Origin: Diprion similis
Lineage: Eukaryota > Arthropoda > Insecta > Hymenoptera > Diprionidae
Length of the DNA stretch: 64,000 bases
Assembly: GCF_021155765.1 (NCBI RefSeq)
Contig: NC_060108.1
Coordinates: 13,365,425 to 13,429,424 of the forward strand
Reading direction: 5' to 3'
This document shows, piece by piece, positions 1-64,000 of this stretch. Made by a program: the position numbers and the translations under genes. The notes beneath the pieces were generated by a model, which ran no database searches, had not been told where the DNA came from, and was given only the letters and a program-made list of their open reading frames with translations. Each line of letters starts with the position of its first letter. Positions within the stretch are counted from its first letter, which is position 1.

Positions 1-1218
1 TACATATAAATATACATATAATACAAGGCGCGTACACCTACGTAAAATACGTTTAGCATAAACATATATAATAGTAACTTAAATAAATAAGCTAGAACGC
101 ATTATTATCGATGTAAACGTTGTATAACGTAGCACTATACGTACTGCTAGTATGTAAGATTTATAAGATAAATAAGAAAAAACATTCAAAACAAACAAAA
201 AAAAAAAAAAACAATAATAAAAAAATAAAATAATTCTATTCTAGCGACGTTTGATATAGTGCATACTGACGAATCATGCGTGACTATACATAACATATAT
301 AAGACATCTATAAACGACGCACGCTGCGTAGGTTCATCAGTAAATAAAAATAATTTCTGCTGACCTGTACCGATATTGTACGTGTTAGGGATTGAACGAC
401 ACTTCAAACAAACGGCTATACGTATAATATTTAATCACGTATATGTATTATAGAATCTGTGAAAATGCATAATGAATAATGATGATGTTAATGAAAAATG
501 ATCGTGGTTCGCGCTCACTGTCCAAAAGCAAAAAAAAAAAAAAAAGTAAAAAAAAAAACACAAAAAAAAATGAATTGAAAAATAATAACAATAACAATAA
601 TAATAACGGAAATAATAAAACAGTAATAATAATGATAATGATAACAATAATAATATAGTACCGCTTGTGAATGAAATTCGCTTCAAATTTTCTGTACATA
701 TTGTATAATCCGTGTATAAATATGATTATATAATTACATATATACATAATACCCTACCATTTTAGATGATAAGTACGTTAACGAATCATTATATCTATAT
801 AACTTCAACAATAAACCATTATTATTATGATGGCGAGAAATTCATAATGCTATATAATACACTTCTAGCCCTTATCAATGAAACTGGCTGAAACTCCTTT
901 GTGGCTCTAAAGTGGCTCAAAGTGATCTTACAAACAGGAAGTCAGGATCATGAAGTAATATTATTCGTGAAAGAATATTATCCCACCTAACCAGTGCCGT
1001 GGTTCAGTGTTCCAAGATCAACCAGGTTGAATATTGTTCAAAGAACTAGTCGCTTCAAGATCGTGAGAAAGTTAGCGTCATGACAGAACCGTCTTAAACT
1101 CTATTGTAAATGTTCATATGATAAATCAGAAACTGTTACGACACAGTGCAGAGTGTAATTTATTACGTGATTTACCTTATAAATACGATATAATATATAT
1201 AAAATCACAAGTTAAATG

Positions 1219-1348
1219 ACAAAACTACGAATCATCAGGTATACTAGATAAAAAATCATACGTCAATTGTGTAGTTGAATATATGATTTTTGATCTGAAG
1301 TGGATCTGACATATTTGTGATATCTGATGATTCGTGCTTTTGTAGTTT
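1219..1348. repeat. Imperfect inverted repeat (hairpin), possible MITE
   Basis: The left arm begins with AAAACTACGAATCATCA near 1221 and the right arm contains TGATGATTCGTG then TTTTGTAGTTT at 1325-1348. An inner pair, GATAAAAAATCATA (about 1247) and TATGATTTTTGATC (about 1281), matches at 13 of 14 positions. The arms are separated by an unpaired insertion on the right side. The structure could be a small non-autonomous DNA transposon or a transcribed hairpin; no target-site duplication was identified. Confidence 0.5.
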
Positions 1349-2074
1349 CTTATAAAATATAATAAGTCTTGTATAAATTACAGGCTGAATTCTCCCTTAG
1401 CATTTTATGATTTATCACATGGAAATTTTCAGTAAAGAATGCAAGCAGTTGAAAATCTTAATTAAGCCGCTTACTGACCCAATCAGCAATTGTCGACTGC
1501 TCGCGTGTGCGCATGATTCAAGTTTAAAAACGAAGTAAGAGTGTAAGCGTGTAGTTTTCCTCTATGAAACGTTATCACCGAAGTGCATATTACATGAGCT
1601 TTTGTCAACGTTCGACGTTCCTTCAAGCATTGCTATATGTAGAAGAGTGAAACGGATTCGCAAGCTATAACATTTTTCTGATTATACGGTCATCTGCACA
1701 CTGCAAGCCGTTAAATATTCATGCTACTTTAAACTTTGGTTGATTAATCTTCGTCAAATAAAACTTGTCAACTTCGCAGCTTGCTTCTCGATTCGTTTGC
1801 TGGTAGTTGTGGAAGACGAAAGTGAGGAGTTCCGCGATTACACTGCATATTGTGATTGAAAAGCCAGTTTCATACCCTACCGAGCACTTGAAGATCATCG
1901 TCTACCAGTTTGGAATACAGCCATGACTGCACTCGTCGTGACAAGTTTTATATATGGAATTCCAAAATGCCGAAAGCCTCAGTAGCTGCATGGTGTGTAT
2001 CGTGATGGAAGCTTTCGTCAATGCATAACAGTATAATATCATAATCATGAATCATGAAGGATCATGAGGAGGGA

Positions 2075-2466
2075 AAGGAATTCTTGAACCAAGAAGATAG
2101 ATTTCATTGGAGTTCCATCACTTCAATTTAGTATACTTTATTTGTTGCAACTACGATGACTGCAATTCAACAATTTCTATTCAGTTAGTTTATCAAAGTG
2201 ATTTAGTCAAGCGAATTTCTTGATCTTGCGATCGAGTGGAGTATTGATTCCTTCGGTGAACTTTTTGATGTGTTTCCGAAATAGAGTCAACCAAATATCT
2301 CATTCGAAGTTCATGTATTGTTCCTCCAAGTCGCATCTTCGCGGTAACAGAAACAATTGGGTACTTCAATTAAAATAAGTATATGAATTTAGCCATCAAA
2401 TAATTTTCATCGATCGAATGCCATACTTTGTTAATCTAACCGGAGCTTAGTTGGCGTAAGCGGCTG
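2075..2466 (+). repeat. Dispersed repeat, copy 1 of 2
   Basis: This block is recognisably similar to 7191-7590. Both start GGAGGGAAA.GAATTC and share the stretch TTCAATTCAACAATTTC-like and GTGATTTAGTCAAGCG. They end with a long near-identical piece around CGATCGAATGCCATACTTTG. Similarity is roughly three quarters by eye, in the same orientation about 5.1 kb apart. No readable protein is shared, so this is best called an unclassified interspersed repeat, or the decayed remains of a duplication. Confidence 0.6.
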
Positions 2467-2499
2467 AATCAGTTGCAATAATTTGTTGAAGAAGTAAAA

Positions 2500-3020
2500 T
2501 AAACACCACATGCTTTGAAACAAGTACAGAATATATTCACCGTAAGCATGAGGGTACTAGTACTACAAACGGCCACTTGGTGGCGAACTTTCTCGCTACG
2601 GAAGTAGCTTCGGAGGTATTTATAAAACCGGGTAGTTCACTGGGAAGACTTTCATCGATGACGGGAAAGAAACTTGTCCTCAAGCCAATTAAAACTGATG
2701 AGAGCATTAAGCCAAGTCTCGAGTCAGCCAAATTGATATTGACTGCAAATAAATAAATAACCAAAAAAAAAACGCCACATGCTTTGAATCAAGTAGATAA
2801 TATATTCATCGTAAATATCGGTATATTAGTATCCTCAACGGCGACTAGCCGGTTAAGTTTCTCGCTACGGAAGTGGCTTCAGCGATAGTTGTAGCACCGG
2901 GTAGGCGAATGGGAAGTTAGACACGAATAACGTAAGATAAATGTTATCAGACCTTTTACGAAGGAAGCTCATTACCAAAGTTCGAGTTATCGCAATTGAG
3001 AGTGACTACAAATAAATAAT
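2500..3020 (+). repeat. Diverged tandem duplication, about 267-bp unit
   Basis: Two adjacent copies (about 2500-2764 and 2767-3020) both begin CACATGCTTTGAA and share TTTCTCGCTACGGAAGT, CTTC and CACCGGGTAG/AACCGGGTAG blocks. Both end in a TGACTGCAAATAAATAA or GACTACAAATAAATAA tail. The first copy keeps a plus-strand open frame through 2764 containing ANFLATEVASEVFIKPG. The second copy is broken by stops in that frame. It could be an eroded coding or retroposed sequence; I do not recognise the protein. Confidence 0.5.
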
Positions 3021-4934
3021 AACCTTTAAAACATGTTCGATTTATACTTCTACACATACATTAAAAACTTTTCGAGTCTTATCCATAATATGTCGAGTAA
3101 ATCCCACAAAATTTAGAGGCAACAGAATTATAAATGATATTATTTGGATAATACGTTGCGTGCGGGCGAATAACTCTAATTTTCAGTAAATGCAAAAGAT
3201 TTTTGTAATAAATTTCCGACAAAAGTACTTCATCGAATTAAGCAGATATTGCGTTCGCCGCATTTGACTAAAGCATTTAGTTATATCAAACGAATATCAC
3301 TTGACTCAAATAATCCTTTCCTTCCATGCATACATTGACGCGAAGGCCGGTACAGAAATATTGTAACATAAGACGGGAAGTCGATATGTACCTAGTATCA
3401 AACAGTGCAAGTTGATAAGACATGGTGCTTATGAGCAGTGCACGATTTACTGTGCTCGATTCCACGCCATGATTATGTTACAGATTGGTAATGGGTTGAT
3501 TGGCTGGGGTGGTATATCAGCTCGGCAGTTAAACTGCCTTTTAGTAGCCGACACAAACTGCAGTCGGTAGTTTTGCCAACAGACATTCAGCGCATCGCTG
3601 TTGAAACGGCGAAGATTGTCAAATCACGTTGCGTTCGGTTTAGGTTCTGGAAATGAGGAAACGTGAATAACAGAACTGGTATCAGAGCTATTCAATTTTT
3701 ACTGCATTCGATAATCACGGTGTTGTTTTGGTCTCTGGTGAGGACAGGTGAAAAATACGTGCTTCAAACTGTGATATGTGCGTTTTAATAGTCAAGATAG
3801 CTGCATTAGCTCATAAAATCACAACTCGAGTAAGGGGGTATCAAATGGACTGAAAGACGATACGAACAACGTTTAAACTAGTCGCGTAAAACAGTAACGT
3901 GATGTAAAACCGCGTTTATGGTCACGATTTATTACTGCATCCATCCGTCCGCCGAAGAAACAACTCGATAAGTCGGATTTAAGGTGATTGAGATATACCA
4001 AGACTTGTGGGTTCGAGTTTTGGCTCCTTTTCTTTTTTTGCATCCCGTAGATTATAGTCACATCTGCTATAATTCATCCCACTTTTCAATTACGATAAAC
4101 GTCTTATCTGAGTCTAAGTTATTAATTTGAATTACATATTCAGCATGACCTCGCAGGGTATAACTAACTTCCGGCTCAACTTCCACCTGGGACTCAAAGC
4201 CAATTTTTGTTATGACTCGGTATGAATAGTTAACTTACATGACAAACAGGAGTAACATGGCCTTATAGTTACGTTTTAGATTCGCATTAAACACCGTTTC
4301 TCAAAATACCAGAAGGATCAATGGAATCATTGAAGATTTACCTCTTTCTGGTTTATTAATCTTGCGATCATTAGACATTTTTTTCTTGTAATTACACGGA
4401 AATGATCAAACAACTCTTTTTTTTCCAAAGAACTTCCAAGTTGAAAAATGCAAGACATTTATCACGATGCATAAATTTATATAGGCCCGTTTTGTCGCAG
4501 CAAACGCGAACACTGGCTTCCTTAATCATAAAGTGATTCTTCATGGAAAAACTTTCACCTTCATAGTCAAGACGAGTTAAAGTTTTTTATCGATTGGGTC
4601 CACCGCGACCTGCATGATGGATTTAAGTAATACCCTCCCGATTTCCACAATTTTACGGGTTTAAGTACTGGAAAAATCGTGTTCAAGAGTGTGTGCATCT
4701 GGACAACTAGCACCACTCGTGGGCAAAAAAAGCCCCATTGGTTGAAAAGTTCACTGTGACCTTACATGGTTGAATTTAGAATAATAGAGACTATGTAGTC
4801 TGATAATATCTACATGCGTTCCTTGATTTTTACGGTATCTAGCTTATCTATAGCCATGTATTACAACACCCTGCAAAATCTTTCAGGGCGATCTATGACC
4901 CCGTTGAACAGTTTTTAAAAGTCGTGACCCGATG

Positions 4935-5290
4935 TCCGAATCGTCAAGCTGCGATTGCGTTTAGCCTCAAAGGCCATGCACACACCCAACTTGCGTTATC
5001 ACGCAGGCGGGATTTCCTTGGTAACTGGAACGCGTGCGCGCGTATTTAACATCGACCGAGCCTTCCCCGTGCTAAAAGCTCATTCCTATCCTGCTAGTCC
5101 GGGTTGTCGTGTCGCCGTGTTCACCGGGTTCAACCCTCGGCTTGTTGCGTGAGCTACGCAGCAGTGGGTGAGTGAAGGTTCTTAGTGACGTTCCCTTCAT
5201 CCTTGAGATAATGCAGAGGGGCTGGCCGTGATATCACGTGGAAGGGCTGTATCACCCCTCGGAGATGGCCAGGCCATCCGGATCACTGAC
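4935..5290. other. GC-rich island in AT-rich DNA
   Basis: Roughly 350 bases stand out by GC content and CpG density (ACGCGTGCGCGCG near 5031, GGTTGTCGTGTCGCCGTGTTCACCGG near 5103). An open plus-strand frame runs to 5152 but lacks a convincing ATG or splice context. A GTGAGTGAAGG motif near 5168 resembles a donor. It may be a 5' exon or promoter of a non-coding or unrecognised transcript. Confidence 0.3.
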
Positions 5291-5488
5291 AATAGGATGT
5301 AATTTTGCGCAAAAATATTCTGCGAGGTGCAAACGGGGTGCAACCCAAAAGTGCAATTGTAATTGTCGGTGAAATCTCATCTCTTGTGGAATTTTGTGGA
5401 TATTTCTTACTTTTTTATCTTCGGGAAAAATTTGTGCACAGATGTATGAATATAGTTAATGATTTTTGTGGTTTGATTTTTTTTTACC

Positions 5489-5490
<2 letters not shown>

Positions 5491-5545
<55 letters not shown>
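5491..5545 (-). repeat. T55 homopolymer tract
   Basis: Fifty-five uninterrupted T residues, preceded by a second T-run at 5477-5485. On the minus strand this reads as a poly(A) tail, as left by a retroposed transcript whose body would lie to the right (above 5546). No clear target-site duplication or recognisable retroposon body was found. The length may be affected by sequencing or assembly error. Confidence 0.7.
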
Positions 5546-5547
<2 letters not shown>

Positions 5548-6582
5548 TTGGAATTGCTCAACCCTGGATTCAGAGATTACGATTTTTGCTAAGTTACTCA
5601 TTGTATTCAACTTCTTGTTTTTCGAGTAAATTCAATTCGAGACTAAAACAGACACGTGAAAGATAACATATTTTTCATTCGGAATTTGTGAGAGATTATT
5701 GTTTTTCATAAAGAAAATTTTATCTCGTGAAATGACATTCGAATAACATTTGTTTTACTTGATAAACATTTTTCGATTAGAATAAAATCGCTATTTCATT
5801 AAAAATACAGAATTTATCAGGTTATTCCGTAAATAAGAATGTAGGTTTCAAACTCAAGGAATTTTTTGGGCGGCATACAAGTGTGAAACCAAGAAATCAA
5901 GTATCTCTTTCTTTTTATTTCTGAATTATCATTTTAACGAGTCCAATTGACGATTGAAAAGCAAGTAACTGTTATTACGTAATGCTGCGATATTCTCACG
6001 AAAATTTTCGTATTAAGAAAACAAAGATTACAGTCGATGTAAATATTGGCTGATAATTAGCTGGTTCACAACCTACTGTGATTTCGACCTCGGCAGAATT
6101 AGCAATTCAGCGGATTTTAACGATGATTGTTGAATGAACCAATGCCCTCAATATTGTTTATCAGCTTGCAGAAAACGAAGTCGGTCAACCAGAATCCATA
6201 ATTTATTTCTGCACTAACAGTTGACTTCGTTAATAAAAAGGTACTAACAATGCAGCAAGGACTATAGAGTTTAAAAAAATAAGTCAGAATTGTCCAGGTT
6301 CAAAAAAGTACAACGTTCATTGCTGAGTATTTGAGTAAAACAAATATTCACTGTATAATTTGAAAGAACAGCTTATTCAAAAATATATCAAATTCAAACT
6401 CATGTTTTTAAACTACGGCTATAAATTTCATACAAGAGAATAATTTATTTATTTGCTTTCAAGATAGCAAGATTATTATTTTACTACAAACAAGTAATTT
6501 TTCTTAGATTGAAATAATTTCTTCTTTGAATGTGAACACTTTGAAGTATGATCGAAATTTGACTAATGATAATTCTTTCTAG

Positions 6583-6678
6583 GCACGAGCATCCCGGGAA
6601 TCAGGATTCGTAGATAGAGAGCAGAAAAGATTTATAAAGCTATCCGACCTGCAAGTAAATTCTGTTGAACATCGCTAA
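6583..6678 (+). other. Orphan exon-like open segment
   Basis: A good acceptor (TTCTTTCTAG) ends at 6582. The following 31 codons are open, begin ARASRESGFVDREQKRFIKL, contain LSDLQVNSVEHR and end at TAA 6676-6678. The composition is coding-like against the AT-rich background. No partner exon was identified. It lies upstream of the DUF229 first coding exon and might instead be a 5' UTR exon of that gene. Confidence 0.2.
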
Positions 6679-6957
6679 GGATAAGGATATCTACCACCGA
6701 TTGACGATTTGCAACCGCAAGTGGGAGATGCAATTCCTCGGTGATAATGCATTTGATACTACATGTAGTTCCAAGTAACGGTCAGTGATTAAGCCTATCA
6801 ACGTTACAGCCTTCGAGCCTCGCATATCTCCACCCCATGTTCAATAGCATGATATTTTCGGAGCAATAATTCAAATAAGTATAATAATGCGCGCTGCTGC
6901 ATGTGTCGCCCTGTCTGCTAACAATTGCTATTCATCGATTCTCAAAGTCGGGACGAA

Positions 6958-9900
6958 ATGGACGGTGGTAATCAGTATAATGAGAAGGTAGGTGTACGTC
7001 CAGTCTTCTTGCAGGGTCAGACTGATATGCTGGTAACAAATTTTGAAAACAGCTCCACGTAGAGTGCATTTAAACTCATTATATAACTTGTGCTCTCATT
7101 TTTTAAGTTGCCTAGTATAGTAGCCCCGTATATACATATACTATATATTATGATGATTTCTTTCCGACTATTTTTTTCAGTCCCCACACGGAGGGAAAAG
7201 AATTCGTGAACCAACAAAATAGATTTTGTTGAAGTTCATTTGCTTCAATCTAGTATCCCTTATTCGTTTCAAAAACGATGACTTCAATTCAACAATTTCG
7301 ATTTAGTTAGTTTGTCGGAGTGATTTAGTCAAGCGGATTCCTTGATTCAACAAAAGCCTTTCTTGTCACGATCGGATGAAGTATTGATTCAAGTGAACAT
7401 TTTCAAGTATATATCATTCAAATTGAGATAACTAAACGACGTTTCATTTGAAGTTTATGTATTTTTTCTCTAAGTCGTGTGTTCCTTGAAAAATTAGGTA
7501 CTTCAATTAAAATAAGTATATGAATTTAGCCATCAAAAAATTTACATCGATCGAATGCCATACTTTGTTAATCTAACCGAAGCTTGTTTGACGTAACCGG
7601 TTGAACCAAAGAATCAAATTGAATAAAATCAAATGGAATAAATCCAATGGAGCAGATCGAATGGATCGGATCGAATCGAAAAAAATCGAATTCCTATGGA
7701 CTATCAATAATTTAAACCGTTTGATATAATAAACCATAAAAATTTTATACGTCAAGTAAGTCAAAGTTCGATATACCTAGAAATATTAATCTGAGCATTT
7801 AGGTCTAGAGGAACTTTCTTTTAGGAGATTAAATTTCCAAAAAAATTCTACTTTACATTTTTTCGGTAAAGTTGATCATTTCGTGGATAACAACGAAAAA
7901 ACGAGAATTTTAAGTAAAAATAAACTATAGTGAGCCGTACCATCTCATCAATGTGATAATATAAAATGCCACTGAGTTATGGAATTTTGAAAAAAAAAAA
8001 TTTCGATTTAGGTGTATTTTGTATGGAAAATCTTTTCACGCCCAGGGAAGGTACTTAATATTAATATTAAGGGCGATAACTTTGAGGAAATTTTTTGTTC
8101 GACATATCCAACAAACTTGTAGGTGGGGACTGAAAAACAATAGTCGAAAACAAAATCACCCCAATATATATATATATATATATTATACCCCAATACATAT
8201 ATATTATATAATTGATATTAGATATTAATATTACACAGTATACAATTCGACTGAATAGCCACGCCGGAATCGCAATTAATTGAAAGTATACACTAAGCAC
8301 TAATTTTTAATGTTCCGTGATCGCATGAAATTATTATTCGATTTCCTTTCCTCTGCCGCACTAGGTACTGTCACGCTATAATGGGACCGTGGAAACGGAT
8401 CAACGCTGCAGACTTCTTAGGGACATGGACCAGGACGAAAATCATTATGTACTCATTGAAACCAATGATAAAAGAGGGAATTCTCGTCTCCGTAAATGGC
8501 TTATCGGTTTACTCATTTGCCTCTGTGCTTCCCTTGTGATAGTCAACAGTTTTACGTACAGACAATTCATCTCATCTCATTCCACACCGCGGTTTCACAA
8601 CCTGATCCGAGGTAAGTGGCATTAGTAATTTGAAGAAATCAACGGATGTTACATTAAGAATTGATCAGGAAGAACAAAGTCGAAAGCTCCTACCGACTGA
8701 CAGATCAACTTTTAATTTGTTATAGTTTATGATTGTAGTATAATCGATGGACTGTTAAATTCTAGTTTATTCCCATTTTGTTTTGATGGTTGACTTTGAC
8801 GATTGCAGTATGGTCTCAATGCCCGCCATTGTCCCATTTTGTTCATTATCAATGACTGTAAAATTCCCTGATGCATTCCCACTCAATGACAGTTGATATC
8901 AATTGTTGTCGTCAAATTGAGAGAGCACGCGATGACCCCTTATCAAAACTTATCATTCATTTACAGTAGAGCAATGGGGAGTATTGACACCCATTTACAG
9001 TGGAATACTGACATTCAGTAGTGCGAAAGTGTCCTGAATTAATTATTCTTATTATAATTCTGCAAAGTGAGTAATTAATCAGTCGTTAACTCTTTAGAGA
9101 ATGAGATCGAGGTCGATAGTAGCGATGCGGATGTGCCGATGGGTCCGGTTCCTGGTTTCGTCGTGCGGACATCAGGCTGCCGAATTCCATCATTCGAGGT
9201 GATGGACGAGAGCATCAGGCGATACTTCCAGGAAACGACGGAGTTCCAGTGCAATGCCGGCACTCACCTACCCCTGGTCGACTCGAACCTCACATCGCTG
9301 TTCGTGGACCCGAAAGCGAAAGCATATTTCTACAATGACACCGAACCTGTGCAGTGTTGCTGGAGTAAATTCTGGAGATCGGAGGGTAATGACAACAGTA
9401 TTAGGTACGTGGCAAGCGAGTGAATCTACAGAACAGTTTACATGCTAAGATCTTCGGTTTCATCTTCCAGCTACGAATCAACGTGCCAAAATTTCGTTAA
9501 CTCGACCAGGATCAAGGACGGGGAATTCGTCAAGGTCAAGTGCGAGAGAAAAGGAAAAGAGGTGTACACGGACTATCATGCGTTTGTACCGCGTAAGGAG
9601 TCGGTCGAAAATAGGTGCGGGTCTTCACCCGCGCCCGGGCCGGGTTCCGGGCGTCTCAGTGTCCTCATCTTGGGGTTGGATTCGGTTTCGAGGCTCAATT
9701 TTCACCGGACAATGCCGAAGACCGTTGCGGCGCTGCAAGGTCTTGGGGCCGTGGAGATGATGGGATACAACAAGGTCGGCGATAACACCTTTCCCAACTT
9801 GGTACCCGTGCTGTCCGGGTTGTCCGAAGAGGAGTTGACCATCGCTTGCTGGACTACGAAGAAGAAAACATTCGACGACTGCCCTTTCATATGGAGCAAC

Positions 9901-11001
9901 TTCAGCGCCGCAGGGTACCGCACTGTTCTCGGCGAAGACGCCTGCAGTATAACCACATTCAACTACCTGAAGTCCGGATTCAAGAACGAGCCAACGGACT
10001 ACTATTTACGGCCGTATTGCATCGCGACCGAGAACGGCATCGGCAACACGCACAAGCTGAACGCGGACTTGTGCGTGGGCACCAGAATGACCTTCGACAA
10101 TCTGTTGGCCTACTCTCGAAAGGTCGCTGAGGAGTTCGCGAAGGATTCATATTTCGCTTTTTTCTGGCAGGCAAGCTTGACTCACGACTTTGTTACCTAC
10201 TCGAAATTCGGCGACGAGTCCTACCGGCGGTTCATCGACCAAGCAGCCGACGATGGCCTCCTCGAACACACCGCTCTGATCGTAATGAGCGACCACGGTA
10301 TTAGGTGGGGCAGCTTCCGACAGACTTATCAGGGCTACGTGGAAGAGAGGCTACCCTTCGTGTTCATCGCTTTACCGAGGTGGTGGAGAGAAAAGTTTCC
10401 TAGCGCTTGGGCCAACTTCAGACGAAACTCACGGAGTCTTACGACACCGTTCGACCTCCACGAGACCCTACAGCACATCCTGAGGCCGGAGGAACTCGAG
10501 GAAGATAAGCTCAAGGAAAGATCACGGCGAATATTGACGGAGAGGAACACGCCCCGCGGCCTCAGCTGGTTCCTTCCAATTCCTGATCACCGGAACTGCT
10601 CCATGGCCGGCATTCCTGGCCAATGGTGCATGTGCCATCTCAGCCAGAGTACCCCGACCACTGACCCCATGGTCCAGCAGGCCGTTGGCTTTTTGGTCAA
10701 TGAATTGAACCGCCTGCTGCAAAGCTATCCTCAGTGCGCGGTTTTGAAGCTCAAGTCTATTTTAAACTCTAAGGTGTGGGGTGCCCAGTCTCATAAATCG
10801 GACAAAGCTGCTCCGGCGACTGACTACTCCATTACGATTCAGACCCAGCCTGGTGACGCTATTTTTGAGGCCTCCATTCGACATCGAGCTGAAGACTTGA
10901 GCCAAACCCTTGTCGGATCCATCAGCCGACTGAACCTGTACGGTAAACAGAGCGCCTGCGTTGATGACTTTAAAATGCGCCTGTACTGCTACTGTCCGTG
11001 A
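6958..11001 (+). CDS. DUF229 (sulfatase-like) type II membrane protein
   Basis: Four coding exons are proposed: 6958-6987, 8365-8611, 9098-9404 and 9471-11001, with stop TGA at 10999-11001. All have GT-AG borders and continuous phase, giving about 704 residues. A short N-terminal tail (begins MDGGNQYNEK) is followed by one hydrophobic segment at about 55-75 (WLIGLLICLCASLVIV), so the bulk should be lumenal or extracellular. The DUF229 domain, a member of the alkaline phosphatase/sulfatase superfamily, shows GLDSVSR (about 263-269), NTFPNLVPVLSG (about 300), FFWQASLTHD (about 424) and MSDHGIRWG (about 467-475), the usual metal-site regions of this fold. The C-terminus is Cys-rich (CMCHL, CVDDF, YCYCP). 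Substrate is unknown for this family in insects. The 10-codon first exon is inferred; if wrong, translation starts at Met 8425 and gives 674 residues. The gene is convergent with the DnaJ gene. Confidence 0.85.
6988..8364 (+). other. Intron 1 of the DUF229 gene (proposed)
   Basis: Between donor AAG|GTAGGT (6987/6988) and acceptor CTTTCCTCTGCCGCACTAG (8364). It contains the second dispersed repeat (7191-7590), a run of GGAATAAA/GATCGAATGG-like short repeats around 7610-7690, and an AT microsatellite at about 8164-8182. No further exon is supported. Confidence 0.45.
7191..7590 (+). repeat. Dispersed repeat, copy 2 of 2
   Basis: This is the partner of 2075-2466 in the same orientation. The best-conserved end (about 7495-7575) is nearly identical over about 75 bases, including AAAATAAGTATATGAATTTA and CGATCGAATGCCATACTTTG. 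It is diverged elsewhere and sits inside the proposed first intron of the DUF229 gene. Confidence 0.6.
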
Positions 11002-11090
11002 CATATCTCCCCCACACATATCTTCTACACACATGTCTCCCTCACACATATCTTCTACACACATATCTCCCCCACACATATCTCATGGAT
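11001..11090 (+). repeat. 15-bp minisatellite at the DUF229 stop codon
   Basis: Five and a half copies of a 15-bp unit, alternating between ACATATCTCCCCCAC-type and ACATATCTTCTACAC-type, so the true period is 30 bp. The array begins with the last base of the DUF229 stop codon, so it forms the first part of the 3' UTR. The unit is pyrimidine-rich on the plus strand. Confidence 0.85.
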
Positions 11091-12576
11091 ATTATACACT
11101 TGTGATATTTTATAGTATTTTAAATAAATATTATACGATGTTGAGCTGTTATTTCACGTGTACGTACTTGGATTCGGATTTCGGCGAAGAACCATGTTCA
11201 TCTCGGAACAAATACAATCCTACTTACGTATTTTTATTTCGAAACTGTGATGCAGAATTAATTCCCATTAAATACAAATGTTTGACGGGTATAAGCGTAT
11301 CTCAGCTGGAAACTTTGCTAAAGTTGTGCGGAAAACATGTTTGTACTTATTGTTAAATTGCTTTACGTCGAAAAACATGGCCGCCGCTGACACGCTTCAA
11401 ATTTTGTTATTGCTGTAGGATCATTTTAGGTATAAACGAAATACTAGTACTATGTCACGCCTCGCGAAATGATGGCATGAATATTTTAGTTATAATTTCT
11501 TCACCGATAGACGCTTGCAAACTGAGGATTTTGTCGATTCAAGTTACTAGGATTTACGTTCTAAAATAACTCGGCCTTGTTTGAGAAATTAGTTACAGAA
11601 AATTGTATTGTACTGTTTTATAATAACAACAGACTACCCATCGAATAACGCGGGCATGGCGCAGACGTACAATGTTGTCGAGTTTCATTACAATCGTAAT
11701 TGAAAATATCAACAATCATGAGTCGGTTAATATATTTCGTTTTGTATGCTTCTTGATGCGACTTTTATCCTGCTATTATTGATAAGAGTTCGAAGTGTCA
11801 TCCGAAAATCGAAGTATCGATTTGACTAGACCAAAAGAGGGGAGGAGTTTATTTTCTGGTAATTATCGACGAGGGAATAGCATGTGACTGGAGTCATACA
11901 AGGTATGAATAAAGGAATACTGCGTTATTGATTTTTGACTTACTGTATAACTTGTGAACATCATCATGCATCGCATATATTAATAGTTGTACATTTTTAA
12001 TGCAAAAATTTTCTTAAGTCTATGCGTCGCAACAATTTCTGCACATCCTATTGGCCATTCACACATCATTAATCATAATGATATTAATAATAACTTATAA
12101 ATTACACATCATCCGTTCGGTTCTTGTTCAGCAGAATAAACATAATGAAATACATTGCATAAGGCAGTCAGTATACATTTTCTATCTCATGTCATTTGAA
12201 GAGTATCAGAAAGAAATCTTTATAACCAGTCACAATGCTGCGACATGTGCTCCGTGTGTTTCTACGTCTAAAGAACATCCGTATAATTGATACAAGACGC
12301 AGCTTCATAATATGCAACATTTTCAATTAACTATTTATGAAACATACAAACTTATCGAATCTAATGGCGAATTAACTATTTTTGTTTACATATGAATGTC
12401 AATCGTCGAACAACTTGACGGAAAGTGAACTAGTGTAGTCGGAAATCGTAAACTATTGAGCCCTTCTCAAATGACACCGACGGTTCATTCATTGGCGCAC
12501 AATTCATGATGTTATCTGTTAGATTATTCTTTTCCATTATTGATAATTCTATTAATTGATGATTTAATTTTTTTCA
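11091..12576. other. 3' flanks between convergent genes
   Basis: AT-rich DNA between the 3' ends of the DUF229 gene (+) and the DnaJ gene (-). TTTTAAATAAATATT near 11118 could serve as a polyadenylation region for DUF229. An open frame continues to about 11356 but has no conserved character. No other gene is seen. Confidence 0.5.
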
Positions 12577-14408
12577 CTAATACCCTCTTAATCCATTGTA
12601 CACTTTGTTTACAGAACCTTGCCGCAGGAGCTTCTTGATATCTGTAAGTAGAATTAGACAGTAATACACTACAGTAATATAATCCTTGCATGCATTGTAA
12701 TGCCATAGATTTTCGAAATGGGAAGTAATGAAAAACAATTAAATCATAACGACGATGCTTACCTTCTTTTTCGGTCTCGGAAAATTCAGATTTTGGAAAC
12801 TCTACGTTAAACGTGATATACAAAGTACCATGCAGGTTGTTATTTTCATAGTTGGGCATGCCTTCGCCCTTCTTTCGGATCCTAGCTCCCGGCCAAGTTA
12901 TTTTATCTCTCTGTATCGTGACTTTGTGCCCATCTAGATGATCGATCTCCATAGTAAACCCTATCAGAGCGTCCTGCAGGGATATAGTCACATTGGCGTA
13001 AAGGTCATCTTGAACTCTTTCGAAAACGGGATGCGGTTGAGTGCGTATTCTGGAAATTTAACAAAATGATCACGTTATTACAGAATCACGACTCCTTGTT
13101 TGAAGGGTAATCAACAGTAATATGTAGTTCTCATGGCAAACATAGATTACTTGTCCTCTTTTGAACTTACTTGATTATCAAGTCTCCAGGATCTCCATCC
13201 AAATGCGGTTCCCCTTCAGCAGTGAATCTCGTTTCCTGTCCATCCACCATCCCTGGTTCCACTTCAACTTCCAGTGTGCGTTCTTCATTTACTAATCTGA
13301 CGTTTGGACATTCGTCGCAAACTGTTTGCTGCATCATCTGGAATCTACCTGGGCCAAGATTTCGTGTTACCATTTCTTGCCTGCAGTTACACTTTCGCGT
13401 TCCCGCGGCAGCTTTCATTACTGGCTTGTTCCTTGTTATCTGCATAATTCAAAAGAACAAGATTATAACTGTTTTGAAATCACAGACCTGTGCATATACT
13501 AATTTTTAGATGACCATGAAAAATTAGAGGCCTATTTATTGCTAAGCGAGCAATAATATTCATAAACTGATTCGAAAAATTAACAACATTGATACAAAAC
13601 TAGCATGATTTTGAGATGTGATAACATAAAACTAAGTGCATGAAATATAATTATTGTTCAAAAAGCAAGATTTAATTACTTTTCAGATTAAAATTGGCCT
13701 GAATTATTATCAGTGATTTCAATAGACAGCCCAAAATGAAACTAATAAAATAACACGAATGGTTTAAGCTAAGCAATTTCAAACCTCTATAAAGTTTCCA
13801 CTGTAAAGTTCTTCCAATGTCACTGGCAGTTCCATGACAATGTTTGCCCCTTTAGGGGTTTCATGTTGGTGCTGCGAATCACCGCCAAAATGAAATCCGA
13901 AGTCACCAAAGAAGCTGGCAAAGGGATCGGCATTGTTCATCATGCCATCTTTTTTCAGACACTCCTCCCCACACCTATCGTACATTTCTCGTTTTTCTGT
14001 GTCAGAGAGAACCTCGTAGGCAGCCCCCAGGTCCTGAAACTTTTGTGATGAGTCCGGGTCATCCTTGTTTTTATCCGGATGCAATTCCTTGGCCAATCTT
14101 CTGTACGCCTTTTTTATCGTATGGGTATTCGCGTTTCTTGATACCCCGAGGATGGAGTAGAAGTCCCTCCTTTAAATGATTTTCATATACACGTCAACGA
14201 TTTTCGTAACAAAAACATTCGAGGTTATGTATTGGATTACTGTCTTTGTAATAGCATAATAGAAGCTCTTGTGACTTAATGATTGATAGTTTTTGACTCA
14301 AATTTAATTCCGTTTTTTACGAAAAAATTAGACTTACCCGGCCAGTACGAATAGAACGCATAATATTAAATTGACTAGAAATATCCTGGTTAATTGTGCC
14401 GCTGCCAT
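12577..14408 (-). CDS. shv: DnaJ homolog subfamily B member 11 (ER-lumenal co-chaperone)
   Basis: Five minus-strand exons: 14408-14338, 14169-13785, 13439-13171, 13049-12763 and 12641-12577, all phase-consistent. They total 358 residues, the same length as human DNAJB11. It opens with a signal peptide ([20 protein letters not shown]). The J domain follows at about 25-89 with the catalytic HPD at 54-56, which stimulates BiP ATPase, then a short G/F-rich stretch ([11 protein letters not shown]). The substrate-binding domains carry the CxC (169/171) and CxxC (193/196) cysteines typical of ERdj3. The region HLDGHKV...ITWPGA...[13 protein letters not shown] matches the family closely. The C-terminus ends GLRGY with no KDEL signal, as known for this family. 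It acts in protein folding in the ER lumen. The symbol follows the Drosophila ortholog shriveled. Confidence 0.96.
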
Positions 14409-15345
14409 CCTAGCAGACGTTTAGCTATCACCATACGTAGTGTCATGCATAAGTGTATCCGAAATCCAACTCTGGTCGTGGTTCTCTGTGATTGGCTTGA
14501 CGCGATTGTCATAAACAAAAAAAAAATACGATAGATACAAAACTTCATTACTCTAATCAAGCGCGGGGTGGGGTGTTCTATTGTTTGGTATTTCGGTCGC
14601 CTGTATCCTATAATAAAAAATGAATTGAATGACGTTCTTTTTCAATCAATCCAATATTCTAATTTCTAATGATTTTCCTTTTTGTTTAACGGATTGTCGT
14701 GTTTCTCATTAAGCTAGCGACTCTGTTTCGTCTCGCCATGAAATACATGCATTGGATTGAAGTCAGCGTACCAGCAGAGCTACCGACGGTAGGTAGTGAG
14801 CCTTACCCTGGCAATATGTTTACGAACACACCCCAAATGCCATGGGTTTCCCCTTTTTATTTTTCACTAATGTATGTGCATATATCTATATACATCATGC
14901 GTCCGTACATACCGGTTACAGGGGTGCTATTTTATGCTGAAATAAAGAAATGGCATGAATTCTACGAATTTACTATTGTGATTTCGTCTTTATTTCTGCG
15001 TCCAAGCAAAACGCATTGGAGTGTTTTTGTTCGAAATTGTCAATAGAATGGGGCTGTAAAGCCCCTTTTTGCGTCTGAGATGCGTGGACTTAAATATTTG
15101 GAGATATATACGTCAATGTCGAAATCGACTTGAGCAGTGAGATCGGTACGTATGCTCTCTGCGCATTTTCCGCGGCTGATAATCTACGCGAAGACTGCTA
15201 TCCCCCCTCTTGACCAACAAGTTTTAAAGTAGGGATAAGATGACCCCAAATAAAAGATTAATCCAGTAAGTCTATAAACTATTGGGTATCGGAGTGCAGT
15301 TTTTAGTAGGAGAGAATCATACTTAGTACCTGATCACGTTTCAAA
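14409..15345. promoter_or_regulatory. Divergent intergenic region between DnaJ and racemase genes
   Basis: Head-to-head spacing of 937 bp between two start codons, so both promoters should lie here. A plus-strand open frame to 15046 (first ATG at 14739) predicts a hydrophobic peptide with no recognisable domain and is probably chance. A perfect six-base-pair hairpin, GGGGCT-gtaa-AGCCCC followed by TTTTT, is at about 15050-15070. No TATA box can be assigned confidently. Confidence 0.5.
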
Positions 15346-16779
15346 ATGCCACTGCACGGAATCAAAGTTATCGAACTAGCCGGACTTGCTCCAGTACCTT
15401 TCTGTGGTATGATACTATCAAATTTTGGGGCATCAGTGGTCAGAGTAGACAGAGTAAGAATTCTAATAAACCATAGTATCCAGACCATGTATTGAAAACA
15501 TGAAAAGTTCAAGAAAGTCGATATCACCTGTAATGAATAAATCATATGCATTTATTATAGGCTTCCAGTGAAGTGTCAGATATTGCTGTTGATTTCTTGG
15601 GCAATGGAAAACGTTCCATAGGACTAAATCTGAAGTCTAAAGAGGGTACTGATATACTGAAAAAGATGTCACAACAAAGCGACGTTATTCTTGATCCATT
15701 CCGACCAGGCATTATGGAAAAACTAGGACTGGGTCCAGACACTCTAACACTAAAAAACAAGAGACTTATCTACGCAAGGCTAAGTGGGTTTGGACAGACT
15801 GGTCCATATGCTAAGATGGCTGGACACGATATAAACTATGTCGGTTTATCAGGTGAGATCATTGCAATTTATCTTCACAGGATTTTGATATTATTCAATA
15901 TATATCGATATAAAATAATGACCAGTAAAGCTCTTTCACAGGTCTGCTTTCTCTCTTTGGGAGACACCATGAGAAACCAACTCCACCTGTAAATCTTACT
16001 GCAGACTTTGGCGGTGGTGGCCTGACCTGTGCTTTTGGCATAGTCCTGGCATTGCTGGAACGAACACGGAGTAACGAGGGTCAAGTAATTGATGTTTCTA
16101 TGGTTGAGGGTTCAGCATACTTGGGGAGCTGGTTATACCGCTCGCAAGGGCTTGATGGGCTATGGGGACAACCCAGAGGAAAAAACTTGTATGAAGAATT
16201 AGGATAGATCATTATTCGAAAGACAAGAAATGTTGATTTGTTATCATATTTTTCATTGGTTACTTCAGGCTAGATGGAGGGGCTCACTTTTATGATACAT
16301 ACGAAACAAAGGATGGACAATTCATGGCTGTCGGTGCCCTCGAGCCCCAATTCTATGCAGTTTTGTTAGAGAAACTTGGTCTTTCAGAAGATGACCTGCC
16401 CCAGTTTGGAGACTTTGAGAAAAGTCGTTCACGGCTGGCACAGATATTCAAGGAAAAGACACAGAAGGAATGGTGCACGGTATTCGAAGGCACAGATGCT
16501 TGTGTTACACCTGTGCTGTCACTAGAATCTGCAACTCTTAATCCACAAAATGTGGCTAGATGCAGTTTTCAGAAATCTGAATCAGGAGACATTATACCAA
16601 ATCCTGCGCCACGGCTGTCGCGGACCCCTGGCTGTGATCGGACTGCCGATAAGCCTAATCCTGCTGCAGGTCAAAATAGCATTGATATTCTACTAGAATA
16701 TGGATTCACGACAGATCAAATACAGAAATATCTTCAACAGCGTGTTATTTATCAAAAAGATGTATCAACTAAACTGTAA
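15346..16779 (+). CDS. Amacr: Alpha-methylacyl-CoA racemase
   Basis: Four exons, 15346-15453, 15561-15852, 15942-16188 and 16269-16779 (stop TAA), give 385 residues against 382 in human AMACR. This family III CoA-transferase-fold enzyme epimerises (2R)- and (2S)-methylacyl-CoA, letting branched-chain fatty acids enter beta-oxidation in peroxisomes and mitochondria. The start [20 protein letters not shown] is typical. The catalytic pair is visible: His125 in AGHDINY and Asp155 in [10 protein letters not shown], with the same 30-residue spacing as human His122/Asp152. Further family motifs are [30 protein letters not shown] and [12 protein letters not shown]. The C-terminus is STKL; the last three residues TKL are a non-canonical peroxisomal signal. 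It is divergent from the DnaJ gene and 724 bp upstream of Nhe on the same strand. Confidence 0.96.
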
Positions 16780-17503
16780 ATGTATTCGATACAATGTGCG
16801 CAAGCCATGAACAAACCTAGCCATTATCCCTTTATTCTAAGCAGATCCATTTCAAGTCCTAACGAACAGGGACAAATGTACGTACTGACTGTGGTACTTA
16901 TGGCATTGAGCACATTATCATCTTTTCTAATAGTAATATCGAAACGAAAATGAAAATTTACCAAGTGTAGTTAGTATATTCTGACTGAAATCGTTTTAAT
17001 TATACGTGAAAATGAGTAATCGAATGGTCAGATGCTTGAAGAAAATATTGATTATTTGTTGGGGGATTTTTTTGGATATATCTTTATACTCTAAGAATAA
17101 GCAAATGTATAAATTCTAATATATGGAATATTGTTTTTGAGCTACATTATACATTTGTATTGCATTGTTATCAACGTAATTATTTCAGCAGTTCAAAAAT
17201 TATCAGAATGCTGTCCTAGTTCCTTGAAGCAAATTGTATTTGAATTACAATTGAAGAAAGCGTTGCTACAACTAAGCTTGAATTTAATCCATAGTGGTTG
17301 AGAACCGAATATATCGAGTACGACAAATCAAGCATAAGTTGAACGTAGAGAACTGCAGTACCGACGTTCTCGAGAAATCAAAATTTTTCGGCCGCTAGAG
17401 GACCTTGCAGAGGGCTGCCGTAATCGGTTGACGGTTACTACAGTCGTTCACTGACGAGCGTCGTGGTCGGACGAATTTCGAGCTCGTGACGCAGCGAAAG
17501 AAG
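16780..17503. other. Racemase 3' flank and Nhe upstream region
   Basis: AT-rich DNA after the racemase stop turns GC-richer from about 17390 (CGGCCGCTAGAGG, TCGTGGTCGGACG), as expected for the 5' UTR and promoter of the next gene. The Nhe start context AAGATGG has A at -3. A GTG-initiated frame extension upstream of 17504 exists but the ATG is preferred. Confidence 0.5.
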
Positions 17504-20500
17504 ATGGCAGATTCAGCCATGACCGTTCCGTTCGCCGTAGTTGTGACAATCGGTGTATTTTTGTTAAAATCATGCAGTGGAGAAGAGACGGATATAAAGC
17601 TAGACAAAAAAGCTCAATTGCTGCACAGGTTGGACAGCTTGAACTTGTTGTTGTACACGTTTTTACTAATACTGACAGTGTTAACTATATGGACTTTCAA
17701 GCATCGCCGACTGCGCTTCTTGCACGAGACTGGCCTTGCTGTCATCTACGGTGAGTCGTCTGCTATTCCGCTAATGCTCGATTGTTGTTGCTATCTGGCC
17801 AACACCGAATCATGCTTATCGATTTTTTTCGCCCTGACTCTTCCCTAGATACAACCAGACTCACCCCTTTCATCTGCCTCGTTTTTACCTCTCATCTATT
17901 ATTAAACAATCACGTAAGATTGTTTTTGTTTTATCACTCGTCCGCACGTATTTTAAGTCGCATTCGTGCAACGCGCGATAAACACGGCAACCTGTCCACC
18001 CCCCACCCTTCCTCTGTCTAATTTACTTGTCATTTTCAATTTCCCCCTCCCCACGTTCATGACGGTTAAATCAATTTACAACTTGCCAATAAGTCGGTTT
18101 GTATAATTCTCAATGTCGCGCTTCTGTCAATTAGTCATGAATCATGCATGTCCAGTTGTACTATCAATCACACCTGTTCATTGTTACCATTTTCTATTCA
18201 CTAGGTTTTTCATGTCTCTGGTTTTATGAGCTATTACTCGTCGTAGACTTTTACTGTTTCAAACTCTAAATTATTGTTGCTAGATATGAAGAAATTAAAA
18301 AAAATATCCTCCGTGAAGCAATACTTGAAAAATAAACTTATATATCACTTTAACATGTTCGAAGACTTCATCTGGCAATAAAGAGTTTTAGTTAAATTTG
18401 AAAGTCGAAGTTTATAGCATTCTTCCTGCGTTATTTACTCGCCTTAAGACGTGAGAGCCCAAAAGCTTGCACAAAGCTTTGTCACGTGCAACACCAACCA
18501 TGTAACGTTCTCAATATGATCAGCTGATGATAGTACTTTTTGTGCCATTTCAAAGAATTATATCCATGTGTTAGTTTTCGATATGCCGAAGTAATTTTTT
18601 CCATTTCCTGTGACTAGGAAATCATAAATTCAATCTTGTATAAGACATTTAAAAGAAAAGTACATTTCATAGACTGAAGACAAAAATCAGTAACACTAAT
18701 AATGACTTAGATTTCTTGGCACTGATTTTAGTTTATCGATTATCAGTAATTGATAGTAGTTGTATACAGGTGGACAATAGCTTATTGTTCAGATAAATGA
18801 AGGGGTTGTGAGAAGAGTCCAAGTTAATTTTTGGTCTGATTCCAATTGTCAAGACCGCTTACTCATCAGAAAGAAAGGCATCAGCTGTATCAATACAGAT
18901 AATTTTTATACAAGACTTTTTTTGCAAAGATATTTGAGTTTTATTGAAAAAGTTAAAATTGTCAAGAGAAGAAGAAACCATCGTTTAATATGATAAAGAC
19001 CTCTGTCCTGGATACTTTGAGACTATTGACGAAATAAAATTAATGTAAATTGACAACGTGAAACCTTACTTGATTTATTAAAAAAAAGTAATTTATTTAT
19101 TTCCATATAACTATCATAAATAACAAGGCATAATAAGTTTCAAGGACCTTGGACTTTGATTTATATTAGCGGATATTTTCATCGATCTGTAAAGTCAAGT
19201 TTTGCAGAAAATATTGTAAATACGACTATGAGTCTCTGTTACCAATTTTTCAAACATAACTTTATAGTCCTTTAATTACACAGTGTTTTTCTCGTATTCA
19301 ACAGGACTGATTGTGGGGGCGATAATCCGATATGGTTTCACAAATAGCAGTACAATAGTTCACATGCCTGTGGTACCGGAACCTGACGGTAGCCACTATA
19401 ATCAGTCGGTACCACCAGATACATTGTGGTTACGATTTCCGGAAAATAAGGGCGATGGTACAACTAAGAATAAAACTTTTGCCTACTCCTTTCGTGGAGA
19501 AATTTATAAGCGAGACAACGAAATTGACCTCAAGGTAATCAAGCATATTGGAATCAAATAGAATGAAGCAACATGGATGGACATATATCGAATCTTTCTT
19601 AATCAAATTTGCCTAATAAATTCTGCTCTTGTATTTGTCAAGCTTAGTATTTATTACCAACTACAAGGTTGATGTGGTTATTGTTGACTTCAGTAAGCTG
19701 TTTTTCAGAACTGAGTTTTTCATTTTGGTGTTTAATATATTACAGGCTACATTTGATCCAGAAATCTTCTTCAACATTATTCTACCCCCGATTATATTCC
19801 ATGCTGGATACAGTTTAAAGAGGGTGAGTAATTGGCTTTTCAAAATAGCCATTGTGTAAAAGACATTCTTGAAATTCATTCAAGTTCCAACTGAACGACT
19901 TCTTAATCTCATATCCCTGATCAGCAACATTGTCACACCACACAGATACACAGGTATCGTTTTTACCGTCATTATTGTTATAATTGTTTGTCAGTCTTCT
20001 GTGAAGAATTTTCTATTTTTACAGTACAATTTCAAATATTTATCAAACTAAGTCTGAGGGACTGCTGAATCTTATCTCTACCATGATTTTCATATATTTC
20101 CGTACTTTTAAAGTAGATTCTTAATCAGTGAGTCATTCTGTACAAGATAAAAATTAGTCAGTTTCTCAGCTAGATTCCGATTGAAGAAGTTTCATAATTT
20201 TCGAGGAAAAAAGAAAAAAAAATTAGCTGGAGGATAATAAATTTAGAAATTTGTCAGTGAAGTAAATAAATTGTTTTGGCTCGATGAAGAGAAGTGCAAA
20301 TGTTAAGTCACAGCAAGCACTATGATAAGCATTTTTGGTCTAACATATTATAATTCTCAAGATCTTACATTGAAGAAGAAATGTAATCAGGGGAGTTGAG
20401 GAAATTAGAAAAATATTGCATAGTTTTCAAATTGTCTGTAGATGTTACGAGGCCAGAGATCGGTCGGGGAAGAGTGTCAATGTTGATGAGGGAAACTGGG

Positions 20501-21159
20501 GAAAAGTCAGGGATAATTGAAAGCGAAAAGTGAGGGGCCGCCTTGATCTCTCGTTATGTAATTATTAAACATCTTGACTAATCGATTCACTTCATTATTT
20601 ATCGCCTTACGATAACATAATTATTTCCTGCGAACGAATCGAGTAAACATATTTTTCAAGAATACTATCGTGAGTGTTGAACTGTGAACACTTTTGCTCA
20701 TTATCATAATACATTTAGAGCGATAATAACTCAAGAATGTGGAATAAATAGTGAAGAATTCTTGTGATTTCTATTGCTTTTTATAAACTATACAATTTCG
20801 TTTATTTTTCTTATTTATCATATCTGTTTCTTACTTTTCATACTCTGATAGAAGTGTTGTCATTTATTGAAATATTTGCATATTATTTCCAGAAATACTT
20901 CTTCAGAAATCTTGGCGCTATTTTGACGTACGCATTGATAGGAACTACCATATCTTCCTTTGTCATTGGGTGAGTAGCTACAGACTTTAATAATCATACA
21001 TAGTCGTATCGGAATTCCTTGCATAATTTCTTCGGTCCGATAGCAATAAACAAACGCAGCATTATTTGTACCGGACAAGAAAAATCACTATCTCCTTCAG
21101 CCCCATTCTTTCAAACTTTATGCATTATTGGGAGTACTCTCAATGGGTGATAAGTAAAT

Positions 21160-21197
<38 letters not shown>

Positions 21198-24100
21198 ACC
21201 GATTATTGCTATGTCTGCGAATATTCACTGAATCAATCAAAATTTCGGCTTCAAATGCTTCTTTTACATATTTTTATCAATTATAAATACCCAAAAGATC
21301 AAGGCAGTCTGACCATAAAATCTAAAAAGTCGACGCAATTTTATTGAGAGGATCCCCTCGCGACGTGACATTCGAAGTCAGAAAACCAGAAATTCATATT
21401 TGAACCAATCGAAATACGTTAATGAGTCTTTTCTGAATCCTGCAATTGAGAAAACTCTATAGTCCAAACTTCTTGATTCAATTTTTCACAACTCCAGTGT
21501 CCCAGTTTTAACTTGGGGATAATATTTTTTTCGATTTCTCACTATTTTACAACTTGAATTGAATATCAAATGAATCTGTTTTCTCAATCAAATGTTGTTA
21601 GTTTTAAAAGAAATGTTTACTTTAAAAGACACCAGAATATAATATTTAATCCCGATTATAAAATGTTCGGAAAATGCATTAAATACTAGAGAATAATTTT
21701 TGTCATTCTTTTCTACCAACAAGCAGAAAACAATGGTGTTAAATGATTAAATATAATCTAATTTTTCATTTCAGCGCACTTATGTATAGCTTCATACAGC
21801 TGATACCTCATTTAGCTTCATCGTTTACTTTCCTAGACACCTTGTACTTTGGTGCTCTGATCTCGCCAACCGATCCACTGACGATCATTTCCATATTCAA
21901 CGATCTACACGTTGACGTGAATTTATACGCTCTTGTCTTTGGAGAGAGTGTGTTAAACGATGCGGTTGCCATTGTGCTTAGTGGGTAAGAAAATTTGTGC
22001 ACATAAATTTGCATCATAATCAAAGTTATTTGGGATAAGGATTAATGAGGATGAATGCGAATCAGACAACGCAAAATAAAACTTTACTCGAATGCCCGTA
22101 TACTAGGTCTATCCAAAACTACGCTGAACGGTATCAGTCAGGTTCTGGCGGGTTTGAGACTTGGGCATTTTTCCAAGCCCTCGGAGATTTTATTAGAATA
22201 TTCAGCCTCTCGCTGTTCATAGGAGCCACAATGGGCTGCGTTACTGCATTGCTAACTAAGTTCACCCGAGTTAGAGATTTCCCACTGCTGGAATCTGCTC
22301 TCTTCGTCTTGATGTCCTACAGTACTTTTCTCATCGCCGAAGCCTCAGATCTTACAGGTAAGATGAAATTGGAAATAGTAGGTACAGGGTATCAACTGCC
22401 CCGTAAATATCATTAAATTCTGCAATTATACTGGAAAATAAAAATTGTTGCTCAAGCCCTGGAAAAGTCCTGGAATATTTTGATTGATCCTGGAAAAGTT
22501 AACATGATACACTTTTAATTCAAAATTGTGACATTTCGCAATTATAAATTCTCAATTGTAGCAGACGCCCTGTAGGTAATTCATTTTTCCGAGGTTTTAC
22601 TTCTTACATATTATTCTTTTTTGGTTTCCAGGTGTCGTTGCTGTACTATTCTGCGGTATATGCCAAGCCCACTACACCTATAACAACTTGAGTGTCGATT
22701 CGCGACAGCGGACTAAGCAGCTCTTTGAATTGCTTAATTTTTTGGCAGAAAATTTCATTTTCAGCTACATCGGTGTGTCCATGTTCACTTTCCCGAAACA
22801 TCATTTCGATCCAGGTTTCATTTTTGCTGGATTTGTATCCTTTGCAACGTAATTGTATACATTTTTTCTATGTATATGCAGGGAGATTCTTTTTTGAAAA
22901 TTTTCATTTGCCTATTCATTTTTTTGTATATACGGCAGTGTTACAACATTCATGATCATACCTGAATTCTTAAAAAATTTGTTGTTTAAATGATTTCTGG
23001 TAAGCTAGGGGAGAAAATATCTTAAAACACTTGTTGATCCTTGACGGAAACAAATTCTAGTTCTGTGCATTGCTTGGTCGAGCAGTGAATGTTTATCCAT
23101 TATCCTTCCTCTTGAATTTGGGACGTAATCCAAAAATACCATCAAACTATCAGCACATGTTGTTTTGTGCTGGTTTGAGAGGAGCGATGAGCTTTGCTCT
23201 CGCCATTAGAAATACTGTGTCCGATGCTCGTCAAGCTATGTTAACAACAACGAGTCTGATTGTCATTCTAACAGTCATTCTGCAGGGCGGTGCAACCACA
23301 CAGTTTTTAAGCTGGTTCAACATACCGTAAGTCTTACTTTTATCTATTGCATATAGCTTTGAAACCACGATTTTTTTTGTTTTCAGTTCAATGATTAATA
23401 TATGAGTTCTAAACTGCGGTTATTCTTTGTATGTAGATATTCTGACACCACAAACTGATTAGAACACAAATACTAAGAAACGTTAAGTAAAGTTAAGTCT
23501 GAATTGAGGAAATTTTTTTTACAGTGTTGGTGTTGACGAAGAAGTTGAAATATTATCTTACAATGGAGTACGAAGCGTGAGTAATTCATTTATTTATATG
23601 AATTGAAAAATCCGTAACTTGCATACTTTTCATCATTATGTCTGCTTTATTTGGTTTATATCGATCGTTGTTGAACAGAAAGTTTGAAAAAACGACCCTC
23701 GTTTTTTAATTTAAAGTGTGAAGCATTAAACATGAATAATTATTATTATTATTGAAAAAAGACGCTTTTAATTCTGCATAACCATTTCATATCTTTTTTG
23801 TATGTATAACGGACAAGCGCTCACCTCATATCATATATTGCAATAATTTTTCAAACGGTTTTTTCTTCATGTATTCATTATGCTTATCTTCCATTGCTTA
23901 CACGAAGGTATATAATTCCATGGACACCGCGGGGGTGCGTCAAAAATCATTCCTATTATTGTTGTTATTATTTAACTGTCATTATTATTGTTATAATTCT
24001 TATTATCACTGCCATATAATAATTCAAAACAGTTGAAAAAGGCATGCTATCATTTGTGAGACCAGCATTAATGAAATCTTTCAGGGAATATTAAGTTGCA

Positions 24101-26075
24101 TAATTTATATATAATAACTGTTTCTAACTTGTTGAATGACGTTTTTTACTTTGTTGAAGTGGAAATACATTTGAGATCTTTTTTTAAAAAAAATTTTTTT
24201 ATTGATTTGTAAGGTAATTTTTATTATTTATCCTGAAGTTACATTCTAATATCTTTATTCTTTAAATTATTTCTTCATTGTCTGTTTAATTTGATTTTAT
24301 TTTTGTTCCGAAGAAGTTAGCTGCGTGGGATTAGAATAAAACCAACAAGAAAAATCGAAATTAAAATAAACAGCCCGAAAACGATCTAGTTATTTCTATG
24401 CAACCAAATTAAAACTTTTCGTATAATATATAATAATAATATTTTGGAATTTGTTCCAAGTCCCTTACAATCTTTTAAATATTGATAGAAGTCATTTGAA
24501 AATCTTATAGAATCTTTTTCAAAACACCGCTTAAAATCTTTAGATATCGTTCAGAATAAGGGTAATTTGCAGTAGAAAGCTTATAATTAATTGAATGTTA
24601 TCAATACTGCATCGAGGGTAAAGTAACTGCAAGAATATTAAACACGGTGCAATAGGCATACGCCAAATGAGCGCACGTAATAGCTTATTGAATCTAACTA
24701 ACGATTGTAATTGTTACATCCATGGGAAAAAACAAACTGCTTAATATTCACCTGCGTCTATACGAATGTTGATAGTCTGCTGGCGATGGTGGCTTTGGTG
24801 ATCCCGAGAGTCGGCGTGAAAGAAGTCCCACGGTATGTTCCTCATTTTTAAATTTCCAATTTACGTTGCAAAGAAAGTAATTTATTCATCGTACCTCCTC
24901 ATGATATATTGCAACACTATATAACGTCCTTTAATTGCAAGTTAACGTCGACACTGTGCATGGCACTGGAACATCCCGCTTGTAGTAGATATAAATTACA
25001 CAAAGTAAAATGTATATGCGAGTACATACTATTAACAGATTCACGAATGTAATCAAATCTGGCGTTTGTGTGGTTAATCGTTAGGAATGAAATCATTATT
25101 TTCTTGAGAAAGAAGAGTTTCATAAAGTAGATTCTTAAAATACGTGAAGAAATACACGTTACTGCACAGAAAATGAAAATCGTTTTGAAAACTGAAGGTT
25201 GAGGTGAAGATTTAGCATCTGAAATTGGAAATTACTAAACTAATAAATGAAGGAATTGACGGATGGAGATTTCTTAGATTTTGGATGAAACGATTGAAAA
25301 ATAAGAAACGAAATTGTGAAATCCGTGATTAAAATGTTTTGTTTGATTTTTTTTAGTTTTTTTAAATCAGTATTTATTCGTTGCATTTATTTTTCTTAAA
25401 TAACATTCAACACGTTTGAATTTCATGCGTAAGAACAGAAGTTATGGAACAAGCCAAAGTGTGTAAATTGGGGAAATTAAAAAATCTAAACTTGTACGGT
25501 AACAATTCCCCATTTACGGTTTCACAGTACGATTCTATGCAGGGTGGTTCCCTGTCGATGGGTGGAAGTACATCGAAAACAAACGAAAAGGCTCTGCTTG
25601 CAAGAATATGGGGCAATTTCGATACCCATTACATGAAACCATTACTGACACATTCTCGACCAACCCTCCTGGACACTCTACCGGTCTGTTGTGGTCCTTT
25701 GGCCAGGATCTTGACCACCACTCAGCAAATGACACAGGTATGCTTTGCTTCCCTTCGTCTTACCTGTTGTATCTTGATGATATATCGAAGTCTAAATTTC
25801 GTAGTTTATCTTTATTATTTTTTGTTTTGTACAACCCTTCGAGAGATTTGAATTTTGCGCAATTCATACAGGACAATGTGGCACAGAGGGTAGACTCAGA
25901 CTCGGACTTATGCCTGGAGGATCGTGACACTGATAGGCGGAGGACGAGCATTCAGCCGGTGAGTTATCATCAACCTGATCTGAATTATACTAACAACCCG
26001 TGCTACAGTCACAATGGCTCGGCTCCATCGAACTCTGAAGAGCCTTATGTGGTTCTAAATTTCACGCGACAATAG
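17504..26075 (+). CDS. Nhe1: Endosomal/organellar Na+(K+)/H+ exchanger, NHE6/7/9 type
   Basis: Twelve exons: 17504-17750, 19305-19534, 19746-19823, 20893-20969, 21775-21984, 22107-22357, 22632-22834, 23061-23326, 23525-23576, 24776-24832, 25528-25737, 25872-26075. All junctions keep phase, giving 694 residues (vertebrate NHE6/7 are about 670-725). It has an N-terminal signal-like helix (about 1-26), then a membrane helix ([16 protein letters not shown]). The transport domain contains [35 protein letters not shown] (about 266-280, with the ND ion-site pair) and [13 protein letters not shown] (about 470-482), followed by an acidic cytosolic tail. The sequence is much closer to the intracellular NHE6/7/9 group than to plasma-membrane NHEs, so it probably exchanges cytosolic Na+/K+ for endosomal H+. 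Exon 10 (57 nt, [19 protein letters not shown]) is inferred from splice signals and phase only. The last exon contains an internal consensus donor (CCG|GTGAGT at 25958/25959), hinting at alternative ends. Confidence 0.94.
17751..19304 (+). other. Nhe intron 1
   Basis: The largest intron of the gene, from donor TACG|GTGAGT to acceptor TTCAACAG. It is AT-rich with no exon-like or repeat-like segment that I can support. Position next to the first coding exon makes it a plausible place for regulatory elements, but none is visible by eye. Confidence 0.6.
19824..20892 (+). other. Nhe intron 3
   Basis: AT-rich intron between AGG|GTGAGT and TTTCCAG. A purine-rich stretch around 20390-20530 is the only compositional oddity. 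No exon is seen. Confidence 0.6.
20970..21774 (+). other. Nhe intron 4 with a (TC)n microsatellite
   Basis: Intron between GG|GTGAGT and TTTCAG. It carries an uninterrupted TC dinucleotide run at about 21163-21191. A plus-strand open frame through the repeat (serine-leucine rich) is low complexity and not a gene. Confidence 0.7.
21163..21191 (+). repeat. (TC)n microsatellite
   Basis: About 14 perfect TC units within Nhe intron 4. Confidence 0.95.
23577..24775 (+). other. Nhe intron 9
   Basis: AT-rich intron. A short GC-rich patch near 23905-23945 (CCATGGACACCGCGGGGGTGCG) is exon-like in composition but lacks a proper acceptor and donor pair. Otherwise only AT-rich and TTATT-type low-complexity sequence is present. 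Confidence 0.5.
24833..25527 (+). other. Nhe intron 10
   Basis: From donor ACG|GTATGT to acceptor GGTTTCACAG. The frame is open for 84 bases upstream of the acceptor (from 25444), so a longer exon using an upstream acceptor cannot be excluded. No other structure seen. Confidence 0.5.
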
Positions 26076-28430
26076 ACAAATACCAGGGAAAATAGATTTT
26101 TCTCTTGGTACTATTGCGAGAAATTAATTTTAGGTATCGTATCGTTTCGTTGCGAGAAATTGCGAACTCAAAAATCTGTGTATAAAAAAACGCAGAATAA
26201 ATAACTGTAAAACGATATCGTGTATGTATGTTGATTGCATGCACATAAATCTTGTGTAAACAAATATACATACAGGATATGTATCATGTATAAATATGAT
26301 ACTCGCATTGCCAAGAATATGTTATGTGTATCAACCACGTGATTACTACTTAGTAATTACCGTATTATTTACTGTTTTAAATCATATGCTTGGCTTGAAT
26401 CCTTTTTACTTTTGATCTCACTGTTCATATTACATCATTGTTATTTATTAATTTATTTATTTATTTATAACGGCTCAGCTCAACGCTTTTCTATTAATAT
26501 TTCACAATAATTGCTCATTCCGATGTATTATAAACGCATATGTAAAGTATAGATATATACACATATAGAAATTTATTACTAATATATATCGATGTACCTA
26601 AATCGTATGGTGTTTCATCTTCAGAATTCAGTTTTATGGAGATAATGGAAAAACCAATATTTTAAAATAAACGAAAGGTCGATGAAGTTTTTTCAAATCA
26701 AGAAAATTTTGAAGGCCTAACTCAAACAAGAGAGAGCATACAGAGGGATATTGAGCTTTGACAATTAGATGAAAACTTACTCTAGATTCAGAATAGCGAA
26801 AAACTAATGACTGAAAAACTGGTCAATCAAAATTTGCGTAAAATAAACATGTAACTGAATATGCAACAAAAATTGATAATTAGTTTGATTTATTAAAAAT
26901 AAAATTTCAACTTATCGTGCCTGTTATCATAAGCTTGTTTCCAGGCCAATTAACCAGTGAATGGTATTAAACTGATAACGATTAGTTCTTTTTAGATTAG
27001 TATCAAAACTGTATAATTGATTGAATTCAATTAAAAACATTCATTCGAGCGATAGCTATTTACTTTCAAAATCATCGTAGTTTTCACGTTATTACAAAAC
27101 TTCACACGGACCTGTTCGCTGACTTCGAATTACAACACTGTAAAAAATTAAAAACTTTTACTTTTGTGAGATGTACTCATTTATTTTTCTTTGTGATTCT
27201 TATTGTGATTGTTATTATTATCATTATCATCGTTAATTTTTTTTTCCGTTATCTCTGAACAATTTGGTAAATTCTTTTTTTTTAATTGAATAGAATACTT
27301 ACTGGTACAGCTCTCAATTCGTCAAAGGGTTGGACTCCTTACTTCTGTGATGTACCTAAGTCATTATTTTTTTTACATGCTTTGCTAATTGTCTATATAT
27401 ATGCAAATTGATTCTAGAGCTAAAATTTAGGTCGAATGATTAATCGAAAGTATGTAAATATATTATAAATTCGTACTGTGCTAAAGCATTACTCGTTTTA
27501 CCTAGGGGTGGCAGATATTATTGTGATCTCGTGGTTATTAAAGCAAGGTAGTCATAAAACTAGAGATCACTTATGATGGCTTGAAAAATTATTTTTTTTT
27601 CATCATCTAAGAATTAATTAACGGTTCACAGGCAGCTTTCATTTCAAAATGATTTGATGGTCAAACAGGGTTGTAAGATTTTTAAAAAGTACGTTTGATT
27701 CATATCATATAAATATCTCTCGATTGAAGATAACAATTATTGTTAGATATACATGATTAGCAATTCAAAACTCAAATTTAATACATATTGTCAAGATTGC
27801 CTGATGGAAAGAACATCATGTTTCCTCTTAACTCATATTGCTTATGATAGGGATATAACAAGATATGTTTGCTTTTCAGAGACGATTTATATTGGCATTT
27901 GAGATTTGCTTTTTTCATAATCGATCTTACAATCCTGTTATTGTGTTTATTCAAAAGATGATATACTGCGAATGACAAGTCTCTAACAATGCTTGAGCTT
28001 GCAAAGGCGTCTGCGAGTTCTCTACATGAGAATGTGATTCATAAAATATCGGTATATAGGTGGGAAAATAAGTTGGTTGCGTGCTTGAGTTCAATGATAT
28101 GGAAGATGCGTTTTGAAAATTATGTTTAATGAGTAAATAACATGTATAAAGTTGTATGCATACTGCGACTGGTGTAGAATTAACGCATATGAGATCAATG
28201 ACTCATATAATACTCATAATATGATACTCATATATATACAGTCGTATATATATATATATATATATATAAAATTGTACATATAGCTTGGTATATACGTGCG
28301 TATGAAATATTATGGAGAATCTGGGGAATAAATGATAGAAAATATACTTTTCTTTGGGAATCCATTTTTTTTTTTCTAATGCAGAAGACCTATAACCGTT
28401 GAATTTTGGTTTCTAATCAATTTCTTTTAG
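26076..28430 (+). other. Nhe 3' UTR and downstream AT-rich DNA
   Basis: Very AT-rich. The first polyadenylation-type hexamer, AATAAA, is at 26196-26201. Four overlapping ATTTA pentamers (26451-26470) resemble an AU-rich mRNA-stability element, which matters only if the 3' UTR is long. An AT dinucleotide run lies near 28244-28268. No unrelated gene is seen. Confidence 0.5.
26451..26470 (+). promoter_or_regulatory. AU-rich element candidate
   Basis: Four overlapping ATTTA pentamers ending TATAA, about 380 bases beyond the Nhe stop codon. It is a classical mRNA-decay motif if transcribed within the 3' UTR. In DNA this AT-rich it could be chance. Confidence 0.3.
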
Positions 28431-28502
28431 TGGGAAGCTAACGGCGACGTGGATCTTCCTATGCTTGGAATGGAAGGATATATTCCATTGCGAACGTTGT
28501 AA
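28431..28502 (+). CDS. Candidate alternative terminal exon of Nhe
   Basis: A strong acceptor (branch-like CTAAT, TTTCTTTTAG) precedes 23 open codons from WEANGDVDLPMLGMEGY to YIPLRTL, then TAA. The codons are GC-richer than the surroundings. The phase is 0, matching the internal donor at 25958 and the exon 11 donor, both phase 0. The predicted tail would replace the residues after SIQP of the main form. It is not recognised in any known NHE tail and no transcript evidence is available. Confidence 0.35.
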   Translation, partial: WEANGDVDLPMLGMEGYIPLRTL

Positions 28503-28567
28503 AGTGGGATCTGAGCTGATCGAATCTTACACGATAACCATAGACGTAGCATACAAATAACAAAAAC

Positions 28568-28613
28568 GACACCACCAACAACAACAACAACAACAACAAT
28601 AATAATAATAATG
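28568..28613 (+). repeat. (CAA)n/(TAA)n microsatellite
   Basis: Compound trinucleotide run of AAC units followed by AAT units. Confidence 0.9.
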
Positions 28614-29392
28614 AAATTTTGAACTAACACTAACTTATCAAAGACAAAGTTTTACACTGTCAAAACTTGGGAATGAAACGCAGAAATTGAAACCGTGTGA
28701 TAAGCTCCTCCTGTTCCCCCTGCTGCATCTAAAAACTTGAGAGTTTCCTAACTTTGTATATTCTGATTACACATCACGGTGAAAAAGTTCATACACGGTT
28801 TCGGTAGCTAATTTGTTTTACATCATATACAAAATGTATATTTTGCTTACTTGTACTGTAATTGAAACAATCATTTTCTCTAGTCAAATTTTATTTCAGT
28901 ATACAGATTCACCGATTACATATTTATTTATGTAACGTACATTTTTCACTTCTCATGGGAAAAGCATACATACATTGATTTTTTCAGAGATTTAAAGCAA
29001 TTGGCAATTGACTTTTCCCAGTTATACATACTACACAATAGTATTGCGTTAATCACCGCAGCATATAATTTTATTGGGGGATATAATTAGGGTCGAGCAT
29101 TAAACATAATTTTCGAAACAAGTGTGAGTAAATGTATAAATGTTTTAATTATATGTTATTTTATGATAAATTTATTCATAACACCAAAGTTAGGTACTAT
29201 AAATTGGTGTACACATAGTTATGTATAATAGTTACTGCATTCCTATACTAACCAGTACCGCAGTTATTATACTTTTTATATGTATAGTTGACGATGCTTG
29301 AAGAGTATTTTACTTAGAAAAGAATTTTACGAAAGAAAGAAACTAACTGAAGCTAGAATTTAAAAATTGCACTCTGAAGAATTGTTTGCAAG

Positions 29393-29464
29393 AAGTATTT
29401 ACCAAGCATTTTTGCACGCGGCTTGGAGGATCCGACCTCACCTCTGGCCTACAACTTCATGTGA
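29393..29464 (+). CDS. Candidate alternative terminal exon (weak)
   Basis: A short open segment ends GLEDPTSPLAYNFM then TGA (29462-29464). It is GC-rich (CGCGGCTTGGAGGATCCGACC) against an AT-rich background, which suggests selection for coding. The acceptor (TTTGCAAG) is poor. Phase 0 would suit the Nhe donors but the assignment is speculative. Confidence 0.2.
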   Translation, partial: KYLPSIFARGLEDPTSPLAYNFM

Positions 29465-30563
29465 GGTGCTGTCTTTAACCATCAGATGAGAAAACTAAAA
29501 AAATGAAAGAAAAATGAAAAGGTCACGTCGGTTTAGTACAAGGTTTTATTACTCAATTCCTAATGAGCACACCTACACTTTACGAAACTTAAATGCGTGT
29601 CAATGATTGCATTATACCTATACATGCGATAATCGAGGGTATTCGTAATTTAAAAAAACTAATTTTTATACGTGTATGTATACATGTATGTATACATATA
29701 TACAAAATCAGCAGCACGATTCATTTATGTATACATACATTCACACAACAGTATTTGTTACGTACTATAGGGTACAAATGCATTATGTAACGACAGTGTG
29801 CCAACTAGTTATTTAATTTCACTTTTCCCCTCTTGACTTTTTTTTTGTCTTTTTGCTTATTCCTTCCACAAAGCTAGTCACTTGGTATATACTATATAGA
29901 AATTCTATATACGTTTACGTTTGTAAAGACGATATACCTATAACTATACACATACTAACTTAATATAGGGTGGCGTTGTTTGGATTGGTTTGCCTACTAC
30001 CATATCACTTTTATTTTCTAGACATATGCCACTGCGCATACTGTATGTATATGCCTCCTGTTTCTTTTCTTCTTTTCTTTTCTTCCAAAATGCTCTTTGA
30101 TAACATATGTGATCTTGTACTTAGTTGCTATTTTCTTATTTGAAATAATAATAATAATATTAAATGTAATATTATTAGTGATAATATTTTGTAAAACAGT
30201 TGATACGTATTCTAGTCTGCATGAAAGTTGATATATATTTGTGTGTTTCGATGAGCATTTTTGAAAGAAAGTAGTTAGAAAAAAAAAAAGAACAGCGAGA
30301 TATTGATGGAACTTTAAATAAATATATAATTTATAAAACAGAAACATGATGACAATTATTTTTTTGATGAATGACTGTTGAAATTCTTAAGAAAGTTAGC
30401 ACGATTATGCTGTGGCATATTATATTACTTGATCGAATTTAAATTGTCTATAATGATAATAATAATAGTAATAACATTACGATATAATTTTATAGGGTAT
30501 CAAAGAAACTGAATAAATTATAAATCAGATTAATACAAGTCATTCATTTTTCTATCCTGTGTA

Positions 30564-30625
30564 CATATGTATGTATATACATGTAATATATATATATATA
30601 ATATATATGTATGTACATACATATG
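30564..30625. repeat. AT-rich inverted repeat
   Basis: Arms 30564-30582 and 30607-30625 are 19-nt near-perfect reverse complements (18 of 19), separated by an (AT)n core. It is a cruciform-prone simple sequence. Confidence 0.7.
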
Positions 30626-31019
30626 AATTCATCATGCATACTATATCAATATTTTCGTTTTTAATACATATTTGTATACCCGTAAATTACATGCACATTT
30701 TATTATTTTGCTAATAACACAATTAAACTTTTATTATACATGAAATGATGTATTATAGGAAATATCGGGGCAAATCAGGCACCTCGGATAAAATTAAAAA
30801 ATGGGGGCAACACGGGTAGCAGGGTGAGAAATGATATGTTAAGGAAAGTTTTTAAGCCAGATAAAAATTTGAACCTTTCATCATTTCTTCCTTGGTTTAC
30901 CATTTTCAGTCGAGGTATCCATTTTGTCCTGATATCGCCTACATCTAATCTCTCTAAAATTTGCACATATTTCCAATATTTTTTTAACTTCCTTACTTTG
31001 AATTTTTCTTCATTCGCAG

Positions 31020-31061
31020 ACGAGTATTCCAATCAGCCCTGCTAACGGAATACATTTATGA
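31020..31061 (+). CDS. Candidate alternative terminal exon of Nhe
   Basis: An excellent acceptor (TTTTTCTTCATTCGCAG) is followed by 13 open codons, TSIPISPANGIHL, then TGA. Phase 0 fits the Nhe donors. It is too short to judge coding potential; support is the acceptor and phase alone. Confidence 0.2.
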   Translation, partial: TSIPISPANGIHL

Positions 31062-31979
31062 TTCGTCGTTTCAGTTCAGCTCTAATTGCAACAGATAAGT
31101 TATGTTTTACAATTAGTTATAAATTTGATTTGTTTACGTTATTTTTAGTTATCCTATTATCATTATCATTACCATTTTTTACGTGGGATGGATTATACCA
31201 CTAATTCTGACACATTTTTCTCTTGTAAAATCTAAAATTTATATCATATCTACGAATGTACAAGATTTGATACAAAAAAATTTGGTGAGCGAATCATCTG
31301 CAATAGGGAACGAATCGATAAAGAAAAAAATAATATTTAAATGCATATGAAAAAAAAACAGAAGCAACTCAGGCCAATTTATTATCAATGTATAAATAAA
31401 TCTCAATTTTACAACTGACTTTTGGAAGAACGAAAATAGCGCTGAATCAAAATTGCAAAAGAAAATGGGAACCAAAAATGACTGTAAATTCTAATCTCAT
31501 TTACAATTCTGAAGTATGTACCAAAGTGTGCCAGAATACAAACTTGTGGGATAAAATCCACGTATACGGTGTTCCTCAATATTTTCTACTCGGGGGTTTG
31601 GTGTAGAGTTTCCATTATTAGTATAACGTACGTCGTGCACAAAACAAGGTTGAAAGAAAGGAAAAAAAATTGTAGTGTTTAAAAAAATAGGGATGAAAAT
31701 GAAGAAAAATGTTTGATGCGTTATCGTCATCCGATTAATGATGGTGCGTGCACGCATATGTGTTGCAGTATTATTTAAATACCAATTATAAAATAGATAA
31801 TTTACACTGGATAAAAACTGCATATATATAGCTGTAATGCATAAAGCTTAATTCATTGAATTCAACTGTAATTATGATAATGCACTCGCAGTTTGGATTT
31901 GATAGGACCTACTATACATTAATGACATATTGTGTGACACTATTGATGGTTGATGGTTTCAATCGTTTGTGTGGGTCAG

Positions 31980-32069
31980 CTTGGAACTGTGACGGGAGAA
32001 GTTAGTCCGGAGCAACAACCGCTGCATACACGAGTCGCCCTGCCAGGTTTGATCGGCAGACATTTATAA
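31980..32069 (+). CDS. Candidate alternative terminal exon of Nhe
   Basis: The acceptor TTTGTGTGGGTCAG is followed by 29 open codons that begin LGTVTGEVSPEQQPLHTR and end LIGRHL, then TAA. The segment is strikingly GC-rich (GGAGCAACAACCGCTGC, GAGTCGCCCTGCC) within an AT-rich desert. That is the strongest sign in this region that something is under coding constraint. It is phase 0, like the upstream Nhe donors. It could instead belong to an unrecognised separate gene. Confidence 0.35.
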   Translation, partial: LGTVTGEVSPEQQPLHTRVALPGLIGRHL

Positions 32070-34097
32070 ACTATTGTTATTGATAATATTATTATTAGTA
32101 TCGATGGTAATCTCGTGGTTCATGAAAGAAAAAAAGAAAAAAGACAAAAAAAAAAGTTGAAGAAGGAACCACAATTACCGAATCTCATCTTTCTTATACA
32201 TTATACACTGATAAATTATAATAGATGTCATAACGAATTATACGCTCATTGTAGCAATTGTTAGTTTTGATATTCTGAGTCATTTGCGGCCACGTTTGAA
32301 GCTTGTATTCGCCATAGGGAATTCGGATGATTTTTTGAATAACAGAAAGAGTATCGAATTTTTCAGTTTCTTGTATTATTATTTATTTAGTAAGTTAGTC
32401 AATCAAGTTTTGATCAAGTAATAAGTTACAAAGTTGTTTGCACCCGGTTACGCATGTTTCATAAAATCAGTCGATGAAATCAATCAATGATGACGTTTGA
32501 AATAATGCATTTTTCATATTCCTTGATACCGTTGATTGTGTGGAACATTCTTTTTTTTTAATGAATATTGATGCTTTACAGTAATGTACGTACTATAAAT
32601 ATCCTTTCTGTCGCAGAAATCTGTACAAAAAAATCATTCTATTTCCTTACTACTGTATTTGTATTTATCTACGTAAATTATAAATTGTTCACAGTTTCGA
32701 ACGCAATTCACCGTAAGCCGGATAGTTCAAGGAGTAATTTCTAAATCTTATCGCGCTTTTGTCAAATTGTATAGACTATCAGCTGTGAACAGAGTTATAT
32801 ATACATATATATATATATATAGATTTTTTTTCTAGAATATTACGCATCCTTTGTTTGGTGATATGGAGAATTTTTGGCATGTACGCCTCTGGCTTGAAAA
32901 AAACAGGCACAAAATGTATTATAAACACAGTGTATAATTTTTCACGCTGAATTTATTGACCAGTTAATTTATGAATTAAAGAAAAGATTCGATCATTTTC
33001 AGTTTTAGTTTGTAGGAAAGTATGTGTGTCAGTCAAAACTCGAGTCAAATTCATAAGTCAAGGTATTTAGTTACATTCTTTGCGAAAATCGACTGTTCGA
33101 TGGTTATTGAATCTGTCCTGTACTCGTACAATCATGAAATACCTGTAATTAATCGTTGATCGAAATAAGACGTTTGAATTTATGCATCAAAATTATACAA
33201 ACTAAATATATTTTCTTTCGTGAAATGTTTTCTATGCATACCGACTTACAAGCGATTATTATATATATACATATTGTAACGTAGAGATTTAGGATATTTT
33301 AGATGAATCTTTAAACAGATTTCATAACGCATGATTGTTTTAAATTATAAAAAAGTTAGAAAAAAAAACATATTGCGTTCTATATATTTCTATTCAATTA
33401 ATGTATCGACCGCGCGCCAAAGTAAAATTCGAGGATCAATATTGTTAGAATTTATTATATAATTATAGATAAAAAATTTAAGTTTGGGCTGTGATCTCTC
33501 TTTACTCCTTGGAAAATGAAAATGTAAAAAAAAGTATATATACATACGTATAACTTATATTTCTATGAGAAATTTCGAATAATCATCGAATGTAGAAACT
33601 TGTCGCTGCAGTCTTGATGTATATTTTTTTTTTTTGACGTAGAAAAATCAATAAACAAACGCTGTAGGAATCAACTATGAGTCATGTTTGAACCTCTTGT
33701 ATGATCGCATATTTGTGAGCTGAAAAAATATAACCCCGTAAACTTATTATACTCGATGCGATCACCTCCATAAATTCCTCGTATCATTTTTTTTCCACGG
33801 CGATTTAATTTCATTTATTACATATATTGTATTATGAGTTTTCAACAAATTACCGAAAAGACATTGGTCGTACGTGTATCGATATATCTAGTTTCGAATG
33901 CTACGATTGTTTCTCATCCGTGTAATGAATTCTTGATATTCTGATATTCAATTTCATCTGTATTACTACAGGTACTGTTACAATAATGTTGTGATACTAC
34001 ACATACATGATAATTTGTATTACGTACATATATATACATATAGGTATATAATATACACCACTTGATAGTATTTAATAAAGTCTCTGTAAACGATACC
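32070..34097. other. AT-rich intergenic DNA
   Basis: Low-complexity AT-rich sequence with A-runs (about 32127-32155) and TATA-type runs. No exon, RNA gene or recognisable element is seen. Confidence 0.6.
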
Positions 34098-35508
34098 TTA
34101 AATCCCCACGTTTTGCAAAATACTTTCAATAAGTCCCTGAAAAAAGTGTATGATTTTTAGTATTGGTATTCCGTTTCAGGTGCTCTGTCATATTGTGTAT
34201 TTGTAGTGTATGAGTATTTATGCTTATTTGTTCAAAATCTTTATGAAAGTTCATTTCAAAGCAGAAGAAGCATTTCAAGGATGAACCTAGTGTAGATTTT
34301 ACTGTCTCAGAATTTCTGAGTTGGTCGCTCCGCAGTGATTTGAACTCTGTTTCTGCAATCTGTAGGTAATTCAAGAAGTTTCCTTCACTTCCAAAACCAT
34401 TTGAACCCGCCTGCATAGACCGGCGCAAATCGTGACTCAGCAGATTTTTTTTGATTGAACTGTCACCACGCAGCGCTGCGACCTGGATCAGATGGTGGTG
34501 ATTATCTTACAGAGTACTAAAAAACAACACGCTTTGAATAAATGTATGGATCACACGAAGAAAAATTTCTATTCGTGGTTACTACGTAGCCCTTAGCGAT
34601 TTTCATTTTCTACCGTAATAGAACATATACTTGTGCGTATTAAATGAAATTAATGACGCGGGTAGATGAGTTACGGTGGAAATGGATGAAATACCGTTGA
34701 ACTATGAGAATAAAGAACCGAAAGAATATAGAATTCACTTATATCAAAAACAAGCGATTCCAATTCTTTTTTACCTCGCAGTATCAGGAAGTTGTATTAG
34801 GAATTCCTATCGAGCAGAAGCCGCCGCCAAGGAAGAAATAAGCTTGCGGCAGCGTGTATTTTGAATGAAAAAGTAAGGGAGTGGTATGGTATATTGGTAT
34901 GCTTCGTAGCGAGGTTAGGTTCTCGGTGAAAAAAAAAAAAGGAAAAATCGGAAATTGAATTTCCAGTTGAAAATGTGACGTAAATACGAAACTCATTGGG
35001 TTCCGCTTTATCGTTGAACGAGCAAGCACACTTGGGGAGGCTACTACTCACTCCCGTCGTACCTCACCTCACACATCCGTCGCAATTTAAACTTTCCGCA
35101 ATTCAAGTGGCACGAGAATGCTGTACTGGAATACGTGGAAGCCCCTTGAATTTATACGGTCTTATATAGTGTAATACAATCGTAACTAGAACCCAGTAGG
35201 TACATGGTTAATTAACAACTATTTTCACTGAACTTTGACGCGTGACGCACTACAACTGTTGAAGCAATACCCGCATAAGTTATTTGACAAACAATATAGG
35301 TACTGGTAGCAAAATACTTTCCGAATACACAGGCTGTCGTTGATTCATAAAATCGGTTTTAAAGGTTCGTCGACTTATTGTTTTTTTTTTTTTTAATATT
35401 CTCACCACCCTTCACGGGCTTACAGAAATTTTTGATATGGTAATAGTTCATTCTGGTAGTGCCATAGATTCTCACCCTTCCTGACCTATCAGAGAGTTTG
35501 AAACTCAT
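34098..35508 (-). CDS. Possible small unrecognised gene (3 exons)
   Basis: Three minus-strand pieces join in phase 0. Exon 1 is 35508-35476 (ATG, MSFKLSDRSGR, donor GTGAGA). Exon 2 is 34482-34303, starting VAALRGDSSIKKNLL and ending LRSDQLRNSET, donor GTAAAA. Exon 3 is 34136-34098, acceptor TTTTTTCAG, GLIESILQNVGI then TAA. The predicted product is about 83 residues, polar and helical, with no signal peptide or cysteine motif. Exon 2 has clear coding character compared with its surroundings. The exon 2 acceptor (CTGATCCAG) is weak, and the link from exon 1 to exon 2 is the least certain; further exons may lie between. I do not recognise the family. It is convergent with Nhe. Confidence 0.35.
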
Positions 35509-37480
35509 ACCGGAAAAAACTGCATACTGTGAATTTACGGGGGGACACATCTTTTATGGTTACTGTTACATTTACGGATACCTTTATCAAATTCTGTGTT
35601 CATTAATAATCTGACTTTGAATCTTTCCAATAACTGTATTCATGACTAGAATCCCACTCTGAGCAAGTTTTTGACAAAAGGTTTTAATATTTGTCACAAT
35701 GTATCGTTGAAAAATTAGTAGTTACATAGATCAAAGTACATCTGTGCCATTTGTTGACATAACGTCAGACGACACGTAAGTGGTAACGAGTGTGGCCACA
35801 ACCGGTATTAGGCTGACCAGAACTAGTACGCTAGAGACGTTAAGATTTATTAGTAGAATTATCATAGAATAATGGTTCTAGACTAGTTGAAAAAATTTCT
35901 AATGAGAAATGATTGAATCCTACACGTCCTGCTTAGATCTCGAGAGGAATGAACATCACCGTTACGTCACTGTCACGTCTCTTGTGACGGGTTCGATGTC
36001 CGCCGCGTTGAAAGGAGTTATTATATCGATCAAGCGCGCCATACAGCTTTGAATAATGTATCCCTTACACGACTTTAAAAATATAAAAATCTCGATACAC
36101 TTCCCATAAGCTGCAGAGATGTTTTCCCTACCAAATTACGTTACAGCTTCCATTTCCTTTAAGAATCCCGGCTGCAAGGCGAGACATGGCGTTTCGTCTC
36201 TGATGGTATGGAGGGTCGCATTTAAGGTGAAAATAAAGAAGGAATTGGATGTAGTTGGCTGGTTTTCTCTCCCGTAGAACGGTTGGCTGATTGATGGGTA
36301 GCATCGATCAGAGACCCCGCTAGCAAGCTACATTAACTTTATATTAAATACTTCATCATTTCCGTAAGCGTCGTGTGTACAACGTTGCAACACCTCCAGT
36401 ATACACGTACGAATCGCGTACCAAGTTCCTCCGGCTATTTTACTCGGAGCATCAATAACTCTTCACCATACCGGCAGAGTGGCTTTCATTTTTTAAAACG
36501 GATCACTATTTCATCAAAAGCCAATGTGCAACGGTCGACCAAACCTGACTGAGCCACGCTAAGTGTCTGCGAAACGAGCTTTCCGACCCTGAAACCGATA
36601 ATGCGGGATACAGAGGGTGTGGGACGAATTCGGGTAAAGGAGGACGCGGTGATTCGTGAATATTCTGGCGAAAATCCGCTTATTTTAAAGTGTTTTACGA
36701 AATTTTCAAGTGTACCATGGTTAACCGAAAAAACGGGTACTCAGAAATAGGAATATGATCATGCTAAAGTTGTATGGTGTTACTGAACATTGGATTGAAG
36801 GGAACCGTGAAGCAAAGTAGAAAACAAAGTCCAATTTGCGCTCCACCGGAAATTAAGCTCCCTGATCGCAAGATATTTTGTATAATGGATGCATCGTGCT
36901 ATGTTTATACGTTGATCCTGAATCTAAGCACACCTCATCGTTACAGGAAGCGAGTTTCAGAACAAAAACTAGCTCTACCGGTGATAAGCGATCTGTGAAG
37001 AACGAGGATCCTCTGTCCTGGGTAATACACAGCAATTAACCAAGTCATTAAAAGGAGACTGAGAGACTAACAAGAGTAATTACGCACGGCTAAGGCAATG
37101 AGTGCCTGAAAGCCCTCTGCGTGATAAACATTTTGATGCGCCACGGCTGGCAAAGTAACTGCGACCTATATGTACAGGAATATTTGCCAACAACGCGCCA
37201 TTTTTGTGTGTTAATTGTGATTTCTACTTATGAAATTATTCGTAATATTTAAGTCATGAGCATGATCATGCTGGTTGTATGCTGATTGATTCGAAGCTTA
37301 TAAGGGTGCAAATATCCTCTTTCAAATGAACAAAAGAAGAGTGTAATACGCTTTCGGTCGATTCGGTGAATACTCAAATTATTTTGAATTATAAAACTGT
37401 TTATTCGCTAATAAGTAACTATCACCACAATCCCGCTCCGATGGAATCCCAGAAGTCATTGTTCATACAAGCATAAAGTG
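35509..37480. other. Intergenic region, mixed composition
   Basis: Less AT-rich than the previous 8 kb. A CRE-like TTACGTCA and an interrupted GTCAC/GTGAC dyad occur at about 35963-35988, roughly 460 bp upstream of the candidate minus-strand start. A 74-codon plus-strand open frame at 36774-36998 (starts MVLLNIGLKG) has no recognisable domain or splice context and is not called. Confidence 0.4.
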
Positions 37481-38560
37481 AACTATTTTGATTGAAACTG
37501 CTCAGTCCCAATACGCTGCGAGCAACGTATCAAGAGTTACAGCCGGAAAACGAAACGTTCGTTTTGAGGTTTTCCTACTGCTGGTCTTTCCGTCGTAATT
37601 TCTCTGCTGTTGGTCCGAAGCTTTTTTTCTTGTGTTTTCTGAGTTCCTGGGCGTCCAATTAATCTAGGTAGGGTCATACAAATGAATTCGGAGGCCAGAA
37701 ATTTTCGGCTCCAAAAATCGCGAAAAAAAGTAAGGCTAACCCCTTTGGATTTTTGGCGAAAATTTCGACGACTTTGAAAAGTGCTGCAATCAATTCTTTA
37801 GGGCACTATTCCGACGTAATTTTGCGAGAAAAATCGATTGAGCGCAGTCCCAATACGCTGCGAGCAACGGATCAAAAGTTACAGCCAAAAAACTACAGAT
37901 TTCCATCGTCATTTCTCTGCTGTCATTCCTACGCTGTTTTTAATGTGTTTTTTGAGTTCCTGGGGTTCCAATTAGCCAAGAAACGGTCATACAAATCAAT
38001 TCGGAGACCAGAAATTTTCGGCCTCAAAAATCGCAAAAAAAGTAAGGCTAACCCCTTTGGATTTTTGGCAAAAATTTCGACGACTTTGAAAAGTGCTGCA
38101 ATTGATTCTTTAGAGCACTATTCCGACGTAATTTTGCGAGAGAAATCGATTGAGCGCAGTCCCAATACGCTGCGAGCAACGTATCAAAAGTTACAGCCAA
38201 AAAACTGCAGATTTTTGTCGTCATTTCTCTGCTGTTGGTCCTACGCTGTTTTCAATGTGTTTTTTGAGTTCCTATGGTTCCAATTAGCCAAGAAACGGTC
38301 ATACAAATCAATTCGGAGACCAGAAATTTTCGGCTCCAAAAATCGCAAAAAAAGTAAGGCTAACCCCTTTGGATTTTTGGCGAAAATTTCGACCATTCTG
38401 GAAAGTGCTGCAATAAATTCTTTCAGGCACTATTCCGACGTAATTTTGCGAGAGAAATCGATTGAGCGCAGTCCGAATGCGCTGCGAGCAACGGATCAAA
38501 AGTTACAGCCAAAAAACGGAAGTCATGTTTTTTCCATTTTTCAGCTGATGGTCTGTGCAC
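37480..38560 (+). repeat. 312-bp satellite array 1
   Basis: About three and a half units; the reference phrase GGATTTTTGGC recurs at 37749, 38061 and 38373, exactly 312 bp apart. The first unit (from about 37500) is diverged. Because 312 is divisible by three, a plus-strand frame stays open over 37753-38565 (270 codons) with a 104-residue repeat containing REKSIERSPNTLRATDQKLQ. The frame has no recognisable domain and is likely a by-product of the period. Confidence 0.93.
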
Positions 38561-39513
38561 CGTAATTCCTCTGCTGTTCGTCTTCGCTACGTAATTTTTC
38601 TGCTGTTGGTCATACCCTGTCATTGCTGTATGTTTTGAGTTTCAGGGGTATCAATTCTTCTGGAAAGGCTCGTACGAACCGATTACGAGACAGAAGATTC
38701 TTCACTCAAAGAAAAGGAAGGCTAACCCCTTTGGATTATTAGTGAATATTTCGAGGAATTCAAGAGATGCTGCAACCAATTCTCTGATGCACTATTCCGA
38801 CGTTTTTTGTGGAGGAATCGATTGCCTTCAGTTTTCACTCGCAGCTAACAACGAATTGGACAGAACCGCAGCAAAACACGGAATTCGTAACAGGTTGTCA
38901 AAAAGATGCGTCAGGCAAATAACAACCACTACAACGTTAGGTTCTGTTTATTGTAAGTTTGAGTTTGCTCAATACGTCCTTATCCTAATACAAGCGTTCA
39001 GATAAAAGTGTATAGTACGTCATAAAATTACCGAATATTGTGAAATCGAATAGAGAGAATGTACACAAATATAATTTATTATTTCATAACAATGCTGACG
39101 ACGACAATACGGTTTAAGAGTAAAATACGCTAAGCTGAATGTAGAAAGTAGTATATGGAATGGTTATCATTGTGGTTCCTAAGTTTATATTGAGAACCGC
39201 AGTGCGCACAGGTGCACTGCACCTCCATATGATATGATATGTATATCACTGTAATCTTTTATGTAACCTGAATTAAAATAAATGTCAAAATGAACTTCTG
39301 TGTGTTTTCTTCATATTTCCTCAACTGTCGGTCCCATGTTTTCTTTGCTGTCTTTTTCTGGTTGCTCAACGTCCAATACTTCCAGTGAGGATCATACAAA
39401 TCAGTTCTCAGACGAAACTATGCTTACTTCAAAGAAAGTAAGGCTGACTGACGTCTTCGGAGTTTGGGTCTATATTTTGTCGAATTTGAATTATGCTGCC
39501 TGAATGCTGATTT
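38561..39513 (+). repeat. Satellite tail segment A (paralogous to 54.1-55.0 kb)
   Basis: Beyond array 1 the sequence degenerates into partly 312-like DNA, then a unique segment with AATACGTCCTTATCCTAATA, ACAAGCGTTCAG and CACAGGTGCACTGCACCTCC. It continues with TTTATGTAACCTGAATTAAAATAAA and a final degenerate 312-like piece (39300-39450). The same order of motifs occurs after array 2, so the two tails are ancient copies of one composite unit. The last bases run straight into the 191-bp array. Confidence 0.7.
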
Positions 39514-42500
39514 CACGTAAAATTAGGCAAATCGAAGAAATTTCAGCGAAAAATTACTCCTGGTATCAGGAGAACATCTGAGCCGAGGAGGTCTTCCAAA
39601 AACAGGGACTGCTTGATTGACTGCTTGCGACGTTGATACTGTGTGCTTTGATGCATGCCTGCTTGCTTGAGAAGGCATGTGATCGCTTGCTTACATGCTA
39701 CATCCGCTTAGAATTAAGCAAATCGGAGAAATTTCAGCGAAAAATTACTCCTGGTATCAGGAGAACATCTGAGCCGAGGAGCTCTTCCAAAAACAGGGAC
39801 TGATTGATTGACTGCTTGCGACGTTGATACTGTGTGCTTTGATGCATGCCTGCTTGCTTGAGAAGGCATGTGATCGCTTGCTTACGTGCTACATCCGCTT
39901 AGAATTAGTCAAATCGGAGAAATTTCAGCGAAAAATTACTCCTGGTATCAGGAGAACATCTGAGCCGAGGAGCTCTTCCAAAAACAGGGACTGATTGATT
40001 GACTGCTTGCGACGTTGATACTGTGTGCTTTGATGCATGCCTGCTTGCTTGAGAAGGCATGTGATCGCTTGCTTACGTGCTACATCCGCTTAGAATTAGT
40101 CAAATCGGAGAAATTTCAGCGAAAAATTACTCCTGGTATCAGGAGAACATCTGAGCCGAGGAGCTCTTCCAAAAACAGGGACTGATTGATTGACTGCTTG
40201 CGACGTTGATACTGTGTGCTTTGATGCATGCCTGCTTGCTTGAGAAGGCATGTGATCGCTTGCTTACATGCTACATCCGCTTAGAATTAAGCAAATCGGA
40301 GAAATTTCAGCGAAAAATTACTCCTGGTATCAGGAGAACATCTGAGCCGAGGAGCTCTTCCAAAAACAGGGACTGATTGATTGACTGCTTGCGACGTTGA
40401 TACTGTGTGCTTTGATGCATGCCTGCTTGCTTGAGAAGGCATGTGATCGCTTGCTTACGTGCTACATCCGCTTAGAATTAGTCAAATCGGAGAAATTTCA
40501 GCGAAAAATTACTCCTGGTATCAGGAGAACATCTGAGCCGAGGAGCTCTTCCAAAAACAGGGACTGATTGATTGACTGCTTGCGACGTTGATACTGTGTG
40601 CTTTGATGCATGCCTGCTTGCTTGAGAAGGCATGTGATCGCTTGCTTACATGCTACATCCGCTTAGAATTAAGCAAATCGGAGAAATTTCAGCGAAAAAT
40701 TACTCCTGGTATCAGGAGAACATCTGAGCCGAGGAGCTCTTCCAAAAACAGGGACTGATTGATTGACTGCTTGCGACGTTGATACTGTGTGCTTTGATGC
40801 ATGCCTGCTTGCTTGAGAAGGCATGTGATCGCTTGCTTACGTGCTACATCCGCTTAGAATTAGTCAAATCGGAGAAATTTCAGCGAAAAATTACTCCTGG
40901 TATCAGGAGAACATCTGAGCCGAGGAGCTCTTCCAAAAACAGGGACTGATTGATTGACTGCTTGCGACGTTGATACTGTGTGCTTTGATGCATGCCTGCT
41001 TGCTTGAGAAGGCATGTGATCGCTTGCTTACATGCTACATCCGCTTAGAATTAAGCAAATCGGAGAAATTTCAGCGAAAAATTACTCCTGGTATCAGGAG
41101 AACATCTGAGCCGAGGAGCTCTTCCAAAAACGGGGACTGATTGATTGACTGCTTGCGACGTTGATACTGTGTGCTTTGATGCATGCCTGCTTGCTTGAGA
41201 AGGCATGTGATCGCTTGCTTACGTGCTACATCCGCTTAGAATTAGTCAAATCGGAGAAATTTCAGCGAAAAATTACTCCTAGTATCAGGAGAACATCTGA
41301 GCCGAGGAGCTCTTCCAAAAACAGGGACTGATTGATTGACTGCTTGCGACGTTGATACTGTGTGCTTTGATGCATGCCTGCTTGCTTGAGAAGGCATGTG
41401 ATCGCTTGCTTACATGCTACATCCGCTTAGAATTTAGCAAATCGGAGAAATTTCAGCGAAAAATTACTCCTGGTATCAGGAGAACATCTGAGCCGAGGAG
41501 CTCTTCCAAAAACAGGGACTGATTGATTGACTGCTTGCGACGTTGATACTGTGTGCTTTGATGCATGCCTGCTTGCTTGAGAAGGCATGTGATCGCTTGC
41601 TTACGTGCTACATCCGCTTAGAATTAGTCAAATCGGAGAAATTTCAGCGAAAAATTACTCCTGGTATCAGGAGAACATCTGAGCCGAGGAGCTCTTCCAA
41701 AAACAGGGACTGATTGATTGACTGCTTGCGACGTTGATACTGTGTGCTTTGATGCATGCCTGCTTGCTTGAGAAGGCATGTGATCGCTTGCTTACGTGCT
41801 ACATCCGCTTAGAATTAGTCAAATCGGAGAAATTTCAGCGAAAAATTACTCCTGGTATCAGGAGAACATCTGAGCCGAGGAGCTCTTCCAAAAACAGGGA
41901 CTGATTGATTGACTGCTTGCGACGTTGATACTGTGTGCTTTGATGCATGCCTGCTTGCTTGAGAAGGCATGTGATCGCTTGCTTACGTGCTACATCCGCT
42001 TAGAATTAGTCAAATCGGAGAAATTTCAGCGAAAAATTACTCCTGGTATCAGGAGAACATCTGAGCCGAGGAGCTCTTCCAAAAACAGGGACTGATTGAT
42101 TGACTGCTTGCGACGTTGATACTGTGTGCTTTGATGCATGCCTGCTTGCTTGAGAAGGCATGTGATCGCTTGCTTACGTGCTACATCCGCTTAGAATTAG
42201 TCAAATCGGAGAAATTTCAGCGAAAAATTACTCCTGGTATCAGGAGAACATCTGAGACGAGGAGCTCTTCCAAAAACAGGGACTGATTGATTGATTGCTT
42301 GCGACGTTGATACTGTGTGCTTTGATGCATGCCTGCTTGCTTGAGAAGGCATGTGATCGCTTGCTTACGTGCTACATCCGCTTAGAATTAGTCAAATCGG
42401 AGAAATTTCAGCGAAAAATTACTCCTGGTATCAGGAGAACATCTGAGCCGAGGAGCTCTTCCAAAAACAGGGACTGATTGATTGACTGCTTGCGACGTTG

Positions 42501-45500
42501 ATACTGTGTGCTTTGATGCATGCCTGCTTGCTTGAGAAGGCATGTGATCGCTTGCTTACATGCTACATCCGCTTAGAATTGAGCAAATCGGAGAAATTTC
42601 AGCGAAAAATTACTCCTGGTATCAGGAGAACATCTGAGACGAGGAGCTCTTCCAAAAACAGGGACTGATTGATTGACTGCTTGCGACGTTGATACTGTGT
42701 GCTTTGATGCATGCCTGCTTGCTTGAGAAGGCATGTGATCGCTTGCTTACGTGCTACATCCGCTTAGAATTAGTCAAATCGGAGAAATTTCAGCGAAAAA
42801 TTACTCCTAGTATCAGGAGAACATCTGAGCCGAGGAGCTCTTCCAAAAACAGGGACTGATTGATTGACTGCTTGCGACGTTGATACTGTGTGCTTTGATG
42901 CATGCCTGCTTGCTTGAGAAGGCATGTGATCGCTTGCTTACATGCTACATCCGCTTAGAATTTAGCGAATCGGAGAAATTTCAGCGAAAAATTACTCCTG
43001 GTATCAGGAGAACATCTGAGCCGAGGAGCTCTTCCAAAAACAGGGACTGATTGATTGACTGCTTGCGACGTTGATACTGTGTGCTTTGATGCATGCCTGC
43101 TTGCTTGAGAAGGCATGTGATCGCTTGCTTACGTGCTACATCCGCTTAGAATTAGTCAAATCGGAGAAATTTCAGCGAAAAATTACTCCTGGTATCAGGA
43201 GAACATCTGAGCCGAGGAGCTCTTCCAAAAACAGGGACTGATTGATTGACTGCTTGCGACGTTGATACTGTGTGCTTTGATGCATGCCTGCTTGCTTGAG
43301 AAGGCATGTGATCGCTTGCTTACGTGCTACATCCGCTTAGAATTAGTCAAATCGGAGAAATTTCAGCGAAAAATTACTCCTGGTATCAGGAGAACATCTG
43401 AGCCGAGGAGCTCTTCCAAAAACAGGGACTGATTGATTGACTGCTTGCGACGTTGATACTGTGTGCTTTGATGCATGCCTGCTTGCTTGAGAAGGCATGT
43501 GATCGCTTGCTTACATGCTACATCCGCTTAGAATTAGTCAAATCGGAGAAATTTCAGCGAAAAATTACTCCTGGTATCAGGAGAACATCTGAGACGAGGA
43601 GCTCTTCCAAAAACAGGGACTGATTGATTGATTGCTTGCGACGTTGATACTGTGTGCTTTGATGCATGCCTGCTTGCTTGAGAAGGCATGTGATCGCTTG
43701 CTTACGTGCTACATCCGCTTAGAATCAGTCAAATCGGAGAAATTTCAGCGAAAAATTACTCCTGGTATCAGGAGAACATCTGAGCCGAGGAGCTCTTCCA
43801 AAAACAGGGACTGATTGATTGACTGCTTGCGACGTTGATACTGTGTGCTTTGATGCATGCCTGCTTGCTTGAGAAGGCATGTGATCGCTTGCTTACATGC
43901 TACATCCGCTTAGAATTAGTCAAATCGGAGAAATTTCAGCGAAAAATTACTCCTGGTATCAGGAGAACATCTGAGACGAGGAGCTCTTCCAAAAACAGGG
44001 ACTGATTGATTGATTGCTTGCGACGTTGATACTGTGTGCTTTGATGCATGCCTGCTTGCTTGAGAAGGCATGTGATCGCTTGCTTACGTGCTACATCCGC
44101 TTAGAATTAGTCAAATCGGAGAAATTTCAGCGAAAAATTACTCCTGGTATCAGGAGAACATCTGAGCCGAGGAGCTCTTCCAAAAACAGGGACTGATTGA
44201 TTGACTGCTTGCGACGTTGATACTGTGTGCTTTGATGCATGCCTGCGTGCTTGAGAAGGCATGTGATCGCTTGCTTACATGCTACATCCGCTTAGAATTA
44301 GTCAAATCGGAGAAATTTCAGCGAAAAATTACTCCTGGTATCAGGAGAACATCTGAGCCGAGGAGCTCTTTCAAAAACAGGGACTGATTGATTGACTGCT
44401 TGCGACGTTGATACTGTGTGCTTTGATGCATGCCTGCTTGCTTGAGAAGGCATGTGATCGCTTGCTTACGTGCTACATCCGCTTAGAATTAGTCAAATCG
44501 GAGAAATTTCAGCGAAAAATTACTCCTGGTATCAGGAGAACATCTGAGCCGAGGAGCTCTTCCAAAAACAGGGACTGATTGATTGACTGCTTGCGACGTT
44601 GATACTGTGTGCTTTGATGCATGCCTGCTTGCTTGAGAAGGCATGTGATCGCTTGCTTACGTGCTACATTCGCTTAGAATTAGTCAAATCGGAGAAATTT
44701 CAGCGAAAAATTACTCCTGGTATCAGGAGAACATCTGAGCCGAGGAGCTCTTCCAAAAACAGGGACTGATTGATTGACTGCTTGCGACGTTGATACTGTG
44801 TGCTTTGATGCATGCCTGCGTGCTTGAGAAGGCATGTGATCGCTTGCTTACATGCTACATCCGCTTAGAATTAGTCAAATCGGAGAAATTTCAGCGAAAA
44901 ATTACTCCTGGTATCAGGAGAACATCTGAGCCGAGGAGCTCTTCCAAAAACAGGGACTGATTGATTGACTGCTTGCGACGTTGATACTGTGTGCTTTGAT
45001 GCATGCCTGCGTGCTTGAGAAGGCATGTGATAGCTTGCTTACATGCTACATCCGCTTAGAATTAGTCAAATCGGAGAAATTTCAGCGAAAAATTACTCCC
45101 GGTATCAGGAGAACATCTGAGACGAGGAGCTCTTCCAAAAACAGGGACTGATTGATTGACTGCTTGCGACGTTGATACTGTGTGCTTTGATGCATGCCTG
45201 CTTGCTTGAGAAGGCATGTGATCGCTTGCTTACGTGCTACATCCGCTTAGAATTAGTCAAATCGGAGAAATTTCAGCGAAAAATTACTCCTGGTATCAGG
45301 AGAACATCTGAGCCGAGGAGCTCTTCCAAAAACAGGGACTGATTGATTGACTGCTTGCGACGTTGATACTGTGTGCTTTGATGCATGCCTGCTTGCTTGA
45401 GAAGGCATGTGATCGCTTGCTTACATGCTACATCCGCTTAGAATTAAGCAAATCGGAGAAATTTCAGCGAAAAATTACTCCTGGTATCAGGAGAACATCT

Positions 45501-48500
45501 GAGCCGAGGAGGTCTTCCAAAAACAGGGACTGCTTGATTGACTGCTTGCGACGTTGATACTGTGTGCTTTGATGCATGCCTGCTTGCTTGAGAAGGCATG
45601 TGATCGCTTGCTTACATGCTACATCCGCTTAGAATTAAGCAAATCGGAGAAATTTCAGCGAAAAATTACTCCTGGTATCAGGAGAACATCTGAGCCGAGG
45701 AGCTCTTCCAAAAACAGGGACTGATTGATTGACTGCTTGCGACGTTGATACTGTGTGCTTTGATGCATGCCTGCTTGCTTGAGAAGGCATGTGATCGCTT
45801 GCTTACGTGCTACATCCGCTTAGAATTAGTCAAATCGGAGAAATTTCAGCGAAAAATTACTCCTGGTATCAGGAGAACATCTGAGCCGAGGAGCTCTTCC
45901 AAAAACAGGGACTGATTGATTGACTGCTTGCGACGTTGATACTGTGTGCTTTGATGCATGCCTGCTTGCTTGAGAAGGCATGTGATCGCTTGCTTACGTG
46001 CTACATCCGCTTAGAATTAGTCAAATCGGAGAAATTTCAGCGAAAAATTACTCCTGGTATCAGGAGAACATCTGAGCCGAGGAGCTCTTCCAAAAACAGG
46101 GACTGATTGATTGACTGCTTGCGACGTTGATACTGTGTGCTTTGATGCATGCCTGCTTGCTTGAGAAGGCATGTGATCGCTTGCTTACGTGCTACATCCG
46201 CTTAGAATTAGTCAAATCGGAGAAATTTCAGCGAAAAATTACTCCTGGTATCAGGAGAACATCTGAGCCGAGGAGCTCTTCCAAAAACAGGGACTGATTG
46301 ATTGACTGCTTGCGACGTTGATACTGTGTGCTTTGATGCATGCCTGCTTGCTTGAGAAGGCATGTGATCGCTTGCTTACATGCTACATCCGCTTAGAATT
46401 AAGCAAATCGGAGAAATTTCAGCGAAAAATTACTCCTGGTATCAGGAGAACATCTGAGACGAGGAGCTCTTCCAAAAACAGGGACTGATTGATTGACTGC
46501 TTGCGACGTTGATACTGTGTGCTTTGATGCATGCCTGCTTGCTTGAGAAGGCATGTGATCGCTTGCTTACGTGCTACATCCGCTTAGAATTAGTCAAATC
46601 GGAGAAATTTCAGCGAAAAATTACTCCTGGTATCAGGAGAACATCTGAGCCGAGGAGCTCTTCCAAAAACAGGGACTGATTGATTGACTGCTTGCGACGT
46701 TGATACTGTGTGCTTTGATGCATGCCTGCTTGCTTGAGAAGGCATGTGATCGCTTGCTTACATGCTACATCCGCTTAGAATTAAGCAAATCGGAGAAATT
46801 TCAGCGAAAAATTACTCCTGGTATCAGGAGAACATCTGAGCCGAGGAGCTCTTCCAAAAACAGGGACTGATTGATTGACTGCTTGCGACGTTGATACTGT
46901 GTGCTTTGATGCATGCCTGCTTGCTTGAGAAGGCATGTGATCGCTTGCTTACATGCTACATCCGCTTAGAATTAAGCAAATCGGAGAAATTTCAGCGAAA
47001 AATTACTCCTGGTATCAGGAGAACATCTGAGCCGAGGAGGTCTTCCAAAAACAGGGACTGCTTGATTGACTGCTTGCGACGTTGATACTGTGTGCTTTGA
47101 TGCATGCCTGCTTGCTTGAGAAGGCATGTGATCGCTTGCTTACATGCTACATCCGCTTAGAATTAAGCAAATCGGAGAAATTTCAGCGAAAAATTACTCC
47201 TGGTATCAGGAGAACATCTGAGCCGAGGAGCTCTTCCAAAAACAGGGACTGATTGATTGACTGCTTGCGACGTTGATACTGTGTGCTTTGATGCATGCCT
47301 GCTTGCTTGAGAAGGCATGTGATCGCTTGCTTACGTGCTACATCCGCTTAGAATTAGTCAAATCGGAGAAATTTCAGCGAAAAATTACTCCTGGTATCAG
47401 GAGAACATCTGAGCCGAGGAGCTCTTCCAAAAACAGGGACTGATTGATTGACTGCTTGCGACGTTGATACTGTGTGCTTTGATGCATGCCTGCTTGCTTG
47501 AGAAGGCATGTGATCGCTTGCTTACGTGCTACATCCGCTTAGAATTAGTCAAATCGGAGAAATTTCAGCGAAAAATTACTCCTGGTATCAGGAGAACATC
47601 TGAGCCGAGGAGCTCTTCCAAAAACAGGGACTGATTGATTGACTGCTTGCGACGTTGATACTGTGTGCTTTGATGCATGCCTGCTTGCTTGAGAAGGCAT
47701 GTGATCGCTTGCTTACGTGCTACATCCGCTTAGAATTAGTCAAATCGGAGAAATTTCAGCGAAAAATTACTCCTGGTATCAGGAGAACATCTGAGCCGAG
47801 GAGCTCTTCCAAAAACAGGGACTGATTGATTGACTGCTTGCGACGTTGATACTGTGTGCTTTGATGCATGCCTGCTTGCTTGAGAAGGCATGTGATCGCT
47901 TGCTTACATGCTACATCCGCTTAGAATTAAGCAAATCGGAGAAATTTCAGCGAAAAATTACTCCTGGTATCAGGAGAACATCTGAGACGAGGAGCTCTTC
48001 CAAAAACAGGGACTGATTGATTGACTGCTTGCGACGTTGATACTGTGTGCTTTGATGCATGCCTGCTTGCTTGAGAAGGCATGTGATCGCTTGCTTACGT
48101 GCTACATCCGCTTAGAATTAGTCAAATCGGAGAAATTTCAGCGAAAAATTACTCCTGGTATCAGGAGAACATCTGAGCCGAGGAGCTCTTCCAAAAACAG
48201 GGACTGATTGATTGACTGCTTGCGACGTTGATACTGTGTGCTTTGATGCATGCCTGCTTGCTTGAGAAGGCATGTGATCGCTTGCTTACATGCTACATCC
48301 GCTTAGAATTAAGCAAATCGGAGAAATTTCAGCGAAAAATTACTCCTGGTATCAGGAGAACATCTGAGCCGAGGAGCTCTTCCAAAAACAGGGACTGATT
48401 GATTGACTGCTTGCGACGTTGATACTGTGTGCTTTGATGCATGCCTGCTTGCCTGAGAAGGCATGTGATCGCTTGCTTATATGCTACAGCCACTTAGAAT

Positions 48501-48577
48501 TAGCGAATCGGAGAAAGTTCAGCCGAAAATTGCTCCTGGTATCAGGAGAACAGCTGAGCCGAGGAGGTCTTTTAACT
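39514..48577 (+). repeat. 191-bp satellite array, about 47 copies
   Basis: Head-to-tail units of exactly 191 bp (for example ATGCATGCC at 39651, 39842 and 40033). Units differ by very few bases. Diagnostic variants are ACATGC/ACGTGC, AATTAAGC/AATTAGTC/AATTTAGC, GAGCCGAGG/GAGACGAGG and GGAGGTC/GGAGCTC. The GGAGGTC variant occurs at 39591, 45512 and 47040, spaced 31 and 8 units exactly. The last 8 kb-end units repeat as an 8-mer (1528 bp). Each unit has two dyads, CTCCTG-gtat-CAGGAG and CATGCCT-(12 nt)-AGGCATG. Short open frames of 60-64 codons inside are incidental. Nothing coding. Confidence 0.98.
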
Positions 48578-48918
48578 AACGGGAATGGTTGCCTATAATA
48601 AGGCACTTTTACGTGACGTAAGATTGGTTGCCTATAATTAGGCACTCCAATAATACACAAGTTTAGTTGCCTATAATTAGGCTCACCAATGTATCTCACG
48701 ATTGGTTGCCTATAATTAGGCACTCTGACGGTACGTAAGATTGGTTGCCTATAATTAGGCACTTCAATATTACACAAGACTAGTTGCCTAAAATTAGGCA
48801 CTCCAATAATATACAAGATTGGTTGCCTATAATTAGGCACTCTGACGTTACGTAAGATGGGGTGCCTATAATTAGGCACTCATACATCACGTAAGATTGG
48901 TTGCCTATGATAAGGCGC
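48578..48918 (+). repeat. 39-bp minisatellite, nine copies
   Basis: The core TTGCCTATAATTAGGCA recurs at 48591, 48630, 48669, 48708, 48747, 48786, 48825, 48864 and 48903 (position of the first G), a constant 39-bp period. The core is a near-palindrome (TGCCTA-taat-TAGGCA) and is better conserved than the spacer. On the minus strand the period of 13 codons leaves a frame open over 48484-48879 with a VPNYRQPI-type 13-residue repeat. It directly abuts the end of the 191-bp array. Confidence 0.95.
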
Positions 48919-49285
48919 TGAAAAATGAAGAAATCTCAGCTCTGTTACTTGGACATAATTTTGTGGAAATTTCTGATAACATGCAGTGGGGACAGGTAAG
49001 TCATAAGTCATAAATTCTTTATTCATATTTTTATTGAGGCTTTACAGACATGTTATCAACAATTAGTTCTATGGGCGTAGGATTCTTATTTTCTATTCAA
49101 ATTCATATGAAAATAATAAGAAGAAGATTTATTACAAAAATAAAAAAACAAAATATCTGCAACTATATCTCTGGCGAATATAGAGTTAAGTTTGATACAT
49201 CCAATGAAATTGTTAATACTAAATTGAAACGCTTCAGCATTACAGGTAAGGAATTGAGTGAGGCAATAGCTCAGCCTCCTATCTC
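48919..49285 (+). other. Spacer between satellites
   Basis: A unique, AT-rich spacer with no gene. An open plus-strand frame from about 49050 to 49349 (lysine- and isoleucine-rich) runs into degenerate 312-bp repeat sequence and has no recognisable domain. Confidence 0.5.
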
Positions 49286-52200
49286 TAAAATTAAATTCCT
49301 ACCCCTTCAAATTCTCGGCGAAAATTTTGCCGACCTTGAAACATGCTAGAAGCAATTCTTTGATACACTATATCGACGTAATTTTGAGGGATAAATTGAT
49401 TGCACGCAGTACAAATACGCTGCGAGCAATGTATCGAGAGTTACAGCCAGAAAACGTGATATTTCCTACATACGTTCTCTGCTGTTGATCCAAGGCAGTT
49501 TGCTATGTCTTTTCTAAGTTCCTATGGGTCTAATCAGTCTGAAATAGATGAAACAAATCAACTCTGAGACAAAAGATTTATACGACTTTGATAAATGCTG
49601 TAAATAATTCTTTGATGTACTTTGCCGACGTAATTTTGCGAGAGAAATCGATTGAGCGCAGTCCCAATACGCTGCGAGCAACGGATCAAAAGTTACAGCC
49701 AAAAATCTGCAGATTTTCATCGTCATTTATCTGCTGTTGGTCCTACGCTTTTTTTACTGTGTTTTTCGAGTTCCTGGGGTTCCAATTAGCCAAGAAACGG
49801 TCATACAAATCAATTCGGAGACCATCAATTTTCGGCTCCAAAAATCGCAAAAAAGTAAGGCTAACCCCTTTGGATTTTTGGCGAAAATTTCGATGACTTT
49901 GAAAAGTGCTGCAATTCATTCTTTAGGGCACTATTCCGACGTAATTTTGCGAGAGAAATCGATTGAGCGCAGTCCCAATACGCTGCGAGCAACGGATCAA
50001 AAATTACAGCCAAAAAACTGCAGATTTTCATCGTCATTTCTCTGCTGTTGGTCCTACGCTGTTTTCAATGTGTTTTTTGAATTCCTGGGGTTCCAATTGG
50101 CCAAGAAACGGTCATACAAATCAATTCGAAGACCAGAAATTTTCGGCTCCAAAAATCGCAAAAAAAGTAAGGCTAACCCCTTTGGATTTTTGGCGAAATT
50201 TTCGACGACTTTGAAAAGTGATGCAATTAATTCTTTAGAGCACTATTCCGACGTAATTTTGCGAGAGAAATCGATTGAGCGCAGTCCCAATACGCTGCGA
50301 GCAACGGATCAAAAGTTACAGCCAAAAAACTGCAGATTTTCATCGTCATTTCTCTGCTGTACGTCCTACGCTTTTTTTAATGTGTTTTTTGAGTTCCTGG
50401 GGTTCCAATTAGCCGAGAAACGGTCATACAAATCAATTCGGAGACCATAAATTTTCGGCTCCAAAAATCGCAAAAAATTAAGGCTAACCCCTTTGGATTT
50501 TTGGCGAAAATTTCGATGACTTTGAAAAGTGCTGCAATTCATTCTTTAGGGCACTATTCCGACGTAATTTTGCGAGAGAAATCGATTGAGCGCAGTCCCA
50601 ATACGCTGCGAGCAACGGATCAAAAATTACAGCCAAAAAACTGCAGATTTTCATCGTCATTTCTCTGCTGTTGGTCCTACGCTGTTTTCAATGTGTTTTT
50701 CGAATTCCTGGGGTTCCAATTGGCCAAGAAACGGTCATACAAATCAATTCGAAGACCAGAAATTTTCGGCTCCAAAAATCGCAAAAAAAGTAAGGCTAAC
50801 CCCTTTGGATTTTTGGCGAAATTTTCGACGACTTTGAAAAGTGATGCAATTAATTCTTTAGAGCACTATTCCGACGTAATTTTGCGAGAGAAATCGATTG
50901 AGCGCAGTCCCAATACGCTGCGAGCAACGGATCAAAAGTTACAGCCAAAAAACTGCAGATTTTCATCGTCATTTCTCTGCTGTACGTCCTACGCTTTTTT
51001 TAATGTGTTTTTTGAGTTCCTGGGGTTCCAATTAGCCGAGAAACGGTCATACAAATCAATTCGGAGACCATAAATTTTCGGCTCCAAAAATCGCAAAAAA
51101 TTAAGGCTAACCCCTTTGGATTTTTGGCGAAAATTTCGATGACTTTGAAAAGTGCTGCAATTCATTCTTTAGGGCACTATTCCGACGTAATTTTGCGAGA
51201 GAAATCGATTGAGCGCAGTCCCAATACGCTGCGAGCAACGGATCAAAAATTACAGCCAAAAAACTGCAGATTTTCATCGTCATTTCTCTGCTGTTGGTCC
51301 TACGCTGTTTTCAATGTGTTTTTTGAGTTCCTGGGGTTCCAATTAGCCAAGAAACGGTCATACAACTCAATTCGGAGACCAGAAATTTTCGGCTCCAAAA
51401 ATCGCAAAAAAGTAAGGCTAACCCCTTTGGATTTTTGGTGAAAATTTCGATGACTTTGAAAAGTGATGCAATTAATTCTTTAGGGCACTATTCCGACGTA
51501 ATTTTGCGAGAGAAATCGATTGAGCGCAGTCCCAATACGCTGCGAGCAACGGATCAAAAGTTACAGCCAAAAAACTGCAGATTTACATCGTCATTTCTCT
51601 GCTGTTGGTCCTACGCTTTTTTTAATGTGTTTTTTGAGTTCCTGGGGTTCCAATTAGCCAAGAAACGGTCATACAAATCAATTCGGAGACCATAAATTTT
51701 CGGCTCCAAAAATCGCAAAAAAGTAAGGCTAACCCCTTTGGATTTTTGGCGAAAATTTCGATGACTTTGAAAAGTGCTGCAATTCATTCTTTAGGGCACT
51801 ATTCCGACGTAATTTTGCGAGAGAAATCGATTGAGCGCAGTCCCAATACGCTGCGAGCAACGGATCAAAAATTACAGCCAAAAAACTGCAGATTTTCATC
51901 GTCATTTCTCTGCTGTTGGTCCTACGCTGTTTTCAATGTGTTTTTTGAGTTCCTGGGGTTCCAATTGGCCAAGAAACGGTCATACAAATCAATTCGAAGA
52001 CCAGAAATTTTCGGCTCCAAAAATCGCAAAAAAAGTAAGGCTAACCCCTTTGGATTTTTGGCGAAAATTTCGACGACTTTGAAAAGTGATGCAATTAATT
52101 CTTTAGAGCACTATTCCGACGTAATTTTGCGAGAGAAATCGATTGAGCGCAGTCCCAATACGCTGCGAGCAACGGATCAAAAGTTACAGCCAAAAAACTG

Positions 52201-54090
52201 CAGATTTACATCGTCATTTCTCTGCTGTTGGTCCTACGCTTTTTTTAACGTGTTTTTTGAGTTCCTGGGGTTCCAATTAGCCAAGAAACGGTCATACAAA
52301 TCAATTCGGAGACCATAAATTTTCGGCTCCAAAAATCGCAAAAAAGTAAGGCTAACCCCTTTGGATTTTTGGCGAAAATTTCGATGACTTTGAAAAGTGC
52401 TGCAATTCATTCTTTAGGGCACTATTCCGACGTAATTTTGCGAGAGAAATCGATTGAGCGCAGTCCCAATACGCTGCGAGCAACGGATCAAAAATTACAG
52501 CCAAAAAACTGCAGATTTTCATCGTCATTTCTCTGCTGTTGGTCCTACGCTGTTTTCAATGTGTTTTTTGAGTTCCTGGGGTTCCAATTGGCCAAGAAAC
52601 GGTCATACAAATCAATTCGAAGACCAGAAATTTTTGGCTCCAAAAATCGCAAAAAAAGTAAGGCTAACCCCTTTGGATTTTTGGCGAAAATTTCGACGAC
52701 TTTGAAAAGTGATGCAATTAATTCTTTAGAGCACTATTCCGACGTCATTTTGCGAGAGAAATCGATTGAGCGCAGTCCCAATACGCTGCGAGCAACGGAT
52801 CAAAAGTTACAGCCAAAAAACTGCAGATTTCCATCGTCATTTCTCTGCTGTTGGTCCTACGCTGTTTTCAATGTGTTTTTTGAGTTCCTGGGGTTCCAAT
52901 TAGCCGAGAAACGGTCATACAAATCAATTCGAAGACCAGAAATTTTCGGCTTCAAAAATCGCAAAAAAAGTAAGGCTAACCCCTTTGGATTTTTGGCGAA
53001 AATTTCGATGACTTTGAAAAGTGCTGCAATTAATTCTTTAGAGCACTATTCCGACGTAATTTTGCAAGAGAAATCGATCGAGCGCAGTCCCAATACGCTG
53101 CGAGCAACGGAACAAAAGTTACAGCCAAAATACTGCAGATTTTTGTCGTCATTTCTCTGCTGTTGGTCCTACGCTGTTTTCAATGTGTTTTTTGAGTTCC
53201 TGGGGTTCCAATCAGCCAAGAAACGGTCATACAAATCAATTCGAAGACCAGAAATTTTCGGCTCCAAAAATCGCAAAAAAAGTAAGGCTAACCCCTTTGG
53301 ATTTTTGGCGAAAATTTCGACGACTTTGAAAAGTGATGCAATTAATTCTTTAGAGCACTATTCCGACGTAATTTTGCGAGAGAAATCGATTGAGCGCAGT
53401 CCCAATACGCTGCGAGCAACGGATCAAAAGTTACAGCCAAAAAACTGCAGATTTCCATCGTCATTTCTCTGCTGTTGGTCCTACGCTGTTTTCAATGTGT
53501 TTTTTGAGTTCCTGGGGTTCCAATTAGCCGAGAAACGGTCATACAAATCAATTCGAAGACCAGAAATTTTCGGCTCCAAAAATCGCAAAAAAAGTAAGGC
53601 TAACCCCTTTGGATTTTTGGCGAAAATTTCGATGACTTTGAAAAGTGCTGCAATTAATTCTTTAGAGCACTATTCCGACGTAATTTTGCAAGAGAAATCG
53701 ATCGAGCGCAGTCCCAATACGCTGCGAGCAACGGATCAAAAGTTACAGCCAAAAACCTGCAGATTCTCGTCGTCATTTCTCTGCTGTCGGTCCTACGCTG
53801 TTTTTAATGTGTTTTTTGAGTTCCTGGAGTTCCAATTAGCCAAGAAACGGTCATCCAAATCAATTCGGAGACCAGAACCTTTCGACTCCAAAAATCGCAA
53901 AAAAAAGTATGGCTAACCCCTTTGGATTTTTGGCGAAAATTTTGACGACTTTGAAAAGTGCTGCAATTGATTCTTCAGGGCACTATTCCGACGTAATTTT
54001 TCGAGAGAAATCGATTTAGCGCAGTCCCAATACGCTGCGAGCAACGGATCAAAAGTTACAGCCAAAAAAAGATAGACGTATTTTCTCAAT
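49286..54090 (+). repeat. 312-bp satellite array 2
   Basis: Fourteen good units marked by GGATTTTTGGC at 49874, 50186, 50497, 50809, 51120, 51431, 51742, 52054, 52365, 52677, 52989, 53301, 53613 and 53926, plus degenerate units at the left edge. Unit lengths alternate 311, 312 and 313 because of an A-run indel before GTAAGG. Two unit types alternate (SAAIHSLGHYSD and SDAINSLEHYSD in the open frame), giving a 623-bp dimeric repeat over five cycles. A different pair alternates (624 bp) from 52677 to 53925. Where four or more units are 312 long, a 515-codon frame stays open (52369-53916). Units of 311 bp end it, which argues against selection for protein. Confidence 0.97.
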
Positions 54091-54990
54091 TCTTGTGCTG
54101 CTGATCTGTGCGTCGTAATATCTCTGCTGTTGGTTTTACGCTTATTTTTCGCGTTTATTGAGTTCCTGGGCGTTCAATTAATCCAGAAAGGGTCATACAA
54201 ATCGATTTTGAGACGAAAACTCTGCGGCTTTGAAACCGGACCAAAGATTGTTAACCTAAAAAAAGTAACGCTATCTCTTCTAGATTTACCAGTAGAAGAT
54301 TAGGAAGTCCGAAATCGATGTGGAGACAAAACTTTTTTGTGAATACACGTACGGTCATTATTTCTTGATTATTGGTGACAATGGTCGACGATACCGAAAA
54401 ATACTCATAATAATTTTACGATGCACTATATCGACGTAATTTTCTGCTGGATTAAGAGTTCCGGAAAAAACAACATCTAACTCGCGCTAGGTTTCCAGGA
54501 AGATGGGGAAAGGACATCACAAAGGTTGTAACTACAGAGTTTACCATTAAATTCTGCTTATTGCAGTTTAGTTATTACGCCTTAATACTAGTACAAGTGT
54601 TCGGGTGTCAGTGTACCAGAAGAACTGTGTGATTTCAACAAGTTGGCAAACAGTGTTACAGTAAAAGCCGAACAAATGTTATTAAAGGCAAATGCAAGAT
54701 ATTTCAGATTAAGCAGAATATGAAAGGTATTATATGAGATAGTTTTTCTTGTACTTTTCAAATATAGTTTGAGTTATGTGCCGCACACAGGCGCAATATA
54801 TTTCTGCAGGATACAATATGTATGATTCTGTATTGTTAGTAATTTATGTAACCTGCATTAAAATAATTAAATAGCTGAATTCCCTTGTATGCTTTCCGTA
54901 TTTCTACAGCTGTTGGTCCATCGTCATTCTAAATGTCCTTTTGGTGTTCCTCTGATTCCAAGTCAATAAGGAAATTATAATAATAATCTC
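54091..54990 (+). repeat. Satellite tail segment B (paralogous to 38.56-39.5 kb)
   Basis: Follows array 2 exactly as tail A follows array 1. Degenerate 312-like sequence comes first, then TTATTACGCCTTAATACTAGTACAAGTGTTCGG-type sequence, CACACAGGCGCAATATA, TTTATGTAACCTGCATTAAAATAA and a last 312-like fragment (about 54890-54970). It is strongly diverged from tail A, so the duplication is old compared with the nearly identical satellite units. Confidence 0.65.
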
Positions 54991-56500
54991 TACGTCAATA
55001 ATAATTATCTTAATTCATAATGTATACTTTTATAAATACTGTGCTATTTCGCATAAAAAATCTCACCTTATGTATCTCTCGCCGACTTTCTATTTATCCC
55101 TTCTTTCTATCTAATTATTTATTCGTGATATGACGCGCGTAAAAGTGACATTCACATTCGTGTACTCATTTCTTCCGATAATATAGAAGCGAAAATGATT
55201 AGAATATACAACGAAGTAAATTAGCGATAATTACTAAAAAATGACTCCAAGTTGCCCAAATTGATCCACTCGTTAGATAAGTATAAAGTATTTATCGTAC
55301 AACACACAGTAATTCTTACTGCCATAATGACTCAGTTCTTCACGATTTGAAGAGATGTTTGAGGCTTATGGTCGTAGATACTGGTTAAAATTTGTCGTGT
55401 TTTACAAATTTTTATTGGCACGCACGAACAGCTGTTAACGTGAATTCTTGAGTCCAAGTAAATTTGATCGTCGATGATTATGTTGAATGAATATATCCAT
55501 AGATTACAACGTGTTTTTCGTTTTTAAGAATCGTGATTCGCCACAGGCTTGAAGATATTTTCAAATTAATTTTGAAAACTGATTGCTGATGAGGTTACAG
55601 AGCAAATTGACATTATAACTTCGGACTTATTTATTCTTAAGTATTTACTCTAACTTACTGACAGGTGTCCTACTACATACCCGTCACAATAAAGAGATGA
55701 TGACGGTTACAGAAAGATTGTAGAGGGTCAGTAATGATCGTGACACGCGTATGGCTTTAGATTGGTTTGTCAGCTTCAGAAGTGCGTGAGAACTTGGTGA
55801 GGATTTGTAGCAATCGATGAGGCTGGGAAATTCACACAGGATGTCGATTCAAGGGAGAGGTAGAAAAAAACCAGACGCACTAAGTATTCTCAGAAAAGGG
55901 CAGCGGGAGAGAATTTGCAAATGTGACGGAAGAAAAACACGTGGAAATGGAATTTTAGTGAGGGTTATAGGAACGCACTAGAGGTAGTGGATTCTTGGAA
56001 GAATGTTCGAGTTTGGGTAGGTATTGCAGCTAGAAATTTAGGAAATGTAACATCGGAGAACGTGGAAAATTCATTTTCATATCTTGTGAATAAGCGTCTG
56101 ACTTTTAAGTAGTGTTCTCAACAGTTTGAAATATCGGAATTCTCATATGCCAAAAAATAGAAATGCGATTAAATTAAATGAAAGTATAATGCTTATCGTT
56201 AATTATCATACATTAGTAATGGAGTCCAATATCAGAACCACGAGGAAAAAGTATTGTAATGTGAAAATCTGTTCTGCAATAGGTTCGAAAACGATCAAAT
56301 CAAAAGTTCGTTCTTTTTATGCATTTAGAGTTTTATGCACAGTCATTGCGAATATTTTCTTCGATTGTTACTGTAGTTCACCGTCGACCACAATCGGCAT
56401 TGTTACTCAACATCCTAATAAGCTCCATAGGCAAAGTGGGTTTTAACTTCACAGCGGAAGCCTAGACTTTGGTGCCTTGGCTGTGGCTGGACGCAATTCC
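54991..56500. other. AT-rich DNA right of the satellite complex
   Basis: No exon or repeat supported. Some purine-rich stretches (about 55840-55950). A 106-codon open frame near 56126-56446 has no coding character. Confidence 0.5.
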
Positions 56501-59500
56501 GTCAACGAGACAGCTATCTAACGCGTAGCACTTATTCAACATCGCATTCTGATTCCCCGTTATTGTTCAACGTGTAGGTAATAACGGAGCTGCCAATCGC
56601 GCTGGGCTCGATCCATCATCATCGCTTGCTCCGTCTCTTCCACTTTCCCCAGTCCCCGAGCAATTTCCCATCCTACCTTCTCGCTTCTGGCACCGTTCAC
56701 TTTGATCAGTCAGAGGGTGTATCAATCAGGGGGTGTATCCCACACTCTTCCAAAAAATTTAGTCACGCCGGTTGTGAGAGAGGTGGTGGACCATTCAGTT
56801 CACAACCTCTAGCGATATTCGGAGCACAGTCTCGGCCTACTGAACACTCGTATTAAACGCGATAGGATTCTCCCACTTCTACAGCAAAAACCGCACAGAT
56901 TTTCGATGAAAAATCGATCATGCACGTTGATCTAGATCGCGTTATAAGGCACCAAGTGGGCACTTCCTCCAGGTTCCTATTCTCGACCGCTCGCGCGAGA
57001 ACCTTACACCTTCGGCATAACCATGTCCCTTCTAAGTAAGGCGTGGATGGTACACGTGGAGACCATTATCGGGGGAATTGCTTATTTCTCGCACGGTTGA
57101 GTCAGTTAGCTGCGAGCCTCGCGCGCCAAACTTCCTTCCACCCTACCCTTTTTCGACTTCCTTATCCTCCTTCCTATTCCTCACGGCCTCCTCACGCGCC
57201 TTTGTCACGTCGCGACTCGCCGCGTTTTCAAGCCGTCGAGGAGTCGAGTTAACCGAACCAACTCAGCGACCCCGATGTTACGCACAGCGTTGGTGCCTCA
57301 CGGAACGGTGATTAAACTTTTCGTTCACGTGGAATCACCAGAATAGGAAATTGACTGGGGCGTGGAGCTCTTCAGGACTGACAATGAGAGCCCAGTCGAT
57401 GGATCTGTCAAAGTGGTTACGATGGACGCTCAGGAATCAATTGCAAAAATCTCGCCACGCAGCACATACGTGGGAAATTTCGTTCCGAAGAATTGAGAAA
57501 TGTTTATAACCTTCCAATCAGAATCGACAATGACTTTCACAGGAAAGCCCTACTATCCGTTTGTCGGATATGACCTATTGGGCAACGATTGGATGTTCCG
57601 AATAACAGATATCTTATTGAGTAAGATTTTCATAATTCCGCCTAGTCTAAGACTCAAGCGAAATGAATTCTTTTCCACCAATCAGAACTGGAAAAGGTAA
57701 GAGCCTTGAGAGTTACATATAAATTCAAAGTATCTTCCAGCGGATAATTTGACGTGAAGTGTTTCTCGCGTGTGTGAAACTCAGTATAGCCGCCTCTTAA
57801 GTCAGTTTTGTAATCTAAGGGAATAGGAATCCAATTCCGATACGCAAATTCGTTCTCTCGCCAAGCTGCGATAAGGATCACGAATGAGGCTCCCCGGTTA
57901 CTCAGCTTCCCGTGCTTTCCCCGCTTTCTCAGCCTCGCCATTCCTCATATCCATTCTGCTCAGCATACCTACCTTTTTGTATTTTTCTGTCCCCATCTCG
58001 GCAGCACATATCATATACGGGCATATATCATAACGCCACACGACAAAACTTACAACCTGGATTGTACGCGGAATTTTCGCAGATCCCGTTTCCGCTGTTC
58101 ATCCCGCATTTGCCAAATATGGTATACTGGGATACCGGTTCACTGCCTGCTTGCCTGCCAGCTGCAGTTGCGTGATAATAATAGAGAAACTCGTGGTTAA
58201 CCCTGGAATCGAGGGGAATTATGGGGGCATGCCACGACATAACGCGACTAAGTTCCCGGAAACTTCGGAGCAAAACCAAGCAAGACTTCAAACATCGTTT
58301 CGCTTTACTAGGAGCGCAACCTTTCACCAGCGGTCAAACTGATATCCAAACTGTCGAAAACGGTGATTATCGTTAAAGCATCCAAGTATCACAAATCGTG
58401 GAATGAAACAGCGACTGCACAATATCCTCCCAGTTAACCGTAGAATGGTGAAAACGGACCACCGTGACTGCTGGTGCAAGTGTAGTAGAGTTGGTTGTGC
58501 AGATACTCCAGGGCCGGCAGATCCGCGATGCAGTCTGTTTAATTAGGGAACAAATTAAATGCTATTGTGTTCGCATGGGTGTACAAGTATCCGACATGGT
58601 TGGGCAATTAGGTGGGCATTATGAATTAATTATACTGTGCGGCAGGCAGAGACAGAGGGTAAAATCTGAGGGGCTGCAGTTTTGCGAGATTCAATCTCGG
58701 AATGGGCTGGCACGAGAGCCAAATGCACACCGCACAACTTACCGCTCGAACCCTCAGACGAGGCCGACAACTGCAAAGCACCTTTCAACGTATATCCACA
58801 CCACGTCGTCTCTACACCATTGTCAGAGGGTGCAGTTGGTGCGGAGGGACGGTCATGATACAGGGTGCTTCTTGTATTTCCCTGAGCTTCTTGTTTGCCT
58901 AGGCTGCATCACTTCTCAGCAAGGGAGGCTCTGCTGCTTGCTGGTAGAAGCTTTACTGTTTGTCGGTATAGAGTACAGTGCAACGAACTATTAACTTGCC
59001 TGTCAGAGAGTAAGAGAGAGAGAGTGAGAGATGAGACCTTGTCTGACGTCTGGAACAAGGGAGTCCATCGTCAGAAGCGCGAGACTTGTAACTGGTTGAA
59101 ACCGCTTTATTTCCGGGGAATCACCCTGCAGTCTGAGGCGCTTAACGCGCCGCAGATTCTCCTCGAACTGCACAGTCCGCGCGTCTCCAGACAATGCATT
59201 TACCATTTACGATCCAAAACTGCACTCGGTTGAGACACGATTAAGGTTGAAGCAATGTGGATTCCAACACGCTGCTCCGCCAGTCGAGGCACTGTGAGGC
59301 CTCCGCGCTCCATTCACCCTCTTCAAGGTCCAACAATGCGGTCTTATTAACCGCCTGGCGTGAAGCTGCCACCACCCCATTCGGTGCAGTTCTCATTTGG
59401 AGCTGCAGTGATTGTCGAAGTTTACGAAATCTCGAGAATTCATTGAATATCAAACCGCGTCTCGCACTCGCGTGTCCGCTTGTCTAGACGTGGAATCCGA

Positions 59501-61971
59501 GTCCGTTTGCTTCCAGTTTCGGTTTGTCCCTTGAGGCTTAATATAATTTTCCATTTTCCGTGTCTCAGTTCTGCTTTCTCTATATATGTATGTGCACATG
59601 CCTTACACACCGGACATCGGGAAGGCACTGCACCGTTGGGAGTACCCGGACACGATTGTTCGGCAGAGATATAAGTGAGCTCCCTTATCGGATTGAACGG
59701 AAAATATTCCCAGACCGATTTTGAGCTGAAAATAATTTCGGGTTTTTGATTGGTTCTGCGGGTTGAGACGTCCCACTTTCCGCCGGTCCAATGCCGGACC
59801 GATGCCAACGGAATCGATCCTAAAAGAGGGTGAAAGCATCCGCGTGCTGGCATAAATCGAGTCGAGTATCTCGGCGTTGTGACGTGTAACTACTGTGCGT
59901 CACTGCTCGATGTCCGTGCGTTGGATAAATGGAACAGAGGACGGAGGTCAGCATAGAAAAATGAGTAATTGAGCGAGCCATGGTCGGGGCCAAAGGTAAT
60001 TGCTAAATTGACGATGGTCGGTTGAAGCCGGGATATTATACCTACCTGCATAACCTCGGTATATGGAGAACATTTTCCCAGTGCATTAAACGTATCAATG
60101 CGACTCTCGGATGTACGTTTGTTGTACCGAGTCCACATATGCCCGTTATCTGGGTACATGAATATACACGCTTCCCAGGGGAAATACAAACAGACGGAGA
60201 GCAGTGGCAGGACCAGCCACCTTGCCCCGATGTACGGACCCAGCGGTGGAATGGATTCGATAGGTTATTCTGGTGACGAATTTAGAGCTGCTCACTATGC
60301 AGCGTTCGCCTTCTCACGCCTCGACGTGCATGCAGCCGGTGATGAGGGTGAGGATGTCGTCCTAAAGAGCTTGCGTCAGACATTCCGTTCAGACGGTCCA
60401 TGACCACGAGTCAGACCTTTTTTTGAGACCAAAGAAAAAGCGCCGGCAATTTCTGGTGATTAAAGGCGTCGGCGATGTTGGTTGCATCGTGGTTTCCCCA
60501 TGGCTGACCAAGCTGAGGTAGTGGAGCAACGGTGCTTCGGTTCCTCGCCGAGTCCAGCGGGCAGTGTGACAGCCTCCCAGTTCCAGGGGTAGGGGATGAA
60601 AGGTGACTATATACTCTGGGGGTGGGGCAGCTGGTGCGTGAGCGGTATGCGCGTCGGAGTTTGCCGCCTCTGCCCGGCAGTCCTTTGGCAAACTTCTGAC
60701 AACCAAGAACAGAGCGGACCTGGTTCAAGCGCTGGGTACGGTCTGAGATCGCGGAGAGTTTGAACGCCCGCCGCGGTTCGCCAGGCGAGAACTATCGAGC
60801 ATGGATGTCACGAGGGCTGTTTGAAGAACGGTCGAAGTTCGAGTTGGGAAGTTTTAGTTCCGAGTGTCAAGTTCTCCGGTTTTTCCTAGATCCTCGTGGT
60901 TCGCGTGTGGTCAAAGGCTGAAAAATATATCAGCGTGAAATTCGTGTCGTGCGAGATATACACATACGTACAAAGAGATGAGCAGCAGGGTATGACTGCG
61001 GAGTGGTGTTGTGGTGCGGTATAACAGTTCGTAAATCAAATCGAATGCGCAGTAGGCAAGTTGGCACCAAACTTCTATTACCTCTTTCCACTTCTGCTGA
61101 TTTTTATAGCCATTACTATCACTATTATTTCTCTTCTTTCTTACGCGGCAGTACAGCGCAGAACATCGTTAAAGCAGACGAACGCCAAGTTCGGCCAGAC
61201 TGTTCGACCCGGATCTTGGTGAACTTGACCTTCTGGCAAATCAGTGCGGTTTTTTTAAGCTCTAGTGATCCACCTCGAATGGCAGGGGCAATAGGTGCGG
61301 GAATTTGCGATAGCCGTAGTTGAGACTCGATTTAATCCAACGTTGTTATTGAGTTTCAACTTTAACCCCTGGCGACAAAGCGCGGCCGAGGAGGCTCACG
61401 ATAAGGTCTGAAAAGTTGAAGAACGGTGAACTCGAAGAGAGACGGTGGAGTGTTGAGTGAAAAGTTTGAATGACGCCAGGCGATAGGGATCACGATAGTG
61501 TTCGAAAAAGTCAGCCTCACCCGCCGGTGATCCTTTAGGTCAAATTAAAACTACCCCTCGCAAACTGGCACGTATATGTATAGGCATATCGTTGTATGTA
61601 TATTGTATATACTCGTCCGATGAAAAGGGCGTGCGCTCTGACCGATGAACAAATGTGATATATAAAAACGCTAGCTTCTTCTTCCTCCCCTGGTGGAAGT
61701 CTTGAACGAGCAGATGAATACAGGAAGAATGGCTGGAACGGAAAACCGCGGTGAAACTTATTGTTAATCCGACGAAAGAGCGAGTAGAAGCAAACGACGT
61801 ACACGGAATAGCGAGATTCCGTTCGTCACTAGTGAGTTACAGCAGTTGGCGAAGTGTTTGACCGCCGTTTCGCGCGTGCACGGTTATACGGAGTGTTGAA
61901 GGGACGATATGTGAACCCGCCGGGATGACGGCTTGATGGGGGTGTGAATCAGTGCGGGGTGAATTATCTCT
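56501..61971. other. GC- and CpG-richer region without a supported gene
   Basis: Base composition rises sharply relative to the rest of the window, with many CpGs (for example about 57100-57260, 60700-60850). Several long open frames (58464-58994 plus; 59440-59853 and 60389-60728 minus) overlap on both strands, with no domain, splice-phase chain or codon bias. They look like chance products of higher GC content. It is consistent with the promoter, 5' UTR or first intron of a gene that continues beyond the window. Confidence 0.45.
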
Positions 61972-62034
61972 ATGATTAGTTACAATTCAACGTCGATATT
62001 ATCTGCCAGCGGATACCCGTCGGCGACAGCTAGA
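61972..62034 (+). CDS. Candidate first coding exon
   Basis: An ATG at 61972 opens 21 codons (starts MISYNSTSILSASGYPSATA) up to a consensus donor AGA|GTGAGT at 62034/62035. It lies in CpG-rich DNA with features of a 5' region. No downstream exon is visible within the window, so the product is unknown and the exon may be non-coding 5' UTR. Confidence 0.25.
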
Positions 62035-64000
62035 GTGAGTATATATATATATATATACTATCTTGCGTATCTGTAATGGATTAATAGCTCGTTATGGGAT
62101 ATTCGCACATTATCGAGAACGATTAACACGTCCTCGCTTATCGACGGGGATTGATTCAAGCCGAAGTTAATAGGTGCAATATGTGGCCGTGTATTAGCTC
62201 GGTGAAAAATTTAGCGGGGAGTTGAAGAGAGGGAGGGAGGGATTGTTACGTGGCTGAGTCCGCAACGTGCCACGGGTTGTTTGCTTGGCGGAGAATTGCC
62301 GGAGGCTAATTTCGCGGTGAAATGAATATGGAGTGGGCGGTAGGCGAGGTGGATGGCTGAGAAGGAAGCGAAACGACACGGAACGAGACGAGACGAGACG
62401 AGGAGAAATAAAATAAATGAAATATACGTGGGAATGAAACGAAACGAAATAAGAAGCTGATCCCTCCTCAGGGTCCTTCATCCCCCTCCCTTCCGCCCTG
62501 TTTGTTTGCCAGTTTCCCCCGCCGTCAGCCGTAACGGCGTAACTAGGCAGAGGCGTACCGGAGCTTATTTTCGCCTTTTTTTTGTCTCCCTTAATTTGCT
62601 TTTAGAAGCTTTCCTCAATTAAGAAAAGCCGGCTGCTTCCACCCCGGACTCGGCGTCCGCCGGCGCGACGTACGTGGCGCTCCAAAGTGTCTTGTTAACT
62701 CACAATCAATTCCCTGGCTATTGGATCCTTGCCACATTTAATGTGATGGAGTGCAGCCATAACGTGTGCACCAAGCTCACGCTAGAAATCCCCGCAGCGC
62801 ACAAACCAGAGGCTGATGACACTTTATGTGAAAAATTTGGACACGCCGGTTTCCAGGTCAGCACTTAGTGGCTTCTACAGTGGTCCAGAATTTACCACGT
62901 ACTTGGATGTAGAAATGGACATGAGGTCTTCTGTGTCCGTGTATCAAGTTATTACAGTCATCCTTATGCATCCGCAATGGATTCAGGAGCATCCCTGAAG
63001 GCCGGAGTCAGAGGATCGCGCTGCGCTTCGTCCAATAGCTCAGCGTTGAATAATATTTTTCTATCTCACTTTCGAGAATAAAATCACTACGAAAATCACG
63101 AGATAAGGAAAACTGGTAACCTACTGACGTATCCAAGAAACCTGTACAAATGAGGCTTGAAAAATGTATATCTCAATTCATAAATATTGTGTCTAAAAGG
63201 GGGTTTCAATTTTGAAAATTTCGGGACGAAGCAGAAAAAAAATTGGTTTTTATCTATCATAAACGTGAGAGATAAGATTCGGATATTTTTTTTACTTAAC
63301 GTGCCTGCTTATGTTTTTGTTGGAAAGTTAATTCCATTTTTTTCATTACATTAAATAGTTTTTTCTAACTTTACGTTCAGAGGAGATAATTTTTCCAGCT
63401 GCTCATAACAGTTGTGTTAAATTTTTTTTCATGTCCAAGCAATTTAGCTTTACGACCCAGAATTGTTACGACCTACATCAACGCTTGTTGTCCAGATATT
63501 CGGTTTGGTTGTCAAAGTTTTCGAAAAGCATGGCAGAAAAAAAAAGTTTCATCAAATATTTTCGAAATATGTAATAAATACTGCGAGCAACACTTGATTA
63601 ATTATTAGCGAGGTTTCCTCGTGAACACAATTTCCAAAGTACGTCAATGGCTGAACTTTTCTATCATTGTTCAGATTGTCGATCCCTTCAGTGTACCTAC
63701 GAGTGTGTATAATCCGAGCTCGGAGATTTGGACGATAAATACACAGAGACCTCAACTTATTCCACCCCAACACTGCAGAACGTTGCCCCAAATGCTGAAT
63801 ATGCATATCCACGATAAAACAACGCTGTTGGAATGACGCATTTACGTTCCAAAGAATCCTATTGACTTTGGCTCGTATTTTATTTTAGACTTTGATTTAA
63901 AATTTAACCCACATCAGGATCGTCATGGGGACCTTAGACGTAGGCATGTGTCGTTTCAGCAATAGTACCATAGTTTCTAGAACTGAATTGAACGTTGTCT
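62035..64000. other. Right-end region, no supported gene
   Basis: Begins with a TATA dinucleotide run (about 62039-62057). A short ACGAG/AACGA pentanucleotide-like run is at about 62375-62455 and GC-rich patches reach about 62680. From 63000 it is AT-rich and featureless. It could be intron of the gene starting near 61972. Confidence 0.4.

Follow-up and report, generated by a model that had tools for sequence, protein, structure and literature searches.

Composite terminal exons accompanied by a distal alternative last exon constitute a general class of gene end. Among the mammalian endosomal Na+/H+ exchangers, two NHE6 variants are described whose proteins differ by 32 residues, a difference located outside the C terminus (PMC9081726), and NHE6.2 and NHE6.1 are reported to have a common C terminus (PMC11375261). 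The cytoplasmic tail of NHE6 binds GGA1, and upon the loss of GGA1, NHE6 moves from endosomes to lysosomes, the Golgi, and the surface (PMC11375261). In Drosophila, Nhe3 (CG11328), whose human orthologue is SLC9A7, is one of 19 fly genes listed as having a putative U12-type intron (PMC2952598), and its transcript is named, with the gene part unspecified there, among those spliced differentially in the clock neurons of the fly (PMC6025963). No report of alternative tails of insect NHE6/7/9 was recognised among the literature matches listed, with the subscription literature mostly outside their range.

The exchanger gene and its last exon

The window, i.e., the whole stretch of 64,000 nucleotides of Diprion similis DNA that was analysed, carries on its plus strand a gene for a predicted endosomal Na+/H+ exchanger in 12 exons (17504-26075), which, when joined, give one open frame uninterrupted by a stop (Table 1). 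A Pfam search finds the Na_H_Exchanger domain (PF00999) at residues 57-517 of the product (E 1.2e-66), and the matches among solved structures are led by NHE6 (E 4.6e-188) and NHE9 (2.9e-166), with NHE1 at best at 2.9e-44. By these matches, the product belongs to the NHE6/7/9 type and stands closer to NHE6/9 than to the NHEs of the plasma membrane. The exchanger domain has 11 matches in the 269 Mb assembly, two of which are the window gene; the rest lie on C2 and, at two further places, on C4. Exon 11 and exon 7 were also used for homology searches of a genome-contig and a viral-contig collection; exon 11 gave 89 and 12 pattern matches there and exon 7 gave 51 and 14, none of them a relative.

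The junction phases are 1, 0, 0, 2, 2, 1, 0, 2, 0, 0, and 0. Thus, all three phases occur among the upstream introns, and phase 0 is found at the last three junctions as well as at the donor word inside exon 12. Intron 7 begins with GTATCCTT and has TCCTTGAC ahead of its acceptor, a sequence that we take to fit the U12-type consensus; the U12-like acceptor of exon 8 scores -2.2 and was kept out of the acceptor matrix described below. Exon 10, whose acceptor is the lowest among the 13 matrix sites, could be skipped in frame as a candidate cassette since both of its sides are in phase 0.

Exon 12 is, by its signals, a complete last exon, with its stop codon at 26073-26075 and a probable proximal poly(A) site behind it; therefore, the segments further downstream would be alternatives to it. 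As the first-pass annotation had observed, exon 12, which follows the end of exon 11 in phase 0, also holds a phase-0 consensus donor, CCG|GTGAGT, at 25958/25959, which resembles the gene's own donors. In the window, GTGAGT occurs 12 times on the plus strand and 6 times on the minus strand. Seven of the 12 plus-strand copies fall inside the gene (17.5-26.1 kb), comprising four modelled donors, two intronic copies, and the one at 25959; with four of the other six copies in the gene being modelled donors, the word marks donors fairly specifically in this gene. A downstream exon could be supplied by either of two phase-0 donors, 25738 and 25959. The read-through tail behind the internal donor (25959-26075) has a coding score of only 2.1 bits (P 0.057), so coding scores are weak evidence at such lengths. 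For the same reason, a reverse reading is conceivable, in which the post-donor part would be an intron retained in the transcript, the main tail being a distal one.

Table 1. Features of the exchanger gene and of the desert downstream (window coordinates)
Feature	Position	Strand	Remarks
Exons 1-11	17504..25737	+	Stop-free joined translation; Pfam Na_H_Exchanger; best structure match NHE6
Exons 1-4	17504-17750, 19305-19534, 19746-19823, 20893-20969	+	
Exons 5-8	21775-21984, 22107-22357, 22632-22834, 23061-23326	+	
Exons 9-11	23525-23576, 24776-24832, 25528-25737	+	
Exon 10	24776..24832	+	57 bp, flanked by phase-0 junctions; frame open with or without it
Exon 12, full-length form, default last exon	25872..26075	+	38-residue tail, then stop
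Internal donor GTGAGT, candidate alternative 5' splice site	25959..25964	+	Phase 0
AATAAA, probable proximal poly(A) site	26196..26201	+	About 120 bp past the stop of exon 12; GT-rich TGTATGTATGTTG behind it
Best candidate alternative tail	28431..28502	+	WEANGDVDLPMLGMEGYIPLRTL, then stop; acceptor 6.0; 11.4 bits
Weaker segment of the first-pass annotation	29393..29464	+	KYLPSIFARGLEDPTSPLAYNFM, then stop; GC island; acceptor -0.5
Further segment of the first-pass annotation	31020..31061	+	TSIPISPANGIHL, then stop; acceptor 7.9; 1.2 bits
Second candidate tail	31980..32069	+	LGTVTGEVSPEQQPLHTRVALPGLIGRHL, then stop; 14.6 bits; acceptor 4.1

Candidate distal tails and their chance level

Acceptors were scored with a matrix that combines 13 own acceptors with a typed generic prior, on which the own sites score high by construction (12 at 8.1-13.2, exon 10 at 3.2). 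Codon frequencies were drawn from four coding pieces of three window genes and set against introns and desert, and the noncoding model was trained without the candidate segments, which gives these a slight advantage. The acceptor and bits limits were chosen after the candidates were known, and all shuffle P values are uncorrected for the choice of AGs or islands.

The first-pass annotation had proposed four segments in the AT-rich desert behind the gene, each opening in phase 0 and stopping after 13-29 codons. The openings are as described, with 23 codons each at 28431 and 29393, 13 at 31020, and 29 at 31980; such openings are no more numerous than chance predicts. Among the 57 desert AGs scoring at least 4, 17 open for 13-29 codons, while an order-3 Markov null expects 16.2 of these acceptor-plus-short-ORF segments (sd 4.2), and thus the number and phase of the openings are meaningless by themselves. 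It is the coding-like content that appears to exceed chance: at least 11 bits are reached by 2 of these 57 AGs, and by none across 400 order-3 Markov deserts. When all 324 desert AGs are ranked by acceptor and codon score together, 31980 comes first, 28431 second, 31020 eighth, and 29393 fifteenth.

Real DNA provides a further control, for which readable sequence of this chromosome, nineteen stretches of 10 kb, was taken on both strands and cut into tiles. In tiles with GC of at most 0.35, the segments that reach acceptor 4 and 11 bits number zero in 58 kb of strand (1-kb tiles) and one in 48 kb (2-kb tiles), i.e., 0 to 0.17 expected per desert length, where two are seen. With GC of at most 0.38, 126 kb of strand (1-kb tiles) yields 7 and 104 kb (2-kb tiles) yields 9, equal to 0.45 and 0.70 when scaled to the desert, and whole stretches with GC of at most 0.36 (six strand-stretches) give 1.5 segments per 10 kb of strand, presumably with real exons included. 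In noncoding DNA elsewhere in the window (47 kb of strand, counting the minus strand of the desert), limits of acceptor 3 and 10 bits lead to 0.51 expected vs 2 seen in the desert; at acceptor 3 and 6 bits, 3 are seen vs 2.06 expected, and at acceptor 6 and 8 bits, none vs 0.34. The excess over this control therefore shrinks or vanishes at other limits. The minus strand of the desert has one such segment, located inside the GC island 31964-32061. A branch-point test, in which only 28431 and 31075 of 321 AGs pass the combined filter, was given no weight because the CTAAY word occurs in only 1 of the 13 own acceptors.

The GC richness noted by the first-pass annotation is borne out by a frame-blind search of 26100-34000, whose three strongest islands (31964-32061, 29414-29473, and 28430-28550) overlap 31980, 29393, and 28431, although only 28430-28550 begins at a proposed acceptor. 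Besides the two segments singled out earlier, 28431 (GC 0.46) and 31980 (0.52), a third, 29393 (0.49), is also richer than its surroundings; the 200-base flanks of the GC-rich segments have GC of 0.25-0.34. Codon scores reveal no coding-like reading in a further island, 30766-30828. Repeats or retrocopies were rejected as a source, each of the three islands matching only itself in a search of the 269 Mb genome that scores the best candidates only. Twelve sub-threshold miRNA-like matches (25500-34500) were likewise set aside, all lying in TA-rich repeats outside the islands.

The segment at 28431, which lies 2.5 kb downstream of the internal donor, has a fair acceptor and is the best candidate among the proposed tails. 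Its coding score stands in frame 0 against 0.0 to 4.4 bits in the other five frames and exceeds that of base-matched shuffles in codon usage (P 0.0024-0.0027). At the acceptor, where the island starts, GC climbs from 0.25 to 0.46, and the island extends 48 bp beyond the stop. The donor at 25959 and this acceptor are phase-compatible, both in phase 0. In the genome copy search, whose scores cover the best candidates only, a query of exon 11, the start of exon 12, and this tail gave three matches, all pieces of the exchanger gene. Behind the stop, the next ATTAAA lies at 29099 (about 0.6 kb) and the next AATAAA at 30317 (1.8 kb).

The segment at 31980 is a weaker candidate, with a moderate acceptor. 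Its in-frame score is accompanied by up to 10.5 bits in other frames (P 0.017-0.020 against base-matched shuffles), and its island starts 16 bp ahead of the acceptor. The minus strand offers a rival reading here, open for 26 codons (32039-31959), which has the better acceptor (7.0) and scores 11.1 bits (P 0.063). The next ATTAAA follows the stop at 32975 (about 0.9 kb) and the next AATAAA at 33650 (1.6 kb).

The remaining two segments do not sustain the earlier proposal of a four-tail set. Good acceptors had been claimed for 28431, 31020, and 31980, and a weaker one for 29393; the acceptor is good at 31020 and fair at 28431, whereas 31980 is only moderate and 29393 has no credible acceptor. 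The latter scores 7.7 bits (P 0.033-0.035), one stop-containing minus-strand frame scoring higher at 9.6, and its island starts 21 bp after position 29393; on the minus strand, that island has an acceptor of 8.4 and a coding score of only 2.9 bits. At 31020 (GC 0.41), the acceptor is accompanied by a coding signal that is not beyond chance (P 0.12-0.13). Nevertheless, the endosomal exchanger identity and the possibility of a tail swap, also put forward by the first-pass annotation, are retained, with NHE6 as the best match and two phase-0 donors available.

Alternative readings of the gene end

We propose a composite terminal exon: exon 12 would be accompanied by one or more distal alternative tails, that at 28431 among them, and the evidence tips the scale slightly in favour of this reading. 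By default, cleavage after the AATAAA at 26196 would end the exchanger in its 38-residue tail. Alternatively, transcription would pass the proximal poly(A) site, and either the internal GTGAGT (25959) or the donor of exon 11 (25738) would be spliced, with the frame kept, to a distal last exon, of which 28431-28502 is the likeliest, giving a 23-residue tail; 31980-32069 may be a further distal choice. Cleavage after 26196 would compete with splicing from 25959. Since the transporter core would be unchanged, any effect is expected on the cytosolic tail, and a changed tail could alter sorting, by analogy with the binding of a sorting protein by mammalian NHE6. The function of the tail could then be compared across natural isoforms with the same transporter core. 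A broader version, in which at least three interchangeable tails (exon 12, 28431, 31980, and perhaps 29393) extend over 6 kb and the internal donor competes with the proximal poly(A) signal, seems improbable; if true, it would imply that a single exchanger is directed to endosomal compartments that differ between tissues.

The simplest rival to the composite exon is that the gene ends at exon 12, an ordinary last exon in which GTGAGT is coding (VS) and never spliced, with the downstream segments being chance openings behind AGs. We judge this possible, though not probable. It agrees with the exon's own stop and the AATAAA that follows it, with a number of segments at the chance level, and with candidate P values that are modest and uncorrected; moreover, at acceptor 3 and 10 bits, the window's other noncoding DNA predicts 0.51 segments where two are seen, and the GC <=0.38 tiles predict 0.45 to 0.70. 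However, chance openings would not be expected to coincide with the three strongest GC islands, nor to exceed the coding scores of all 400 simulated deserts at both 28431 and 31980, and GTGAGT is infrequent on the plus strand of the 64 kb. Another reading takes the islands either for exons of a different transcript, unrelated or on the minus strand, or for non-coding elements conserved within intergenic DNA or a long 3' UTR. It appears distinctly improbable, although it would account for the better minus-strand acceptor in 31964-32061, for 29414-29473, whose start lacks a credible acceptor on the plus strand and which has one of 8.4 on the minus strand, for the island 30766-30828, and for the plus strand of 28400-28540, which folds somewhat better than its shuffles (z -1.96, 6/200). 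Against it, the window holds no Rfam family at the gathering score and no tRNA in a window search, the other four island folds lie between z -1.01 and +0.98 relative to shuffles, and at 28431, the readings listed include none on the minus strand behind an AG near the island edge.

Comparison with known exchangers and terminal exons

The transporter core and the proximal cytosolic tail of mammalian NHE6 and NHE9 (SLC9A6, SLC9A9) align with the window gene, and for the part of exon 12 ahead of the internal donor, the alignment with human NHE6 extends to the DSDL stretch. The distal tail of human NHE6, in contrast, resembles the tails of the window no more than shuffles do: in local alignment, none of the five tails beats its shuffles, with the NHE6-tail score being matched by 691 (read-through), 425 (28431), 2097 (29393), 3644 (31020), and 1038 (31980) of 4000, and 310 control ORFs of the desert include higher scores (28 vs 25 and 24). 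The motif E-x-Y-[IV]-x-L is common to the read-through and 28431 tails, both of which therefore contain a YxxPhi-like word; it was rejected as evidence, with 728 of 4000 shuffles being equal. Drosophila Nhe3 has a putative U12-type intron, to which the start of intron 7 in the window gene may be compared with no homology of the two introns implied. At its 3' end, the window gene resembles the composite terminal exon class, in which the last exon contains an internal donor as well as its own poly(A) signal, as does exon 12, where the use of the donor is a candidate event.

Exchanger gene: intron 7 and a candidate microexon

In the endosomal Na+/H+ exchanger (NHE6/7/9-type) gene, a possible phase-0 microexon can be read in the sequence that separates exon 9 from exon 10; it is followed by GTGCGT, and its translation, VYNSMDTAG, is similar to the start of exon 11 (YDSMQGG). 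Its acceptor is weak, ending AAG, and no clear coding signal was found near it (P 0.35 from base-matched shuffles, the tested interval being shifted by six bases). Judged by its donor and the sequence near its 3' end, intron 7 looks U12-type.

Features of the exchanger gene and its neighbours
Feature	Position	Strand	Description
DnaJ protein gene (neighbour)	12527-14171	minus	DnaJ and DnaJ_C domains
CoA-transferase family III gene (neighbour)	15346-16779	plus	
Intron 7	22835-23060		donor GTATCCTT; TCCTTGAC close to 3' end
Candidate microexon	23908-23934		27 nt, phase 0, between exons 9 and 10

Downstream desert and tandem arrays

The fourth GC-richer island of the AT-rich desert downstream (30766-30828) yielded no coding-like reading by codon score; an 88-codon open frame that starts within it (30779-31045) scored -11.0 bits (coding pieces of the window versus introns and desert).

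The two 312-bp-period arrays (37587-38517, 3.0 copies; 49584-54069, 14.4 copies), whose translated repeats are similar to each other, are probably not a gene: reading frames of as much as 551 aa stay open because 312 is a multiple of three, and Pfam returned only weak, scattered matches. A 191-bp unit is repeated in tandem at 39521-48571 (47.4 copies, 98% matches).

Neighbouring genes

A DUF229 gene (E 1e-139) lies at 9427-10998 and is weakly sulfatase-like. The CoA-transferase family III gene resembles alpha-methylacyl-CoA racemase.
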